Below are positions 1 to 64,000 of a stretch of DNA of 64,000 nt, one piece after another. Made by a program: the position numbers and the translations under genes. Source of the stretch: Streptomyces sp. NRRL B-1347 (lineage in GTDB: Bacteria; Actinomycetota; Actinomycetes; Streptomycetales; Streptomycetaceae); the NCBI RefSeq assembly GCF_000720325.1, contig NZ_JOJM01000005.1:124001-188000 (forward strand). Direction: 5' to 3'. Each line of letters begins with the position of its first letter. Within the stretch, counting starts at the first letter, position 1. The notes beneath the pieces were generated by a model. It was not told where the DNA came from. It made no database searches and saw only the letters and a list, made by a program, of their open reading frames with translations.

Positions 1-1
1 C

Positions 2-1027
2 CCGACCCGGATCTCCAACGTCGTCGCCACCCTGCGGGGCACGACGTCCCCCGACCGCCTCTACGTCGTCTCCGGGCACTACGACTCCCGCGTCAGCGAC
101 CCCATGGACCACACCAGCGACGCCCCGGGCGCCGACGACGACGCCTCCGGGGTCGCCGTGGTCATGGAGCTGGCCCGCGTCCTCGCGACCCGGCGCACGG
201 GGGCGACCCTGGTGTTCGCCGCCGTGGCGGGAGAGGAGCAGGGCCTCTACGGCGCCGCCCACCTCGCCCAGAGCTACAAGGACCAACGGGCCGACGTACA
301 AGGGATGTTCACCAACGACATCGTGGGCAGCTCCACCGCCGACGACGGCAGCCGCGACCCGCACACCATCCGGCTCTTCGCCGAGGGCGTCCCCACCTCC
401 GAGACGCCGCAGGAGGCCGACGTCCGGCGCTCCGTCGGCGGCGAGAACGACTCTCCCTCGCGCCAGCTCGCCCGCTTCGTCCGCGAGGTCGCCGATCCCG
501 AGGTCACCGGCATGAAGGTCCGCGTGATCTACCGCCGCGACCGCTATCTGCGCGGCGGCGACCACATCCCGTTCCTCGAACGCGCCTACCCGGCGGCCCG
601 GTTCACCGAGCCCGCGGAGGACTACGCCCACCAGCACCAGGACGTGCGGGTCGTCGACGGCAAGCAGTACGGGGACCTGCCCGAGTTCTGCGACTTCCCG
701 TTCGTCGGGCGGGTCGCCCGCGTCAACGCCGCCGCCCTGTGGAGCCTGGCCCAGGCCCCGGGCACACCGCGCGGCGCGAAGATCGTGACCACGGCCCTGA
801 CCAACGCGACGGAGCTGGTCTGGGAGCGGGGCGGCGAGCCGGACCTGGCCGGCTACGAGGTCGTGTGGCGCGAGACGACCGCGCCGGAGTGGACGCACGC
901 GGTCCGCGTGGGCGACGCCACCCGCCACACCGTCGACCTGTCCAAGGACAACGTGTTCTTCGGCGTGCGCGCGGTGAACAGGGCCGGGCTGCGCAGCCCG
1001 GTGGCGTTCCCGGCGCCGCAGCGCTAG
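2..1027 (+). CDS. M28-family zinc aminopeptidase, 5' truncated by window edge
   Basis: The open frame enters from the left edge, so the N-terminus and any signal peptide are missing. The visible part holds M28 (aminopeptidase Y/S type) metal-site motifs: SGHYDSR, then [10 protein letters not shown], which supplies the bridging Asp, and AGEEQGLYG with the catalytic Glu and a zinc Glu. A later H (HQHQDVR) is a plausible last ligand. The last 95 or so residues (from about nt 740) look like a fibronectin-III-type module, as in many secreted Streptomyces peptidases. It probably trims N-terminal residues from extracellular peptides. The ATG at 104 lies inside the catalytic motif region and is not the true start. 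Confidence 0.88.
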
Positions 1028-1123
1028 AGGCGCCCCGCCCGCCGTGCTCCGGCCCCGCTCTGAGCTGGGGAAACCGTACGGTCACAGATTGACTTTGCGT
1101 GCTCTTTACTGTTGTCTGCGCAC

Positions 1124-1540
1124 ATGAAGAGAAGCATCCGCACCGCCGTGTGCGCGCTCGCCGCCGCCGGTCTCGCGCTGACCCTGGGAGCCTGCTCCGA
1201 GGCCGAGAAGAAGGCCGTCGACGCCGTCGACAAGGCCGTCAACGAGAAGTACGAGGTGACCTACGAGGTCTCCGGCAAGAGCGTCGACGAGATCGAGTTC
1301 GCCGCCGGTGCGGGTTCCGCCGCCAACCCCAAGCTGGAGAAGGCCGCCAAGCCGGAGCTGCCGTGGAAGAAGACGGTGACGCTGCGCGGGATCATGCCGC
1401 CCACCGTCGTGCCGATCTCCACGGACCCGACCGGATCCGACCTGACCTGCAAGGTGATCTACAAGGGCAAGGTCATCAAGGAGGCCTCCGGCGAGAACGT
1501 CGTGGCGGGCTGCATCGCCGTGTCGCCGATGGGCAAGTAG
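1124..1540 (+). CDS. small secreted lipoprotein, MmpS-like
   Basis: A 138-residue protein with a positively charged start (MKRSIR), a hydrophobic stretch and a lipobox ending LGAC, so it should be lipidated at that Cys and anchored outside the membrane. A short charged helix (about 10-25 residues after the Cys) is followed by a beta-rich domain with two late Cys that could pair. Size and layout resemble MmpS-type or other conserved actinobacterial lipoproteins, but no diagnostic motif was found. A TTG twelve bases upstream is in frame; the ATG was chosen because the signal peptide begins cleanly there. A strong terminator follows. Confidence 0.7.
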   Translation: MKRSIRTAVCALAAAGLALTLGACSEAEKKAVDAVDKAVNEKYEVTYEVSGKSVDEIEFAAGAGSAANPKLEKAAKPELPWKKTVTLRGIMPPTVVPISTDPTGSDLTCKVIYKGKVIKEASGENVVAGCIAVSPMGK

Positions 1541-1561
1541 CGCCCGCGCGGAGCACCCCAC

Positions 1562-1603
1562 GAAGGGGCGTATCCCGGTTTCGGTTCCGGGATGCGCCCC
1601 TTC
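1562..1603. terminator. bidirectional hairpin terminator
   Basis: A 17-bp stem (arms 1562-1578 and 1587-1603, one G-T pair) with an 8-nt loop sits between the convergent lipoprotein and sugar dehydrogenase genes. It is symmetric, so it can serve both. Confidence 0.85.
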
Positions 1604-1635
1604 TGCGCTTCATGGGGCGCGGCGGGGCCGGTGCC

Positions 1636-2748
1636 TCACCGGCGCGCGGAGCCGCCCGAGTACACGACGTCGATCAGCAGGATCCGGTCGTTGCCCGGTG
1701 CGCCGTCCCGGTCGATGGACGTGGTCAGCCAGATGTCGCCCTGGGGGTCGACCTCGACGGTGCGCAGCCGGTTGTACGTGCCCTGGAAGTACGTCCGCTG
1801 GTCGGCCAGGCCGGAGCTCGCGTCGATGCGCATCCGGTACATCCGCTGGCCCCGGGTGGTGGCGACGAAGACGTGGTCGTTGATGATGGTCAGGCCGCTG
1901 GGCGAGCCGGAGGCCACCGGCCAGGTCTTCTTCGGCGGGATCGATCCCGCGCAGCTGCCGCTGGTGCCCTCGCAGTTGGGCCAGCCGTAGTTGCCGCCCT
2001 TCTGGACCAGGTTGACCTCGTCCATGACGTTGTTGCCGAACTCGGCCTGCCACAGGCGGCCCTGGGAGTCGAAGTCGAGGCCCTGCGGGTTGCGGTGGCC
2101 CAGCGACCAGACGGCGTTGCCGAAGGGGTTGTCGGCGGGGATCGTGCCGTCGGGGTTGATGCGCAGGATCTTGCCGTTGAGGGAGTTCCTGTTCTGCGCG
2201 AGCGCGCCGTTCTGCGCGTCGCCCATGCCCGCGTACAGCTTGCCGTCGGGGCCGAAGCGCAGCCGTCCGCCGTTGTGGGCGCGGTTCTTGGTCATGCCGC
2301 CGAGGAGCACCGTGTAGCCGGTGAGGGTGTTGTTCTCCAGCGTCATCCGGGCGATGCGGTTGCCGTCGGTCGAGGTGTGCAGGAAGTACAGGTAGTGGTC
2401 GGTGGCGAAGGTCGGCGAGATCTCCAGGCCCATCAGGCCGCCTTCGAGGCCGGTGGTCTGGGAGTAGGGCACCTTGCCGAGGAGCGTCTTCTGGCCCGTC
2501 TTCGTCAGGCGGTAGACGTTGAAGGTGTTGCGCTCGGTGACGAGCGCGGCGCCGTCCGGCAGGAACGTCAGGCCCCACGGCACGTCCAGGCCGCTGGCGA
2601 GGGTCGTCACGGTGCCGGGGTCGGGGGTGCCCGGCTCGGCATCGGTGGCGGCGTCGGCCGTGGTCAGGCCGGCGCAGAGCGTCGCGGCGGTGGCCGCGGC
2701 CACCAGGGCGCCCAGGGTCCGGGACGGGTGGCGTCGGGTGGGTGACAC
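1636..2748 (-). CDS. secreted PQQ-dependent aldose sugar dehydrogenase-like protein
   Basis: 370 aa with an Arg-rich N-terminus and an Ala-rich hydrophobic signal peptide ending near TADAA. The mature protein is a glucose/sorbosone dehydrogenase beta-propeller (GSDH family, YliI/Asd type). Characteristic segments visible are DVPWGLTFLPDG, GLEGGLMGLEISP, HNGGRLRFGPDGKLY, GHRNPQGLDFD and NYGWPNCEG. Family members oxidise aldoses or act on glycoconjugates using PQQ and Ca2+; no PQQ genes lie in this window, so the cofactor would come from elsewhere. Length is normal for the family. It is monocistronic, convergent with the lipoprotein gene and divergent from the Tat protein gene. Confidence 0.88.
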   Translation of the reverse strand: MSPTRRHPSRTLGALVAAATAATLCAGLTTADAATDAEPGTPDPGTVTTLASGLDVPWGLTFLPDGAALVTERNTFNVYRLTKTGQKTLLGKVPYSQTTGLEGGLMGLEISPTFATDHYLYFLHTSTDGNRIARMTLENNTLTGYTVLLGGMTKNRAHNGGRLRFGPDGKLYAGMGDAQNGALAQNRNSLNGKILRINPDGTIPADNPFGNAVWSLGHRNPQGLDFDSQGRLWQAEFGNNVMDEVNLVQKGGNYGWPNCEGTSGSCAGSIPPKKTWPVASGSPSGLTIINDHVFVATTRGQRMYRMRIDASSGLADQRTYFQGTYNRLRTVEVDPQGDIWLTTSIDRDGAPGNDRILLIDVVYSGGSARR

Positions 2749-3046
2749 GGTGTCCTCCAGGGGGAGTGGGGGGAGCTGATGGCCCTGGCAGGCAGGAAGC
2801 TTTCCTGTTGGGTGGGGGCACCGTAGGGGTGTGTGGTGTACCTGTCAACGCGGGGGATCGGCCGTTCTCCGACGGTTCGGTGGGGCGGGTGCGGGGCCGC
2901 GGTGGGAGCGGGCTTTCGGGCCGTGGTGGGCCGGGCGCGGGACCGCGTTCATATGGACGATCTTGTTCCGCCCCACGGGCCCGCCGCGTTCCTTATGATC
3001 ACCGCGGGCCTCCAGGGGAGAGGCCGCAACAACCAGGAGGGGAAAC

Positions 3047-3421
3047 ATGTCCGGAGTCTCCAGACGGTCGGTCCTTGGCTACTCGGGTTCGGCCGCGGCG
3101 GGCGCGGTGCTCGCCTCGGCCGGTACGGCGCAGGCGCAGGACGGCAAGGCGGCGAAGACCGCAGAGACCGCTGAGACCGCCGAGAAGGCGCAGGCGGCGG
3201 CGGTCGAGTTCACGCCCGGCACGGAGTTCAGCGGCCGCGTCCAGCACGCCACGGGCTACGCCGAGCTGACCATGACCTTCAAGGTGAAGACCGAGGAGTC
3301 GCCCGCCCAGTACGACATCTCGCCCGCGGAGATCGCGGAAGCCCTCAACGAGGTCGCGGCGAAGCGCGGCTGGCCCCGCATCACCTTCTACGGCACGCCT
3401 CCGAAGGCCCCGCTGAACTGA
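3047..3421 (+). CDS. small Tat-exported protein with an Ala/Glu/Thr repeat linker
   Basis: 124 aa. The N-terminus SRRSVLGYSG fits the twin-arginine motif, followed by an Ala/Gly hydrophobic core and an AQA cleavage site. Next comes a low-complexity linker built on a TAE repeat (about residues 38-52), then a small conserved-looking domain of about 70 residues with no motif I recognise. An AGGAGG-type ribosome site lies just before the ATG, which supports the start. The repeat may be a spacer holding the domain away from the cell surface. Function unknown. Confidence 0.72.
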   Translation: MSGVSRRSVLGYSGSAAAGAVLASAGTAQAQDGKAAKTAETAETAEKAQAAAVEFTPGTEFSGRVQHATGYAELTMTFKVKTEESPAQYDISPAEIAEALNEVAAKRGWPRITFYGTPPKAPLN

Positions 3422-3431
3422 CGTCGCGCGA

Positions 3432-3471
3432 GCGGCCCCCGCGCCGGACGCCGATCCGGTGCGGGGGCCGC
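3432..3471. terminator. bidirectional hairpin terminator
   Basis: A 17-bp GC-rich stem (3432-3448 with 3455-3471, one G-T pair) and a 6-nt loop, between two convergent genes. Confidence 0.85.
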
Positions 3472-3521
3472 CGTGTCGCGGCACAGGGCCCGCCTCCACG
3501 GCGGCGCCCAGGGCGGTGTCC

Positions 3522-5600
3522 CTAGTGGTGACCGCCCTTGCGCACCTTGCAGACGGCCCGTGCGGACTTGCCCGGATCGCTCTCCGAGCGGGCGGTGAGC
3601 ACCACCCGGCCGTGCCGGTCGGCGTCGCGCCGCGCGCTCACGGCGACGTCGACCTCGACGGACTGGCCCGACCTCGCGGTGGCCAGGCGGTTGGGCAGCC
3701 AGGCGGACCAGCCGCGGCCGGACGCCTCGGCGGACAGGCGGTAGACGTCGGAGCGCAGATAGCGGTCCACGTCCTCGGGGTGCCCCGGATCCGACGGCGC
3801 TCCGCGCCCGGTGTTGGCCAGGTCGAAGGAGCACACGGCCCGGCGCTCGGCACTGCCCTTGGCGTACCCCCGGTCGAGCGCCACGCCCCGGCGCTGCGGG
3901 CCCGCGCCGTCGAGGGACTTGACGGCGATCGTGTACGAGAGGACGCCGCTCGGGGTGCGCTCCAGGTCGAGGACGTAGAAGTGCAGCCGGTTGGCCCGGT
4001 CGACGTACTCGTACTCGCTGCCCGAGTCGGCACCGGCGTGCAGCAGGGCGTCGCTGAGCTGCCGGTAGTCGCCCATGGTGATCTTCTGCAGGGTGCCGTC
4101 GGGGCGCTTGAAGTCCACCATGTCGATGTCCTCGGGGTGCGCGTCGACCACCCAGGCGAACGGGGCCCGGTCCTCGTTCTTCGTCTTGGACAGGAGCACG
4201 CCGTTGTCCGGCGTGAAGGAGTCCATGCCCATGCGGTCGACGACCTCGACGGTGTAGTTCTGGTAGCCGCCGCCGTCGCACAGGGGATCGGTGGCGGTGT
4301 CGCAGGCGGGCGACAGGTCGCGGTTCATGGTGATGTTGACGCCGCTGAGCCCCTTCGCGCCGGGCGGGGCGGAGCGGGCGGTCACGCGGGCCACGACGGT
4401 GCCGGAGCCCTTGAGCGCGTCGCGGTCCAGGCGCAGCACGTTCTTCTCGTCGACGATGCCGAGCTTGAGCTTGTCGCGCAGGATGTGCTGGGAGCCCATC
4501 GAGCCGCCCTGGGTGGACGGTATCTGCCAGCGGGTGTGCGGGCCTCCGGGGCCGTTGAAGGAGCCGCGCGAGAGCATGCTCCAGATGCCGGTGTAGGCGC
4601 GGCGCAGCGGCTTGCCGTACGGGTTGTTGTAGTTGTCGCCGATCCCCAGGATGTGGCTGAGCTCGTGCGCGTACACGCCCATCCCGGAGCTCTCGGCCTG
4701 TGTGGACGAACCGGCCGTCGCGTTCGGCCAGATGCGGGCCGCGGCCGCCCAGGACGTCCACGGCACGTAGCGGGTGCTCGCGGAGTTGTCGCCGGTGGCG
4801 ATGGGCGCGGGCGGGCCCCACGCCGACGGCACGCTCTGCGGCGAGGCGAACTTCATCTGCCCGAACTCCTGCCACACGGACGACTCGTCCTGCCCGGCGG
4901 TGAGGAAGAAGACGAAGTCGTACTTGGCGGTCTCGCCGCCGCCCACGTCGGCGGTCCAGGCGGCCTTGCCGTCGGCGCGGATGTCCTTGCCGCAGCTGCT
5001 GCCGCGCGGGCACGCGCCCGGGTTCATCTGCGGCTCGATGCCGTACTGGAAGGACTTGTACGGCATGCGGTAGACGCCGAAGGACGTCAGGTCGACGCCG
5101 ATGCGGCCGCCGGAGTCCTCCATCCAGTACTCGTTGATGGTGTGGCCGCGGTTGAGTGCGCCGGGCTTGTTGAGGAAGTCGCGGTAGAACGCGGGCAGTT
5201 GGGCGCGCGGAACGTTGGCGGCGCTCGGCTGCGGGTTGCCGAAGAGGCTGGATCCCGCCGGTTTGCTGACCGTGAACTCCTCGTCGGGGTAGTCCAGGAG
5301 CACCAGGGCGCCCTTGAAGGTGCGCTTGGTGGGCTTGAGATCCGGGTTGGCCCAGTCGGTGCCGGGCACGGACCGGTGGTCGGCCCACGTCATGTCGTCG
5401 GGGTTCTGCCAGCGCTGCGGGTCGATGGGCTGGACGAGGGGAGGGCGGCCTGTGGGCTCGGGGGTCGCCCGGGCGGGGCCGACGGCGAGGGCGGAGGCGG
5501 TGAGTCCCAGGAGCGCCGCGAGGAGACCGAGGCGGCGGGCCGGGAGACGGCGCGCTCTGGCGCCGCGCGTACTTCTACGACGTGTACGACGGAGGAACAA
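3522..5600 (-). CDS. secreted M6-family (immune inhibitor A-like) metalloprotease
   Basis: 692 aa with a long Arg-rich N-region and a hydrophobic core ending GPARA (about residue 45). The zinc motif HELSHILGIGD (His312, Glu313, His316, Asp322) is the HExxHxxGxxD pattern of M6 peptidases. The flanking sequence (YxxxFLNKPG, INEYWMEDSGG, a GVYAHELSH lead-in) also matches that family. The C-terminal ~200 residues are beta-rich and presumably non-catalytic. Expected role: extracellular protein degradation, possibly of host or competitor defence peptides. The opposite strand is open for about 2.1 kb, which is a GC-bias shadow rather than a gene. Confidence 0.9.
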   Translation of the reverse strand: MFLRRTRRRSTRGARARRLPARRLGLLAALLGLTASALAVGPARATPEPTGRPPLVQPIDPQRWQNPDDMTWADHRSVPGTDWANPDLKPTKRTFKGALVLLDYPDEEFTVSKPAGSSLFGNPQPSAANVPRAQLPAFYRDFLNKPGALNRGHTINEYWMEDSGGRIGVDLTSFGVYRMPYKSFQYGIEPQMNPGACPRGSSCGKDIRADGKAAWTADVGGGETAKYDFVFFLTAGQDESSVWQEFGQMKFASPQSVPSAWGPPAPIATGDNSASTRYVPWTSWAAAARIWPNATAGSSTQAESSGMGVYAHELSHILGIGDNYNNPYGKPLRRAYTGIWSMLSRGSFNGPGGPHTRWQIPSTQGGSMGSQHILRDKLKLGIVDEKNVLRLDRDALKGSGTVVARVTARSAPPGAKGLSGVNITMNRDLSPACDTATDPLCDGGGYQNYTVEVVDRMGMDSFTPDNGVLLSKTKNEDRAPFAWVVDAHPEDIDMVDFKRPDGTLQKITMGDYRQLSDALLHAGADSGSEYEYVDRANRLHFYVLDLERTPSGVLSYTIAVKSLDGAGPQRRGVALDRGYAKGSAERRAVCSFDLANTGRGAPSDPGHPEDVDRYLRSDVYRLSAEASGRGWSAWLPNRLATARSGQSVEVDVAVSARRDADRHGRVVLTARSESDPGKSARAVCKVRKGGHH

Positions 5601-5719
5601 GGCTCACCTCTTGCCTGAAGGGTGTGGACAAGAACATGACAAGCCGTGCAGCGGTACCCTCCGCCGGGCGCCTTTGTGGTGTCAACAGTCTTTTGGGACG
5701 GATTTGCCTGGTGGGACGA

Positions 5720-5740
5720 TGGGCACCACCGAGGTGCCCA
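5720..5740 (-). terminator. hairpin downstream of the sigma-CAP gene
   Basis: A perfect 8-bp stem (5720-5727 with 5733-5740) and a 5-nt loop lie about 100 bp past the stop of the minus-strand sigma-CAP gene and before the next minus-strand gene. Confidence 0.55.
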
Positions 5741-5837
5741 CCGTCCGCCGAGGCCCCTGGCCCGCCGGGCCCACCGCCCGCCGGGCCCGCCGCCCGTCAG
5801 GCCCGCCGGTCGGAGAGTCCGGCGGAGGGCGCGCCGG

Positions 5838-7562
5838 TCAGCCCCGCGCCCCGAAGTTCTGCGTCCACCACGGTCCGCCGTCGCCCTGCTCGATCCCCAC
5901 GCCCAGCTCCTTGAAGGAGCAGTTGAGGATGTTGGCGCGGTGGCCCTCGCTGTTCATCCAGGAGTCCATCACCGAGGCGGCGGTCCGCTGGCCCCGCGCG
6001 ATGTTCTCGCCGTACGTGCTCCACTTGTAGCCCGCGGCCGTGATGCGCTGCCCCGGGTCGGTGCCGTCCGGCGACGTGTGGTCGAAGTAGTTGCGCGTCC
6101 GCATGTCGGCGGAGTGGCGCTGCGCGGCGGCGGCCAGCTTGCTGTTCTGGGTGAGGGGACCGCACCCGGCCTTGGCGCGCTCGGTGTTGACCAGGGTGAG
6201 GACCTGCTGGGCCTGCGACCCGGAGGGCGCGGGCGGCGTGGGCTTCGCGGTCGTGGGGCGGGGCGCGGCCGTCCTGGAGGGAGTGGGCCGTGGCGGCTTC
6301 GTCGTCTTCTTCCTGCTGGCGCGCGAGGGACTCGCCGACGGCGAGGGCTTCTTGGTCTTCTTGGCCTTCGACGGCGACGCGGAGGGCGAAGGCGACCGGC
6401 TCGGCTCGACCGTGGCCGACGGCGCCCCGGTGGACTCGTTCGACTCCAGGGCCACCGCGGAGCCCTTGCCCGGCTCCCCGGAAGAGCCGTCGGCGAGCTG
6501 CATGACACCGGCGAGGGCGGCGATAGCGGCGACGCCGGCGCCCGCGCCGACCGCCTGCCGACGCCGGCGCACACTGCGCCGCCCCTGCCGCATGCTCGCG
6601 CGGGAGCCCGGGGCGCCCGTCGAGGAGAGGGGCGTCACGTCGACGCCGCCGCCAGTTCCAGAAGATGCCGGTTCGTACGGGTGCATCGCTTGTGTTCCGG
6701 TATCGCCGTGTCCGGCGTACGCGGCCGACGCCATGGCGTCGGCACCGGCGCCCGCCCCGGTGAAGCGCCCGGCCCCCATGACCAGCAGCGGCGGCACGAG
6801 GGCGAGCCCGGCGAGCAGCCCCTCCGCGGGCGTGAGCCGGGCGCCGAGGCCACCGCAGGCCGCGCAGTCGCGGGTGTGCCGCACCAGGCGCTTGCGCCAC
6901 AGGGCGGACGGCCTGCCGTCCCAGGCCGCCGCCACCTGGGCGAGCACGGGGCAGCGCGGCTCGGCGGCCAAGGCGCGCACGACCACGCGTGCCGTCTCCA
7001 GTTGGGCCTTCATGCGCTGGACCCGCACGGCAGTGTGCTCCGGCGTGAGCTCCAGGGCCGCGGCGACCTCGCTCCGGGACAGCTCACCGGCGGCTTCCAG
7101 CCACCACAGGGCAAGCAGCTCCCGGTAGTCGTCGTCCATCCAGCGCGTGGCCCGCGCGACCTCCTTGCGCTCCCCGGACAGGCCGAGCCTGAGGATCGTC
7201 ACGTCCGTGAAGTCCCCGCCCGGGTCCGGGACGTCGTACGCGTCCTGGAGACCGCTGTCGACGGGCGCGGGCCGCTGGTGGCGGCGGGTCTCGTTCATGG
7301 CGATGGCGACGAGCCAGGACCGGAACGAGGCCGGGTCGCGCAGGCCGGGGAGCCCTCTGAGCATCCGCACCATGACGTCCTGCACCAGGTCGTCGACGTC
7401 GGCGTGCCCGCTGAGGGCGCGGCCGACGATGTTGTAGACGAGCGGCAGGAAGGCGGCGACCAGCTCGTCCTGGGCGCGCGCGTCCCCGGCCCGTCCCGCG
7501 ACGACGAGAGCGGCAAGCCCGGCGCCGTCCCTCTGCTGCGGCTCCCACTGATCGTGCTGCAC
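5838..7562 (-). CDS. ECF sigma factor fused to zinc-binding, membrane and extracellular CAP domains
   Basis: 574 aa from a GTG preceded by AGGAGA at a 6-base spacing; a further in-frame ATG lies at 7613. Order of parts: sigma region 2 (about 25-95), sigma region 4 helix-turn-helix (about 140-200), an HxxxCxxC zinc motif (His229, Cys233, Cys236) as in zf-HC2 anti-sigma domains, a hydrophobic stretch at 248-264, a probable transmembrane helix (337-354), a Ser/Pro/Lys linker (380-448), and a CAP/SCP domain (451-574) with HSADM, YGENIA and GHRANIL. The sigma end should be cytoplasmic and the CAP domain outside, so one polypeptide would act as sensor, anti-sigma factor and sigma factor. ECF sigma factors with C-terminal anti-sigma-like membrane extensions are known in Actinobacteria. 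Release would need proteolysis or a conformational change. Confidence 0.88.
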   Translation of the reverse strand: MQHDQWEPQQRDGAGLAALVVAGRAGDARAQDELVAAFLPLVYNIVGRALSGHADVDDLVQDVMVRMLRGLPGLRDPASFRSWLVAIAMNETRRHQRPAPVDSGLQDAYDVPDPGGDFTDVTILRLGLSGERKEVARATRWMDDDYRELLALWWLEAAGELSRSEVAAALELTPEHTAVRVQRMKAQLETARVVVRALAAEPRCPVLAQVAAAWDGRPSALWRKRLVRHTRDCAACGGLGARLTPAEGLLAGLALVPPLLVMGAGRFTGAGAGADAMASAAYAGHGDTGTQAMHPYEPASSGTGGGVDVTPLSSTGAPGSRASMRQGRRSVRRRRQAVGAGAGVAAIAALAGVMQLADGSSGEPGKGSAVALESNESTGAPSATVEPSRSPSPSASPSKAKKTKKPSPSASPSRASRKKTTKPPRPTPSRTAAPRPTTAKPTPPAPSGSQAQQVLTLVNTERAKAGCGPLTQNSKLAAAAQRHSADMRTRNYFDHTSPDGTDPGQRITAAGYKWSTYGENIARGQRTAASVMDSWMNSEGHRANILNCSFKELGVGIEQGDGGPWWTQNFGARG

Positions 7563-7882
7563 GACACATCTCCTGTCCCGATCGCCCTGTGGTGCTGAGT
7601 ACGCCCACTGCATCGGAGATCCTGCGGGGCGCGGGGGGATAACAGAAACCGCGCAGATCACTTTGAGACCTGAGTCACGTCGCGCGGTGTGAGGTTCGCG
7701 TCGTATCGGGTGGCGCCTGTGCGGCCTGGGGCGAGGCGGGTGACGCACGGGGCCCGAGCCGCGGGGGTTGTCCCCACCCCCGCTCCACCGGGCAGCCGGA
7801 TGGCCGTGCCGCGGCGCGTACGGAACCGTGAGGGCGACGCGGATCCCGTCGCCGGACCCCATACTCACGGGAAGGCCCCATC
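7563..7882. other. divergent intergenic region
   Basis: 320 bp between the divergent sigma-CAP and S41 protease genes. It must hold both promoters, but no convincing -35/-10 pair stands out. No credible gene was seen. Confidence 0.5.
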
Positions 7883-9268
7883 TTGCGCATCGCCACCGCC
7901 ACCGCCGTCGTCCTGGCCCTCGCCGCGGGAGCCGCGCCGGGTGCCGTCGCGAAGGAGCACCCGGCCACCGACAAGGAGCGGCCGACCCTCGACGGCTACT
8001 GGCGCATGGACGGCTACGGCACCGTCGTCGCGCTACGGAACGGAAACCTCCAGGAGTACCAGACGACGTCCGTCAGCTGCCTCAAGGGCGATGCCGCCCG
8101 GGGCATGGGCGCCGGGCGCTACCGGACGGAGGACGGCGACGTCATCACCGTCCGCGCCGCGCCCGGCGGGGACCGCGCGTCCCTGAGCTTCGACAGCTCC
8201 GTGGGCCACCGCGCCCTGCGGCGCGTCCAGGCGCTGCCGGACGACTGCACGCGCCCGGCCCCGAAGGGCCCCCGGGCCGCCTTCGACGTGTTCTGGCAGT
8301 CGTTCGCGGAGAACTACCCGTTCTTCGCGGCCAAGGGCATCGACTGGGACGCCGTGCGCGACACGTACCGCCCCCAGGTGCACGCGGACACCACGAGGAA
8401 GGAACTGTTCTCGATCTTCAGCAAGATGGTGAAACCGCTCCACGACGCCCATGTCGCGGTCATGGACGGCGACCGCGTCTACGCCGAGGTCCGCCCCGGC
8501 ACCGTCCGGCCCTCGAAGGAACTGGACGCCAAGGTCAAGAAGTTCATCGAGCGGCGCGACCTCAAGCACGCCACGTACCGCGAGGACTTCGCAGGCGGCC
8601 GGATCACCTACGCCGACCTGCCCGGCGGCCAGGGCTATCTGCGGATCTCCGGCTTCGCCGGGTACGCGCCCCAGGGTGCTCCGTTCGCCGCCCACCTGGC
8701 CGAGCTCGACCGGGCGCTCGACACCGTCCTCACCAAGGAGCGCACCCGGCGCCTCAAGGGCCTGCTGATCGACCTGCGCGTCAACGGCGGCGGCTCCGAC
8801 GTCCTCGGCATCCGCATCGCCGAGCGCCTCACCGACACGCCCTACGTCGCGTACGCCAAGCGGGCCCGCAACGACCCCGCCGACCCCGGCAAGCACACCC
8901 GGCCCGAGCCCATCCGCGTCCGCCCGGCCGACGCCCCCCGCTACACAGGCCCCATCGCCGTGCTGACCGGCGGCTCGACCGTGAGCGCGGGGGAGACCTT
9001 CACCCAGGCCCTGATGGACCGGCCCGGCAGGACCGTGCGCGTCGGCCAGGCCACCCAGGGCGTCTTCTCCGACGTCCTGGCGCGCAACCTCCCCGGCGGC
9101 ATGGCCGTCTGGCTGCCCAACGAGGAGTTCCTCACCCGCACGGGCCGCACCTTCGACGGCACCGGCATCCCGCCGCACCTGCGCGAACCCGTCTTCACCG
9201 AGGAGGAGTTCGCCAAGAACCGCGACTCGGCCTTCGACCGGGCCGTGCGCGTCCTGGCCGCGCGCTGA
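7883..9268 (+). CDS. secreted S41-family (C-terminal processing type) serine protease
   Basis: 461 aa from a TTG start; GGAAGG lies 7 bases upstream. It has a short Ala-rich signal peptide (cleavage near VA-KEHP), an N-terminal beta domain and an S41 core. The catalytic serine is Ser368 in the segment TVSAGETFTQAL, the family's SAGE-type nucleophile elbow. Before it are the conserved LLIDLRVNGGGSD strand-turn and the PYVAYAKR strand. No clear PDZ domain is present, so it resembles the tricorn-like or secreted S41 subgroup more than classical CtpA. It probably cleaves extracytoplasmic proteins. Its position divergent from a sigma factor with a cell-surface sensor makes shared stress regulation possible but unproven. 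Confidence 0.88.
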   Translation: MRIATATAVVLALAAGAAPGAVAKEHPATDKERPTLDGYWRMDGYGTVVALRNGNLQEYQTTSVSCLKGDAARGMGAGRYRTEDGDVITVRAAPGGDRASLSFDSSVGHRALRRVQALPDDCTRPAPKGPRAAFDVFWQSFAENYPFFAAKGIDWDAVRDTYRPQVHADTTRKELFSIFSKMVKPLHDAHVAVMDGDRVYAEVRPGTVRPSKELDAKVKKFIERRDLKHATYREDFAGGRITYADLPGGQGYLRISGFAGYAPQGAPFAAHLAELDRALDTVLTKERTRRLKGLLIDLRVNGGGSDVLGIRIAERLTDTPYVAYAKRARNDPADPGKHTRPEPIRVRPADAPRYTGPIAVLTGGSTVSAGETFTQALMDRPGRTVRVGQATQGVFSDVLARNLPGGMAVWLPNEEFLTRTGRTFDGTGIPPHLREPVFTEEEFAKNRDSAFDRAVRVLAAR

Positions 9269-9387
9269 CCGGAGGGAGCGCCAACCAGAGCCTCACGCAG
9301 ATGTCTTGATGGACCGTCAGTCAGCGGGTTGGATGGCGCGGACACTTCGACACCGAGGGTGTTCCCGTCAACCACCGGAGGTCCGCC

Positions 9388-10878
9388 ATGACCCCGCGCC
9401 GCGCGCGCCGCCCCGTCCTGGCCGCGCTCCTCGCCGTCGCCCTCCTGGGCGGGGTGCTGACCCCCGCCGTCCAGGCCCGTCCCGCGGCCGCGCGGGCCGA
9501 CGACGGCCCGCGCGGCGCGGCAGCTCCCGGCGCCCCGCCACCGGCGAACGCCACCGGCATCCCCCGCCTCACCGACCGCGCGGGCCGCACCCTCACGCTG
9601 CGCGGCTGGAACGTCGAGGACAAGACCCACCACGGCGCCGAGGCGCTCAGCGCGATCACGGAACGCCACTTCAGGGACCTGCGCGCCCGCGGCTTCAACG
9701 TCGCCCGCCTCCTCGTCCTCTGGGACGACCTGGAGCCGCGCCGCGGCCACTACAGCCACGGCTATCTGCGCAAGATCCAGCGGATCCTCGGCTGGGCGCA
9801 CCAGCACCGCGTCCACGTCGTGCTCGACGCCCACCAGGACGTGTTCGGGCCCGCCTTCGGCCACCGCGGGATCCCCCGCTGGGCGACGCGGACCGACGGC
9901 CTTCCGTTCACCCCGCACCCCGACGACTGGTTCGCCGAGTACTTCGAGCCCGCCGTCCAGCGCGCCTTCACGCACCTCTACGAGGACGCGGACCTGCGCA
10001 CCGCCCAGGCCCGCATGTGGCGCCTGCTCGCCGACCACTTCGGCGACCACCCGGCGCTGCTCGGCTACGACCTCATCAACGAGCCGATGGGGGAACCGCG
10101 CCCCGGCGAGGACCTGGCGACCGCGGCCCGCCGCATCGAGGCGACCCAGCTCACCCCCCTGTACAACCGGCTCGCGGACGCGATCCGCACCAGGGACCGC
10201 TCCACCTGGCTGTTCGTCGAGCCGACCCCGATCGTCGGTGAAGGCGTCCCCACGGGTCTCGGCCGCATCGACGACGAGCGGGTCGTGTACGCGCCGCACT
10301 TCTACAACACCGCGATGGAGGCGGGCGCCGACTACGACCCCTCGGCAGGCTGGATCGAGGCGTACGAACGGGCCGTCACCGCCTACCCCCGCGAGCACGG
10401 CCTGCCGGTCGTCGTGGGGGAGTGGGGCCCGCTGAACAACGCCCTGCCGAACATGCGCCGCTTCTACGACGACGCCCTCGCCTCGCTGAACCGCTACTCC
10501 TCCGGCTGGGCGGGCTACGTGTGGTGCTACGGCGGCGGCTACTGCGCGCTCGACCCCGACGGTCGCTTCCGCACGAACAAGGAACGCACCGCGACGCCCT
10601 ACGCCCCCGCGGTCGCCGGAACCGTGCGCGAGGACGTCCACGACCCGGGCACCGGCACCTACCGCCTCGCCTACCGGGCCACGCGCCGCCCCGGCACCAC
10701 CGAGCTCTCGCTGCCGCCGAGCCCCACCGGGTGGCGCGTCGAGGTCACGGGGCGCGGGGCGCATGCCAGCGCCGACGGCGTGGCCGCGGGACGGGTGGGC
10801 CACGTGAAGGTGCGGGCCGCCCGCGACGCGGCGGTGGAGGTGCGGGTCACACCGGGTTCGGGCGGCACACGTCACTGA
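9388..10878 (+). CDS. secreted GH5 glycoside hydrolase, endoglycoceramidase-like
   Basis: 496 aa with an Arg-rich signal peptide (cleavage near VQARPAAARA). GGAGG sits 6 bases before the ATG. The TIM-barrel GH5 core carries the acid/base Glu232 in YDLINEP and the nucleophile Glu345 in VVVGEWGP. Other family segments are LRGWNVEDK, FNVARLLVLWDDLEP and VLDAHQDVF. The last ~90 residues form a beta-sandwich-like tail, typical of endoglycoceramidases, which cut the glycan from glycosphingolipids. The nearby secreted sphingomyelinase C (24532-25509) also targets sphingolipids, though the genes are not linked in an operon. Other beta-1,4-glucanase activity cannot be excluded. Confidence 0.88.
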   Translation: MTPRRARRPVLAALLAVALLGGVLTPAVQARPAAARADDGPRGAAAPGAPPPANATGIPRLTDRAGRTLTLRGWNVEDKTHHGAEALSAITERHFRDLRARGFNVARLLVLWDDLEPRRGHYSHGYLRKIQRILGWAHQHRVHVVLDAHQDVFGPAFGHRGIPRWATRTDGLPFTPHPDDWFAEYFEPAVQRAFTHLYEDADLRTAQARMWRLLADHFGDHPALLGYDLINEPMGEPRPGEDLATAARRIEATQLTPLYNRLADAIRTRDRSTWLFVEPTPIVGEGVPTGLGRIDDERVVYAPHFYNTAMEAGADYDPSAGWIEAYERAVTAYPREHGLPVVVGEWGPLNNALPNMRRFYDDALASLNRYSSGWAGYVWCYGGGYCALDPDGRFRTNKERTATPYAPAVAGTVREDVHDPGTGTYRLAYRATRRPGTTELSLPPSPTGWRVEVTGRGAHASADGVAAGRVGHVKVRAARDAAVEVRVTPGSGGTRH

Positions 10879-10885
10879 ATAGCCG

Positions 10886-11233
10886 TCAGAAGAACATCAC
10901 GGAACGGAGCTTGAGGCGCTCGGAGCCGTATCCGGTGCGCGGGCGCAAGGTGAACGAGTCACCCGTGCAGTCCGGCTCCGTGAAGACCTCGGCGTACGCG
11001 TCGGTCCGGTTGCGCGGCGAGTGGGCCGGGGAGCTGGAATCCGGGTCCAACACCTCCGGCAGCGCGACGCACTCCCAGCTCTGCGGGTCCTGGATGACGG
11101 TGACCTGCGGCCTGCCGTCGAGCCCGCTGTAGGTGTACTGGAACTGGCCGTCGGCCGCGGTGGCCGAAGCGGGCAGGGTGACGATCAGGGCGAGAGCGCC
11201 CGCGGCGGCGGCCAGGGCGGTGCGGAAGCGCAT
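10886..11233 (-). CDS. small secreted protein, paralogue of the divergent neighbour
   Basis: 115 aa starting at MRFRTALAAA; GAAAGGA precedes the ATG. An Ala-rich signal peptide ends near ATAA. The mature part has two Cys (SWECVAL and EPDCTG) and ends in RSVMFF. It shares a pattern with the divergent gene at 11481-11819: an aromatic-rich first strand, a first Cys, an NRTD motif, a second Cys, then a terminal RSVMF. This suggests one disulfide and a small beta-sandwich, perhaps crystallin- or inhibitor-like. Function unknown. The frame is open much further upstream, but the signal peptide fixes this start. Confidence 0.72.
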   Translation of the reverse strand: MRFRTALAAAAGALALIVTLPASATAADGQFQYTYSGLDGRPQVTVIQDPQSWECVALPEVLDPDSSSPAHSPRNRTDAYAEVFTEPDCTGDSFTLRPRTGYGSERLKLRSVMFF

Positions 11234-11480
11234 GCGCGCGGTCCTTTCACAGTGGTGAGCACAACGGACCTTCGCTTCCCATGTGCATGTCCACATATGC
11301 CGGTCCTGTCGGCACTCACCCGGACGAGGGAGCCGTTCGGCGCGCGGTCCGCAAGCTGCGGACGAGAGGCGCCCGGAGCGCACGCGGGGGGCGTGGGACC
11401 CAGCTGCCCGCTCCGACTTCCCGGCTCTCTGGGAGCGTGTCCCCTGGGTGACTCCACCCCCGTGCGGAACCGTGGCACCC

Positions 11481-11819
11481 ATGACCACCACACGCATGAC
11501 GTCGGCGCGCGTCGGCCGCGCGGCCCTGGCCGCCGCAGCCGCCCTCGCCGTCTTCACCGCCCTGCCCACCAGCAGCGCCCACGCGGCCACCGGGACCTTC
11601 TTCTACCACTCGTCCCAGTCCGGCGACCTGGAGATCAACGACCCGGACAACGGCGAGTGCTACCTCCTGCTCCAAGGCGCGACCAGCGTGCGGAACCGCA
11701 CGGACACCGTCGCCAGGGTGTACTACGACCAGGGCTGCGAGGAACTCGCGGACACCGTGGTTCCCGGGGACGGCCGCACCTTCACCGAACCCCTCGCGCG
11801 CAGCGTGATGTTCGGCTGA
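11481..11819 (+). CDS. small secreted protein, paralogue of the divergent neighbour
   Basis: 112 aa from ATG 11481 (an alternative ATG is at 11496). A Sec signal peptide with Ala-rich core ends near AHAA. The mature region begins TGTFFYHSS, has Cys in GECYLL and QGCEEL, the motif NRTDT between them, and the end RSVMFG. It matches the minus-strand neighbour in Cys spacing, NRTD and the terminal RSVMF, so the two probably arose by duplication and inversion. The 247-bp gap between their starts would carry back-to-back promoters. Exact role unknown. Confidence 0.72.
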   Translation: MTTTRMTSARVGRAALAAAAALAVFTALPTSSAHAATGTFFYHSSQSGDLEINDPDNGECYLLLQGATSVRNRTDTVARVYYDQGCEELADTVVPGDGRTFTEPLARSVMFG

Positions 11820-11836
11820 GAGCCACCCCCCCAGGG

Positions 11837-11866
11837 CGGCGGGGCCGCCCCTCCTTGGCCCCGCCG
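11837..11866. terminator. bidirectional hairpin terminator
   Basis: A perfect 10-bp stem (11837-11846 with 11857-11866) and a 10-nt loop, between the convergent small secreted protein and sirtuin genes. Confidence 0.75.
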
Positions 11867-11894
11867 TCCGCCCTCCCCGTGCGGCGGGAGCGGT

Positions 11895-12620
11895 CTAGGC
11901 GGCAAGCTCCCGCAGCAGCTCCGGCAGCGCGGTGCCGATCGGCTCGCGCACCACCTCCGCGGCCCGGTCGTCGTACGGAGTCGGCTCGGCGTTCACGATG
12001 ACCAGACGCGCCCCGAAGTCGGCGGCGAGACCCGCGAGCCCCGCCGCGGGCTGCACCTGAAGGCTCGTGCCCACCGCGATGAACACCTCACAGGCCTTGG
12101 TGATCGCCACGGCGTCACCGAGCACCGCCGGATCGAGCCGCTCGCCGAACATCACCGTCGCCGACTTGAGGACGCCCCCGCATGCTGTGCACGCCGGATC
12201 CGGCTCGCCCGCCTCGACCCGGGCGAGCGCCTCCTCCATCGGCCCGCGCGCACCGCACCCGGTACACACCACCGAGCGCGCCGAGCCGTGCAGTTCGAGC
12301 ACCTTGCGGTCCGGCATCCCGGCCAGCTGGTGCAGCCCGTCCACGTTCTGCGTGATCACCCGCACCGGGACGCCGGAGCGCTCCAGGTCCACCACCGCGT
12401 GGTGCGCCGCGTTCGGACGGGCCCCCAGCGTGCGGTTCTCCCGCCGCAGCTGCCACGACCTGCGCCGGATCTCCGGATCACCCATGTAGTACTCGTACGT
12501 CACGAGCTTCTCGGCCTCGGGGTCGCGCCGCCACAGGCCGTTCGGCCCGCGGTAGTCCGGGATCCCGGAGTCCGTGGAGATGCCGGCCCCGCTGAGAAGG
12601 GCCACGAGAGGCTTGCTCAT
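11895..12620 (-). CDS. sirtuin, NAD-dependent protein deacylase
   Basis: 241 aa starting MSKPLVALL. All sirtuin landmarks are present: SGAGIST and GIPDYRG (NAD binding), TQNVDGLHQ, the catalytic His in LELHGS, a four-Cys zinc site (CTGC and CTAC), and VGTSLQVQPAA plus VIVNAEPTPYD toward the end. It removes acetyl or other acyl groups from protein lysines using NAD. Length is normal for a bacterial CobB/SIR2-type enzyme. The open frame extends 19 codons upstream, but the sirtuin fold begins at the chosen Met. Confidence 0.95.
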   Translation of the reverse strand: MSKPLVALLSGAGISTDSGIPDYRGPNGLWRRDPEAEKLVTYEYYMGDPEIRRRSWQLRRENRTLGARPNAAHHAVVDLERSGVPVRVITQNVDGLHQLAGMPDRKVLELHGSARSVVCTGCGARGPMEEALARVEAGEPDPACTACGGVLKSATVMFGERLDPAVLGDAVAITKACEVFIAVGTSLQVQPAAGLAGLAADFGARLVIVNAEPTPYDDRAAEVVREPIGTALPELLRELAA

Positions 12621-13082
12621 GCCGCCGAGCCTAGGGCGCGCGTGCGCGCCGCGGCGAACGGATTTCGCCGGGCGCACCGCGTCGCGCCCGCGCGCGGACC
12701 CGGCGCCGCGCCGCCTGCCGCCTCCGGCTCATCCAATGGGGTGAGCTGCGCGTATCGCTCCCCGCACGCTCCCGCCCCGCGGGGATCCTGAGACGGAAGC
12801 GGCGTGCGGGCAGGAGCTGGCATGAAGGCCGAAACTGACAGCGACGACAGCGTCCGGCGTGCGATAGAACCGTGGACCACACATCCCAGGGCGCATCTCA
12901 CTTCGCTTCCGCGGCGGCTCTGCCACGCCTCACCCCACCGACGGCGTGGCCACACCGCCCCCTCCCACCACACGCCAGGCCGCACGGCCGCGACGCCGAC
13001 GTCCTGACGCACCTCCCTCCACCACTCCCGCGACACACCATGCCGCCCTACGGGGTCCTCGGACCCGGCAACGGGGGAACCC
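12621..13082. other. intergenic region upstream of the giant gene pair
   Basis: 462 bp between the sirtuin and the first giant gene, which point away from each other. Both promoters must lie here, but no clear -10/-35 pair, hairpin or coding signal is evident. GGGGGA at 13073-13078 serves as ribosome site for the next gene. Confidence 0.5.
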
Positions 13083-16000
13083 ATGTCCGTGCCACCGCCT
13101 CCACAGCCCTACCGCCTGCTGCGCGCCACCGACCTCCTCGACCTGCACTTCCGCTTCCTGGGCCTGCGCCTGGAGAAGCCCGTCCTCGGCCCCCGCCGAC
13201 TGGTCCGCAAGGAGCCGGACAAGCCCGGCTACCTCGTCGTCACGTTCGGCCCCCAGGCCGTCGTCGAACGGGCGTTCTTCGAGATCACCCCCGGCATCCC
13301 CGAAGGCGCCCAGGACACCGCCCTCGCGGGGAGCGAGCCGCACAAGCCGCCGCCCGTGGCCTCCCGCATCGGCGGCCGCAGCGTCCTGGTGTTCGGCGTG
13401 GGCGCCCAGGCGGCCGTCACCTACACCGACACCGGCCTGCTCACCGCGATGCGGGAGCTTCCCCTGCGCGTCGTGGACGCCGCCCGCGAACCGGCCGCCG
13501 CGGCCGGGCTGCGGCACGCCGTGACCGGCACGCCCGACAACGTCTTCCACGCCCTGCGCCTGGCCCGCACGGTGGCGGAGCTCGCGGCGCGGCACGGCGC
13601 CGACGCACCCGTCGACGCGGGGCTGCTCGCCGCACCGGCCGCAGACCTCGCCGCCGGTGCCCGGCCGGAGAACCCGCTCGCGAACCCGGACGACCCGAAG
13701 ACCGGCATCGAACTGCCCTATCGGCTCCTGCTGTCGCCGCCGCAGGGCGCCACCTGGTCGCACCGCACCGAACTCGCCGACCCAGCGGGCCGCGTCGAGC
13801 TGTGGCACACCCGGCTGCCCGCCACCGGTGCCCGCGCCGTCTGGACCCGGGACCCGGGCTTCGACCCGGCCGTCCCCCGCCCCCTTGACCCCGTCGGCAA
13901 CGACTTCATCATGGCCATGACCCCCGAGGACCGGTCATCCGTGGTGCACCTGAGCTCCAACACCCAGCTGCCGGGCGGCTTCCGGCCGACGCCACTGACC
14001 GGCGACAACCTCATGCTGTCCAGCATGGGAGGCTGGCTCGACTCGCTGGGGCGCTGGGACCAGCCGCCCGACGGCTTCGAGGTCACCCAGTGGCGCCACC
14101 GCGCATCGCTCGGCCGCGACCACTACGTACGCGTCATGTACCGGGGGCGGCTCTTCCCCTTCGGCCACCTGGCGGACCTCGTCAAGGTCACCGAGCGCAA
14201 GTTCGACCACGCGCGGCCCGACCGCGCGGCCTACCTCAACCAGCGGTTCTTCATCATGGTGCGCGAGCCCGTCCGCCGCTACGGCGCACCGGAGGACACC
14301 GAGGAACTGAAGCGGCTGCGCCGCCTCTTCCCGTTCACCAGCGTCCGCCTGCTCACCCTCGTCACCCCCGACCTGCACGCGCCCCGGCCGATCCCGGAGT
14401 TGACCACCGACCCCCGGGAACCCAACAGGAAGCTCGCCTTCTTCCCGGAGACCGACGAGGAGGCGCCCTTCCAGTTCCAGGTGAGCATGACCGACCTGGA
14501 CGGCCGCCTCGTCGAGTTCCGCACGCCCATGGCCTTCGTCGGCAAGAACCTGTACGAGAGCCGGGCCGACGTGCAGACGCTCGTCACCTTCTACACACCG
14601 CCCCTGACCGCGCCGAGCCCCGCGCCGCCCGACCTGGGCCGCGACGAGCTCAAGCGCGTCGTCGCCGACGTACGCGGCCAGGCGATCGCCTACGCGCCGA
14701 GCCACAAGCCCGACGACACGACGCTCTCCACCGGCCAGCTGGTCTGGGGCGTCGCGAACGCCCCGGAGCCGACCCCCGCCGGTGAGCCCCTGTTCCTGCC
14801 CACCGTGCGCTGGGCGAGGGCCGTCGTGCCCGCCCTCAGCCGCTTCGGCACCGGCTCCGGGGGCGATCAGCCGAAGTCGGTGTTCCACCCCGAGCCGTAC
14901 GTGCGCGACGCCTTCACCGACGCCAACAAGGGCCAGCTGTTCATCGAACTCGTCGAGCCGTTCGACCTCACCTTCAGCGGGGGCGGGCAGAGCGCCGGGG
15001 CGCTCGCCCAGCCGAACTTCTCCGTGGCGGGTCTGTCCCGGCTCACCGGCCCGGTCGCCGCCGCCCCCGCCACCTCCCTCGGGCCCGACGCCGACCCGGC
15101 CGACAAGTGGGTCAACCTCCTCCAGGGCCGCTTCAACCCGCTCGACTACTTCAAGCAGATCGCCGACGCCAAGCTGTTCGGGATGTTCCCGCTGTGGGAG
15201 ATCCTCAAGGAGGTCGGCCTCGACAAGCTCAAGGCGCCGAACTTCCTCACGGCGACCGTCAACGCCGTCACCGGATTCCTCAGTGACCTGCGCGGTCTGC
15301 GCGACACCCTGGCAAGCGTCCAGGAGCAGTTCCCGGAGACCGCCGACCGCGTCGTCCGTGTCGTCGACACCGCGACACGCTTCGTCGACGTGCTCCTCGC
15401 CTACATCTCCAGCAATCTCCAGCACCTCCCCAACCCCACGCGCATCGAGGACGTCGACAACGCCTTCCGCGCCTTCGCAGACGCCCTGCGGGACCTGCGC
15501 GTCAACCTGCCCGCCGGGGTCGAGACCGGAGTGCGGCAGCTGCTCACCCGCATCGCCGAGGCGACCGCCACGTACGAGAACGGAGCGGGCGAGGTCCTCG
15601 CGCTGCGCGACGCCATCATGACGGCCGCGCTCGGCGCAAGACTGCCGGACGTCGTCAACTCCCGCCTCCAGTGGCAGCCGGACATCAAGGCGTGGGCACC
15701 GGACAAGGAGGACCCCCCGACGCAGGAGAAGGACGCCGTCTTCTGGCCCACCGGCAAGCTGACCCTCGTCGCGGACCTGCGCGGCTCACTGCGCCCCGAC
15801 GTGCCCCAGGCCGCCGACGTCACCTGCACGCTCGACAACTTCAAGCTGCGCATGGTGCCCGGCTTCGAAGCGATCGCCCTGGACTTCGAGCGGATCCGCT
15901 TCTCCATGCGCGCGGGCGAGAAGCCGGACGTCGAGGTGAAGTTCCGCGACCTCGAGTTCATCGGGCACCTGGAGTTCATCCAGACCCTGCGCAACCTCAT

Positions 16001-16784
16001 CCCGCTCGACGGCTTCAGCGACCCGCCCGCCCTCACCGTCGACAGCTCCGGCATCCACGCCAACTACTCGATGCAGCTGCCCAACGCGGCCGTGGGCGTG
16101 TTCAGCCTGGAGAACCTCTCCCTGAACGCCATGCTCTCCGTGCCGTTCATCGGCAACACCCCGCTCCAGGCGGGCTTCTCCTTCTGCCGCCGCGAGGCGC
16201 CGTTCCGCCTCACCGTGTCGATGCTCGGCGGTGGCGGCTACCTCGGCATCGTCCTGAACCCCAAGGAAATCGCCGTCCTGGACGCCGCCCTGGAATTCGG
16301 CGCCGCGGTGTCCATGAACTTCGGCGTGGCCAGCGGCAGCCTCTCCGTCATGGCGGGCGTCTACTTCCGGCTCGAGGTGCGCCACATCACGCCCGACCCG
16401 AGCAGGCCGGACCACAAGGTGAGCCGCCCGAGCGTCAAACTCGTCGGCTACCTCCGCGCCCGCGGCGAGGTCGACGTCCTCGGCATCGTCTCCGCCTCCA
16501 TCGAGCTCTACCTGGAACTCGGCTACGAGGACGGCTACGCCGTCGGCCGCGCCCGCCTCACCATCAGCATCGAGATCGGCTTCTTCGAGAAGTCCGTGAC
16601 GATCCGCTGCGAGAAGAAGTTCGCCGGCAGCGGCCGCCGCGCCGACCTCGCGGGCGCCGCCCCCGCACCGGAGCTCACGCCGCCCTCGTTCGCCGACCTC
16701 ATGGCGCCGTACACCGACCCGGTCACCGGTGCCCGCGTCGACCCCGTCCTCGACTACTGCACGGCCTTCGCGGAGGTGAACTGA
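13083..16784 (+). CDS. giant uncharacterised protein (1233 aa), first of a pair
   Basis: No family recognised. It has no signal peptide or transmembrane helix, so it should be cytosolic unless exported by a dedicated machine. Residues 1-680 are mixed alpha/beta with many Pro and aromatic residues. About 680-890 is helical and partly amphipathic (segments such as DLRGLRDTLASVQEQF and VVDTATRFVDVLLAYI). About 893-1180 is a long run of alternating hydrophobic strands, including VSMLGGGGYLGIVLN and SIELYLELGYEDGYAVGRA, suggesting a large beta-sheet groove, barrel or solenoid. The C-terminal 50 residues are Pro/Ala-rich. The next gene starts 2 bases after its stop, so the two are very likely co-translated. 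The reading frame itself is secure. Confidence 0.8.
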   Translation: MSVPPPPQPYRLLRATDLLDLHFRFLGLRLEKPVLGPRRLVRKEPDKPGYLVVTFGPQAVVERAFFEITPGIPEGAQDTALAGSEPHKPPPVASRIGGRSVLVFGVGAQAAVTYTDTGLLTAMRELPLRVVDAAREPAAAAGLRHAVTGTPDNVFHALRLARTVAELAARHGADAPVDAGLLAAPAADLAAGARPENPLANPDDPKTGIELPYRLLLSPPQGATWSHRTELADPAGRVELWHTRLPATGARAVWTRDPGFDPAVPRPLDPVGNDFIMAMTPEDRSSVVHLSSNTQLPGGFRPTPLTGDNLMLSSMGGWLDSLGRWDQPPDGFEVTQWRHRASLGRDHYVRVMYRGRLFPFGHLADLVKVTERKFDHARPDRAAYLNQRFFIMVREPVRRYGAPEDTEELKRLRRLFPFTSVRLLTLVTPDLHAPRPIPELTTDPREPNRKLAFFPETDEEAPFQFQVSMTDLDGRLVEFRTPMAFVGKNLYESRADVQTLVTFYTPPLTAPSPAPPDLGRDELKRVVADVRGQAIAYAPSHKPDDTTLSTGQLVWGVANAPEPTPAGEPLFLPTVRWARAVVPALSRFGTGSGGDQPKSVFHPEPYVRDAFTDANKGQLFIELVEPFDLTFSGGGQSAGALAQPNFSVAGLSRLTGPVAAAPATSLGPDADPADKWVNLLQGRFNPLDYFKQIADAKLFGMFPLWEILKEVGLDKLKAPNFLTATVNAVTGFLSDLRGLRDTLASVQEQFPETADRVVRVVDTATRFVDVLLAYISSNLQHLPNPTRIEDVDNAFRAFADALRDLRVNLPAGVETGVRQLLTRIAEATATYENGAGEVLALRDAIMTAALGARLPDVVNSRLQWQPDIKAWAPDKEDPPTQEKDAVFWPTGKLTLVADLRGSLRPDVPQAADVTCTLDNFKLRMVPGFEAIALDFERIRFSMRAGEKPDVEVKFRDLEFIGHLEFIQTLRNLIPLDGFSDPPALTVDSSGIHANYSMQLPNAAVGVFSLENLSLNAMLSVPFIGNTPLQAGFSFCRREAPFRLTVSMLGGGGYLGIVLNPKEIAVLDAALEFGAAVSMNFGVASGSLSVMAGVYFRLEVRHITPDPSRPDHKVSRPSVKLVGYLRARGEVDVLGIVSASIELYLELGYEDGYAVGRARLTISIEIGFFEKSVTIRCEKKFAGSGRRADLAGAAPAPELTPPSFADLMAPYTDPVTGARVDPVLDYCTAFAEVN

Positions 16785-16786
16785 CC

Positions 16787-19700
16787 ATGGTGGACAGCAT
16801 CCGATGGACCGTCCTCCCCGACGGCGTCATCGAGGGTGACACCGTACGCGTGTCCGTCCTCGTCACCCCGAACCTGACCGGCATCACCCGCCTCGGCCAG
16901 TCCGAGGCGTTCATCCGCTGGCCGGAGCGGCTCACCACCCTGCTGGCCGGGCTGTGGTTCGAGTTCGACACCCCCGAACACACCTACGTCACGCAGCACG
17001 AGCCGACGGGCCACCACCCCCCGGCCGACCTCGACACGTGGAAGGCCCTGTTCAAGGACACCACCCTGGTGTCCCCACCGGAGCGGGCGGCCGCGCTGGC
17101 CGCCGAGGCGGCGGACACGCTGCGCTCCTTCCCCGGCAAGATGGTGCACGACGAGATCACCGACGTGTACCAGGCCGTCGCCGTGACCACGACGCGCAGC
17201 CGCCTCGGCGGCGAATGGGCCCGCCAGGAGAGCCTCCTGTGCGAGGAGCCGCCGACGGACCACCGCGGCTGGGAGGTGCCCGCCCTGTACCTGATGCCCG
17301 ACATCATCACCCGCGAGGTCCTGGACATGGGCCGGAACCTGGCCGAGGGCTACGAGGTGGTGAAGCGGGCGTTCAACCAGCACAGCGACGTCCCGCGCGC
17401 CGCCGCGGACGACCTCACCCCGCGGGTCATGGACCGTACGACCGAGTTCTACACCAGGGCGGTGAACAAGCACGTGCTGCCCCTGGCCGAGACCGCCCTG
17501 TTCTACGACCGGCCCAGGCCGTCCGCCGAGGCCCTGGCCGCCGAGGAGGAGGAAGAGCACCGCGTCGACTTCCACGAGGCGTGCGGTCTGCTCGGCGACT
17601 ATCCGGAGCTCCAGCGCAGGTTCGGCCTCGTCGTCGACCGCCGGTTCACGCTGCCCGCGAGCATCCCCGACGGAGCCCGCGTCCGGGTGCGCTTCGCGGG
17701 CGACGTGCCCCACGCCGACGACCTCAACGCCGGGCCGCTCCGCCCCTGGACGGCCCTCCGGCTCGTCCGGGGCAGCGTCTTCGAGGCGGCCGCCGCCACC
17801 GACGGCCTGATCACCGGCGGGATGCTGAACCTCGGCGTCCCCGACACCTGGCACCTCACCGAACTGGACGTGGACGGGGCGGCGCTCAAACACCTCGACT
17901 ACGCCCGCACCATCGCGGTCCTGTACGACCGTGACGTGCCGTCGAGCCCCGGCTCCGTCGCCCACCAGGTCGCGGGCACCGCCACCCCGGCCGCCCGCGG
18001 CGGCGGCATCACCCTGATGCACACCGTCCGCGACCACTACCTCGCCGGGCAGATCGGCTCCGACCTCAACCGCCGCACCAACGGCGAAGTGGCCGAACTG
18101 ACCGCGGAGAACCTGGTCCGCGGCTACCGCGTGGACATCGGCACCGTCGACCCCGCCACCGGCGCCGTCCGCCAGTGGCAGTCGCTGCTGCGCCGTCGCG
18201 GCCGCTACACGATCCGCTGGCCCGGCCAGCAGCCCGTCACCCTCCAGGTCCGCCCGGACGAGGGCCTGGTGCGCGCCAGCGCCGTGACGGCCACCTCCGC
18301 CACCTCCAAGGTGCTCTACGGCCACCAGGCCGTCCTCGGCTGGCACGGCTGGAGCCTGGCCGCGCCCCGCCCCGGCCGCACCATCGGCCTCAACGAGGAG
18401 CCGGAGGCACCCGCCCCGCCCGTGTCGCCGGACGTGCCCCTGGAGACACGGTTCACGGCGGAGCCCGGCTCGCTGCCCGCGCTGCGCTTCGGCCGCACGT
18501 ACCGCATGCGCGCCCGCGTCGCCGACCTCGCGGGGAACGGCCTGGAGCACACCGCGAGCACCCCCGCCGCCGTCCAGTCCGAGGCGATCACCTACGGCCG
18601 CTGGGAGCCCGTCCCGCAGCCCGTGGTGGTGCCTCTGCTGCCGTTCAACGAAGGCGAGTCCACCGAGCGCCTGGTCATCCGCAGCACCGTCACCGACGAC
18701 GGCCGCCACATCTCGCCCGACGAGTACGTCCTGTGGCGCTCCGACGTCCCCGACCACAAGGCGCGCTCCGACGTCGACGGCCTCGACCGCCAGTACAAGC
18801 CGACCGCGGAACGGCACGTGGCACCGCCGAAGACGGCCCTGCAAATGGCCGAGGAACACGGCGTGTTCGACGCCGCCTTCGGCGCGGGCAAGCCCGACCG
18901 GGTGCGCGAGGAGTACTTCGCCGCCGCCTCCCGCGAGTCGGGCTCCTTCCTGGACACCGTCGTACGCGGCCCGCACTGGCCGCACCTCCCGCGCAACCTG
19001 CTGCTCGAAGGCTCCATCCACGTCGCCAAGCACGACGTGCACGACCCGCTGCCGGTCACCCCGCTGCCGCTGGCACGCCGCGGCGCCGGTCTCAAGCGGG
19101 GCGAGTTCATCGTGCACAACACCCACCAGCTGCTCCTGCCGTACCTCCCGGACGTCCTGGCCGAGGGCGTGATGCTGCGCGGGCTGCCCGGCGACCTGGA
19201 GAACCGCAAGATCCCCTTCCCCGGCCCCTGGCCGCAGGCCGAACCCTTCAGGATCCGGATCAAGGAAGGCAGCGGCGAACCCCACTGGAGCGGCCTCACC
19301 GAGCGCGTCCTGGAGGTGTTCCTGCCCAAGGGCGAGATCGCCACGGTCCGCCTGAGCTGCTATCTGGACCCGCGGAAGCTTCCCCTGCTGCGCCAGTGGG
19401 GGCTGCTCACCGAGTCCGCCTTCTGGCAGGACCTGCGCGACCAGGACCGGGCGTTCCTCACCCGGGCCACCGCCGACGGCGAGAACTGGATGCTCACGCC
19501 GTGGACCGAGGTCACGCTGGTGCACGCGGTGGAGAAGCCCGTCGAGCCGCCGAGCCTCGCCGAACTCGCCGCGTCCCGCACGGCCGAGCAGACCGCCGCC
19601 GCCATCTCCCTCCAGGTCACCAGCCACGCCGAGAGCACCGGCCACGTCGAGGTGGACGCCCGCTGGAGCGAGTGGCTCGACGACGTCACCCAGGACGAGC

Positions 19701-20926
19701 CCACCCGCATCGCCGGGCACAAACAGCTGGAGGACATCACCCTCCGCTACACCGACGACGAGGAACGGGTCACCCGCACCCACGAGTTCGGCGACACCCG
19801 GCACCGCAACGTGCTGTACACGCCGACCGCCGTCACCCGCTTCCGCGAGTACTTCCACCCCACCATCACCGACGACCGCGCCAACGTCACCCGCCTCGGC
19901 CCGACCGCGGCCCCCCTGCCGGTGCCCAGCTCCCGCAGGCCCGAACCGCCCGCCGTCGCCTACGCCGTGCCGACCCTGCGCCACGACCGCAGCGTCGACC
20001 AGCAGCGGGCCGCCGTCACCCAGCGCCGCCGCCCCGCGGGCCTGCGCGTCTATCTGAACCGCCCGTGGTACTCCTCGGGCGACGACGAGATGCTCGCCGT
20101 GGTGCTCGACACCGGCACCGACCTGCCCGACACCCTCGCCACCCGCTGGGGCGTCGACCCGGTCTGGTCCGACACCACGGTCCTGCCGCGCCCGCAGGCC
20201 ACGCACTTCCCGAACGCGGAGCAGCGCCCGACCGGTCTGCGCCTGCCCGGCTCACCCGACACGGCACCCGTGCTGGTCGACGCGGCGGCCTTCACCCCGT
20301 CGTACGACAAGGGGCGCAAGCTCTGGTACGTCGACATCGACGTGGACTTCGGCAGCGGCGGGGCCACCGCCTACTTCCCCTACCTGCGCCTCGCCCTCGC
20401 CCGCTACCAGCCGTACGCGGTCGACCCGCTGCACCTGTCGAAGGTGGAGCGGGCGGAGTTCACGCAGCTCCTGCCGCCGCGCACGCTCACCGGGCGGCGC
20501 GAGGGCAACCAGCTCACGGCCGCCCTCACCGGCCCGGCCACGTACAACGAACTCGGTGAGATCAGCGGCACGGGCACCACCGCCGCGGCCGCCTGCCGCC
20601 GGGTCACCCTCACCCTCCAGACCCGGGCGAGCCTGGGGGAGGACGACATGGACTGGAAGGACCTGGGCACCCCCGTGGACCTGACCTGTCGTGCCGACGG
20701 CACGGGCTTCGCCTGGTCCGGCGGCATCGCGGCCCCCACCGGCCAAGCCCTCACCCTGTACCGGCTGCTCGTCCAGGAGCACGAGCTCTACCGCACCGAC
20801 AAGGACACGGCGACCGACACCGTCACCGTCAACGGCACCCCGGTACCGGCAGCCCGGCGCCTGGTGCACGCCGACTACTTCGACCTGACCGTCGGTCTCC
20901 TGGGCCGGATCGACTTCAAGCTGTAG
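16787..20926 (+). CDS. giant uncharacterised protein (1379 aa), second of a pair
   Basis: No family recognised. The ATG follows the previous stop by 2 bases, with GGAGGTGA at 16772-16779 inside the upstream gene, the classic layout for translational coupling. The same frame is open from 15671, but that part overlaps the upstream gene. No signal peptide or membrane span is evident. The start (SIRWTVLPDGVIEGDTVRVS) looks like a beta domain; 200-290 is helical with an acidic run near 250; the remainder is mostly beta strands with Trp/Tyr/Pro-rich loops, including an Ig-like segment around 560-600 (YRMRARVADLAGNGLE). Partnership with the 1233-aa protein in one large complex is the natural inference. 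A terminator follows. Confidence 0.8.
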   Translation: MVDSIRWTVLPDGVIEGDTVRVSVLVTPNLTGITRLGQSEAFIRWPERLTTLLAGLWFEFDTPEHTYVTQHEPTGHHPPADLDTWKALFKDTTLVSPPERAAALAAEAADTLRSFPGKMVHDEITDVYQAVAVTTTRSRLGGEWARQESLLCEEPPTDHRGWEVPALYLMPDIITREVLDMGRNLAEGYEVVKRAFNQHSDVPRAAADDLTPRVMDRTTEFYTRAVNKHVLPLAETALFYDRPRPSAEALAAEEEEEHRVDFHEACGLLGDYPELQRRFGLVVDRRFTLPASIPDGARVRVRFAGDVPHADDLNAGPLRPWTALRLVRGSVFEAAAATDGLITGGMLNLGVPDTWHLTELDVDGAALKHLDYARTIAVLYDRDVPSSPGSVAHQVAGTATPAARGGGITLMHTVRDHYLAGQIGSDLNRRTNGEVAELTAENLVRGYRVDIGTVDPATGAVRQWQSLLRRRGRYTIRWPGQQPVTLQVRPDEGLVRASAVTATSATSKVLYGHQAVLGWHGWSLAAPRPGRTIGLNEEPEAPAPPVSPDVPLETRFTAEPGSLPALRFGRTYRMRARVADLAGNGLEHTASTPAAVQSEAITYGRWEPVPQPVVVPLLPFNEGESTERLVIRSTVTDDGRHISPDEYVLWRSDVPDHKARSDVDGLDRQYKPTAERHVAPPKTALQMAEEHGVFDAAFGAGKPDRVREEYFAAASRESGSFLDTVVRGPHWPHLPRNLLLEGSIHVAKHDVHDPLPVTPLPLARRGAGLKRGEFIVHNTHQLLLPYLPDVLAEGVMLRGLPGDLENRKIPFPGPWPQAEPFRIRIKEGSGEPHWSGLTERVLEVFLPKGEIATVRLSCYLDPRKLPLLRQWGLLTESAFWQDLRDQDRAFLTRATADGENWMLTPWTEVTLVHAVEKPVEPPSLAELAASRTAEQTAAAISLQVTSHAESTGHVEVDARWSEWLDDVTQDEPTRIAGHKQLEDITLRYTDDEERVTRTHEFGDTRHRNVLYTPTAVTRFREYFHPTITDDRANVTRLGPTAAPLPVPSSRRPEPPAVAYAVPTLRHDRSVDQQRAAVTQRRRPAGLRVYLNRPWYSSGDDEMLAVVLDTGTDLPDTLATRWGVDPVWSDTTVLPRPQATHFPNAEQRPTGLRLPGSPDTAPVLVDAAAFTPSYDKGRKLWYVDIDVDFGSGGATAYFPYLRLALARYQPYAVDPLHLSKVERAEFTQLLPPRTLTGRREGNQLTAALTGPATYNELGEISGTGTTAAAACRRVTLTLQTRASLGEDDMDWKDLGTPVDLTCRADGTGFAWSGGIAAPTGQALTLYRLLVQEHELYRTDKDTATDTVTVNGTPVPAARRLVHADYFDLTVGLLGRIDFKL

Positions 20927-20928
20927 AT

Positions 20929-20951
20929 CGGCCTCCAGCTGGCGGAGGCCG
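20929..20951 (+). terminator. hairpin terminator after the giant gene pair
   Basis: An 8-bp perfect stem (20929-20936 with 20944-20951, 7-nt loop), extendable by weaker pairs, begins 3 bases after the stop. A second GC-rich imperfect hairpin lies at about 20960-20996. The next gene therefore probably has its own promoter. Confidence 0.7.
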
Positions 20952-21077
20952 GTCGTCGCGAGGGGCCCCAGCCGTGCGGTGCGGCCGGGGCCCTGTCGCA
21001 GCGCGTCGGGAATCCGCCACCCCTGCTGCTACTCTCTGTCGTCGCATGGTCATCGTGAGCAACTTGCAGAGGTGTGC

Positions 21078-22280
21078 GTGAAGGTCACCTGCGTCGGAGG
21101 CGGGCCCGCCGGTCTCTATCTCTCCATCCTGCTGAAACGGCAGGACCCGTCCGCCGAGATCACCGTCCACGAGCGCAACGCGGAGGGCTCCACCTACGGC
21201 TGGGGCGTCACGTACTGGCGCGGGCTCCTCGACAAACTCCACGAGCACGACCCCGAGTCCGCGCGCGCCGTCGAGGAGGCCTCCGTCCGCTGGCGCGACG
21301 GCGTCGCGCACGTGGGGGACCGCAGCACGCGCCACCGCGGCGACGAGGGCTTCGGCATCGGCCGCCACCGGCTCCTGGAACTCCTCGCCGCACGGGCCCG
21401 GTCCCTCGGCGTACGCCTCGACTTCGGCCACGAGATGACGGGCGCTGAACTGCCGGGCGACGCCGACCTGGTCGTCGCCGCCGACGGCCTCCACAGCGCG
21501 CTGCGCGGCCGGAACGCGGAGCACCACGGCGCGCACGTCACCGCCGGGCGCAACCGCTACATCTGGCTCGGCACCACCAAGGTCTTCGACGCCTTCACCT
21601 TCGCCTTCGTGGAGAGCGACCACGGCTGGATCTGGTGCTACGCCTACGGCTACGGCCCGCAGGGCAGCACCTGCGTCGTCGAGTGCGCCCCGGAGACCTG
21701 GGCCGGGCTCGGCCTGGACCGCGCCGACGAGGCCGAAGGCCTGACCCTCCTCGGCAAACTCTTCGCACACCTCCTGGACGGGCACCCGCTGATCGGCCGC
21801 CACTCCAGCGACGGCCGGGCCCAGTGGCTCACCTTCCAGACCCTCACCAACCAGCGCTGGTACCGCGACAACGTCGTCCTCCTCGGCGACGCCGCCCACA
21901 CCACGCACTACTCCATCGGCGCGGGCACCACCCTCGCCCTGGAGGACGCCATCGCGCTCGCCGCGGCCCTGCGCGGCCACCCCGCGCTCCCGGAGGCGCT
22001 CGCCGCCTACCAACGGGAGCGCGCGGCCGCGCTCCTGCCCGTCCAGAGCGCGGCCCGCCACAGCGCCCAGTGGTACGAGAACCTGCCGCGGTACATCAAC
22101 CTGCCGCCGCACCGCATGTTCGCCCTGCTCGGCCAGCGCCACTCACCGCTGCTGCCGTACGTTCCGCCGCAGCTCTACTACGGCCTCGACAAGGCCGTCG
22201 GGCAGGTCGAGGCGCTGCGCCGGTTCAAGCGCTGGCTGGGCCCCAGGCTCGCCAGGACCGCGCCCACGCGCCGCGACTGA
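21078..22280 (+). CDS. FAD-dependent aromatic monooxygenase (anthraniloyl-CoA/tryptophan hydroxylase-like)
   Basis: 400 aa from GTG 21078 with AGAGG 5-6 bases before it; the frame is open further upstream, but the Rossmann motif GGGPAGLYL starts right after this codon. Group A flavoprotein features: GxGxxG-type nucleotide fold at the N-terminus, ERNAEGSTYGWGV after beta-2, VVAADGLHSALR (DG motif) and LLGDAAHTTHYSIGAGTTLALEDA (GD motif). The start and the STYGWGV segment are closest to anthraniloyl-CoA monooxygenases and VioD-like hydroxylases. It likely hydroxylates an aromatic substrate with NAD(P)H and O2. No clear pathway partners sit beside it, so the substrate is unknown. Confidence 0.85.
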   Translation: MKVTCVGGGPAGLYLSILLKRQDPSAEITVHERNAEGSTYGWGVTYWRGLLDKLHEHDPESARAVEEASVRWRDGVAHVGDRSTRHRGDEGFGIGRHRLLELLAARARSLGVRLDFGHEMTGAELPGDADLVVAADGLHSALRGRNAEHHGAHVTAGRNRYIWLGTTKVFDAFTFAFVESDHGWIWCYAYGYGPQGSTCVVECAPETWAGLGLDRADEAEGLTLLGKLFAHLLDGHPLIGRHSSDGRAQWLTFQTLTNQRWYRDNVVLLGDAAHTTHYSIGAGTTLALEDAIALAAALRGHPALPEALAAYQRERAAALLPVQSAARHSAQWYENLPRYINLPPHRMFALLGQRHSPLLPYVPPQLYYGLDKAVGQVEALRRFKRWLGPRLARTAPTRRD

Positions 22281-22313
22281 CGCGGCGCCCGTGCGGGGCG
22301 CCGCACCCACCGA

Positions 22314-22350
22314 CCCGTGGTCCGGGCCGGGCCACGGCCCGGACCACGGG
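22314..22350. terminator. bidirectional hairpin terminator
   Basis: A perfect 15-bp stem (22314-22328 with 22336-22350) and a 7-nt loop, between the convergent monooxygenase and antitoxin-like genes. Confidence 0.9.
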
Positions 22351-22358
22351 GGACCCGC

Positions 22359-22565
22359 TCAGGCCTTGGGCAGGCCGCCCTCGTCGCCGCCCTGCTCCCG
22401 GTCCGCGCCCAGCTGCTGCTTCAGCTTGTCCTGGGCGGTGTCGACCTGGCTGCTGTACTTGCCCTGCGTCTTCTCGTCGACGAAGTCTCCGGCCTTGTCG
22501 ATGCCCTGGCCCGCCTTGTCCTCGTGGCCCTTCAGCATCTGCTTGAGCTTGTCCATCACAGACAT
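22359..22565 (-). CDS. MT0933-type antitoxin family protein
   Basis: 68 aa, highly charged and helical, starting MSVMDKLKQML, with GGAGA about 6 bases before the ATG. The repeated pattern DKAGQGIDKAGDFVDEKT followed by TAQDKLKQQLG is the signature of the MT0933/Rv0909-like antitoxin family, common in Streptomyces. No toxin gene (SRPBCC type in Mycobacterium) is directly adjacent, although an SRPBCC gene lies about 1 kb away on the same strand. Many Streptomyces copies stand alone and may be stress-linked helical proteins rather than true antitoxins. Confidence 0.75.
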   Translation of the reverse strand: MSVMDKLKQMLKGHEDKAGQGIDKAGDFVDEKTQGKYSSQVDTAQDKLKQQLGADREQGGDEGGLPKA

Positions 22566-22683
22566 GGGATGTCTCCTTGCGCTGTCGCCCCTGTCTCCAG
22601 GTTCACCGCGCACCGACCGATCCGCATCCCGTGCGGCGGAAAACCCCGTGCGTCACCGGAGCCCCGGGCGCTACCGTCCCGGC

Positions 22684-23430
22684 ATGCCTCATGAGGACGG
22701 ACACTTCGCGGAAGACGTCGCCGCCACCTACGACGAGTCGTCGGCGGATATGTTCCGCCCCGAGGCGGTCGATCCGGTCGTCGACGTCCTCGCCGACCTG
22801 GCGGGCGACGGGCGGGCACTGGAGTTCGGCATCGGCACGGGCCGCATCGCCCTGCCGCTGTCGCGGCGCGGCGTCCCGGTGCACGGCATCGAGCTCTCCC
22901 GGGCCATGGCGTCCCGGCTGCGGGACAAGCCGGGCGGCGACGCCGTCGGCGTGACCATCGGCGACTTCGCCACGACCCCCGCGCCGGACGCGCGCCCGGC
23001 CTCCGTGGTCTACCTCGTCTTCAACACGATCAACAACCTCACCACGCAGGACGCCCAGGTGGCCTGCTTCCACAACGCCGCGGCCCATCTGCGCCCCGGC
23101 GGCCGCTTCGTCATCGAGGTCGGAGTGCCCGACCTGCGCCTCCTGCCGCCCGGCCAGACCGCCGTACCGTTCCACATCAGCTCCACCCAGTGGGCGTTCG
23201 ACACCTACGACGTCGCCACGCAGGCGATGAGCTCGCACTACGTCACGGTCGTCGACGGCCGCGCCGAGCACCGCGCCATCCCGTTCCGGTACGTGTGGCC
23301 CGCCGAGCTCGACCTGATGGCGCGGCTCGCCGGGCTGCGGCTGCGCGACCGCTGGGAGGACTGGCACCGCAAGCCCTTCACCAGCGAGAGCACCCGGCAC
23401 GTCTCAGTGTGGGAGAAGCCCGCCGACTGA
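22684..23430 (+). CDS. class I SAM-dependent methyltransferase
   Basis: 248 aa from ATG 22684; the frame is open upstream, but homology starts here (MPHEDGHFAEDVAATYD). Motif I is ALEFGIGTGRIALPL, the acidic end of beta-2 is GIELS, and motif IV/post region reads SVVYLVFNTINNL. A strand LRPGGRFVIEVGVPD follows. This is a Methyltransf_25-like Rossmann fold with a small beta-rich C-terminal part. Substrate unknown; DinB/SAM-family neighbours give no clue. Length typical for the family. Confidence 0.88.
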   Translation: MPHEDGHFAEDVAATYDESSADMFRPEAVDPVVDVLADLAGDGRALEFGIGTGRIALPLSRRGVPVHGIELSRAMASRLRDKPGGDAVGVTIGDFATTPAPDARPASVVYLVFNTINNLTTQDAQVACFHNAAAHLRPGGRFVIEVGVPDLRLLPPGQTAVPFHISSTQWAFDTYDVATQAMSSHYVTVVDGRAEHRAIPFRYVWPAELDLMARLAGLRLRDRWEDWHRKPFTSESTRHVSVWEKPAD

Positions 23431-23478
23431 CCCGGCCCCCGACCCCGACCCCCGGCCCCTTCCCCGACCCCGGCCCCC
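23431..23478 (-). other. candidate G-quadruplex tract (minus strand)
   Basis: The plus strand shows eight C-runs (3, 5, 4, 5, 4, 4, 4 and 5 bases) separated every time by exactly 2 bases. On the minus strand these are eight G-runs with 2-nt loops, enough for two stacked quadruplexes. The tract lies between two convergent stop codons and would be in the 3' end of the minus-strand SRPBCC transcript. Confidence 0.7.
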
Positions 23479-23480
23479 GG

Positions 23481-23918
23481 TCAACGCCCGGCGAGGAGCG
23501 CGTCGACCGCCCGCCCGAACAGCCACGACGCCGACCGCGCCACCACGGGATCCAGTACCTTCGGTAGCCACCGCACCCGCAGCTCCTCGCGCCAGACCAC
23601 CCGCGAACCCCCGCCGACCCCGTCGGGGCCCACCTCTATCTCGGCCCACCCGGTGACGAACGAGCCGCGCTTGACCAGGCGGCAGGCCCCGCGCCGCCCC
23701 TGCGGCGGCTGCCAGACCACGACCTCCATCAGGTCGTCGAACGCCAGCGGCCCCACGCCGGACCGCGCCGTCAGCAGGGCACCCGCGCCGCCTGCCGCCC
23801 CGGAGACCGTGACCCTGGTCAGGGGCATCACCTGCCCGTGCCGCTCCCAGTCCGTCAGGCGCCGCCACGCCTCGTCCGGGCTCAGCGGGGTGGTGCGCAC
23901 GATGTGGAACAGGGCCAT
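23481..23918 (-). CDS. SRPBCC-family protein
   Basis: 145 aa with START/Bet v1-like layout: N-terminal strand FHIVRTTPLSPDEAWRRLTD, central strands with GPLAFDDLMEVVVWQPP, and a long C-terminal helix (VARSASWLFGRAVDALLA). This fold makes a hydrophobic ligand cavity. It could be the toxin-like partner of MT0933-type antitoxins, since SRPBCC proteins pair with them in Mycobacterium, but the two genes are separated by a methyltransferase on the other strand. The G-rich tract follows immediately after its stop. Confidence 0.82.
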   Translation of the reverse strand: MALFHIVRTTPLSPDEAWRRLTDWERHGQVMPLTRVTVSGAAGGAGALLTARSGVGPLAFDDLMEVVVWQPPQGRRGACRLVKRGSFVTGWAEIEVGPDGVGGGSRVVWREELRVRWLPKVLDPVVARSASWLFGRAVDALLAGR

Positions 23919-23954
23919 GCGCCGATCGTAGGCAGCGCCGCGCAGCCCGGCGCC

Positions 23955-24251
23955 TCAGCGGGCCCACGCCGGCTTCCAGACGCACGCGAACGGGTGGGCG
24001 GGCCCGGTGAACAGGCGCAGCGGCTCGTCGAGGACGGGCACGGCGCTGATGCCGTCCGGCAGCCGGCGGCCCGGCATGGTCACGGCCCGGAACGTCGCGT
24101 CGATGGTGCCGGACGCGAGGGCCTCCACGGCCGCGTCGGCGCCGTAGAGCGTGACGACGTCGAGCTCCACGTCCGGGTGCGCGCGGTGGAAGTCGCGCAC
24201 CAGGCCCGCGGTGGCGACGCGGCGGCCGACCACGTCCACGCGCAGGGCGCG
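23955..24251 (-). pseudogene. LysR-type regulator fragment (effector-binding domain only)
   Basis: About 98 codons. The readable part, GRRVATAGLVRDFHRAHP through LDEPLRLFTGPAHP, is the first half of a LysR substrate-binding domain. The DNA-binding N-terminus is absent, and the sequence before RALRVDV does not continue the family. After TGPAHP the frame ends in an unrelated FACVWKPAWAR tail, so the C-terminal half is also lost. Non-functional remnant. Confidence 0.72.
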
Positions 24252-24371
24252 CCGCCGCTCTCTTTGATGGCGCCGGTCAACGAATGGTTGCCCGGACCGG
24301 CCGGTCGGCAGCGCTCCACGCACGCGCCGGGCCGACCGCGCCCCGCCCCTCACCCCGGAGGTGACGCACCC

Positions 24372-24447
24372 GTGCCCGGCTCCTTCGTCCATCTGCACAA
24401 CCACACCGAGTACTCGATGCTGGACGGCGCCCACATGTTCGGCGCTG
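24372..24447 (+). pseudogene. DNA polymerase III alpha (dnaE) N-terminal remnant
   Basis: GGAGGTGA and a GTG at 24372 precede PGSFVHLHNHTEYSMLDGA, the PHP-domain start of bacterial DnaE. It then jumps to HMFGA, which resembles the later DHGNMFGAYEF region, so an internal deletion of some 30-40 codons is likely. After that the frame is lost. An alternative frame then gives LNAATLASDAKGTGPDAW before a stop, origin unknown. Only a 25-codon fossil. Confidence 0.65.
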
Positions 24448-24531
24448 AACGCCGCCACCCTCGCCTCCGACGCCAAGGGCACCGGGCCCGACGCGTGGGC
24501 GGGCACCGGGTGACCCCGAGGGGCGTATCCG

Positions 24532-25509
24532 CTAGCTGCCCACCACCGGATAGTGGTCGGAGAGGTTGGTGTACGTGTACTGCTTGCCCCAGCTCGACAC
24601 GGTCCAGGGCGCGCTCTGCTCCTTGACCACGTCGTTCTTCCACCCCGAAGGACGCGCGTGACCCTGGCGGTGCAGGACGTAGTCGAGGTCCTCGCGGGGG
24701 TCGTTCGGGTAGCGCTCCGAGGAGATCGAATTGTCCCGCGTGTCGAAGGAGTACGGGTGCCCGGTCCGCTCGTCCGCGGGCGCGAGCCCCGCGTCGGCCA
24801 GCATCGAGGCGTACTCCGGGCTGTGCGAGTCCACGTTGAAGTCGCCCGCGACCAGGACCTGCTCGTTCGCCGGGATGCGCTTGGCGTCCAGGAACGCGTC
24901 CAGCTCCTTGAACTGCTTGGCGCGCGTCGCGGCCGCCTCACCTGCCCCGCAGCCGGGGTCCGTGGACTGGGCGTGGGTGCCCACGACGTGCGTCTTCGTG
25001 CCGTTCACGTCCAGGACGGCGTAGACGAAGCCCTTGTTGGAGTGGTAGTCCGCGCCGCAGGCGTCCTTGTAGACGTACTGCTCCTTGCGCACGATCGGCC
25101 ACTTGCTCAGGACCGTCACGCCGCCGTCCTCCGGGGTCAGCGCGGAGTACGCGCCACCGGTGGCGTCCCACCCGGACTTGCTCCGGCCCATCACCGGCGT
25201 CTGGTGCGGGTAGAGGGCCGAGGCGTTCTTCTGGAGGGCGTCGGACGCGGAGTTGTCGAAGGCCTCCTGAAGCACGACGACGTCGTTGCCCCGGAAGAAG
25301 CCGGCGGCCGGTATCTCCTTGGCGCGGTGGTCCTGCCCCCAGTTCGGGTACAGCGTCTTGCTGAAGAGGAAGGCGTTGTACGTGAGCACCTTCAGGCGGG
25401 GCGTCTCGGCGGCCGATGCGCTCGGGGCCGTCGCGGCCAGTGTCGCCGTCGCGGCGAGCGCCACGGCGATGGCGCCGCCCAGGCAGGTACGCGGGGTGGA
25501 GTGGGGCAC
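24532..25509 (-). CDS. secreted sphingomyelinase C (sphingomyelin phosphodiesterase)
   Basis: 325 aa from GTG 25509, GGAGAA about 8 bases upstream; an ATG 19 codons earlier is possible. A Sec signal peptide ends near ASAAE. The DNase I-like endonuclease/exonuclease/phosphatase fold shows LTYNAFLF, the metal Glu in VVLQEAFDN, GTHAQSTD, VAGDFNVDSHSPEY, and the catalytic LSDHYPVVG at the C-terminus. FSKTLYPNWGQDHRAKEI and HPYSFDTRDNSI match bacterial sphingomyelinases. It hydrolyses sphingomyelin to ceramide and phosphocholine, Mg2+-dependent. One Cys pair (about DACGAD and PGCGAG) may be disulfide bonded. Monocistronic. Confidence 0.92.
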   Translation of the reverse strand: MPHSTPRTCLGGAIAVALAATATLAATAPSASAAETPRLKVLTYNAFLFSKTLYPNWGQDHRAKEIPAAGFFRGNDVVVLQEAFDNSASDALQKNASALYPHQTPVMGRSKSGWDATGGAYSALTPEDGGVTVLSKWPIVRKEQYVYKDACGADYHSNKGFVYAVLDVNGTKTHVVGTHAQSTDPGCGAGEAAATRAKQFKELDAFLDAKRIPANEQVLVAGDFNVDSHSPEYASMLADAGLAPADERTGHPYSFDTRDNSISSERYPNDPREDLDYVLHRQGHARPSGWKNDVVKEQSAPWTVSSWGKQYTYTNLSDHYPVVGS

Positions 25510-25691
25510 GGAGGTTCTCCCTGTGGGGGTGGGGACGGTACCGGCTGGATGCACCGGCGCGGTCATCCAAAGCGGTGCGGGTTACGGCGGATTGACGTGC
25601 GGGTGAGCGTGGAGCGGATCATGGGGCGCGCGCGAGCGACGGATCGGCGTCGCCGGGCGGGGGAGCACCAGGTCAGGCGGGTTCAGGCGGT

Positions 25692-26831
25692 TCAGGCGGG
25701 TGCTGCCTGGGTGCGGCGTACGCACTCGGTGATCACGGAGCTCAGGCTGCCCGTCCGCTCGAAGAGGTCCCGCTGGACGCGGGCCCCGGTGCCGTGGTCG
25801 AGGAGCCGTTTCGTGCGCTCGCGGGCCAGGGCGAGGTCACCGCTGTCGGCGAGGGCGTCGCTCACGTGGTCGAGCAGGGCGCGCACCACCTCGGCGGCGG
25901 GGACCGGCCGCATCGACAGCGGATGCAGGAGCGCGTCGTCAAGGCCGGAGCGCGCGGCCCGCCACGCGGCGAGCCGCAGCAGGCTGACGCCGTGTCCCAG
26001 CGGCGGCGTGCCCGCGCGCCACTCGCGCGCGGCCGTCTCGACGAGGGCCCGGGCGAGCGCGGCGACCAGGACGGTGGTGCCCGCGTCGAGGCAGACGTCC
26101 GCCACCCGGATCTCGACGGTGGGGTAGCGGTGGGAGAGCCGGGCGTCGAAGTAGACCATGCCCCGGTCGCGCAGCACCCCGCTGGTCACCATGTCGCTGA
26201 CCTGCTGTCGGTACCGCTCGGCCGATCCGAAGAGCTCCGTGGGGCCCGCCATCGGCCAGCGTCCCCACACCCGGCTGCGGTAGCTGGCGTAGCGACTGTC
26301 CTTGCCCTGCCAGAACGGCGAGTTGGAGCTGAGCGCGACGAGGACCGCGAGCCACGGCCGGATCCTGTCCACGACGGCCACGCCCTCCTCGTCCGACTCC
26401 ACCGAGACGTGGACGTGGCAGCCGCAGGTGAGCTGCTCCTGGGTGGTGAGGCCGAACTGCTCCTCCATCCACTGGAAGCGGCCGCCCACGTTGACGGAGG
26501 GGCTCGCGGGCAGGGGAGAGGTGGCGAGCGCGGCCACCGAGGCGCCGACGTCCCCGGCGTGCCGGGTCGCCTCCGCGCGCCACCGGACGATCTCGGCGGA
26601 GAGGCTGTCCATGTCCGACTGCGGCCGCGTGGCGAATTCGATCTGGTGGCCGTGCAGCTCCTTCTCGAAGGCGTCGTCCTCGGTGTACGCGCCGTCGCCG
26701 TCCTCGGCGGGGCCGGGTCTGTCGGCGGTGTCGCGGGCGGCGCGGGCCAGGACGGCCGCGGACAGCGCCCGCGGCTCCCCACTCGCACGGTCGAACAGCA
26801 GCAGCTCTTCCTCCACACCCACGGTACGCAA
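25692..26831 (-). CDS. YbdK/GCS2-type carboxylate-amine ligase
   Basis: 379 aa from a TTG at 26831 with GAGAGGCGG upstream; the frame stays open to 27968 on this strand, but homology begins at RTVGVEEELLLFD. This is the GCS2 family: GVEEE near the N-terminus, HQIEFATRPQ, the conserved CGCHVHVSVE, RYASYRSRVWGRWP and YPTVEIRVADVC. YbdK enzymes have weak gamma-glutamylcysteine ligase activity. In actinomycetes, which make mycothiol, they probably ligate other amines. It is divergent from the LLM oxidoreductase gene, 144 bp away. Confidence 0.88.
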   Translation of the reverse strand: MRTVGVEEELLLFDRASGEPRALSAAVLARAARDTADRPGPAEDGDGAYTEDDAFEKELHGHQIEFATRPQSDMDSLSAEIVRWRAEATRHAGDVGASVAALATSPLPASPSVNVGGRFQWMEEQFGLTTQEQLTCGCHVHVSVESDEEGVAVVDRIRPWLAVLVALSSNSPFWQGKDSRYASYRSRVWGRWPMAGPTELFGSAERYRQQVSDMVTSGVLRDRGMVYFDARLSHRYPTVEIRVADVCLDAGTTVLVAALARALVETAAREWRAGTPPLGHGVSLLRLAAWRAARSGLDDALLHPLSMRPVPAAEVVRALLDHVSDALADSGDLALARERTKRLLDHGTGARVQRDLFERTGSLSSVITECVRRTQAAPA

Positions 26832-26975
26832 CGGACGCCGCCTCTCCGGCCCGCCTACTTCGGACTGTGGGGGCCACTCGGTACCCAGTACCCCGACTCC
26901 CGGGGTGCAGCCGTGCACCGGCTGCCGTCCGTGCCCACAGGTTTCAGCCGGGCCAGTAAGGCGAAAGCGTAGATT

Positions 26976-27941
26976 ATGGTACGAATCGGCTACACGATGA
27001 TGACCGAACAAGCGGGACCGCGCTCCCTCGTCGAGCATCTGGTCGCCGCGGAGGGCGCGGGGTTCGACTTCTCGGTGACCTCCGACCACTCCTTCCCGTG
27101 GCTGGCGGAGCAGGGACACGCGCCGTACGCGTGGAGCGTGCTCGGCGCCGCCGCACAGGCGACCTCGCGGATCCCGCTCATGACGTACGTGACCTGTCCG
27201 ACGTTCCGCTACCACCCCGCCGTGGTGGCACAGAAGGCCGCCACGATGCAGCTGCTCTCCGAGGGGCGCTTCCGGCTCGGCCTCGGCAGCGGGGAGAACC
27301 TCAACGAGCACGTGGTCGGCGGCGGCTGGCCCGCCCCCGAGGTCCGTCTGGAGATGCTCGAAGAGGCCGTCGGGATCATCAGGGCGCTCTTCACGGGGGA
27401 CAACGTGAACCACCAGGGCACCCACTTCGACGTGGCGAACGCCCGGCTGTGGGACGTGCCGGACGAGCTGCCGCCCATCGGCGTGGCCGTCTCCGGCGAG
27501 AGCTCGTGCGCCCTGGCCGGCCGCCACGCCGACCTGGTCATCGCCACCGAGGCGAAGTCCGGGCTGCTCGAAGCCTTCGACCGGCACGGCGGCCGCGGCA
27601 AGCCCCGCGTCGGCCAGCTGCCCGTCTGCTTCGACACCGACGAGGACGCGGCCGTCGCCCGCGCCCACGAGCAGTTCCGCTGGAGCGTGGGCGGCTGGCC
27701 GGTCAACTCCGAACTGCCCGGTCCGTCCGGCTTCGCCGGAGCCACCCAGTACGTCACCCCGCAGGACGTCGCGCGACAGATCCCGTGCGGCTCCGACGTC
27801 GACACGTTCGTCGACGCCGTACGCCCCTACGCCGATGCGGGCTTCACCGAGATCGCTCTCGTCCAGGTGGGCGGCGACCACCAGCTGCCGTTCATCGACT
27901 GGGCGGAGAAGGAGCTGCTGCCCGTACTGCGCGACCTGTGA
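26976..27941 (+). CDS. LLM-class F420-dependent oxidoreductase (G6PD/TIGR03557-like)
   Basis: 321 aa, complete luciferase-like TIM barrel. Diagnostic parts: VRIGYTMMTEQAG start, FDFSVTSDHSFPWLAEQGH, RIPLMTYVTCPTFRYHPAVVAQKAATM, and FRLGLGSGENLNEHV. This set is typical of F420-using enzymes related to F420-dependent glucose-6-phosphate dehydrogenase. The C-terminal QVGGDHQLPFIDWAEKELLP is also family-typical. The substrate is not predictable. A small uncharacterised gene follows 38 bases later and may be in the same transcript. Confidence 0.88.
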   Translation: MVRIGYTMMTEQAGPRSLVEHLVAAEGAGFDFSVTSDHSFPWLAEQGHAPYAWSVLGAAAQATSRIPLMTYVTCPTFRYHPAVVAQKAATMQLLSEGRFRLGLGSGENLNEHVVGGGWPAPEVRLEMLEEAVGIIRALFTGDNVNHQGTHFDVANARLWDVPDELPPIGVAVSGESSCALAGRHADLVIATEAKSGLLEAFDRHGGRGKPRVGQLPVCFDTDEDAAVARAHEQFRWSVGGWPVNSELPGPSGFAGATQYVTPQDVARQIPCGSDVDTFVDAVRPYADAGFTEIALVQVGGDHQLPFIDWAEKELLPVLRDL

Positions 27942-27979
27942 CGCCGCATCAGCCATCCGCGACCCCACTGGAGAACAGC

Positions 27980-28390
27980 ATGAACGACACCCCGGGCCCG
28001 CAGGAGCAGGACTCGTCCCCCGACCTGGTGCAGGTGGTGCTCAGCGACTGCTCGGCCGCCGACGCGGACGCGGTCTTCGGCGCCCTGTGCACACACTTCC
28101 GTGGCGACCGCGAGGGCGACGCGCCACGGCAGACCGAGGCGACCCGGCCCGCCGTGTGGACGGGCTCCTTCCTGGCGTCGCGGGCCCCGGGCCCGGTGCC
28201 GGGAGTGCTCCTCTCGGGCGCCGTGACCGCCGATCTGCAGGGCGGCCCGGCGGCGGTCGGCCGCCTGCGCACGGTGCTGGAGGGCGCCTTCAGTGCCGCG
28301 GCGGAGGGCACCGCGTCGGGCGACCAGGAGGTGCAGGTCCAGCTGCGCCTGACGGGCGCCGACCGCGGGGCGCCGCCCGGCGGGCGGTGA
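27980..28390 (+). CDS. small uncharacterised protein
   Basis: 136 aa from ATG 27980 with GGAG about 6 bases before it. The frame is open far upstream, through the LLM gene, only by GC bias. Acidic N-terminus (QEQDSSPDLVQV), then a compact alternating strand/helix pattern: VQVVLSDCSAADADAVFGALCTHF, FLASRAPGPVPGVLLSGAVTADLQG, and a final QEVQVQLRLTG strand. It may be a small alpha/beta protein; no family assigned. Probably co-transcribed with the oxidoreductase. Confidence 0.6.
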   Translation: MNDTPGPQEQDSSPDLVQVVLSDCSAADADAVFGALCTHFRGDREGDAPRQTEATRPAVWTGSFLASRAPGPVPGVLLSGAVTADLQGGPAAVGRLRTVLEGAFSAAAEGTASGDQEVQVQLRLTGADRGAPPGGR

Positions 28391-28428
28391 GCCCCGGCAG
28401 CCGCCGAAGCCCCGGCGCCCGCTGAGCC

Positions 28429-29346
28429 TCAGAAGACGGACAGCCCGGTGAGCGTGGTGAAGCGGTCGAGCGCGGCGACGCCCGCCACCGAGTTGCCGCG
28501 CTGGTCGAGGCCGGGGCTCCACACGCACAGGGTGCAGCGGCCGGGCACGACGGCGATGATGCCGCCGCCCACGCCGCTCTTGCCGGGCAGGCCCACGCGG
28601 TGGGCGAAGTCGCCCGCGGCGTCGTACGTGCCGCAGGTCAGCATGACCGCGTTGACCTGCTTGGCCTGGCTGCGGGTGAGCAGCGTGGAGCCGTCCGCCC
28701 GTATGCCGTGCCGGGCGAGGAATCCGGCGGCCAGGGCGAGGTCGGCGCAGGACGCCTCGACGGAGCACTGGCGGAAGTACTGGGCGAGGAGCTCGGGGAC
28801 GGCGTTGGCGATGTTGCCGTACGACGCCATGAAGTGGGCCAGGGCGGCGTTGCGGTCGCCGTGCTCGGTCTCGCTGTCGGCGACGTGCTCGTCGAAGGTG
28901 AGGCGGTCGTTCCCGGACTCGGCGCGCAGGAAGTCGAGGAGCACCCCGGCCGCGTCACCGGTCAGGCTCTGCAGCCGGTCGGTGACGACGAGGGCGCCCG
29001 CGTTGATGAAGGGGTTGCGCGGGATGCCGTGCTCGTACTCCAGCTGCACCAGCGAGTTGAACGGATTGCCCGATGGCTCCCGGCCCACGTGCTCCCACAG
29101 CAGCTCGCCCTCCAGGCTCAGATCGAGGGCGAGCGTGAAGACCTTGGTGATGGACTGGGTGGAGAAGGGCTCCTGCCAGTCCCCGACGCCGTACACCGTG
29201 CCGTCGAGCTCGGCGACCGCCATCCCGAAGCGCCGGGGGTCGGCCGAGGCGAGGGCCGGGATGTAGTCGGCCGGGCGGCCGCGGCCCGGCAGGCCCTTGA
29301 TCTCGTCGGCGATGCGGTCCAGGACCGGCTGGAGGGAGGGTGACAC
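28429..29346 (-). CDS. glsA: glutaminase (glsA type)
   Basis: 305 aa from GTG 29346. It belongs to the serine-dependent beta-lactamase-like glutaminase family: EPFSTQSITKVFTLALDL contains the catalytic Ser-x-x-Lys, and NPFINAGALVVTD, EHGDRNAALAHFMASYGNI, YFRQCSVEASCADLALA and GLPGKSGVGGGI are canonical. It converts glutamine to glutamate and ammonia. No ankyrin or STAS extension, so it is the short form. Divergent from the nitrate reductase locus. Confidence 0.96.
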   Translation of the reverse strand: MSPSLQPVLDRIADEIKGLPGRGRPADYIPALASADPRRFGMAVAELDGTVYGVGDWQEPFSTQSITKVFTLALDLSLEGELLWEHVGREPSGNPFNSLVQLEYEHGIPRNPFINAGALVVTDRLQSLTGDAAGVLLDFLRAESGNDRLTFDEHVADSETEHGDRNAALAHFMASYGNIANAVPELLAQYFRQCSVEASCADLALAAGFLARHGIRADGSTLLTRSQAKQVNAVMLTCGTYDAAGDFAHRVGLPGKSGVGGGIIAVVPGRCTLCVWSPGLDQRGNSVAGVAALDRFTTLTGLSVF

Positions 29347-29669
29347 GCGTACTTGCTCCGTGTTCGTGCGTCTTGCGGTGGGGCGTCAGTACCTTACGGC
29401 AGGTCACGGGCGGAAACGATCAGGGCCGTGGCCGGAGCCCGGAGGCCGCCGCCACCTGGCCCGTCCGGACGTACGGGGGACGGGCGAGCGGCCGTGCGAT
29501 GGACCATTGCAAAGAGCAAGAAAAATAAGTTCTAAGTACAACCAACTGGCCGAAAAATGGTCCACACCACAGCCCGGGCAGGAGCACGCTGACCCTCGAT
29601 CGATGAGGCGTGTGCCGACGTGACCACCACCGCGCGTCGGCACCGCGATGCCCGAGGGGAGCCCGCGAC
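29347..29669. promoter_or_regulatory. nar upstream region with AT-rich core and inverted repeat
   Basis: 323 bp between glsA and narG. Most is GC-rich, but about 29,508-29,557 is distinctly AT-rich. That segment is bracketed by perfect 9-bp inverted arms (29500-29508 and 29556-29564). It is a likely promoter/operator zone for the nar operon. No gene seen. Confidence 0.5.
29500..29564. repeat. 9-bp inverted repeat flanking the AT-rich nar promoter zone
   Basis: Arms TGGACCATT (29500-29508) and AATGGTCCA (29556-29564), separated by 47 bp. The GGACC/GGTCC cores faintly recall oxygen-responsive DevR/OsdR boxes, but the match is partial. Confidence 0.6.
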
Positions 29670-31660
29670 ATGGGCATGGGACGAGGCAGGGCGAAGGCGC
29701 GGCGCGCCGCGGCGGACGCCGCCGAGCGGCTGCTCGAGATCGGCCGATTACTTCAGAACGCGCCCACGACACCAGAGGGCCGGGCGGTCTTCCGGTCCGG
29801 CCAGACGGTCAACGACCAGCCTTACCGGGAGCGTTGGGCGCACGACAAGGTGGTGCGCTCCACCCACGGGGTGAACTGCACGGGCTCGTGTTCGTGGCAG
29901 GTGTACGTCAAGGACGGCCTGATCACCTGGGAGACCCAGGCCACGGACTACCCCTCCACGGGACCCGACCGGCCGGACTACGAACCGCGGGGCTGCCCGC
30001 GCGGGGCCTCCTTCTCCTGGTACACCTACTCGCCCACGCGCGTGCGGTACCCGCTGGCCCGCGGCGTCCTCGTGGAGATGTTCCGGTCCGCCAAGCGGAG
30101 GCTCGGCGACCCCGTCGCGGCCTGGGCGGAGATCACCGGCGACCCGGAGCGGCGGCGCCGCTACCAGACGGCGCGCGGCCACGGCGGCCTGGTGCGCGTC
30201 AGCTGGCAGGAGGCCCTGGAGATCGCGGCGGCCGCGTACGTGCACACCCTCGGCGAGTACGGCCCCGACCGGATCGCCGGGTTCTCGCCGATCCCGGCGA
30301 TGTCGATGGCATCGCACGCCGTCGGCGCCCGCTTCCACGCGCTGATCGGCGCGCCCATGCTGTCCTTCTACGACTGGTACGCGGACCTGCCCGTCGCCTC
30401 GCCCCAGGTCTTCGGCGACCAGACGGACGTGCCCGAGTCAGGGGACTGGTGGGACGCCGCGTACCTGATGCTGTGGGGTTCCAACGTGCCGGTGACCCGC
30501 ACCCCGGACGCCCACTGGATGGCCGAGGCCCGCTACCGCGGCCAGAAGGTCGTCGTCGTGTCGCCGGACTACGCCGACGCGACGAAGTTCGCCGACGAGT
30601 GGCTGCACCCGCACCCCGGGACCGACGGCGCGCTCGCCATGGCGATGGGCCACGTGATCCTGCGCGAGTGCTTCGTCGACCGGCGGGTCCCGTACTTCAC
30701 CGACTACGTCAAACGCTTCACCGACCTGCCGTTCCTCGTCGCCCTCGACGAGCGGGAGGGGGGAACGTACGCTCCGGGCCCCTTCGTCACCGCCGTCGAC
30801 GCGGACCTGGCGCGGGAGGCACAGGCGGACGCGCGGTGCTGGATGCCGGTGTTCGTCGACGCGGCGTCGGGCGCGACCGTGGTGCCCAACGGCACCCTCG
30901 GCGACCGCTGGGACAAGGGCGGCGCGGGCCGCTGGAACCTCGACCTCGGTGACCTCGACCCCCTCCTGAGCCTGCTGGGGCACACGGACGCCGGGACCGC
31001 GACGGTGGCCCTGCCCCGCTTCGACGGAGCGGGCGGAGCGGGAGGAGAGGGCGGGACCGTGAGCCGTACGGTGCCGACGACCCGCGTCGGCGGCCGCCTG
31101 GTGACCACGGTGTTCGACCTGCTCCTCGCCCAGTACGGCGTGGCGCGCGAGGCGCTCGACGGACAGCGGCCCGTCCCGTACGAGGACGCTTCGGCGCCCT
31201 GCACCCCCGCCTGGCAGGAAGCCATCACCTCGGTGTCCGCGGGCGCGGTGGTGCGCGCCGCCCGGGAGTTCGCCCGCACCGCGGAGCAGACCCGGGGCCG
31301 CTGCATGATCGTGATGGGGGCCGGGACCAACCACTGGTTCCACTCCGACACCATCTACCGCTCCTTCCTCACGCTGCTGCTGCTCACCGGCTGCCAGGGC
31401 GTCAACGGCGGCGGCTGGGCGCACTACGTGGGGCAGGAGAAGGTCCGCCCCTACGCCGGCTGGCAGCAGCTGGCGACCGGCTCCGACTGGGTCCGCCCCT
31501 CGCGGCAGATGGCCGGGACGCCGTACTGGTACCTGCACACCGACCAGTGGCGCTACGACAGGACCACCGCGGACACCCTCGCGTCGCCGACCGGCGCGGG
31601 CACGCTGAGCGGACTGCACACCGCGGACCTCATCGCCCGCTCGACCCGGCAGGGTTGGAT
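29670..31660 (+). pseudogene. narG: nitrate reductase alpha subunit, 3' half deleted
   Basis: About 663 codons remain of a protein usually near 1230 aa. The start is ATG 29670 with GAGGGGAG upstream. The N-terminal Fe-S site (HGVNCTGSCSWQ), RGCPRGASFSWYTYSP and the molybdopterin regions up to LHTDQWRYDRTTADTLASP and DLIARSTRQGWMP are well conserved. At about 31,660 homology stops abruptly and continues in another frame as the C-terminus of NarH. The C-terminal half, including the rest of the cofactor domain, is gone, so the enzyme cannot work. The narG frame happens to stay open as far as the end of narI. Confidence 0.85.
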
Positions 31661-31993
31661 GCCCGCATCTCCCGCGCCGTCGGCATGGACACCGGGGAGA
31701 TCGAGGCCATGTACCGCCTCCTCGCCCTCGCCAAGTACGACGAGCGCTACGTCATCCCCACCGGCTACCACACCACCGCCACCGGCGACGAGCCCGACGG
31801 CTGCAGCCTCGACCACGACCACGGACCCGGCATGTACGACGCCGACGCCTTCCACACCCCGTTGCCCGGCACCGCGCGGCCCGAGCCCGAACACGCCGGG
31901 ACCTCGCTGCGCGGCCGCGTCAACCTCCTCGACTGGGACGGGCGGGGACGGCCCGCGGGCCTCTTCCCGGAGAGCGACGGACACCAGGCATGA
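31661..31993 (+). pseudogene. narH: nitrate reductase beta subunit, only C-terminus left
   Basis: About 110 codons in frame 2: ISRAVGMDTGEIEAMYRLL, AKYDERYVIPTGYH and RVNLLDWDGRGRPAGLF match the last part of NarH. All Fe-S-cluster Cys motifs, which sit in the missing 400 or so residues, are lost. The stop overlaps the narJ start (ATGA), showing that this end of the operon is original. Confidence 0.85.
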
Positions 31994-32619
31994 GCGACAT
32001 CCCCCTCGTCCACCAGGCGGCGTCCCTGCTCCTGCTGCACCCGGACGCGGACTGGCCGCAGCGGCTCCGCACGGTCACCGACGCCCTCGCCGCCGCCCCC
32101 GGCACCCGCGCGGAGCCGCTGCTGCGGTTCTGCGCGGCCGTCGCCGAGACCCCCGTGCTCGACCTGTCCGCGCGCTACGTCGCCACCTTCGACCGCAGCC
32201 GCCGGCGCACCCTGCACCTGACGTACTACACCGACGGCGACACGCGCCGCCGCGGGCAGTCCCTGCTGCGCTGGCAGGAGCTGTACCGCGCGCACGGCCT
32301 GCGGCCGCCCGCCGACGAACTGCCCGACTTCCTGCCCCTGGCCCTGGAGTTCGCCGCCCGCCGCCCCGAACCCGGCCGCGCCGCCCTGGTGGAGCACCGC
32401 GCCGCCGTCGAACTCCTGCGGCTCGCGCTCCGGGACCACCGCAGCCTGTACACCGACGTCCTGGAAGCCATCTGCCGCACCCTGCCCGGCGCCTCGCCCA
32501 CCGACCGCGCAGCCGCCCTGCGCCTGGCCCGCACCGGCCCGCCCACCGAGACAGTCGGACTCCTGCCGTTTCCGCAACGAGCCGTTCCGCACCCGCACGA
32601 GGAGGAGCCCGTCCCGTGA
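31990..32619 (+). CDS. narJ: nitrate reductase assembly chaperone
   Basis: 209 aa. The ATG overlaps the narH stop by 4 bases and its own stop overlaps the narI GTG, as in intact operons. All-helical NarJ/TorD-like protein with LLLLHPDADW, LDLSARYVATFDRSRRRTLHLTYY, and a PDFLPLALEFAA helix. It normally binds the NarG N-terminus to insert molybdenum cofactor. Here its main client is truncated. It appears intact, so the deletion is probably recent or a second nar operon exists elsewhere. Confidence 0.92.
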   Translation: MSDIPLVHQAASLLLLHPDADWPQRLRTVTDALAAAPGTRAEPLLRFCAAVAETPVLDLSARYVATFDRSRRRTLHLTYYTDGDTRRRGQSLLRWQELYRAHGLRPPADELPDFLPLALEFAARRPEPGRAALVEHRAAVELLRLALRDHRSLYTDVLEAICRTLPGASPTDRAAALRLARTGPPTETVGLLPFPQRAVPHPHEEEPVP

Positions 32620-33365
32620 ACCACCTGCACACCGCCTTGTGGGGCGTGCTGCCCTACCTCGTCCTGGCCTTCATGGTGACCGGCACCGCGTGGCGCTACC
32701 GCTACGACCGGTTCGGCTTCACCACCCGCTCCAGCCAACTGCACGAGAACCGGCTGCTGAGCATCGGCGGCCCGCTGTTCCACTACGGCCTGCTCTTCGT
32801 CGTCGCCGGACACCTCATCGGGCTCCTGATCCCCGAGGCCTTCACCGAACGCGTCCACGTGCACGAGTGGCTCTACCACGCCAACGCCCTGCTCGTCGGC
32901 GGCGTCGCGGGCCTCGCCACCCTCGCCGGGCTCGCGATCCTGCTCCACCGCCGCCTGCGCGTGCCCGCCGTCCGCGGCGCCACAAGCCGCAGCGACCACG
33001 CCGTCTACCCGCTCCTCGCCGCGGTGATCCTGGCCGGGCTCGCCGCGACCGCGAGCACCACCCCGCACCACCACTACGACTACCGGCTCGGCGTCTCCCT
33101 GTGGTTCCGCTCCCTGTTCGCCCTGGACCCCGACGTGCCGGCCATGTCCCACGCCCCGCTCGTCTACCAGACGCACACGCTGCTCGGCATGGCGCTGTTC
33201 GCCCTGTGGCCGTTCAGCCGCCTCGTCCACGCCTTCACCGCACCGATCGGCTATCTGGCCCGCCCGTACATCGTCTACCGCTCCCGGGGCGCCCGGCACG
33301 TCCCGGTGAACCGCTCCGCCCCGGTGGTCCCGCCGCCGGTACGGGACGCCGCCGCCCGCCGGTGA
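32616..33365 (+). CDS. narI: nitrate reductase gamma subunit, heme b membrane protein
   Basis: 249 aa from GTG 32616. Five hydrophobic spans are visible: near residues 5-22 (GVLPYLVLAFMVTG), 48-70, 86-108, 127-145 and 184-200. His residues in FHYGLLFVVAGHLIG, SHAPLVYQTHTLLG and RLVHAFTAPIGYL are likely heme ligands. It passes quinol electrons to NarH in a complete enzyme, but NarGH is broken here. The C-terminal 25 residues are Pro/Arg/Val-rich and cytoplasmic. Confidence 0.93.
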   Translation: MNHLHTALWGVLPYLVLAFMVTGTAWRYRYDRFGFTTRSSQLHENRLLSIGGPLFHYGLLFVVAGHLIGLLIPEAFTERVHVHEWLYHANALLVGGVAGLATLAGLAILLHRRLRVPAVRGATSRSDHAVYPLLAAVILAGLAATASTTPHHHYDYRLGVSLWFRSLFALDPDVPAMSHAPLVYQTHTLLGMALFALWPFSRLVHAFTAPIGYLARPYIVYRSRGARHVPVNRSAPVVPPPVRDAAARR

Positions 33366-33395
33366 GACACCGGCTCCGGCTCCGCGACCGGCATC

Positions 33396-34307
33396 GTGTC
33401 CCGGGCCCTGGACGAAGCCGGTGTCCGCACGGCCTTCACGCTGCTCTTCGCCCTCGCCTGCGCGCTCTACGCGTGCCTCCTGACGGCCGTCGGGGTGAAG
33501 GCCGTGGGCCACCCGGCCGCCCTCGGGGCCGAACTCGCCGACCCCGCCCGCGTGTTCGGGCACTTCACCTTCGTCGCGGCCTCCGGCGTCCTCGCCACCC
33601 GCCTCAGCCACGGACCCGCACGCGGCGTCGCGTACGTCCTGCTCACCCTGGCGGGCGTGGCATGGGCGGTGCTCGCCCGCTGTCTCACCCGCCTGCCGCG
33701 GGCGGCCGCGCGGGAGGCCGACGGCACCTGGTTCCTGGCCACCGTCGGCCTCCAGTCGCTGGCCCTCTGCCTGACCAGCCTGCCGCCGCGCCGCCCGCTC
33801 CTGCTCCTCGCGCTCGGCCTGTGGTGGGGCGGGGTCCTGCTGTACGTGATCACCGCCGCCGTGCTCGGCCGCAGACTGCTGCGGCGGCCGCCGCGACCGG
33901 CGCGCTGCACTCCCGCGTACTGGATCGCGATGGGGGCCGTGGCCATCAGCACGCTCGCGGGCACCCAACTCCACGACCACGCAGGCCTCCTGCCGCACGC
34001 GCTGCGCGGCCCGCTCGGCCTCGCCGTGATCGTCCTCTGGAGCTGGGCGACCGCGTTGATACCGCCCCTGCTCGCCGTCGGCTGCTGGCGGCATCTGCGC
34101 CACCGCGTCCCGCTGACGTACGAGCCCGCCCTGTGGTGCGTCGTCTTCCCCGTCGGCATGTACGCCACCGCGACGGCGCGCGTCACCACCACGCTGACGC
34201 CCCACGCGCCGAGCGTCGCCGTGCACCTCCTGGCGTGGGTCGCGGCGGCGGTGTGGCTGACGGTCCAGGGGCACGCCGTGGCGGCGCGCCGTCCCGTCCG
34301 CCCGTGA
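33396..34307 (+). CDS. TehA/SLAC1-type (TDT family) anion channel or transporter
   Basis: 303 aa, start GTG 33396, 30 bases after narI. Many hydrophobic spans, about ten. The segment AYWIAMGAVAISTLAGTQLHDHA and the TYEPALWCVVFPVGMYATAT stretch match tellurite-resistance/dicarboxylate transporter (SLAC1-like) proteins. Placement behind the nar genes suggests nitrate or nitrite movement, which SLAC1-fold channels can do, but that is inference. Confidence 0.8.
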   Translation: MSRALDEAGVRTAFTLLFALACALYACLLTAVGVKAVGHPAALGAELADPARVFGHFTFVAASGVLATRLSHGPARGVAYVLLTLAGVAWAVLARCLTRLPRAAAREADGTWFLATVGLQSLALCLTSLPPRRPLLLLALGLWWGGVLLYVITAAVLGRRLLRRPPRPARCTPAYWIAMGAVAISTLAGTQLHDHAGLLPHALRGPLGLAVIVLWSWATALIPPLLAVGCWRHLRHRVPLTYEPALWCVVFPVGMYATATARVTTTLTPHAPSVAVHLLAWVAAAVWLTVQGHAVAARRPVRP

Positions 34308-34346
34308 ACCTGCGGCGGCCCGCCCGCGCGCCGGTGCGCGGGTACG

Positions 34347-34904
34347 TCAGGGAGCCACTCGCCGGAACTCCTCGGCGGCCTCGGGCACATGGATGGAGCG
34401 GTCGCCCGCCACCTCCAGCAGGGCCCGCAACCCCGTCACCAGGCCGGACCGCGCCTCGGCGGGCACCGCCTCGACGAGTCTGGCCACTTCCCCGCGCCGG
34501 TGCCGCAGCACGCGCGTCACCAGGGTCGCGCCCGACGGGGTCAGCGTGAGGATCACCTCGCGTCGGCTGTCGGGGTTGGCCCGGCGGTCCACGAGACCGA
34601 CCGCTTCGAGCCGTACCACCGCACGCAGCGCCGTCGACGCGTTCACCCCCAGCACCTCGGCCAGTTCGGCCAGTTTGACCGGGCCGCACCCCTCCAGGGC
34701 GACCATCGTCCGCAGCTGCGCAAGGGACAGCGACTCGTCCACCTCGGCCAGCGCCCGCGCCGACATGCCCATCACCAGGCGCGCGGCCGCCATCACCACA
34801 GCGACCACGTCTTCTTCCTCGACCACCGCTCCGCCTCCACCCCCGGCCCCGCCACCGCCGCTCCGGGAACGGCGGTCGGCAGCGGGCCCCTCGCTCGGCA
34901 CCAT
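34347..34904 (-). CDS. MarR-family transcriptional regulator
   Basis: 185 aa from ATG 34904; an alternative ATG lies at 34922, and neither has a strong ribosome site. After a Gly/Glu-rich lead (about 1-35), the winged helix includes LSLAQLRTMVALEG, KLAELAEVLGVNASTALRAVVRLEAVGLVDR and NPDSRREVILTLT (wing). C-terminal dimerisation helix follows. Convergent with the TehA-like gene, divergent from the IclR gene. Ligand and targets unknown. Confidence 0.88.
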   Translation of the reverse strand: MVPSEGPAADRRSRSGGGGAGGGGGAVVEEEDVVAVVMAAARLVMGMSARALAEVDESLSLAQLRTMVALEGCGPVKLAELAEVLGVNASTALRAVVRLEAVGLVDRRANPDSRREVILTLTPSGATLVTRVLRHRRGEVARLVEAVPAEARSGLVTGLRALLEVAGDRSIHVPEAAEEFRRVAP

Positions 34905-35049
34905 GGCAAGACCGTAGGGCATACGCCCCGTGGCCGGATCGGGATGAAGCAGGCCCGTCGGCTCCTCCGGCGCCGCCGTGAGCGCGCCTAGGGTGTCGGC
35001 GGAGCGGACGACAGGCCGCTGAACGCCTCGGCGGCCACGAGGGGGAACC

Positions 35050-35808
35050 ATGGATCAGGGGCCGACACCGCCCCGGGACGGCGGCCACGCCGAGCCGCCG
35101 TCCGGGCGCGGGGTGCTGGAGGGCGCGTTCTTGCTCCTGGAGGAGCTCGCCCGGGCGGGCGAGGCCGGACTGACCGGCCTCGCCCATGCCACCGGGCTGC
35201 CCAAGACCACCGTGCACCGGCTGCTCGACCAGCTCACCGCCCTGGGCGCGGTGGAGCGGCACGGCAGCCGCTACCGCATCGGCGCGACGGTCGCCCGCCT
35301 GGGGCGGTCCTGGAACACCCACCGCGCCCTGGAGAGGAGCGCGGTGCTGCCGCTGCGGCAGCTGGCCTCGGCGACCCGGGCGACGGTCTGCGTGACCGTC
35401 CCGCACGCCGGACAGATGACGGTGGTGACCGGGATACCCGCGGCCGCCCGGGAGTTCTTCCCCCATCTGTCGGGTCAGACCCTGCCGCCCGACAGCGCGG
35501 CCGACGTGGTCTTCGCCGCGACGGAGCCCCCGGCCGCGCCGCCCCACGGTCACTCCACGGCCCAGTGGTCCCGTCGGCTGCGCAGGGCGCGCGACCGGGG
35601 CGCGGACGTCCACCAGTACGAGTGGGAGGGCGAGCGCTCCTGTCTGGCGGTGCCGGTGCACGCCCCCTCGGGCGAGGTCGTCGCCGCCGTCGGGGTGGCC
35701 GTGGTGGACACCCGCCGCCTGGGCACCACCATCGAAGCCGCCCAGCGCGCCGCCCGCATGCTGTCCACGAGCCTGGGCCAGGCCATCACCCCGTCCCGCA
35801 GAAACTGA
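35050..35808 (+). CDS. IclR-family transcriptional regulator
   Basis: 252 aa. The helix-turn-helix reads GLTGLAHATGLPKTTVHRLLDQLTALGAVER (split by position, about residues 40-70), followed by the RYRIG wing. The C-terminal effector domain has LPLRQLASATRATVCVTVP and ERSCLAVPVHAPSGEVVAAVGV, typical of IclR. It probably senses a small metabolite. Divergent from the MarR gene; no obvious target operon beyond neighbours. Confidence 0.88.
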   Translation: MDQGPTPPRDGGHAEPPSGRGVLEGAFLLLEELARAGEAGLTGLAHATGLPKTTVHRLLDQLTALGAVERHGSRYRIGATVARLGRSWNTHRALERSAVLPLRQLASATRATVCVTVPHAGQMTVVTGIPAAAREFFPHLSGQTLPPDSAADVVFAATEPPAAPPHGHSTAQWSRRLRRARDRGADVHQYEWEGERSCLAVPVHAPSGEVVAAVGVAVVDTRRLGTTIEAAQRAARMLSTSLGQAITPSRRN

Positions 35809-35926
35809 GGCCGCGTCAGCCGCCTTCCCTTCTGCCTTCCCTTCCGATTGACCCCTGACGGGGGGTGCGCTTGGATCCCCGAAGGCCCTCGGCACCGGGC
35901 CGGGGGGAACACGCTCTGGGGGGAAC

Positions 35927-37033
35927 ATGTCCTTGGCTGGAAGCGTGCACTCGTCCGCCGTCCGCGCGTTACGCATCCGTACGGCAGCCGTCGCGGTCAC
36001 CGCGATCGGCACCGTCACCTTCACCGCCCTGCCCGCGACCGCCCAGGCGGCCGCGCCGGGCGTGACGCGCGTGTCCGTCGCCGCCGACGGCGCCGAGGCC
36101 GACAACGGCTCGACCCACGCCACCCTGTCGCGCAACGGCGCCTTCACCCTCTTCCACAGCGCCGCCACCAACCTCACCCAGGAACCCGCGCCCCGCCCGC
36201 CCGGCGCCGTGCACCTGCGTGACAACACGACCGGCGAGATCAAGCGGATCCGGGAATCCCTGCAGGACCCCGCCGTCAGCGACGACGGGCGGTACGTCAC
36301 CTACCTCGGCTGGGGCAGCCACACCGTCAAGGTCAAGCTCGTCGACCTGGAGACCGGGCAGACGGAGATCGTCAGCAGCGGCCCGTCCAAGGCCGGGTCC
36401 GACAGCGCCACCATGAGCGCCGACGGCCGCTACATCGCCTTCACCCAGCAGCCCGACCACCCCTCGATCCCGTCCCGCGTCGACGTCTACGACCGCGTCA
36501 GCGGCACCTACGAGACCGTGAGCGAGGGCCCGCCGGTCTCCACCCGCGACATGCGGGACCCGTCCATCAGCGCCGACGGCCGCTACGTCGCCTACCGCGA
36601 CGCGGGCACCGGCGAGGTCTGGCGCCACGACCGCGACCAGCACACCCGGGTCCGCGTCGACGACAGCGGGTCGAGCGAACTCGTCCAGCTCAGCGGCAAC
36701 GGCCGCACCGTCGCCATCAACACGGCGGACGGCGCCTACGTCCGCGACGTACCCACGGGCACGACCACACGACTGCCCGGCAAGAGGATCGACGCCCTCA
36801 GCCACAACGGCCACCAGGTGCTCTATCAGAGCAATGACCCCGTGGCGTACTCCGAACTCCGTCTGCGCCACGTCCCGAGCGGCCACGAGACCGTCGTCCA
36901 CGACAACGCCAGGGCCGTTCCCGGCGCTCTCGCGGGGCAGCACCGGCTCGTCTTCGACAGCCCCGACGCGGACGTCGTCCCGGGCGACACGAACGGCAAG
37001 GCCGACATCTTCCTGTGGCGGGCGGCCCGCTGA
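35927..37033 (+). CDS. secreted PD40/TolB-like beta-propeller protein
   Basis: 368 aa, signal peptide with cleavage near AQAA. Repeated PD40 strands are visible: SDDGRYVTY, SADGRYIAF, SADGRYVAY, SGNGRTVAI, a six-bladed propeller pattern. The tail has VFDSPDADVVPGDTNGKADIF, a calcium-loop-like motif common in these exoproteins. Role unknown; propellers usually bind partners or polymers. Two copies of GGGGGGAACA (35902-35911 and 35918-35927) sit before the ATG; the second provides the ribosome site. Confidence 0.82.
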   Translation: MSLAGSVHSSAVRALRIRTAAVAVTAIGTVTFTALPATAQAAAPGVTRVSVAADGAEADNGSTHATLSRNGAFTLFHSAATNLTQEPAPRPPGAVHLRDNTTGEIKRIRESLQDPAVSDDGRYVTYLGWGSHTVKVKLVDLETGQTEIVSSGPSKAGSDSATMSADGRYIAFTQQPDHPSIPSRVDVYDRVSGTYETVSEGPPVSTRDMRDPSISADGRYVAYRDAGTGEVWRHDRDQHTRVRVDDSGSSELVQLSGNGRTVAINTADGAYVRDVPTGTTTRLPGKRIDALSHNGHQVLYQSNDPVAYSELRLRHVPSGHETVVHDNARAVPGALAGQHRLVFDSPDADVVPGDTNGKADIFLWRAAR

Positions 37034-37043
37034 CGCATCGCCC

Positions 37044-38279
37044 TCAGTACGGCAGGTAGTAGCTGAGCACGTCCGCGGTCAGCGGCGGGAAGAGCGCGTG
37101 GAACAGCTCCTCCCGCGCGGCGTACACGTCGGGCCGCAGCCGGGCCAGCCCCTTCAGCCCGTGCGGGCCGAACAGCAGGGCGGGCAGCTGGTCGGGCGCC
37201 ACTCCGGCACCGCCCACGGCCCTGGGGCCCTGCATCGGTCCGCCGGTGACGACGTCACCCAGGCCCTCGGCCAGGACCGGGATCCGGTAGTGGGCGCCGA
37301 AGGTCGACACGACGATGTCGCGGCCTTCGGGGTCCGCACCGGCGGCGGTGAGCCGCTGCCAGAGCAGCGGCCGCAGCCGGTCCAGGAGCGCCGCGACATC
37401 CGGGATGCGCACGTAGTACTGCTCGGCCTGCTCGCGCGGCTCGTGCGCAAGGAACTCCTGCCAGGCGGCGGCGGTCACCGTGCCCGCCCGGTCGACGACG
37501 CGCACCTGACCGTCGGGGGCCAGGGCGGCGACGCCGCGCAGCAGCTCCCGCGCCGCCGCCTCGTCGCGGGCGGCGGCCTCGGCGAGGAGCACCCCGCCGT
37601 CCGGGGGCGTGGTGCGGCCGCCCGCGACGACGGCACCGTCCCGCTCGACGACCCACAAGTTGCTCGCCTCGTGGTCGAGGAGCCACCGCCAGCAGGCGGC
37701 CGAGTGGGGCATCGCCACGTCGAACCGCTCCTGGGCCGCGTCCTGGAGGGCCGCCATGGCGGGAATGTCGCCGGGCCCCGCGGCGCGCAGCGCGGGCGCC
37801 CCTTCACCGGGCGGGGGCGTGCGCACGGCCAGGGCCCGCGGGATGTCGATGGCGTACTCGTAGCCGAACAGCCGGTAGAAGTACGGGATCCCGATCATCG
37901 CCTGGACGACGTGGCCCCGCGCGGCGGAGCGGTCGTGGGCCCAGCCCATGAGCGCCCGCACGAGCCCGCGCCCTTCGTACTGCTTGTCGGTGGCGACCAG
38001 TTCGACCTGGCCCGCGGGCAACCGCACGCCGCCGACGCGGATGTGCTCGTCGAGGAGCGTGGCGGTGGAGACGACCCGGTCGCCGTCGACGACCACGGCG
38101 CAGGCGGACCAGCCGGCGTCCGGGTCCTCGGCCACGAGGCGGTGGTCGAGGGCGTCGGCCGGTTCGCCCCGCCCGGTCAGGAGCGCGCCGATCTGGTCGA
38201 GGTCCGCGGGGCGTGCCTGTCGCAGGACGAGCCCGTCGGGCAGCGGAACGGGAGCGGGAGCGGGCAAGATCGTCTTCAC
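37044..38279 (-). CDS. Eis-like GNAT N-acetyltransferase
   Basis: 411 aa with the three-part Eis layout: a GNAT domain (about 15-150), a second GNAT-like domain (160-290) and a C-terminal SCP2-like domain. The acetyl-CoA loop is QYEGRGL (Q-x-x-G-R-G). The protein ends in SYYLPY; in Eis the C-terminal carboxylate takes part in catalysis, and the aromatic end fits this. Members acetylate aminoglycosides or lysines at multiple sites. Its gene ends 10 bases from the convergent propeller gene. Confidence 0.88.
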   Translation of the reverse strand: MKTILPAPAPVPLPDGLVLRQARPADLDQIGALLTGRGEPADALDHRLVAEDPDAGWSACAVVVDGDRVVSTATLLDEHIRVGGVRLPAGQVELVATDKQYEGRGLVRALMGWAHDRSAARGHVVQAMIGIPYFYRLFGYEYAIDIPRALAVRTPPPGEGAPALRAAGPGDIPAMAALQDAAQERFDVAMPHSAACWRWLLDHEASNLWVVERDGAVVAGGRTTPPDGGVLLAEAAARDEAAARELLRGVAALAPDGQVRVVDRAGTVTAAAWQEFLAHEPREQAEQYYVRIPDVAALLDRLRPLLWQRLTAAGADPEGRDIVVSTFGAHYRIPVLAEGLGDVVTGGPMQGPRAVGGAGVAPDQLPALLFGPHGLKGLARLRPDVYAAREELFHALFPPLTADVLSYYLPY

Positions 38280-38286
38280 GACCGGA

Positions 38287-39273
38287 CTATCGCAGCGCCC
38301 GGACCGGACCGTCCATCGAATTTCCCCCGGAGCCCCCTCGCCGGTCTGCCAGACGGCGGTTGACGCAGGCGGTGACGGCGGGGACGACGGCCTTCATCGC
38401 GGGGCGCCAGCCCGGAACGGCGTTGACCTCGCAGATGGTGTAGGTGTCGGCGGAGGCGAACAGCAGGTCCACCCCGGCGATGTCCAGGCCCAGGGCGCGG
38501 GCCGCGGCCACCGCGAGCTCCTCCGCGCGCGGGTAGCGGCCCCGGCACAGCGCGGCGGAGCCGCCCTTGGCGATGTTGGCGGTGAGTCCGCCGTTGTCGG
38601 AGGTGTGCAGCACGGCGTCCACCGGCTCGCCGTCGACCACGATGACGCGCAGGGTACGGCCGTGGGAGTGCGCCACGTGCTCCTGGAACAGGAACGGGAC
38701 GTCCTGCTGGAGGCTGCCCGCCACCGCACGCAGCATCCGGCCGTCGGGAGCGAGGAACACCTGCGTGCCCTTGCAGCCGCTGACGGACTTCACCACGCAC
38801 GGCGCCTCCACGGAGGGGCTGCGGACGACGCCTTCCAGCGGCGCGGTGGCGTAGGAGAGGGTGTCGGGCACCGGAAGGCCCGCCAGGGCGAGTTCCTGCA
38901 GCTGCCAGATCTTGTTGCGGCTGTTGAGGTGGGCGTCGACGCCGTTGACCAGGGTGCTGCCCATGCGCTCCAGGTGCCGCAGCAGGGTCACCTCGCGGTC
39001 GTCGCGCATGGGACCGGCCACCTGGCGTACGCACACCACCTCGGGAGCGGGCAGCTCCGCGCCGCCGAGGGTGCGCAGCACCAGGCGGCCGCCCTGGACG
39101 CCGAAGAGCAGCTCGTCGGTGTGCCAGACCGCGAAACGGTCGCCGTGGGCCTCCGTGAGGGCGTCGGCGAGCTCACGCGTGGACCTGCGCAGCGCGGTGG
39201 GCTGCTGCCGCACCAGCATCCATACGTGCGCGGGCGCCGCGATCACCGGGCGGGTACGGTCCTGTGGCTCCAC
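38287..39273 (-). CDS. RimK-type ATP-grasp ligase
   Basis: 328 aa from GTG 39273, preceded by GAGGAG at 7 bases; the ATG 43 codons upstream is not supported. ATP-grasp core: PCVVKSVSGCKGTQVFLAP (Lys and glycine loop), VPFLFQEHVAHSHGRTLRV, GGLTANIAKGGSA, and the metal-binding DIAGVDLLFA plus CEVNAVPGW. This arrangement is that of RimK/LysX, which add amino acids such as glutamate to protein or small-molecule carboxylates. An immediate precursor peptide or LysW carrier was not found. Seven bases before the Eis-like gene start, so co-transcription is likely. Confidence 0.85.
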   Translation of the reverse strand: MEPQDRTRPVIAAPAHVWMLVRQQPTALRRSTRELADALTEAHGDRFAVWHTDELLFGVQGGRLVLRTLGGAELPAPEVVCVRQVAGPMRDDREVTLLRHLERMGSTLVNGVDAHLNSRNKIWQLQELALAGLPVPDTLSYATAPLEGVVRSPSVEAPCVVKSVSGCKGTQVFLAPDGRMLRAVAGSLQQDVPFLFQEHVAHSHGRTLRVIVVDGEPVDAVLHTSDNGGLTANIAKGGSAALCRGRYPRAEELAVAAARALGLDIAGVDLLFASADTYTICEVNAVPGWRPAMKAVVPAVTACVNRRLADRRGGSGGNSMDGPVRALR

Positions 39274-39441
39274 ACTGGCTCCTCGTCTCGACGCCGCCCT
39301 GGTGAGGGGCGGAACGGAAGGGGCCAGTCTCACAGAAGGACCGGCGATCGGCGGGCGCGCGCCTGCGGCATGGCCGGGTCGTGGCCCCGACCGGCGAGGC
39401 ACCGGACTGGACCGCTCAGGTGCGGTGGAGGGGACGCGCCG

Positions 39442-39486
39442 CCGGAAGACCGACTGCCGGAAGACCGACTGCCGGAAAACCGATTG
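39442..39486. repeat. three tandem 15-bp repeats
   Basis: Unit CCGGAAGACCGACTG occurs at 39442-39456 and 39457-39471 exactly, and at 39472-39486 with two changes. The array ends 34 bases before the next ATG and could be an operator or a slip-generated repeat. Confidence 0.85.
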
Positions 39487-39520
39487 ACCGGCGTGCGGTG
39501 GCGCGGGCTAGATTCCGCGC

Positions 39521-40627
39521 ATGGCCAAAGTTCAGGGCACATATGATGATCTGTTCACCGCCGTTCCCGAAGCGCTCGCGGCGCTCCTCGACTCGGGGGA
39601 CACGGGGGCCTCGGCAGCCGTCTTCGTGGACGGCGAGCCGGTCGTCGACGTCTGGGGCGGCTTCACCGACGCGGCCCGTACGACCCCCTGGCAGCGGGAC
39701 ACCCTCGTCAACTCCTGGTCCGTCACCAAGACGATGACGGCGCTGTGCGCCCTGATCCTGGCCGACCGCGGCGTACTCGATCCGCGGGCGCCGGTCGCCC
39801 GGTACTGGCCGGAGTTCGCGGCGGCGGGCAAGGAGGCCGTCCTCGTCCGGCACCTGCTCGCGCACACCGCGGGCCTGCCCGACTGGGAAGGACCGGTCGA
39901 GGAGCTCTACGACTGGTCGGCCGCCACGGCGCGTCTCGCCGCGCAGGCGCCGCGCTGGCAGCCGGGCACCGCCGCCGGATACCACTCGCTCACCCAGGGG
40001 TTCCTGGTCGGGGAGGTCATTCGCAGGATCACCGGCCGCGGCCCAGGACGGTTCTTCGCCGAGGAGGTGGCCGGGCCGCTGGGCGCGGACTTCCACCTGG
40101 GTCTCGCCGCCGAGCACGACGGCCGGGTCGCCCTCACCGTGCCGCCGCCGTCCCTGGACGAGGACTACGCCGCGAGCGCGCCGGGCACCGGCGCCGCCCC
40201 CTCCGCCGCGACCGCGATCCGGGTCCGCGACGGCAACAGCGTCGCCTGGCGCCGCGCGGAGATTCCCGCCGCGAGCGGATTCGGCAACGCCCGCTCGGTC
40301 GCGCGCGTGCAGTCGGTCCTCGCGTGCGGGGGAGCGGTGGGCGGCGTGCGGCTGCTGTCGGAGGCGGGCTGCGACCGGGCGTGGGAGGAGCAGTTCCACG
40401 GCGAGGACCGCGTCCTGGGCACGACGGTGCGGTACGGCATGGGCTACGGCCTGTTCGGCACCACCTACGGCTGGGGCGGCTGGGGCGGTTCCCTGGTCAT
40501 GGTCGAGCCCGACGCCCGCATGGCGGTGGCGTACGTGACGAACCAGATGCGCGGGCCCGAGGACGACAACCGGGGCCTGGAAGTCGTGATGGCCGCCTAC
40601 GACGGGCTCATGGGCCTGCGCGCCTGA
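39521..40627 (+). CDS. beta-lactamase-fold serine hydrolase (class C/EstB-like)
   Basis: 368 aa, no signal peptide. The Ser-x-x-Lys motif is in SWSVTKTMTAL, the Tyr motif in GYHSLTQGFLVGEVIRR, and a late YGLFGTTYGWGGWGGSLVMVEPD is typical of the EstB/esterase subgroup rather than penicillinases. Likely substrates are esters or peptides inside the cell. Convergent with the following lipoprotein gene. Preceded by the 15-bp tandem repeats. Confidence 0.88.
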   Translation: MAKVQGTYDDLFTAVPEALAALLDSGDTGASAAVFVDGEPVVDVWGGFTDAARTTPWQRDTLVNSWSVTKTMTALCALILADRGVLDPRAPVARYWPEFAAAGKEAVLVRHLLAHTAGLPDWEGPVEELYDWSAATARLAAQAPRWQPGTAAGYHSLTQGFLVGEVIRRITGRGPGRFFAEEVAGPLGADFHLGLAAEHDGRVALTVPPPSLDEDYAASAPGTGAAPSAATAIRVRDGNSVAWRRAEIPAASGFGNARSVARVQSVLACGGAVGGVRLLSEAGCDRAWEEQFHGEDRVLGTTVRYGMGYGLFGTTYGWGGWGGSLVMVEPDARMAVAYVTNQMRGPEDDNRGLEVVMAAYDGLMGLRA

Positions 40628-40658
40628 CCGTGCGGGGGAGTGCGGTGGTGGGCGCGCG

Positions 40659-41366
40659 TCACGAACGCGGTGCCCGCGTGAGCCGGTCGAGCTGTTCGCG
40701 GATCACCACGTCGGCGGGGAAGCGGGGCGGGCGCTCGGCGCCGCGGTCACTCATGTCCACGATGAGGGTGCCCACGCGCACCAAGGTGTGGTGGTTGACC
40801 AGCGCGGTGCCGTCCGGTCCTGTCGAGCTCAGGTCGAAGGTGACCGCTTCGTCGCCGAACGCCGCGCCCTTCACCAGGGAGATCCGGGAGTTGAGCTTGC
40901 CTTCCGGGGTCTGCCCCACCAGCGTCTCGCAGACCTTGAGCCCCCGCGTCAGCTTCCGGAAGCGCTCGGCGGCTCCGGTGTCCGCGTACGAGGCCAGCCA
41001 GGTGCGGCCGCCCCAGCGCTTGCCGCGCCACCAGAAGTCCTGGATCACGGACGCGGACGCGTGGTGCGCGACGAGCGTGTCGAACACGTCCTGGCAACCG
41101 GGACCCGGCACCCTCACCGGCGGGTCGTAGCGGGGCACGGGCCCTTGCTCCGTGGTGCTCTCGGCCTGCGGCACGTCCGCGTCCCGCAGCAGGAGGGACC
41201 TCAGCTTCCCCGCCGAGAGCGGCCGGGCCCCGGCTGCCGACGGCGTGGCGGACGCCGATGCCGTCTCCTTCGTCCGCCAGGTGTCACCCGCGTCCCGCGC
41301 CGCACACCCGGCGACGACGACCACCGTCACACCCGCCACTGCCAGGCGTGCCCAACGCACCACCAC
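40659..41366 (-). CDS. lipoprotein with PknH-sensor-like layout
   Basis: 235 aa from GTG 41366 (AAGGGGGCA upstream). Hydrophobic signal and lipobox VVAGCAA; Cys should be lipidated. A Ser/Thr/Ala-rich linker follows, then a folded region with three or so Cys (PGCQDVFDTL, LKVCETL), which suggests a disulfide. The PGCQDVFD helix followed by a long beta region is reminiscent of extracellular PknH-like sensor domains, but the match is loose. Surface location is well supported; function is not. Confidence 0.75.
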   Translation of the reverse strand: MVVRWARLAVAGVTVVVVAGCAARDAGDTWRTKETASASATPSAAGARPLSAGKLRSLLLRDADVPQAESTTEQGPVPRYDPPVRVPGPGCQDVFDTLVAHHASASVIQDFWWRGKRWGGRTWLASYADTGAAERFRKLTRGLKVCETLVGQTPEGKLNSRISLVKGAAFGDEAVTFDLSSTGPDGTALVNHHTLVRVGTLIVDMSDRGAERPPRFPADVVIREQLDRLTRAPRS

Positions 41367-41478
41367 TGCCCCCTTGACCGCCTCCGATAGAGCCGGGCAG
41401 ACACTACGGCCCGATGGCGTGGTGGAGCCACCCCGACCCTGCCGGGCGGTGAGCGGCCGTTCCTGCGAGGATCACGGG

Positions 41479-42174
41479 ATGACAGCCGAAACCGCGTACC
41501 ACGGTGAGATGGGCGAGCAGTTCGCCGCGCAAGCCACGGACAGTGCGTACAACGCGTACACCGATCGCCCCGCGATGCTGGAACTGGCCGGTGACGTGCG
41601 GGGACTGCGCGTCCTCGACCTCGGATGCGGGGGCGGGCACTACGCCGCGGAGCTCCTGGAGAGAGGAGCCGCGCACGTCACCGGTGTCGAGGGGAGCGAG
41701 ACCCTCCTTGCGGCCGCGCGGGAGCGGGTCGGTGAACGTGCCGTGCTGCACCACCACGACCTGGAGGAGCCGCTGGCCTTCCTGCGGGACGAGACGTTCG
41801 ACGTGGCCGTGATGGCGCTCGTCTACCACCACGTCGAGGCGCGCGAGCAACTGCTCGCGGAGATCCGGCGCGTGCTGCGGCCGGGTGGCACCCTGCTGGT
41901 CTCCACGACCCACCCCACCAGCGACTGGACGTACTTCGGCGGGTCCTACTTCACCGACGACCGGGTGGAGCTGCCGTTCGGCGCCGGGTTCACCCTCACG
42001 TACCGGCGGATGACCCTCGAGGTCTTCCTCGGTGAACTGCTCGGCGCGGGCTTCGTGATGGAGAAGCTCGTCGAGCCCAGAGCCACGGAGGAGGCCCGGA
42101 GGGTCGATCCGCGCCGGTACGACAAGACCCACCACCAGCCGCTGTTCCTGGCCGTGAGGCTGCGTCGTCCGTGA
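41479..42174 (+). CDS. class I SAM-dependent methyltransferase
   Basis: 231 aa from ATG 41479; the open frame further upstream is not coding. Motif I is VLDLGCGGGHYAAELLERG, followed by GVEGSETLL, FDVAVMALVYHHVE and LRPGGTLLVSTTHPT. It belongs to the Methyltransf_11/UbiE-like superfamily; the last 80 residues form a variable cap (SYFTDDRVELPFGAGF). Substrate unknown. Thirteen-base repeats lie just downstream. Confidence 0.9.
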   Translation: MTAETAYHGEMGEQFAAQATDSAYNAYTDRPAMLELAGDVRGLRVLDLGCGGGHYAAELLERGAAHVTGVEGSETLLAAARERVGERAVLHHHDLEEPLAFLRDETFDVAVMALVYHHVEAREQLLAEIRRVLRPGGTLLVSTTHPTSDWTYFGGSYFTDDRVELPFGAGFTLTYRRMTLEVFLGELLGAGFVMEKLVEPRATEEARRVDPRRYDKTHHQPLFLAVRLRRP

Positions 42175-42195
42175 GGTGTGACCGTGCCGAGCGGC

Positions 42196-42242
42196 CGTGA
42201 CAGGTGCCTGTGACGGGTGACTGTGACAGGTGTCCGTGACGG
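42196..42242. repeat. 13-bp imperfect tandem repeats
   Basis: Three full units near YGTGACRGGTGNC (42196-42208, 42209-42221, 42222-42234) plus a part unit to 42242, between the methyltransferase stop and the convergent RidA stop. Confidence 0.7.
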
Positions 42243-42256
42243 CCGCGGCGCGACGG

Positions 42257-42667
42257 TTATGCGGTGGGACGGACGGCGACCGCGTCGACTTCGAAGAGCA
42301 TGCCCGGCAGCGCGAGCGAGGCGACGCCGCTGAGCGTCTGCGCGGGCAGGCGCTCCCCGAAGTGGGCGTGGAGCGTCTTGCCGAGGTCACCGAGCTTGTC
42401 GACGTCGTGGTCGACGATGTACGTGCCGAGCCGTACGACGTGCTCGAAGCCGAGACCCACCCCTTCCAGGGCCGACCGCAGCCGCTCGAAGGCGAGTTCG
42501 ACCTGGGCGGCGAAGTCACCGGGCACCGGCGCGCCGGTGGCGTCGGAGGCGTACTGGCCGCCGATGAAGACGAGTTCGCCGGGCGCCGACGCGGCGTGGC
42601 TGTATCCGAAGGGGGTCGGGTCGTGGAGCGTGGCGGGGTTGGTGATGGTGCGGGCGTCGTTCGTCAT
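42257..42667 (-). CDS. RidA/YjgF-family enamine/imine deaminase
   Basis: 136 aa, MTNDARTIT start. Family hallmarks: PFGYSHAASAPGELVFIGGQYA, a middle helix AQVELAFERLRSALEGVG, VVRLGTYIVD, and PAQTLSGVASLALPGMLFEVDAVA. The Arg normally seen near residue 105 in canonical RidA is replaced by Ser (TLSGV), so some members of this subgroup may not hydrolyse 2-aminoacrylate. It is likely a detoxification or ligand-binding protein. Confidence 0.9.
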   Translation of the reverse strand: MTNDARTITNPATLHDPTPFGYSHAASAPGELVFIGGQYASDATGAPVPGDFAAQVELAFERLRSALEGVGLGFEHVVRLGTYIVDHDVDKLGDLGKTLHAHFGERLPAQTLSGVASLALPGMLFEVDAVAVRPTA

Positions 42668-42821
42668 GTCCTGGCGATCCTCTGCGATGTGCGGCCGCCA
42701 TGCGGTGCGAGGGCGGCACGGGTGGGGAGCCGGTCCGGCTCCCCAACTACTTGAACGTTCTATGAGAACGTCCCGTGCCGTTCCTCGCATTCCGCTGGAC
42801 AGAACATTTGTGGACCGGACT

Positions 42822-43439
42822 TCAGTCCTTCGACTCCGGCTTCTCGGCGGCTGCCGCACCGTCGTCGGACTTCTCCGCCTGCTCCGTGGTGTCGGGCGTG
42901 CTGTAGAAGACGGAGTTCTTCTGCCGGGTGCGCTGGGCCTGGCCCTTGGCGACCAGCTTCTCCAACGTGGTGCGCACCACCGTCGTCTTGATGGTGCGCT
43001 CCGGGTGGCCCTGGGTGAGCGCGGTCGTCACCTCGGCCGCCGAGCGCGGTTCGCTCTGCTGACCCAGGTGGGTCCGCACCAGCTCGATGAGAGTGGGGCC
43101 TTCGGAGGGCTTGGGCTTGGGCTGCGGCTTGGCCTTGACGGCGGCCGCGGCCTTCTTGCGCACGGTGCGCTTGGTGCGGGGCGCGGGCTCACGGGGTGCG
43201 GGGACCCGCGCGCGGGCCGCTTCGGCCTTCCGGACGGAGCCGACGGCCCCGTTGTCCAGCAGTTGCTGCATCTTCAGCAGCAACTCCCGGTCGTGCTGCA
43301 GGGCACGCAACTGCTCCTGCAAGGACTGCACTTCGGTACCGATACGTTCCTGCTCGGTGGCATTGCGCTCGAGGTCCGCCGCCAGCTGCGTGGCGTACTG
43401 ACTCTCGAGACCGGTCGGTGTGGTGAGGGCATCAGACAT
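42822..43439 (-). CDS. coiled-coil plus winged-helix regulatory protein
   Basis: 205 aa from ATG 43439 with GGAGAGG 8-10 bases before it. N-terminal coiled coil (about 20-65, QEQLRALQHDRELLLKMQQLLD), an Ala/Arg/Lys/Pro-rich basic linker (70-115), then a winged helix (LIELVRTHLG, EVTTALTQGHPERTIKTTVVRTTLEKLVAKG, FYSTP), and an acidic tail. The basic linker resembles histone-like domains, so it may be a nucleoid-associated or regulatory protein. Precise role unknown. Confidence 0.78.
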   Translation of the reverse strand: MSDALTTPTGLESQYATQLAADLERNATEQERIGTEVQSLQEQLRALQHDRELLLKMQQLLDNGAVGSVRKAEAARARVPAPREPAPRTKRTVRKKAAAAVKAKPQPKPKPSEGPTLIELVRTHLGQQSEPRSAAEVTTALTQGHPERTIKTTVVRTTLEKLVAKGQAQRTRQKNSVFYSTPDTTEQAEKSDDGAAAAEKPESKD

Positions 43440-43817
43440 GACGTCCACCTCTCCTGAGTGCGAACGGGGTGTCGGCGGATCCTACCCGCATGTTTCTCGC
43501 CATGATCCTGCTTAGTCGGCGAGACGTGCTCTGGCAACAGCTTGCGCGGGGCTCATGAGCGTGACACCTCATGGGTCACCACGACACCGGTCACCAGCTG
43601 CGGCAGGCAGGACATGGCTGCTTCTCTACCCAGGGGCTGCCTGGGTACCCAAGTCGCGCCGCCGTAGTCCGCGTTGGGTCTTCGTACTCGCGAGGATGGG
43701 GGAACGCCTCCGCGGTTGACTTCGTACGGACAGGACAGGACGAGGACAGGGCGGGGCGAGGCGAGGACAGGACCGAGGTCCCTTCCGGGCCCGGCCCTCC
43801 TGAGAGATGATCGCGCG
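43440..43817. other. divergent intergenic region with hairpin and purine-rich repeats
   Basis: 378 bp between the winged-helix and dipeptidase genes. It has an 8-bp stem-loop (43627-43647) and a GGACAGG/GAGGACAGG-rich stretch at about 43,727-43,781. No gene seen. Confidence 0.5.
43627..43647. terminator. terminator-like hairpin in a divergent region
   Basis: Perfect arms TACCCAGG and CCTGGGTA around a 5-nt loop. It lies upstream of both neighbours, so it may be an attenuator or a trace of a lost gene rather than a normal terminator. Confidence 0.4.
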
Positions 43818-44507
43818 ATGAGCGAGATCATTCTGATGTCGGATCCGAGAGTCGCCGCGATACCCGTCGCCGAGTGCGGCGACCGGCTCGTGGACGTACG
43901 GCTCGACGGCGGCCTGCGCGTCGACGACCGCGAGCAGGACCCGCAGGACGGCTTCGCCCACCTGCGGTCGGCGGACGCCTACGCCCACCTGCGCGCGGGC
44001 GTCCTGGAGCGCCTGCTGAAGGCCCAGTCGCTGCTCCCGCCGGAGGTGCGGCTGCTGTTCGTCGAGGGGTACCGGCCGCTCGCGCTGCAGCGCGCGTACT
44101 TCGAGGAGTACGCCGGCGAACTGCGGGCGCTGCACCCCGACTGGCCCGCCGAGCGGATCCACGCGGCCGCGAGCCGGTACGTGTCACCGCCCGAGATCGC
44201 CCCGCACAGCGCGGGCGCGGCCGTCGACCTCACCCTGGCCGACGCCGACGGCCGCGAGCTGGACCTGGGCACCCGCATGAACGCGGACCCCGAGGAGAGC
44301 GCGGGCGCCTGCTACACCGACGCCCCCGGCATCAGCGCCCGGGCCCGCGCCCACCGGGAGCTGCTCGGCTCGGTGCTCACCGCCGCGGGCCTGGTGAACT
44401 ACCCCACCGAGTGGTGGCACTGGTCCTACGGCGACCGCTACTGGGCCCTGCTCACCGGCGCGGACGCGGCCCTCTACGGTCCGACGCACCACACCTCCTC
44501 GGCCTGA
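43818..44507 (+). CDS. D-alanyl-D-alanine dipeptidase (VanX type, M15D)
   Basis: 229 aa from ATG 43818. M15 zinc motifs: EIAPHSAGAAVDLTL (His and Asp ligands in HxxGxxxD spacing) and EWWHWSYGDRYW (catalytic Glu, last His). LFVEGYRPLALQRAYFEEY includes the substrate Arg region. Enzymes of this group split D-Ala-D-Ala or related dipeptides from peptidoglycan turnover. No van ligase genes are adjacent, so resistance is not implied. No signal peptide, so cytoplasmic. Confidence 0.9.
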   Translation: MSEIILMSDPRVAAIPVAECGDRLVDVRLDGGLRVDDREQDPQDGFAHLRSADAYAHLRAGVLERLLKAQSLLPPEVRLLFVEGYRPLALQRAYFEEYAGELRALHPDWPAERIHAAASRYVSPPEIAPHSAGAAVDLTLADADGRELDLGTRMNADPEESAGACYTDAPGISARARAHRELLGSVLTAAGLVNYPTEWWHWSYGDRYWALLTGADAALYGPTHHTSSA

Positions 44508-44570
44508 ACCTCCCGCCTCGGTACGGGGCCGCCCCGCACGACCGCGGCCCCCACCAGCGAAGATGTGCTC

Positions 44571-45272
44571 ATGACTGAGTCACCTGAGCACCGCCGCACG
44601 GTCCTGGTCGTCGAGGACGACCCGGGCGTGCGCAGCACCCTGGACCAACTGCTGCGCTTCGAGGGCTACCGCGTCCTGCTGGCCCCCGACGGACTGCGCG
44701 GGCTCGCCCTGATCGAGGAGGAGGGCCCGGACCTGGCGGTGGTGGACGTGGTCATGCCCGGCCTGGACGGCCTGGCGCTCTGCCGGATGCTGCGCCGGCG
44801 CGGCGACCGCCTCCCCGTGCTCGTGCTCACCGCCCGGGACCAGATCGGTGACCGCGTCGCCGGGCTCGACGCCGGGGCCGACGACTACCTGGCGAAGCCG
44901 TTCGCCACCGAGGAACTCCTGGCGCGCATCCGCGCGTTGCTGCGCCGCACCGATCCCCCCGAAGCCGCCGCGGAACTCCTGGCCGTCGGCGACCTCACCC
45001 TGGACCCCGCGACCCGCCAGGCCCACCGGGGACCCCACCCGCTCGACCTGACCAAGACCGAGTTCGACGTCCTCGAACTGCTCCTGGACAACCCGGGCGT
45101 CGTCCTCACCCGCACCCAGATCTACGAGCGCATCTGGGGCTACGACTTCGACACCACCTCACGCTCCCTCGACGTGTACATCGGCTACCTGCGCCGCAAG
45201 ACCGAGCACGACGGCGCCCCACGGGTCATCCACACCGTCCGCAACGTCGGCTACACCGTCAGGTCGGCCTGA
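44571..45272 (+). CDS. OmpR-family response regulator
   Basis: 233 aa from ATG 44571 (a GTG lies 6 bases upstream). Receiver domain: VEDD acidic pair, phospho-acceptor Asp59 in LAVVDVVMPG, a conserved Thr in VLVLTARD, and Lys in YLAKPF. The winged-helix effector ends LDVYIGYLRRKTEHDG...TVRNVGYTVR. The stop overlaps the kinase ATG by one base (TGATG), so the two are translationally coupled. MprA-like in size and order. Confidence 0.96.
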   Translation: MTESPEHRRTVLVVEDDPGVRSTLDQLLRFEGYRVLLAPDGLRGLALIEEEGPDLAVVDVVMPGLDGLALCRMLRRRGDRLPVLVLTARDQIGDRVAGLDAGADDYLAKPFATEELLARIRALLRRTDPPEAAAELLAVGDLTLDPATRQAHRGPHPLDLTKTEFDVLELLLDNPGVVLTRTQIYERIWGYDFDTTSRSLDVYIGYLRRKTEHDGAPRVIHTVRNVGYTVRSA

Positions 45273-46657
45273 TGGCGCGCCCCCTGACACGACTGGCCCG
45301 CCTGACGCTGCGCACCAAAGTCACCATGGTGGTCGTCGCGGCGGCCGTGCTCGCCATCGGCATCACCGTCGTCGCGTCGTACCGCAGCATCAGCGACCTG
45401 GTCGCCAACGAGCTGGAGCGCGGCCTCGAAGACCGGGCCGACACGGTCACCACGCTGCTCGGCGCCGCCCGCAAACCACCGGTGCGCCCCGACATCACCG
45501 AGCAACTGCTGCTCTCCGACGGCACGGTACGCCCCCTGAACCCCGGCCGCGACCGGCTGCCGGTGTCGGACGCGGACCGCAGAGTGGCCCGCACGGGCAC
45601 CGGCTCCAGCCGCCAGGACGTGTTCGTCAAGGGCCGCGAGTACGGGGTGCTCACCAAGCCGCTGCCCGACGGGGGAGCGGTGATGGTCGGACAGCACTAC
45701 CAAGGCCTGGTCCGCGTCGAGAACGCCTTCCTGTGGCGCGTCCCGTGGACCACCGTGGCCGCGACCGGCCTCTCGGCGGTGCTGAGCTGGATCGTCCTGG
45801 GCCGCATCCTGCGCCCGGTGCGCCGCCTGGCCCGCGCCACCGGGCGCATCACCACCACCCAGGACCTGTCGACCCCCCTGCCGCCCGCGGGCGCGGACGA
45901 GATCGGCCAGCTCACCCGCAGCTTCGACACCATGCTGGGCGCGCTGCGCCGCTCCCGCGCCCAGCAGCAGCAACTGGTGCAGGACGCGAGCCACGAACTG
46001 CGCACCCCGCTCACCTCGGTGCGCGGCAGCGCCGAACTGCTCCAGCGGGCCCGCGGCCGGCTCGACCCGAAGGACGAGGAGCAGATCCTCACCACCCTGG
46101 TCACGGAGACCACGGCGCTCGACGAACTCGTCCGCGAACTGGTCGAGCTGGCCACCGACCGGTACACCGGGGAGGACCCGACGAGCGTCGACCTGCCCTC
46201 CGTGGCGGAGGACAGCGCGCGGCGCTACCGCCAGCGCACCGGCCGCGACATCTCCGTCACGGTCGAAGGGCCCGTCCCGGTACGGGCCAGGCCCCGTGCG
46301 CTGCAACGCTGCGTCGACAACCTCCTCAGCAACGCGGTCAAGTTCAGCGACGCACCCGCGCCCATCGCCATCCACATCGACGGCAGCCGCCTGACGGTAC
46401 GCGACCACGGCCCCGGCATCGCGCCGGACGACCGGCACGCCGTCTTCGACCGCTTTTTCCGCGGCCCCCGCACCCAGTCCATCCCCGGGTCGGGGCTCGG
46501 CCTGGCCATCGTCCACGACATCATCACGGCCGACGAGGGCACCGTCTTCGCCACCGGTGCGACGGACGGCGGCGCGGAGGTCGGCTTCCGGCTCCCGCCC
46601 CATCCGGAGAAGCCCGACAGGCGGTCGCTACAGTTCCCGCGTGAACACCACCAGTGA
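45272..46657 (+). CDS. membrane sensor histidine kinase
   Basis: 461 aa. TM1 is about 16-36 (VTMVVVAAAVLAIGITVVA), an extracytoplasmic sensor follows (40-150), TM2 about 157-178, then HAMP, HisKA with phospho-His241 in DASHELRTPLTSVRG, and HATPase_c with the N box (DNLLSNAVKFS), DHGPGIAPDD and GSGLGLAIV. Resembles MprB. The ligand is not evident. Its end overlaps the following GTG-start kinase gene by 17 bases. Confidence 0.95.
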   Translation: MARPLTRLARLTLRTKVTMVVVAAAVLAIGITVVASYRSISDLVANELERGLEDRADTVTTLLGAARKPPVRPDITEQLLLSDGTVRPLNPGRDRLPVSDADRRVARTGTGSSRQDVFVKGREYGVLTKPLPDGGAVMVGQHYQGLVRVENAFLWRVPWTTVAATGLSAVLSWIVLGRILRPVRRLARATGRITTTQDLSTPLPPAGADEIGQLTRSFDTMLGALRRSRAQQQQLVQDASHELRTPLTSVRGSAELLQRARGRLDPKDEEQILTTLVTETTALDELVRELVELATDRYTGEDPTSVDLPSVAEDSARRYRQRTGRDISVTVEGPVPVRARPRALQRCVDNLLSNAVKFSDAPAPIAIHIDGSRLTVRDHGPGIAPDDRHAVFDRFFRGPRTQSIPGSGLGLAIVHDIITADEGTVFATGATDGGAEVGFRLPPHPEKPDRRSLQFPREHHQ

Positions 46658-47261
46658 GCCGCCGCGGCAGCCCGACTGGCGCGTCCTCCTCGTCGGAGGT
46701 GCCTCGGGGACGGGCAAGACGACCGTCAGCCGCGCCCTGGCGCGACAGTTCGACGTCCCCGTCGTGGAGGTCGACGACATCGTGGAGGCGCTCCTCGCGG
46801 TGACCCGGCCCGAGCACCTGCCCGAGCTGCACGTCTGGCGCACCCACCCCGAAGCGGCGTACGAGGCACCCGAGTCGGTGGTGGAGCGGCAGATCGCGAT
46901 CGCCCGGGCGCTGCTCCCGGCCGTCGAGGCCGTGGTGGCCAACCACGTGGACACCGATACGCCCGTCATCGTCGAAGGCGACTACCTCCTCCCCGACCTG
47001 GCGGTGGCGGGCGGACCCGTCCGGGCCGTCTTCGTCCACGAGGACGACCCGGCACAGGTGGTGGCCAACTACCTCGCACGCGAGCCGGACGCCGGACCCC
47101 AGCACCACCGGGCCGACGTCAGCGTGCTGTACGGCAGATGGCTGGCCGACCGGGCGCGGGCCTCGGGCGTGCCGGTCGTCACCTCACGCCCGTGGCACGA
47201 CCTGACCCACCGGGCCGGCGCTCAGGCCTGCCCCGCGCGCTCCCGCAGCACGTACTTCTGA
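46641..47261 (+). CDS. P-loop kinase-like protein
   Basis: 206 aa from GTG 46641, overlapping the histidine kinase end. Walker A is [16 protein letters not shown], Walker-B-like strand [10 protein letters not shown]. It resembles 2-phosphoglycerate kinase/zeta-type small-molecule kinases. The last 15 or so residues ([13 protein letters not shown]) are read from the reverse of an acyl-CoA-ligase remnant, so the native C-terminus may be altered. Substrate unknown. Confidence 0.78.
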
Positions 47262-47460
47262 ATCTCGGCCTTCGGGCGCTCGCCCCACAGCTCGTCGGGC
47301 ACGCCCACGACCGGGCCCGGTCGCGCAGCTCCACGTAGCCGTCCGGATGCCGCACCCCGAGGTCACCGGAGTGGAACCGGCCGCCGCGGAACGCCTCGGC
47401 GGTGGCCTCCGCGTCCTCGAAACGGCCCGTCATGACGTTGTTGCCGCGCATGACGACCTC
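47222..47460 (-). pseudogene. acyl-CoA synthetase/AMP-ligase fragments
   Basis: Minus strand, two joined pieces. From 47460 the frame reads [24 protein letters not shown], then [23 protein letters not shown], the A8-A9 region of fatty-acid or acyl-CoA ligases. At about 47,311-47,320 the sequence jumps to another frame reading [21 protein letters not shown] and ends at a stop at 47222. The intervening A10 lysine region and the whole N-terminal domain are lost. It lies between the kinase and the NRPS promoter. Confidence 0.8.
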
Positions 47461-47567
47461 AATGCGCCAACTTTTCGATGTACCGCTCACGCGCTGTGGT
47501 GCGGCCGGCCGGTCCGGGAGGCGGCTGCCCTGTCGGGCGGGGCGCACGCCATCTCCCGTACGGCAAG

Positions 47568-47689
47568 CGGTAGTTGATTCTCCGCTGCGGCCCTCCCCGC
47601 GTGCCGTGGGGGCTCCGCGGCGATTGGCGCGTTGTGGTCCAACCGGAACCGACGCCGTTCCCAGTGTGCTTACTCTCCGGTAGTTGATC
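47568..47689 (+). promoter_or_regulatory. spaced direct repeats upstream of the NRPS
   Basis: CGGTAGTTGAT occurs at 47568-47578 and 47678-47688, exactly 110 bp apart, and each is followed by T or C. TCTCCG motifs lie just after the first copy and just before the second. Even helical spacing suggests paired regulator sites; no -10/-35 was confidently placed. Confidence 0.45.
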
Positions 47690-47739
47690 ATGGCGGGCGG
47701 TTACGACGCCCTGGCCGGAGCATGGAAGGTGCGCACGCG

Positions 47740-50700
47740 GTGAACGATGTTGCAGGGACCTCGCTGACGGCGTATCAGCGGGACATCTGGGTCGGCGCCC
47801 GACGCGCGCCGGAGTCGCCGCAGTTCAACTGCGTGCTGTGGGACCGCATCGAGGGCCGTGTCGACCTCGGTGCCCTGCTGGCCTGCGCGGAGCGCGCACT
47901 GCGCGGGCACGAGGCGCTTCGGCTGCGCTTCGACGAGCACGAGGGGGCGCCCCGGCAGTGGGTGGACCCGGAGCCGCTCCGGGTCCGGGTGCGGGACTTC
48001 TCCGACGGCCCGGACGCCACCGAGAGGTGCGCCGCGTGGCGGGAGCGTTCGCTGGCGCGCGCCCTGCCGCTGACCGGTGGGCCGCTGGTGGAGGCGACGG
48101 TGCTGGTGGAGGGCCCCGAGGTGGTGCACCTGCACGTCAAGGCACACCATCTCGTCGCCGACGGCTGGGCGTTCGACCTGCTGAGTCGGCAGATCCTCCA
48201 GGACTACCGGCGGCGGGCGCACGGCGACGGACGGCCCGCCCCGGCCGGGACGTCGTCCTACCTCGCCTGGGCCGACGAGGAGGCGCGCTACCGGAACGGC
48301 GCGGAGCACGCGCGGGACGAAGCCTTCCACCGGCGGGCACTCGACGGCGCGACCCCCGCGCTGTTCACCCGCACCCCGGCCGCCGGCGGGCACCGGGTGC
48401 GCCACGCGTTCGTGGTGGAAGGTGCACTGGTGGAGCGGGTGAAGAGCGCGGGCCTGTCCCCGTTCGCGTACGTCGCCGCGGTGCTCGGCAGCTATCTCGC
48501 CCGCGTCCACCGCAGTGAGGAAACGATTCTGGGGATCCCTTTCCACAACCGGCCCGACGCCGGGCAGCACGGCATCGTCGGTCAGTTCGCCAACACCCTG
48601 CCGCTGCGGATCGCCGTCGGCGGCACGCGCACCGTCAGGGAGCTGGCGGCCGCCGTGCGGGAGACGGTGGACACGCTGCGCCCCCACCAGAGGCTCGCCC
48701 TCGGTGACGTCCTGCGCGCGCTGCCGTCGGCCGCGGGGCCTCGGCAGCTGTTCGACGTGACGCTCTCGTATCTGCGCTACGACCGTTCGGAGGGCCTCCC
48801 GGACCTCGCCTGGCGCACCAGCATGCTGGCCGTGGGGCACGACACGGACGCCCTGGCCGTGACCGTGCAGGCCTTCGACGGCGTGGCCGACATGCGCGTG
48901 GAGCTGGACGGCGCGGGTGACGTGTTCGACGCGGACTTCCCGCTGGCGGCGGCCGCCCGGCAGCTGAAGACACTGATGGAGAACGGCCTGGACGCACTGG
49001 ACCGGCCCGCATCGACGGTGGAGATGCTCACCCCGGCGGACCGCGCGGACCTGACCGCGGTGCGCGGCCACGGGCCGAAGGTGCCCTTCGCCGACCGGGC
49101 CACGCTGCACGGCCTCTTCGAGGAGCAGGCCGCCCGCCGCCCCGACCAGGTCGCCGTGACCGGTCATGCGGGGGAGACGCTCACCTACGCCGAGCTCGAC
49201 GCGCGGGCCGACCGGGTCGCGCGCGCCCTGCGCGCCGACGGCGTGGGCCGTGACGACCGGGTCGCCGTGGTGATGCCGCGCTGCCCGCAGCTGTTCGTGG
49301 CGCTGCTCGGCATCTTGAAGGCGGGCGGCGCGTACGTTCCGGTGGACCCCCGCCACCCCGCCGATCGCGTGCGCTTCCTCCTCGCCGACAGCAGCGCCAA
49401 GGTGGTCGTCGTCGAGGACGAGGCACCGCTGACCGGCGTCCCCGACGAACTGCCCGTACGCAGCGTCGGCGATCTGCTGCACCGCGGCGATCTGCTGAAG
49501 GACAGCGGCCCGCTGGTGGAGCGCGCCGGCATACCTTCACCGACGGCCACGGCTGACGACCTCGCGTACGTCATCTACACCTCCGGCTCGACCGGCCGGC
49601 CCAAGGGCGTGCTGGTCGAACACCGCAGCGTCGTGAACCGCCTGGCATGGATGCAGCGGACCTACCCCCTCGGCGAAGGCGACGTCCTGCTGCAGAAGAC
49701 CCCCATCTCCTTCGACGTATCGGTCTGGGAGCTGTTCTGGTGGGCGATCGAAGGCGCGTCGGTGGCCCTGCTGCCGCCCGGCGGGGAACAGGATCCGCGC
49801 GAGATCCTCCGGACGATCGGCCGTCGGGGGATCAGCAAGGTGCACTTCGTGCCGTCCATGCTCGGCCCCTTCCTCGACCTCCTGGAGGAGGAGCCGAAGT
49901 CGCGGGCGGACGTCGCGTCGCTGCGACACGTCTTCTGCAGCGGCGAGGCACTGCCCGCGGCGCGCGTGGACCAGTTCAACCGGCTCTTCGGGCCCGACCC
50001 GGCGGTGCGCCTGGTGAACCTGTACGGCCCCACCGAGGCCACGATCGACGTCACGTACCACGACTGCCCGTCCGATCCCGCCCGCCCCGTGACCCGGGTC
50101 CCCATCGGCCGTCCGATCGACAACATCCAGCTGTACGTCCTGGACCCCGCGGGCCTGCCCCAGCCCGTCGGCGTGCCGGGGGAGCTGTGTATCGGGGGTG
50201 TCGGCGTCGCGCGCGGCTATCTGGGCCGCGCCGACCTCACCGCCGAGAAGTTCATCGACGACCCCTTCACCCCGGGCGGTCGCCTCTACCGCACCGGCGA
50301 CCTCACGCGCTGGCTCGCCGACGGCAGCGTCGCCTACCTGGGACGCATCGACGCCCAGGTGAAGATCCGCGGCAACCGCGTGGAGCCGGGCGAGGCCGCG
50401 CGGGCCCTCGCCGACGTCCCCGGCGTCCGTGACGCGGTGGTCGTCGACCACACCACACCCCGCCGCGGCACTCACCTGATCGGCTACTACGTCGCCGAGA
50501 CCGCCATCCCCGCACAGCGGCTGCGGGACCACCTGGCACAAACGCTCCCCGCCTTCATGATCCCGGCCCGGTTCCTGCGCATCGACGGCATCCCCCTGAC
50601 CCCCAACGGCAAGGCCGACCGCCGCGCCCTGCCGCTCCCTGAGGCAGAGGCGGACCAGGCGGCCGGTGCACAGCCGCTCGACGCCACGCAGGCGGCTCTC

Positions 50701-53700
50701 GCGGAGATCTGGGCGCGGGTCCTCGACGTCGAGCGCGTCGGCATCCACGACGACTACTTCGCGCTCGGCGGCGACTCCATCCTGATGCTCAAGGTCCGCG
50801 CCGAAGCGGAGAAGCGAGGCCTGCGCTTCACCCTCAGCGAGCTGTTCCAGCACCCGACGGTGGCCCAGCTCGCAGCACGCACCACCGCGCACCACGGTGA
50901 CGCCGAAGAGACCGATCCCGAGCCGGAGCCGTTCGCGCTCCTGCCGGAGGCGGACCGCGCGCGACTCGCGGACGAGGCCGACGCCTTCCCCCTCACCCGG
51001 CTCCAGCTCGGCCTGCTCTACCACAGCCGTGAACACGAGGGCTCGGCCCGCTACAAGGACGTGTTCCAGTACACCCTGGACATGCCCTGGCACCACGACG
51101 CCTTCCACCGGTCGTTCGACCGGCTGACGGCGCGCCACCCGGTCCTGCGCTCCTCCATGGACCTTGCCGGATTCACCGAACCGCTCCAGATCGTCCACCA
51201 CCGGCTGCCCGGCGCCCTGGACGTCGCCGACCTGCGCGCCCTCTCCCGCAGCGAAGCCGACGCCGAGGTGCGGCGGCACGTCGAGGAGCGCCGCCACCAC
51301 CCCTACCCGCTCGACGGGACACCCTTGTACCTGCTGCGGGCCCATCTGCGCGGCACCGGCGTGGAACTGGTGCTGAGCTTCCACCACGCGCTCCTCGACG
51401 GCGCCAGCGTGGCCAACCTGCTGCGGGAACTCCTTCAGGACTACGCGCACGAGCTGGGCACCGGTACCGCACCGGTCCCGGCGTCGCCCCCGCCCTCGCC
51501 GGCCGCCTACGCGTACGCGGAGCGGCGCGCCCTCGCCGACGACGCGGCCCGCCGCCACTTCCGGGACACGCTCGCGCACGCCGGACCGCCGCGGATCGAC
51601 GGCCTCGGACCGCACCTGCCGCACGGGGAGCACAGCGCGGTCGCGCACCGCGCCGACCTGCCCCGGGCCCTGGTCCGCCGACTGCGGGCCGTCGCCGCCG
51701 AGCACACCCTGCCCGTGAAGTCCCTGCTCTTCGCCACGCACTGCCTCACCCTCAGCGCGCTGGCGAGCAGCCGGGACATCACCACCGGCCTGATCACCCA
51801 CGGCCGTGTCGAACGCGCCCACGCCGAGCGCGCCGTCGGCCTCTTCCTGAACACCGTCCCCCTGCGCGTGGACACCGCCCGCGACAGCTGGCTCGACGTG
51901 GCCCGCGAAGCCCTGCGGCAGGAGCGTGACAGCCACCCCCACCGCCGCTACCCGCTGAGCGCCGTCGAGGAACACCACGGCGGCCCGGTCGTGGACAGCG
52001 CCTTCAACTACGTGCACTTCCACCAGCTCGCCGGTCTCGCCGAGCTGCCCGGCATCGAGCTGCGGTCACTGCGCACCTGGGAGGAGTCGAACTTCCGGCT
52101 CCTGGTGAACGCGGTCACCGAACCCGACGGGAACCACACCTGGCTGCGCGTCGACGCCGACGGCAGCACCTTCTGCGCGGCGCAGGCCGCGCTCTACGCG
52201 CGGCACTACCTGGAGATCCTGACGCGCCTGGCGGAAGAGCCGCACGCGAGACCGGACTTCACCTTCCTCGCCGCTCCGGTCCCGTCCACCGCGCCCAAGG
52301 CACACCCCAGCGTGGTGGAACGCTTCGCCGAGCAGGTGACGCGCACGCCGCAGGCCACCGCGCTGGTGAGGGGACAGGACCGCTGGAGCTACACCGACCT
52401 GAACACCGCCGCCGACCACGTGGCACGACAACTGCGGACGGCAGGCACCCCGGCGGGAGCGCGCGTCGCCATCGCCATGGACCGCTCGCCGCACACCGTC
52501 GCCGTACTCCTGGGAGTGCTGAAGGCCGGTGCCGCGGTGGTGCCGCTGGACACCAACTACCCCGCCCCGCGCCTCGCGGCGATGCTCGCGGAGGCCCGGC
52601 CCTTCCGCGTCATCGCCACCGCCCGGCACGCACATCTCGCCGGTGACGTGCCGCTGCTGCCCGCCGAGGACCTCATCCGGCCGCGGCCGGACACCGCCGG
52701 ACGGCAGCAGGACGAAGGACCCGGGGCGCGTTCACAACCCGAGGGCACCGCACCGGACTCGGTCGGCGCCGGTGCCGCACGCGGCCGGATCGACCCCGGT
52801 CACACCGCGTATGTCCTGTTCACCTCCGGCTCCACCGGCCGCCCCAAGGGCGTCGCGATGCCGCACCGCTCCCTGGCCCACCTCGTGGCCTGGCAGCTCG
52901 CGGCGTCCAGCGGCGCGACGGGCGGCTCGACGCTGCAGTACGCGCCGCTGAGCTTCGACGTCTCCTTCCAGGAGATCTTCTCCACGCTCTGCGGCGGCGG
53001 CACCCTGCATCTGGTCGGCGAGGCCGAACGGCACGACATGCCCGCGCTGCTGCGCCTCATCGACCAAGAAGGCATCCAGCGCGTCTTCCTGCCCTACGTG
53101 GCGCTCCAGCACATGGCGGAGACCTCCGACGCCCTCGGCCTCGTACCGCGCGGGCTGCGGGTCCTGATCTCCTCCGGCGAGCAACTGCGCGTCACCCCCG
53201 AGATACGCCGCCTGTGCGCCGCGCTGCCGGGCGTCATCCTGGAGAACCAGTACGGGCCGACCGAGACCCATGTCGCCACCGCCCACACCATGGCCGGGGA
53301 CCCGGCGGCCTTCCCCGCGCTGCCGCCGATCGGCGTCCCCGTCGAGGGGGCGGAGGCGCACGTCCTGGACGAGGAGCTGCGCCCGCTGCCCGCAGGGGCG
53401 CGGGGCGAGATCCACTTGGGCGGCGCCTGCCTCGCGGACGGCTACGAAGGGCAGCCCGAGCTGACCGACGAGCGCTTCGTCCCCAGCCCGTTCACCCCGT
53501 CGGGCCGCCTGTACCGCACCGGCGACCTCGGCCTGGTGCTGCCCGACGGCGGCATCGTCTGCGTGGGCCGCGCGGACAGCCAGGTCAAGGTGCGCGGCTT
53601 CCGCGTCGAGCCCGCCGAGGTGGAACTCGCCCTGCACGAGCTCACCGCGTACCGCGGCCACCTGCGGGAGGCCGCGGTCGTCGCCAGGCAGCGCGAGGGC

Positions 53701-55029
53701 GGCGACTGCTTCCTCGCCGCGTTCCTGACCGGTGACGCCGACCGCGTCGACCTGGACGCGCTGCGCGGCGAACTGCGGGGCGTCCTGCCGGACTTCATGG
53801 TTCCCGCACACCTGGAGTGGATCCCCCGGCTGCCGCTCACCCCCAGCGGTAAGCGGGACGACGCCGCGCTCCGCGCGATGCCCCTCGCCCGGCGCGCGGT
53901 GACGCGGGCCCACGCACCCGACGCCCTCGAAGAGGAGCTGACGCGTCTGCTCGCCGACCTGCTGGGGCTGCCCGACGTCGCGCCGTACGACAGCCTCTTC
54001 GAGCTCGGCGGTACCTCCCTGACCGCGATGCGCCTCGCTGTGCGGATCGAGCAGCGCTACCAGCTGGTCATCCCCCTGGCCGCGCTCGTCGCGGAACCCA
54101 CCGCGGCCGCGCTCGCGACACGCCTGCGGTCCGGCCGCAAGGCCACCGCGTTCGACCCGCTCGTACCGATCCGTACGGGAGGCTCCCGTCCGCCGCTGTT
54201 CCTCGTGCACCCCATGGGCGGAAACGTGCTCTGCTACCTGCCGTTCGCCCGGCACCTGCCCGACGACCAGCCGCTGTACGCGCTCCAGGCGGCCGGGACG
54301 CACCAGGGCACCGCACCGCTCGACAGCGTCGAGGAGATGGCCCGCAGCTACCTCGCCGCGCTGCGCACCGTGCAGCCGCAGGGCCCCTACCAGCTCGGCG
54401 GCTGGTCCTTCGGCGGCTTCGTGGCGTACGAGACGGCCCGTCAGCTACGGGCCGCGGGGGAGGAGGTCAGCCATCTCGTCCTCCTCGACACCACCGCCCT
54501 CAGGCCCGGCCCGCGCCCCCGGCACGACGACGAGGCGCTCCTGCACTGGTTCTTCTGGGAGCTGCTCTGGCTCGACCGCGGCGGCGACTCGCCGATGCCG
54601 TCGTTCCCCGGCACGCTCACCTCGCTCACCGACAAGCTCGCCTTCGTCGCCCGCGCCGCGAGCGACGCCGGAGTCCTGCCGGCGGGCAGCTCCACCGCTG
54701 CCGTCCACCGCCTCTTCGACCTCTACCGCGCCAACTGGCGCGCCGCGCTCGACTACCGGCCCGAGGACACGCGACAGGACCTCACCCTGATCCGTGCCTC
54801 CCAGCCGCTGCCGCCCGTCCTCGCTGCGATGCACCGCACCGCCCGCAGCCGCCACCAGGACCGGACCAACGGCTGGAGCGACATCACCAGCGGCCTGCTC
54901 CGCGTCATCGACGTGCCCGGCGACCATCTGACCCTCATGGAGGAACCGAACGTGCACCACACGGCGAAGACCGTCACCGACCTGCTGACGAGCCGGTCAG
55001 CCGACGCGACGCGGGCGGGGGAGCGATGA
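47740..55029 (+). CDS. dimodular NRPS C-A-T-C-A-T-TE, predicted Ser then Pro-type
   Basis: 2429 aa from GTG 47740 with GGAAGG about 9 bases upstream; ATG 47722 is an alternative. C1 (starter type) has HHLVADG at 136-142. A1 (about 455-965) gives the ten-residue code DVWHFSLIDK by alignment to GrsA and EntF, a serine code. T1 Ser1013 in LGGDSI. C2 HHALLDG at 1215-1221. A2 (about 1527-2050) reads FDVSFQEIFST, ISSGEQL and YGPTETHVAT, the surroundings of proline A domains, with code DVQVISQVAK instead of DVQLIAHVVK. T2 Ser2093 in LGGTSL. TE (about 2141-2420) has GWSFGG, Ser2223. The likely product is an N-acyl-Ser-Pro-like chain released by the TE, as in pyrrolizixenamide PxaA and legonmycin LgnB. 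Confidence 0.93.
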   Translation: MNDVAGTSLTAYQRDIWVGARRAPESPQFNCVLWDRIEGRVDLGALLACAERALRGHEALRLRFDEHEGAPRQWVDPEPLRVRVRDFSDGPDATERCAAWRERSLARALPLTGGPLVEATVLVEGPEVVHLHVKAHHLVADGWAFDLLSRQILQDYRRRAHGDGRPAPAGTSSYLAWADEEARYRNGAEHARDEAFHRRALDGATPALFTRTPAAGGHRVRHAFVVEGALVERVKSAGLSPFAYVAAVLGSYLARVHRSEETILGIPFHNRPDAGQHGIVGQFANTLPLRIAVGGTRTVRELAAAVRETVDTLRPHQRLALGDVLRALPSAAGPRQLFDVTLSYLRYDRSEGLPDLAWRTSMLAVGHDTDALAVTVQAFDGVADMRVELDGAGDVFDADFPLAAAARQLKTLMENGLDALDRPASTVEMLTPADRADLTAVRGHGPKVPFADRATLHGLFEEQAARRPDQVAVTGHAGETLTYAELDARADRVARALRADGVGRDDRVAVVMPRCPQLFVALLGILKAGGAYVPVDPRHPADRVRFLLADSSAKVVVVEDEAPLTGVPDELPVRSVGDLLHRGDLLKDSGPLVERAGIPSPTATADDLAYVIYTSGSTGRPKGVLVEHRSVVNRLAWMQRTYPLGEGDVLLQKTPISFDVSVWELFWWAIEGASVALLPPGGEQDPREILRTIGRRGISKVHFVPSMLGPFLDLLEEEPKSRADVASLRHVFCSGEALPAARVDQFNRLFGPDPAVRLVNLYGPTEATIDVTYHDCPSDPARPVTRVPIGRPIDNIQLYVLDPAGLPQPVGVPGELCIGGVGVARGYLGRADLTAEKFIDDPFTPGGRLYRTGDLTRWLADGSVAYLGRIDAQVKIRGNRVEPGEAARALADVPGVRDAVVVDHTTPRRGTHLIGYYVAETAIPAQRLRDHLAQTLPAFMIPARFLRIDGIPLTPNGKADRRALPLPEAEADQAAGAQPLDATQAALAEIWARVLDVERVGIHDDYFALGGDSILMLKVRAEAEKRGLRFTLSELFQHPTVAQLAARTTAHHGDAEETDPEPEPFALLPEADRARLADEADAFPLTRLQLGLLYHSREHEGSARYKDVFQYTLDMPWHHDAFHRSFDRLTARHPVLRSSMDLAGFTEPLQIVHHRLPGALDVADLRALSRSEADAEVRRHVEERRHHPYPLDGTPLYLLRAHLRGTGVELVLSFHHALLDGASVANLLRELLQDYAHELGTGTAPVPASPPPSPAAYAYAERRALADDAARRHFRDTLAHAGPPRIDGLGPHLPHGEHSAVAHRADLPRALVRRLRAVAAEHTLPVKSLLFATHCLTLSALASSRDITTGLITHGRVERAHAERAVGLFLNTVPLRVDTARDSWLDVAREALRQERDSHPHRRYPLSAVEEHHGGPVVDSAFNYVHFHQLAGLAELPGIELRSLRTWEESNFRLLVNAVTEPDGNHTWLRVDADGSTFCAAQAALYARHYLEILTRLAEEPHARPDFTFLAAPVPSTAPKAHPSVVERFAEQVTRTPQATALVRGQDRWSYTDLNTAADHVARQLRTAGTPAGARVAIAMDRSPHTVAVLLGVLKAGAAVVPLDTNYPAPRLAAMLAEARPFRVIATARHAHLAGDVPLLPAEDLIRPRPDTAGRQQDEGPGARSQPEGTAPDSVGAGAARGRIDPGHTAYVLFTSGSTGRPKGVAMPHRSLAHLVAWQLAASSGATGGSTLQYAPLSFDVSFQEIFSTLCGGGTLHLVGEAERHDMPALLRLIDQEGIQRVFLPYVALQHMAETSDALGLVPRGLRVLISSGEQLRVTPEIRRLCAALPGVILENQYGPTETHVATAHTMAGDPAAFPALPPIGVPVEGAEAHVLDEELRPLPAGARGEIHLGGACLADGYEGQPELTDERFVPSPFTPSGRLYRTGDLGLVLPDGGIVCVGRADSQVKVRGFRVEPAEVELALHELTAYRGHLREAAVVARQREGGDCFLAAFLTGDADRVDLDALRGELRGVLPDFMVPAHLEWIPRLPLTPSGKRDDAALRAMPLARRAVTRAHAPDALEEELTRLLADLLGLPDVAPYDSLFELGGTSLTAMRLAVRIEQRYQLVIPLAALVAEPTAAALATRLRSGRKATAFDPLVPIRTGGSRPPLFLVHPMGGNVLCYLPFARHLPDDQPLYALQAAGTHQGTAPLDSVEEMARSYLAALRTVQPQGPYQLGGWSFGGFVAYETARQLRAAGEEVSHLVLLDTTALRPGPRPRHDDEALLHWFFWELLWLDRGGDSPMPSFPGTLTSLTDKLAFVARAASDAGVLPAGSSTAAVHRLFDLYRANWRAALDYRPEDTRQDLTLIRASQPLPPVLAAMHRTARSRHQDRTNGWSDITSGLLRVIDVPGDHLTLMEEPNVHHTAKTVTDLLTSRSADATRAGER

Positions 55030-57584
55030 CCGGCGTGACGCTCGGCGAGGAGAAGGCCCAGGGCGGCGGCAAGCCCCGCACCGCCCTGATCATCGGCGCG
55101 GGCATCGGCGGCCTGACCGCCGCCGTCGCGCTGCGCCGCGTCGGCATCCACGTCGAGCTCTACGAGCGCGCCGGAGAGCTGCGTGCCGCCGGATCCGGCC
55201 TGTCGGTGATGAGCAACGCGATCAGCGCACTCGCCACGCTCGACATCGACCTCGGTCTGGAGAAGCGCGGCCGGACCGTCGAGTCGTTCACCGTCCTCGA
55301 CCACCGCGGCCGCCTGATCCGCGACCTGCCGTTCCGCGAGGCATGTGCCGAGGCGGGCGCCCCCAGCGTGGGCCTGAGCCGCTCGGCGCTGCAAGAAGCC
55401 CTGCTCGCGGAGGTCGGCGACTGCCCCCTGCACCTCGGGGCCACCGCCGCGGGCCTGCGTACCGAAAGCACGGGCGTCACCGTCGAGTTCACCGACGGCC
55501 GCACCGCCCACGGCGACTTCCTCATCGGCGCCGACGGCTTCCACTCGGCGATACGCCGCCACCTCAACGGCCCTGAAGAGGGGCGGAACAGCGGCTACCT
55601 CTGCTGGCTCGGCATCGTCCCCTTCCAGCATCCGGTGTTCACCCCCGGCAGCGTGCGCCACTACTGGGGCAGCGGACAGCGCTTCGGCCTGATCGACATC
55701 GGTGACGGTCGCGCCTACTGGTGGGGCACCAAGAACGTCCCCGCCACACACGCGCTCGACCGGTACGGCGCCAAGGACGTCGTCGAGCGCGCGTTCACCG
55801 GCTGGGCCCCGGAGATCCGCGAGGTCGTCCACGCCACGTCGCAGGACGACATCCTCACCGTCCCCTCCTTCGACCGCCCCTTCCGCGACCGCTGGGGAGA
55901 CGGGCCCGTCACCCTGCTCGGCGACGCGGCCCACCCCATGCTCACCACGCTCGGACAGGGAGCGGCGATGGCGATCGAGGACGCCGTCGTCCTGGCCCAC
56001 ACCCTGGCCGAACCCGGTGCGGACGACGACATAACCCGCGCGCTGCGCACGTACGAAGGCCGCCGCCGCGAGCGCACCCGCGCGATGGTGGCGGCTTCCC
56101 GTGAGATGAGCGACCTCGAACAAGCCGCGTCCCCTCCCCGCAGGCTGGCCCGCGACAGCTACTTCCGGTTCACCCCGCGCGCCACCCTCGCCCGCCGCTC
56201 CGCCCAGGCGCTGACGTTTCCCGCCCTGCCCGCCACCACCCCGCAGGTGCGGCGGGAACTCAGCCCGCTGGAGCGCTGGTACTGGATCGCGGACCAGGCC
56301 TCACCCCTCAGCGGAGTCGTCCGCGCCCGTGTGCACGGCACGCTCCCCGTCGCACTCCTGCGCCGGGCTCTGGACGCCCTCCAAGCCAGACATCCCCTGC
56401 TGCGGGCCGCGATCAGCAGCGACGGCGGCACAGGGGCCTTCCGCCCCGTGGACGACCGGCCCATCCCGCTGCGGCACGTCACCCTGTCCCCTCAGGACTC
56501 CGACGACCACTGGGAACACGAGGTCAACGAGTACGAGTTCGAGCACGGGATCGACTGGCGCGAGGGCCCGTTGCTGCGCGCCACCGTGATCAGCCGCCCG
56601 GGCGGCGAGCCGCGCAAGGACACCCACGATCTGCTGCTCACCGCTTCGCACTGCATCGCCGACGGGATGACAGGCCTGTCCCTGCTGCGCCAGTGGATCG
56701 AACTCGCCGGGCACCTGAGCACCGGTGCGGAGCCGCCCGCCACCTCCTACCCGGCCCTGCCCGCCGCCGAGGACCTGCTGCCGCGCCGACACCGCGGTGG
56801 ACGGGGAGCGGCGGGTCTCGGCGCCCTGATGCTGCGCGACCAGCAGACGGCACGCCGCCTGAGCCCGCAGCGCGTGACACCCCAGCGGAACGTTCCCTTC
56901 GAGCGGCGCCGGACCCGCATGGTGCACCGCACGCTGACCGCCGAGCAGGTGGACGGCCTGCTGGCCGCCTGCAAACGCCACGGCGCGACCGTCCACGGCG
57001 CCCTCGCGGCGGCCATGGTCACCGCCGTCGCCCAGGACGCGGGCATCACGGCGCCCGCGCACTTCGCGATCGGTTCGCCCGTCGACTTCCGCGACCGGCT
57101 GCACCCCGCCCCCTCCTATGACGACGCGGGCAGCTACGCGGCGACCCTGCCCTCGTACGTTCCCTACCAGCCCGGCACCGCGCTGTGGCCCATGGCCCGG
57201 TTCATCAGCGAGGACCTGGCGCGCCGCACCCGGCGCGAGGAACACCTGTCGATGGTCAACCTGCTGCGCTGGGCGGGACCGAAGTCGCCCGCCCGGGCCG
57301 AGGGGTTCATGGAGTTCATGGACACCAAGGGCCCGCTCAACCTGTGCCTGTCCAACCTCGGGCGCTACGACTTCCCCGAGCGCGTGGGCCCCTGGCGGAT
57401 CAGCGACGCCCAACTCGTGGCCGGGATCTCCGTGACCGGAGCGCTCATCGCGACCGCGAACACCAGCCACGGCCAACTCGCCTGGAACTTCAGTCACATC
57501 GACGGCGTCGTCACACCCGCACGCGCGCGGACCGTCGCCGACGCCTCCGTGCGCGCGGTACTGGCAGCCAGCACCGCGCCGTAG
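55026..57584 (+). CDS. FAD monooxygenase fused to PapA/condensation-type acyltransferase
   Basis: 852 aa; ATG overlaps the NRPS stop (ATGA). Residues 1-390 form a group A flavin monooxygenase: IIGAGIGGLTAAVAL, ERAGELRAAGSGLS, GADGFHSAIRR and GDAAHP (Asp300). A linker follows, then from about 417 a condensation/PapA-like acyltransferase with H542-C-I-A-D546-G, the HxxxDG motif, and a later IGSPVDFRDRL, which corresponds to the DFGWG region. The flavin half fits a Baeyer-Villiger-type oxidase converting indolizidine to pyrrolizidine, as proposed for LgnC/PxaB. The second half could acylate a resulting hydroxyl. Which acyl donor it uses is unknown. Confidence 0.88.
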   Translation: MTGVTLGEEKAQGGGKPRTALIIGAGIGGLTAAVALRRVGIHVELYERAGELRAAGSGLSVMSNAISALATLDIDLGLEKRGRTVESFTVLDHRGRLIRDLPFREACAEAGAPSVGLSRSALQEALLAEVGDCPLHLGATAAGLRTESTGVTVEFTDGRTAHGDFLIGADGFHSAIRRHLNGPEEGRNSGYLCWLGIVPFQHPVFTPGSVRHYWGSGQRFGLIDIGDGRAYWWGTKNVPATHALDRYGAKDVVERAFTGWAPEIREVVHATSQDDILTVPSFDRPFRDRWGDGPVTLLGDAAHPMLTTLGQGAAMAIEDAVVLAHTLAEPGADDDITRALRTYEGRRRERTRAMVAASREMSDLEQAASPPRRLARDSYFRFTPRATLARRSAQALTFPALPATTPQVRRELSPLERWYWIADQASPLSGVVRARVHGTLPVALLRRALDALQARHPLLRAAISSDGGTGAFRPVDDRPIPLRHVTLSPQDSDDHWEHEVNEYEFEHGIDWREGPLLRATVISRPGGEPRKDTHDLLLTASHCIADGMTGLSLLRQWIELAGHLSTGAEPPATSYPALPAAEDLLPRRHRGGRGAAGLGALMLRDQQTARRLSPQRVTPQRNVPFERRRTRMVHRTLTAEQVDGLLAACKRHGATVHGALAAAMVTAVAQDAGITAPAHFAIGSPVDFRDRLHPAPSYDDAGSYAATLPSYVPYQPGTALWPMARFISEDLARRTRREEHLSMVNLLRWAGPKSPARAEGFMEFMDTKGPLNLCLSNLGRYDFPERVGPWRISDAQLVAGISVTGALIATANTSHGQLAWNFSHIDGVVTPARARTVADASVRAVLAASTAP

Positions 57585-57693
57585 ACGGCGGTGCGGACGA
57601 AGCCGGCGCCGAGGCGGCCCACGCCGCCCCGGTCCGCCCGCGGACAGACCCCCCACGCATCGCACGCCCCAGCGGCCAGCCTAGGAGCATGAA

Positions 57694-58578
57694 TTGATTC
57701 ACTGTCAGAAGAAGGCCCGCACCGGGGCGGGCCGGACCGTCGTCATCACCGGCGCCTCCTCCGGGCTCGGCAAGCACTGCGCGCTGCATCTGGCACGGCA
57801 CGGCTTCCGAGTCTTCGCCGGAGTGCGCAAGGAGGCCGACGGCGAGCTGCTGCGCGCCGAAGCGGCCTCCGCGCCGCTCCTGCCCGTCATCCTGGACGTC
57901 ACCGACGAGAGCTCGATCCGCACCGCGGCGGACACCGTCGCCGAGGCGTCGGGCGGGCACGGCATCTGGGCGCTGGTGAACAACGCAGGGACGTGCGTGT
58001 CGGCACCCCTGGAATGCGTGCCGCCGGGCGAGCTGGGCGACCAGCTCGCCACCAACGTCGTCGGTCCCCTCGCGGTCACCCAGGCCCTCCTGCCGCACCT
58101 GCGCCGCACGCGCGGCCGGATCGTCAACGTCACCTCGGGCCTGGGCAGCATCGCCGCTCCGTATCTCGGCGCGTACGCCACGGGCCAGTTCGCGAAGGAA
58201 GGCATGAGCGACGCGCTCCGCAGGGAACTGCGGCCCCAGGGCGTCACGGTCTGCGTGGTCCAGCCGGGCGCGGTCAACACGCCCATCTGGGGCAAGGTGC
58301 GGGAGACCGGCCACGAACTCCTCGACCGGACACCCGAGGGCATCAGGGAGCTCTACGGCCCCACCTTCGAACGGTTCCTGCGGCTGAACGAACAGCGGGC
58401 CCAGGCGAGTCGCACCCGGCCCGAGGACTTCGCCCGCGGTGTCTGTCACGCGTTGAGCGCCCCGCGGCCCAGGACCCGCTACCGCATCGGCGCCGACGCG
58501 CAGGCCGCGGCGATCCTGTCCCGGCTCCTGCCCGACGCGGCCGTCGACCGGTGCCTCGGCGCCGTCACCAAGCGCTGA
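57694..58578 (+). CDS. atypical short-chain dehydrogenase/reductase
   Basis: 294 aa from TTG 57694, with CTAGGAG 6 bases before it; an out-of-frame ATG at 57689 makes a two-codon mini-ORF ending in TGA. NAD(P) motif VVITGASSGLGKH (TGxxxGxG), NNAG in ALVNNAGTC, catalytic Ser region NVTSGLGSIA, Tyr in GAYATGQFAKEGMSDALRREL. The usual YxxxK has Gln in place of Lys (Tyr-Ala-Thr-Gly-Gln). It may retain ligand binding with altered catalysis. It follows the monooxygenase gene by about 110 bases and probably tailors or regulates the NRPS product. Confidence 0.85.
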   Translation: MIHCQKKARTGAGRTVVITGASSGLGKHCALHLARHGFRVFAGVRKEADGELLRAEAASAPLLPVILDVTDESSIRTAADTVAEASGGHGIWALVNNAGTCVSAPLECVPPGELGDQLATNVVGPLAVTQALLPHLRRTRGRIVNVTSGLGSIAAPYLGAYATGQFAKEGMSDALRRELRPQGVTVCVVQPGAVNTPIWGKVRETGHELLDRTPEGIRELYGPTFERFLRLNEQRAQASRTRPEDFARGVCHALSAPRPRTRYRIGADAQAAAILSRLLPDAAVDRCLGAVTKR

Positions 58579-58611
58579 GGCACTCTCGCGGCGGACCCGC
58601 CGTAACCCCGC

Positions 58612-59745
58612 TCAGGGACCGGCGAAGGCGGGTGCGGCGGCAAGGGCCTCCTCGGCCAGCGCGGTGTCCCCGCTGACACGGAAGGCTGCTTCGGCGAGGG
58701 CGAGGCGGTCCCCGGTGAGGAGGCAGAACTCCATGGCGTCGAGGACGAGATGGGCGTCGGGCGGGCCCGGCGGCGGGGTCTGGCCCTGGTCGGTGAGGAG
58801 CCACGTGTCACCGCCGTGGCCGGTGAGTTCGAGGCGCAGGACGCGGCGTCCCAGAGGTGTGCCCAGGAACCGCATGGCGAGCGGGAGCAGCCGGACGCCG
58901 AGGCCCGTCATGCGCGACAGGGAGCGCGCGGTGGGCGGCGGCAGCCGACGGCCGGTGCGCTGGGCGATGTCCCGGGTGTGGATCCAGGTCTCGAAGGCAC
59001 GGGCCGCGGTGTGGTCGGCCACGGTGAGCGGCGGGGCACCGGCCAGGGACAGACGGCGCTCGGCCTCGCCCGGGAGGGTCGCCTCGCCGAGCAGGACGTC
59101 GCGCAGCACGTCGGCCTGCGCGCGCCACGTCGTGTGGATCGACCGGGGGGACCGGCCGACCGCCCAGGCCGTGTAGGCCTCGGTGCGGGCGGGGACGGTG
59201 TCGCCCGGCAGACCCAGCGGGCCGCGGGCCCCGGCGTCGAGCGTCTCGGTCAGGAGGCTGTCGGTCGCGGCGAGGTGGGCGACCAGCTGCGCCATCGTCC
59301 AGCCCTCCACGGTGGGGGTGTCCCATTCCACGGTGGTCAGATCGCGCAGGACGGCGTCCAGCGTGGCGACCTGGTCCGTGTACGGGCGGATGTGGGGCGG
59401 GACGGAGCGGGGCGCGGGCGGCCGTCGGGCGAAGGCGAGGGCCGTGACGCGGTCGTACGGGGAGCGGGACGGGTTCCCGGCGGTTCCGGGCGGGGCGGCG
59501 CCGTCGTACGGGGGCGGTGCGGTGGCCTCCTCGTACGGTGCCGCATCCCCGTACGGCACCGTGTCCGCCAGCGAGGCGGCGGCCGGGTACAGGCGCCGCA
59601 CCTCGGCCGCGCACGCGGCGCAGCGCTCCAGGTGCGCCGCGACGGCGGCGCCCTCCTGGTCCGAGCAGGCGTCGAGGAGCCACGCCCCCAACAGGGAGCG
59701 CAGCACGGCGTGTTCGTGGGGCGCGGGGCGGGGGGCACCGCTCAT
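58612..59745 (-). CDS. anti-sigma-type protein with zf-HC2 and mycothiol isomerase-like domains
   Basis: 377 aa. The N-terminal zinc-binding anti-sigma motif is HLERCAAC (HxxxCxxC) near residue 40. A Pro/Ala/Tyr linker (60-110) leads to an MDMPI/DinB-like domain (about 120-260: VATLDAVLRDL, GWTMAQLVAHLAATDSLLTE, DHTAARAFETWIHTRDIA), then an SCP-like C-terminal part. Its start overlaps the ECF sigma stop (ATGA), so they are co-translated. It likely holds the sigma inactive until redox or thiol stress, by analogy with zinc anti-sigma factors. Confidence 0.88.
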   Translation of the reverse strand: MSGAPRPAPHEHAVLRSLLGAWLLDACSDQEGAAVAAHLERCAACAAEVRRLYPAAASLADTVPYGDAAPYEEATAPPPYDGAAPPGTAGNPSRSPYDRVTALAFARRPPAPRSVPPHIRPYTDQVATLDAVLRDLTTVEWDTPTVEGWTMAQLVAHLAATDSLLTETLDAGARGPLGLPGDTVPARTEAYTAWAVGRSPRSIHTTWRAQADVLRDVLLGEATLPGEAERRLSLAGAPPLTVADHTAARAFETWIHTRDIAQRTGRRLPPPTARSLSRMTGLGVRLLPLAMRFLGTPLGRRVLRLELTGHGGDTWLLTDQGQTPPPGPPDAHLVLDAMEFCLLTGDRLALAEAAFRVSGDTALAEEALAAAPAFAGP

Positions 59746-60344
59746 GGTGTGATCCCTTCCTCCGCGAGTGCCGCGGCCAGTGCGCGCAGGGCGGCCCGCA
59801 GCCGAGTCTTGGCGGTCCCTTCGGGGATGCCGAGGTCACCGGCCACCTGACGATAGGTACGGCTTCCGTAGTAGGCGAGGAGCAGCGGAGTGCGCAAGGT
59901 GTCCGGAAGCCGCGCCGCGGCGGAGCGTACACCGAGCGCCTCAAGACGGGCGGTCACCGCGTCGGCGGTCTCGTCGTGGCCGGATGGCGCCGGTGGCTCG
60001 GCGGTCCTGCGGTGCCGCTCCTCGCGGCGGACCCAGTCGACGGCACGCCGATGGGCGACGACTCCCAGCCACGCGCGCAGCGGCCCGCGGGCCGGGTCGT
60101 AGGACAGCGGGCTCTCCCACAGCCGTACGAACACTTCCTGGACGACGTCGTCGGCGGCGCTGTGGTCGCGGGTGATGCGCGCCGCGAGGCCCCGCACGAG
60201 CGGGGAGTACCGCTCGTAGATCTCGCGGAAGGCGTCTTCGTCGGCGGCGAGCAGCAGTGCCTGGACCTCCAAACGGTCCTCCGGCACAGCCCCGGTCGCC
60301 TCGTCGAGCCCGCCGCGCGGCTGCGCCTGATGGGAGGAGGCCAT
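59742..60344 (-). CDS. ECF RNA polymerase sigma factor
   Basis: 200 aa from ATG 60344 with GGAGGAGG upstream. Region 2: EDAFREIYERYSPLVRGLAARITRDHSAADDVVQEVFVRLWE; region 4: LPDTLRTPLLLAYYGSRTYRQVAGDLGIPEGTAKTRLRAALRALAAAL. SigK-like in region 4. The only visible partner is the overlapping zf-HC2/MDMPI protein. Regulon unknown, though the 2-MIB operon lies on the other side of the promoter gap. Confidence 0.93.
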   Translation of the reverse strand: MASSHQAQPRGGLDEATGAVPEDRLEVQALLLAADEDAFREIYERYSPLVRGLAARITRDHSAADDVVQEVFVRLWESPLSYDPARGPLRAWLGVVAHRRAVDWVRREERHRRTAEPPAPSGHDETADAVTARLEALGVRSAAARLPDTLRTPLLLAYYGSRTYRQVAGDLGIPEGTAKTRLRAALRALAAALAEEGITP

Positions 60345-60982
60345 GGCCGAAGTGTCCCGCGAAGGCGGTGTTCCGGGACCCCCTGTCGCGAATCGGTGCC
60401 GCCGGGGCGGCGCCGGCGCCCGCCGCGGCCCGTACCCCCGTGACGGGCCGGGCGGACGCCGTGCCGCGGAGGGGGGAGGGGAGCTGGACGCGCAAGCGTA
60501 GGGAGGAGTGGACGAGCACTCCCCACACCCTCCGCACTCGTGAGTGCTCACCCGCGCTTCTCGCGTGTGGTCATGGGCCCTTCCCTGGTTCCTCGTGGCC
60601 TCGCGCATGGGCGGGGCGCCGCATGGCTGTGCGGGGGATTCGTTTGAGCCGGGCGCACGGATTGCTTCTACGAAAAGGAAAGGGACGCGGCCGCGCCGAC
60701 TCCTGGGCGGGAAGAGGGGCGAGTGACCGTGCCAGGCCCTTGGGCCGGATTGACTGCTGTCTGAAAACCACTGGTGGCCGCCGCAAACACCCTGACGGGC
60801 AAGGTCACTGCATCGAAGTAATGCCCATGCATTTCGTGGGTGGACGGGGCGCACCCGCCGTTACTGTTCCCTGAGTTCTGGACGGATTCACCGATATTGG
60901 GCCTGAATTATCAACTTTCAACAGTTACGCACAGGTTTGACGATGACTGCCTTTGAGTTCCTTCTGAAGGAGTGCTTGCCCG
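60345..60982. promoter_or_regulatory. intergenic region upstream of the 2-MIB operon
   Basis: 638 bp between the ECF sigma gene and the MIB operon, transcribed away from each other. Inverted arms GAGCACTC (60514-60521) and GAGTGCTC (60542-60549) occur. The last 100 bp are AT-rich (about 60,890-60,960) with TTGACG at 60937-60942, so the operon promoter is probably there. AAGGAG at 60967-60972 is the ribosome site. No credible gene was seen in the 500 bp before it. Confidence 0.5.
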
Positions 60983-62395
60983 ATGACCGTTGACGCCAGC
61001 CGGGAGGCACAGCTGGAGCCGCAGCCGCGGACCAGCCTGGGCACGGCAGGTGCCCGCAACCTCGCCACCACGACCAAGTCCGCCCCGCAGATGCAGGAGA
61101 TCACCTCCCGCTGGCTGCTGCGGATGCTGCCCTGGGTGGAGACCAAGGGCGGCACGTACCGGGTGAACCGCCGACTGACGTACACCGTCGGCGACGGGCG
61201 CATCGATTTCATCCAGGACGGCGCGGACGTCCGGGTCATCCCCAGGGAGCTCGGCGAACTGGCCCTGCTGCGGGGCTTCGACGAGGACGACGTGCTGACC
61301 GCGATCGCCGACCGGTGCGTGCAGCGCGACTTCCGCTCCGGTGAGGTCCTCGTGGAGCGCGGCGCGCCCGCCGAGCAGCTCCACCTGATCGCCCACGGCC
61401 GCATCAACCAGACCTCCGTGGGCAAGTACGGCGAGGAGGTCGCCATCGCGGTGCTCGGCGACGGCGACCGGTTCGGCGACGACGCCCTGCTGGACGCCGA
61501 CGCCACCTGGGACTACACGGCCACCGCCGAGACCGACGGCACCCTCGTCACGCTCTCCCGCGGCGACTTCGCCGCCCTGCTCGACACGGCGCCGAGCCTG
61601 CGGGCGCACATCGAGCAGTGGAGCGCGCTGCCCCAGCAGCGGCAGAACCGGCACGGCGAGGCGGAGATCGCGCTCTCGGCCGGACACACGGGCGAGCCGG
61701 TGCTCCCCGGCACGTTCGTGGACTACGAACTCCACCCGCGCGAGTACGAACTGTCCGTCGCCCAGGCCGTCCTGCGGGTCCACACCAGGGTCTCCGACCT
61801 CTACAACGGCCCGATGAACCAGACCGAGGAACAGCTCAGGCTCACCGTCGAGGCGCTGCGCGAGCGCCAGGAGCACGAGCTGGTCAACAACCGCGAGTTC
61901 GGCCTGCTGCACAACGCCGACCTCAAGCAGCGGATCCAGCCCCACGCGGGACCGCCGAGCCCCGACGACATGGACGCGCTGCTCTGCCGGCGCCGCGGCA
62001 CCAAGTTCTTCCTCGCCCACCCCAGGACGATCGCGGCAATCGGGCGCGAGTTCAGCGCCCACGGGCTCTACCCGGACAACGTCGACCTGGGCGGGCAGCA
62101 GGTCCCGGCCTGGCGCGGCGTGCCGATCCTGCCCTGCAACAAGATCCCGATCACCAAGGAGAACACCAGCTCCATCCTCGCCATGCGCATCGGCGAGGAC
62201 AACCAGGGCGTCGTCGGCCTGCGCCAGACCGGTCTGCCGGAGGAGTACGAACCGGGCCTCTCGGTGCGCTTCATGGGGATCAACGACCAGGCGGTCCTGT
62301 CCTACCTCGTCACGACGTACTACTCCGCCGCCATCCTGGTGCCCGACGCGCTGGGGGTGCTGGAGAACGTCCAGATCGGCCGCAGGCCCGCCTAG
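60983..62395 (+). CDS. family 2B encapsulin-type shell protein with cyclic-nucleotide-binding domain
   Basis: 470 aa. An N-terminal arm, [18 protein letters not shown], precedes a Crp-type cyclic-nucleotide-binding domain (about 95-205: [38 protein letters not shown]). The rest is an HK97-like shell domain, including [40 protein letters not shown], and [21 protein letters not shown]. These proteins were long called EshA-like or Crp-family MIB-operon proteins and are now placed among family 2B encapsulins, whose cargo is 2-MIB synthase. It should form a cytosolic compartment around that enzyme; ligand binding may gate it. The three-gene order (shell, synthase, methyltransferase) is the standard one. 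Confidence 0.92.
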
Positions 62396-62518
62396 GCCCC
62401 TCGTCATCGAGGCCCGCCCTCCCCGAGGCCACGCCGGGCCGGGGCCCCTCCGGACCGGCCGAGCGCGCCGGGAGAGCAGGGCCCGGGACAGCCCACCCAC
62501 GTCATCTAGGAGACACGG

Positions 62519-63697
62519 ATGCCCGATTCCGGGCCTTCACCCCTGCCACCGGGCGCGATCGAACCGAACCCCGCGCTCGCCCGGGTCCTGAGCGGCCCCA
62601 GCGGCCTGGGGACGACGAGCCTGAGCCTGGTCCGGCGCGACGCGCTGCCGGTCCCGTCGGTCCCGCCGGATCCGGAGCCGCTGCAGCCCGAGCCGCCGGA
62701 GCAGCCGCCTCCGGCGGCGGGCAGGCCGATCCCCGGCCTCTACCACCACCCGGTACCCGAGCCCGATCCCGTACGGGTGGAGGAGGTCAGCCACCGGATC
62801 AAGCGCTGGGCCGTGGACGAGGTCGAGGCGTACCCCCCGGAGTGGGAGGACCAGTTCGACGGCTTCTCCACCGGCCGGTACATGGTCGCCTGCCACCCGG
62901 ACGCGCCCACCGTCGAGCACGTGATGGCCGCCGCCCGGCTCATGGTCGCCGAGAACGCGGTCGACGACTGCTACTGCGAGGACCACGGCGGCTCCCCGGT
63001 GGGCCTCGGCGGCAGGCTGCTGCTCGCGCACACCGCGCTCGACCCGCTCCATACGACGAAGGAGTACGCGCCCGACTGGCTGGAATCCCTTCAGTCGGAC
63101 GCCCCGCGGCGCGCGTACCGCTCCGCCATGGAGTACTTCGTCCAGCTGGCCACCCCCTCCCAGGCCGACCGGTTCCGGCACGACATGGCCCGGCTGCACC
63201 TGGGGTACCTCGCGGAGGCTGCCTGGGCCGAGACGGGTTACGTGCCGCAGGTGTGGGAGTACCTGGCGATGCGCCAGTTCAACAACTTCCGTCCCTGCCC
63301 CACCATCACCGACACCGTCGGTGGCTACGAACTCCCGGCGGACCTGCACGCACAGCCCGCCATGCAGCGGGTCATCGCCCTGGCAGGCAACGCCACCACC
63401 ATCGTCAACGACCTGTACTCGTACACCAAGGAGCTGGCCAGCCCCGGCAAGCACCTCAACCTGCCCGTGGTGATCGCCGAGCGGGAGGGCCTCTCCGAGA
63501 AGGAGGCCTACCTCAAGGCGGTCGAGGTCCACAACGAACTCATGCACGAGTTCGAGGCCACGGCCGCCGAGTTGGCCGCCGCCTTCCCCGACCCGCGCGT
63601 GCTGCGCTTCCTCAAGGGCGTGGCCGTCTGGCTCGACGGCAACCACTACTGGCACATGACCAACACCTACCGCTACAGCCTTCCCGATTTCTGGTAA
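62519..63697 (+). CDS. tpc: 2-methylisoborneol synthase (terpene cyclase)
   Basis: 392 aa, AGGAGA before the ATG. The first ~85 residues are Pro-rich and disordered and are likely the encapsulation tag. The class I terpene synthase core has the acidic motif DDCYCED at 149-155 and the NSE triad Asn297, Ser301, Glu305 (NDLYSYTKE). Both bind the Mg2+-diphosphate. It cyclises 2-methyl-geranyl diphosphate to 2-methylisoborneol, the earthy odorant. The C-terminal GNHYWHMTNTYRYSLPDFW is conserved in these synthases. Confidence 0.97.
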   Translation: MPDSGPSPLPPGAIEPNPALARVLSGPSGLGTTSLSLVRRDALPVPSVPPDPEPLQPEPPEQPPPAAGRPIPGLYHHPVPEPDPVRVEEVSHRIKRWAVDEVEAYPPEWEDQFDGFSTGRYMVACHPDAPTVEHVMAAARLMVAENAVDDCYCEDHGGSPVGLGGRLLLAHTALDPLHTTKEYAPDWLESLQSDAPRRAYRSAMEYFVQLATPSQADRFRHDMARLHLGYLAEAAWAETGYVPQVWEYLAMRQFNNFRPCPTITDTVGGYELPADLHAQPAMQRVIALAGNATTIVNDLYSYTKELASPGKHLNLPVVIAEREGLSEKEAYLKAVEVHNELMHEFEATAAELAAAFPDPRVLRFLKGVAVWLDGNHYWHMTNTYRYSLPDFW

Positions 63698-63711
63698 AGG
63701 GGGACCTATCC

Positions 63712-64000
63712 ATGTCCAGCACCGATTTCACCACCGATGTCACCTCTGTGAACGGCTCTGACGAACAGTCCGTCTTCATCCCCGCCCCGGCGACGCCCTA
63801 CCAGGGCGACATCGCGCGCTACTGGGACCACGAGGCCCGCCCCGTCAACCTGCGCCTCGGTGACGTCGACGGCCTCTACCACCACCACTACGGCATCGGT
63901 GACGTCGACCGTTCCGCGCTCGGGGACACCGGGGACGCGGAGTACGAGAAGAGGCTGATCGCCGAACTGCACCGGCTTGAGTCGGCGCAGTCCGAGATGC
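63712..64000 (+). CDS. geranyl diphosphate 2-C-methyltransferase, 3' truncated by window edge
   Basis: About 96 codons from ATG 63712 (AAAGGGGGA upstream). PAPATPYQGDIARYWDHEARPVNLRLGDVDGLYHHHYGIGD matches the N-terminus of GPP C-methyltransferases. The SAM motifs lie beyond the window. It makes the 2-methyl-GPP used by the preceding synthase. It starts 14 bases after that stop, so is in the same operon. Confidence 0.93.
   Translation, partial: MSSTDFTTDVTSVNGSDEQSVFIPAPATPYQGDIARYWDHEARPVNLRLGDVDGLYHHHYGIGDVDRSALGDTGDAEYEKRLIAELHRLESAQSEM

Follow-up and report, generated by a model that had tools for sequence, protein, structure and literature searches.

For Pseudomonas aeruginosa, the azetidomonamide/azabicyclene operon was described as PA3327 (azeB, coding for an NRPS), PA3328 (azeC, an FAD-dependent monooxygenase), PA3329 (azeD, a hypothetical protein) and PA3330 (azeE, a short-chain dehydrogenase) (PMC9040856). 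PxaA and PxaB were identified as the enzymes of pyrrolizixenamide formation, and a core analogue was obtained from pxaA, pxaB and azeJ in E. coli, AzeJ resembling class I methyltransferases (PMC11794875). For PxaB and BraC, a common first step was reported, with an outcome varying by enzyme and side chain, and the contraction of their products was shown to be non-enzymatic (PMC11177316). In legonmycin biosynthesis, LgnB and LgnD together make up the NRPS, which is accompanied by a TEII, and the cluster description in PMC8748450 names no AzeD; in LgnC, mutation of H200, Y219 or W221 abolishes or nearly abolishes activity (PMC11457151). The bohemamine/legoncarbamate cluster lga has a C-A-T-C-A-T-TE NRPS for Ser and Pro or methyl-Pro and an LgnC-like BVMO, together with extra tailoring genes for a methyltransferase, BCKDH and an isovaleryl-CoA dehydrogenase, and here too no AzeD is named in the cluster description (PMC7820566). 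Clipibicyclene from Streptomyces cattleya and metaze A and B, which are likened to the present locus by description, belong to the bicyclocarbamate/azetidopyrroline family. An aze-like organisation was reported for metaze, the bicyclocarbamate being the direct product that converts spontaneously to the azetidopyrroline; metaze B inhibits ClpP, no inhibition was seen for metaze A at 100 µM, and the authors invoked an acyl-CoA dehydrogenase to account for metaze A having a chain other than crotonyl (PMC13386464). Further literature drawn on comprises PMC10880069 and PMC9854587.

The window analysed here is a stretch of 64,000 nucleotides from contig C5 of genome G000 (positions 124001-188000), with an NRPS gene, a flavin gene and an SDR gene on its plus strand:

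47459..58583, plus strand: shared unit, about 98% DNA identity with plasmid pSSP121038 (DNA comparison)
47740..55029, plus strand: NRPS, C1-A1(Ser)-T1-C2-A2(Pro-type)-T2-TE (Pfam domains, A-domain codes)
47761..49056, plus strand: C1, HHLVADG at 48145 (Pfam, motif)
49117..50613, plus strand: A1, code DVWHFSLIDK (Ser) (Pfam, motif-anchor code)
50695..50877, plus strand: T1, GGDSI at 50767 (Pfam, motif)
50956..52242, plus strand: C2, probably dehydrating (CmodAA type), KSLLFATH at 51718 (PDB matches, motif)
52267..53901 (approximate range), plus strand: A2, code DVQFISQVAK (Pro-type) (code, tree)
54007..54030, plus strand: T2 carrier motif GGTSLTAM (Pfam, motif)
54193..54978, plus strand: TE, GGWSFGG at 54397 (Pfam, motif)
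55026..57584, plus strand: fused BVMO-AzeD protein, 852 aa (ORF, Pfam, protein and PDB searches)
55083..56225, plus strand: LgnC/PxaB-type FAD monooxygenase half, with H212 (55659), R219 (55680), Y231 (55716) and W233 (55722) (Pfam, tree, residues)
56241..57581, plus strand: AzeD-like half (Pfam PapA_C and Condensation), H542-xxx-D546-G547 at 56649-56666 (Pfam, PDB, motif)
57694..58578, plus strand: SDR oxidoreductase, in the place of azeE (Pfam)

The earlier note on this DNA had described a C-A-T-C-A-T-TE NRPS with overlapping NRPS and FAD-monooxygenase genes and an SDR nearby, and this layout was borne out. Pfam identified two Condensation, two AMP-binding, two PP-binding and one Thioesterase domain in the NRPS, the stop codon of which overlaps the ATG of the flavin gene by 4 bases (55026-55029), and placed the SDR at 57694-58578. 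The NRPS ORF spans 47632-55029, with candidate starts at ATG 47722 or GTG 47740. It had been overlooked that the flavin ORF codes for 852 aa, the C-terminal half of which is a second enzyme.

The same three-gene set is present on plasmid pSSP121038 of Streptomyces sp. YIM 121038, with a DNA identity of 98.2% over 47459-57683 and of 98.1% over 57683-58583. At 57683, a transposase gene on the plasmid breaks the match, which ends on either side of 47459-58583. Among 16 matched plasmids, this was the sole record with a single place covering at least 80% of the fused protein; the search for other copies in the window's genome gave 19 matches, of which only one was full-length. The plasmid match suggests that the segment was transferred as one unit, in one direction or the other. 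Shared words of 9, 10, 11, 12 or 14 bases, direct or inverted, were not found in the up to 60 bases outside and 20 bases inside the unit ends. Since the shared unit stops at 47459 and 58583, the two-component genes upstream and the sigma/anti-sigma, encapsulin and terpene genes downstream were excluded from the cluster. At 60983-63697 (plus strand), a gene for a Family 2B encapsulin shell adjoins that of its terpene cyclase cargo. Elsewhere in the window, two long ORFs on the plus strand (13083-16784 and approximately 16787-20926) have a strongly periodic coding signal, gave no match in Pfam or NCBIfam at the limits used, and precede genes for a flavin monooxygenase and a methyltransferase.

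The codes of A1 and A2 were extracted via motif anchors, without aligning a known A domain, at anchor positions which we take to be valid for these domains. For A1, the same letters were obtained as in the earlier note, and we assume that they specify Ser. The A2 domain was found in one clade with A2 of L017, an NRPS from Xenorhabdus hominickii which is taken as Pxa-like by genus and layout rather than by product (25 A2 rows, 99% SH-aLRT). In a tree that contained, besides A1 rows, five other A domains, none of them a characterised proline domain, and from which rows of up to 380 aa were dropped (50 of 52 kept), this grouping agrees with the proline-type A2 proposed before, and proline is the predicted substrate. 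By code and clade, the locus has, adjoining a BVMO, a bimodular NRPS with TE that is predicted to use Ser/Thr and then Pro, as is characteristic of a bacterial pyrrolizidine cluster. The best PDB matches of C1, namely Txo1, Txo2 and then an RzmA domain titled starter C domain, do not settle its subtype. For C2, the best PDB matches were McyA (234 bits) and AmbE (150 bits), PDB entry 7r9x being titled as the dehydrating condensation domain AmbE-CmodAA, and the KSLLFATH sequence closely resembles the dehydrating C-domain motif given in PMC11342130; C2 is probably a dehydrating condensation domain of the CmodAA type.

In the flavin half, LgnC S48, H200, R207, Y219, W221 and T295 correspond to S60, H212, R219, Y231, W233 and T307 at a constant offset of +12, as matched by residue number and not by an alignment with the LgnC sequence (numbers from PMC11457151); LgnC Q350 is not kept, S362 being found at that offset. 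H212, Y231 and W233 are present in all 25 NRPS-linked rows, compared to H in none, Y in 11 and W in one of 18 outgroup rows, and the two sets are split by a branch with 99% SH-aLRT in the flavin tree, from which L013 was left out for its broken frame. The LgnC/PxaB-type motifs YWWxTKN and GDAAH are present as YWWGTKN and GDAAH. The three residues were also kept in 60/60 of the best relatives listed after the window's own protein, while for a flavin-only query the 119 listed matches counted had H in 116, Y in 119 and W in 116; P0064-P0067 were dropped from the relatives' residue count. These sequence features assign the flavin half to the LgnC/PxaB-type BVMOs, and the LgnC/PxaB-like character suspected from the outset was retained.

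For the C-terminal half, the nearest structure is AzeD (373 bits to 8s6l), the name dehydratase being taken from the PDB title, so that the AzeD homologue expected in the azetidomonamide family is present; its HxxxDG is kept in 60/60 of the best relatives listed. An AzeD-like protein encoded outside such clusters, L094, matches 8s6l nearly as well (352 bits), and a transfer of function from 8s6l to this half is therefore unsure. The AzeD-like genes of L094, L126 and L127 have no LgnC-type flavin gene in the stretch examined; no NRPS was seen among the annotated genes of L094 or nine scanned genes of L126, and that of L094 is surrounded by type III PKS and fatty-acid genes.

Among known operons, azeBCDE of the azetidomonamides comes closest, with the same protein types in the same order, AzeB, AzeC and AzeE being likened by protein type and gene order and AzeD by its structure match. 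This follows from the AzeD half and the SDR, both of which are absent from the 21 kb examined of the Pxa-like L017. The cluster had been proposed to be of the pyrrolizidine type like PxaA/PxaB and LgnB/LgnC. Of this proposal, the Ser/Thr-Pro NRPS and the LgnC-type BVMO residues, shared with pyrrolizixenamide and legonmycin LgnA-D, stood, whereas the AzeD half and the SDR bring the locus closer to azeBCDE. In contrast to azeB-E, the counterparts of AzeC and AzeD are fused, contig C5 carries no clpP (five ClpP are encoded elsewhere in the genome), and no azetidine (AZE) synthase, acyl carrier protein or FabH was identified among the neighbours scanned by Pfam over 41152-63697, apart from an ORF at 47179-47691 on the minus strand and smaller ORFs. 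The class I methyltransferase fold that AzeJ resembles was also found at 41152-42174, outside the shared unit. A crude motif search for clpP in the loci of relatives, made without a positive control, also found none.

An NRPS of the same family adjoins the flavin gene in 26/26 loci, window included, and in 15/15 loci of the genus of G265 (15 of 43 genomes with a match), which by the names of the listed protein matches appears to be Nocardia; this pairing is not due to chance. The 26 loci comprise ten contig-scan matches at 46-70% identity (the other 70 listed matches reached at most 39%), the plasmid copy, 14 further genomes of the same genus and the window, and include the near-copies L093/window and L015/L118. 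At 1e-80, a match was found in 15 of 150 genomes of the window's genus and in 43 of 98 of the presumed Nocardia; class-wide, the Nocardia query matched 2 of 197 genomes at 1e-80, the window's own among them, and query P0002 matched 5 of 61 relatives at 1e-60, two via the AzeD half alone. Six of the 26 loci have a fused BVMO-AzeD, including L114, in which the AzeD half is frame-broken and was therefore scored as split by the automatic gene comparison; seven have a separate AzeD gene (L012, L013, L015, L115-L118), and thirteen no AzeD in the stretch examined. For the 15 presumed Nocardia loci, these numbers are eight, five and two, respectively.

Some relatives differ in A2 code and gene content. 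L012, L013, L015 and L118 have the A2 code DVQHCSHAAK with split AzeD and SDR; L015 carries a flavin reductase/acyl-CoA dehydrogenase-like pair by Pfam, and the same gene families are present in the other three. The fused L113 and L114, with A2 codes DIQFICHVVK and DIQFICQVVK, have a methyltransferase beside the fused gene in the place of the SDR. As an AZE synthase, that of L113 was dropped, since the 57 PDB matches listed include N6AMT1/HemK and no AzeJ entry; the structure-alignment search covered Foldseek's best 1000 chains.

In the flavin tree, the fused rows form two separate, well supported groups, each holding one AzeD-less row (L119, L162), and the fused label requires four parsimony changes on this tree and two on the AzeD tree. 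The AU tests, confined to the question of monophyly of the fused rows, rejected it for the flavin tree (p 1.4e-5; 7e-5 with L119 and L162 admitted) and did not reject it for the AzeD tree (p 0.082). Two fusions of BVMO and AzeD are the simpler explanation, though a single early fusion with several later losses would be compatible with both AU tests.

In 7/8 fused presumed Nocardia loci, the His of HxxxD is replaced by Tyr, the preceding residue being His in three, and Tyr was found at this position in 42 of 55 listed Nocardia-like rows; at least four of these rows (P0083, P0085, P0090, P0094) are partial or AzeD-only proteins from Streptomyces. An SDR of the window type is present in 0/8 of these fused loci versus 5/5 of the split ones. 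Over 40 loci, 15 of 18 with a His-AzeD have the SDR compared to 4 of 22 others (Fisher p 7.9e-5, kinship ignored); with kinship allowed for, the link is not significant (7 independent pairs, median p 0.125). L113, L114 and L153 have a His-AzeD without a window-type SDR, and L079, L120, L121 and L122 the SDR without AzeD. The SDR-like genes of L016 and L114, obtained from single-linkage groups, gave no match to the window SDR at 1e-15, and in L158, L159 and L163 about 7.3 kb separate the SDR and the flavin gene.

From the observed domain make-up, codes, conserved residues, clade membership, gene order and unit borders, we infer all of the following chemistry, by which this compact azeBCDE-like cluster would probably direct the synthesis of a small bicyclic nitrogen compound of the pyrrolizidine/azabicyclene family. 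C1 would N-acylate Ser on T1, C2 would dehydrate the T1-bound Ser to dehydroalanine and then condense it with proline, and the TE would cyclise the product to an N-acyl dihydroindolizinone. Oxygen insertion by the BVMO half would give a [5+7] oxazepine carbamate, contracting to the pyrrolizidine without a further enzyme, as others showed for PxaB (PMC11177316). The SDR and the AzeD half would then reduce and dehydrate, most likely at the N-acyl beta position, to an alpha,beta-unsaturated amide. Since the pyrrolizixenamide core is described as made by PxaA and PxaB (PMC11794875), the SDR and the AzeD half most likely serve the side chain, and we give the acyl chain, as the dehydration site, about an even chance against the core or the seryl residue. 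The possibly new acylation suggested by the earlier note is more plausibly a modification of the acyl chain, probably its desaturation. That no FabH or carrier gene was seen among the scanned neighbours counts against the azeBCDE-like reading as a whole, as do the unsure transfer of function from 8s6l, the lack of significance of the AzeD-SDR link with kinship allowed for, the loci that have a His-AzeD or the SDR without the other, the acyl-CoA dehydrogenase invoked for the metaze A chain, and the loss of LgnC Q350.

That the seryl residue or the bicyclic core, rather than the acyl chain, is the site at which the AzeD half works appears rather unlikely. The joining of this half to the BVMO, in what are probably two lineages, points to an action on the substrate or product of the BVMO, but the pyrrolizixenamide core is described as the product of PxaA and PxaB (PMC11794875), and the same NRPS motifs are retained in loci without AzeD. 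The C-terminal half was at first read as a PapA5-like acyltransferase, esterifying a hydroxyl made by the SDR to yield an ester-bearing pyrrolizidine, in line with its Pfam PF16911 and NCBIfam PapA5 matches, the HxxxDG retained in the close relatives listed and the hydroxylase-type genes of some relatives (PhyH in L115 and L116, a P450 in L113); this reading was demoted once AzeD proved to be the nearest structure, and is now held to be unlikely. Since BraC and PxaB share their first step and diverge in outcome (PMC11177316), the carbamate might instead be rearranged to a [5+5] enol carbamate of the brabantamide type in place of a pyrrolizidine; nothing in the window points to such a product, for which the chances appear slim.

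Within the preferred azeBCDE-like reading, it is tentatively proposed, as a speculative extension, that BVMO and AzeD were joined on two or more occasions because they work consecutively on the same intermediate. The fused enzyme might then release an unsaturated bicyclic carbamate built on proline. This would be the pyrrolizidine equivalent of clipibicyclene, capable of ClpP modification and made without a clpP guard gene, and the fusions of the presumed Nocardia, with mostly Tyr for the AzeD His and no SDR, might use this half differently.

The family is already known; a fused BVMO-AzeD with a proline-type A2 was not found described in the sections of the literature covered, the clipibicyclene paper being outside this scope, and no claim is made that it is unpublished. 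The analysis ties proteins which, among the public matches listed, are mostly named FAD-dependent monooxygenase to the aze/pyrrolizidine family. It also provides a fusion through which two enzymes can be produced from a single gene, in a three-gene cluster which would be small enough for a direct test of a ClpP-reactive carbamate.
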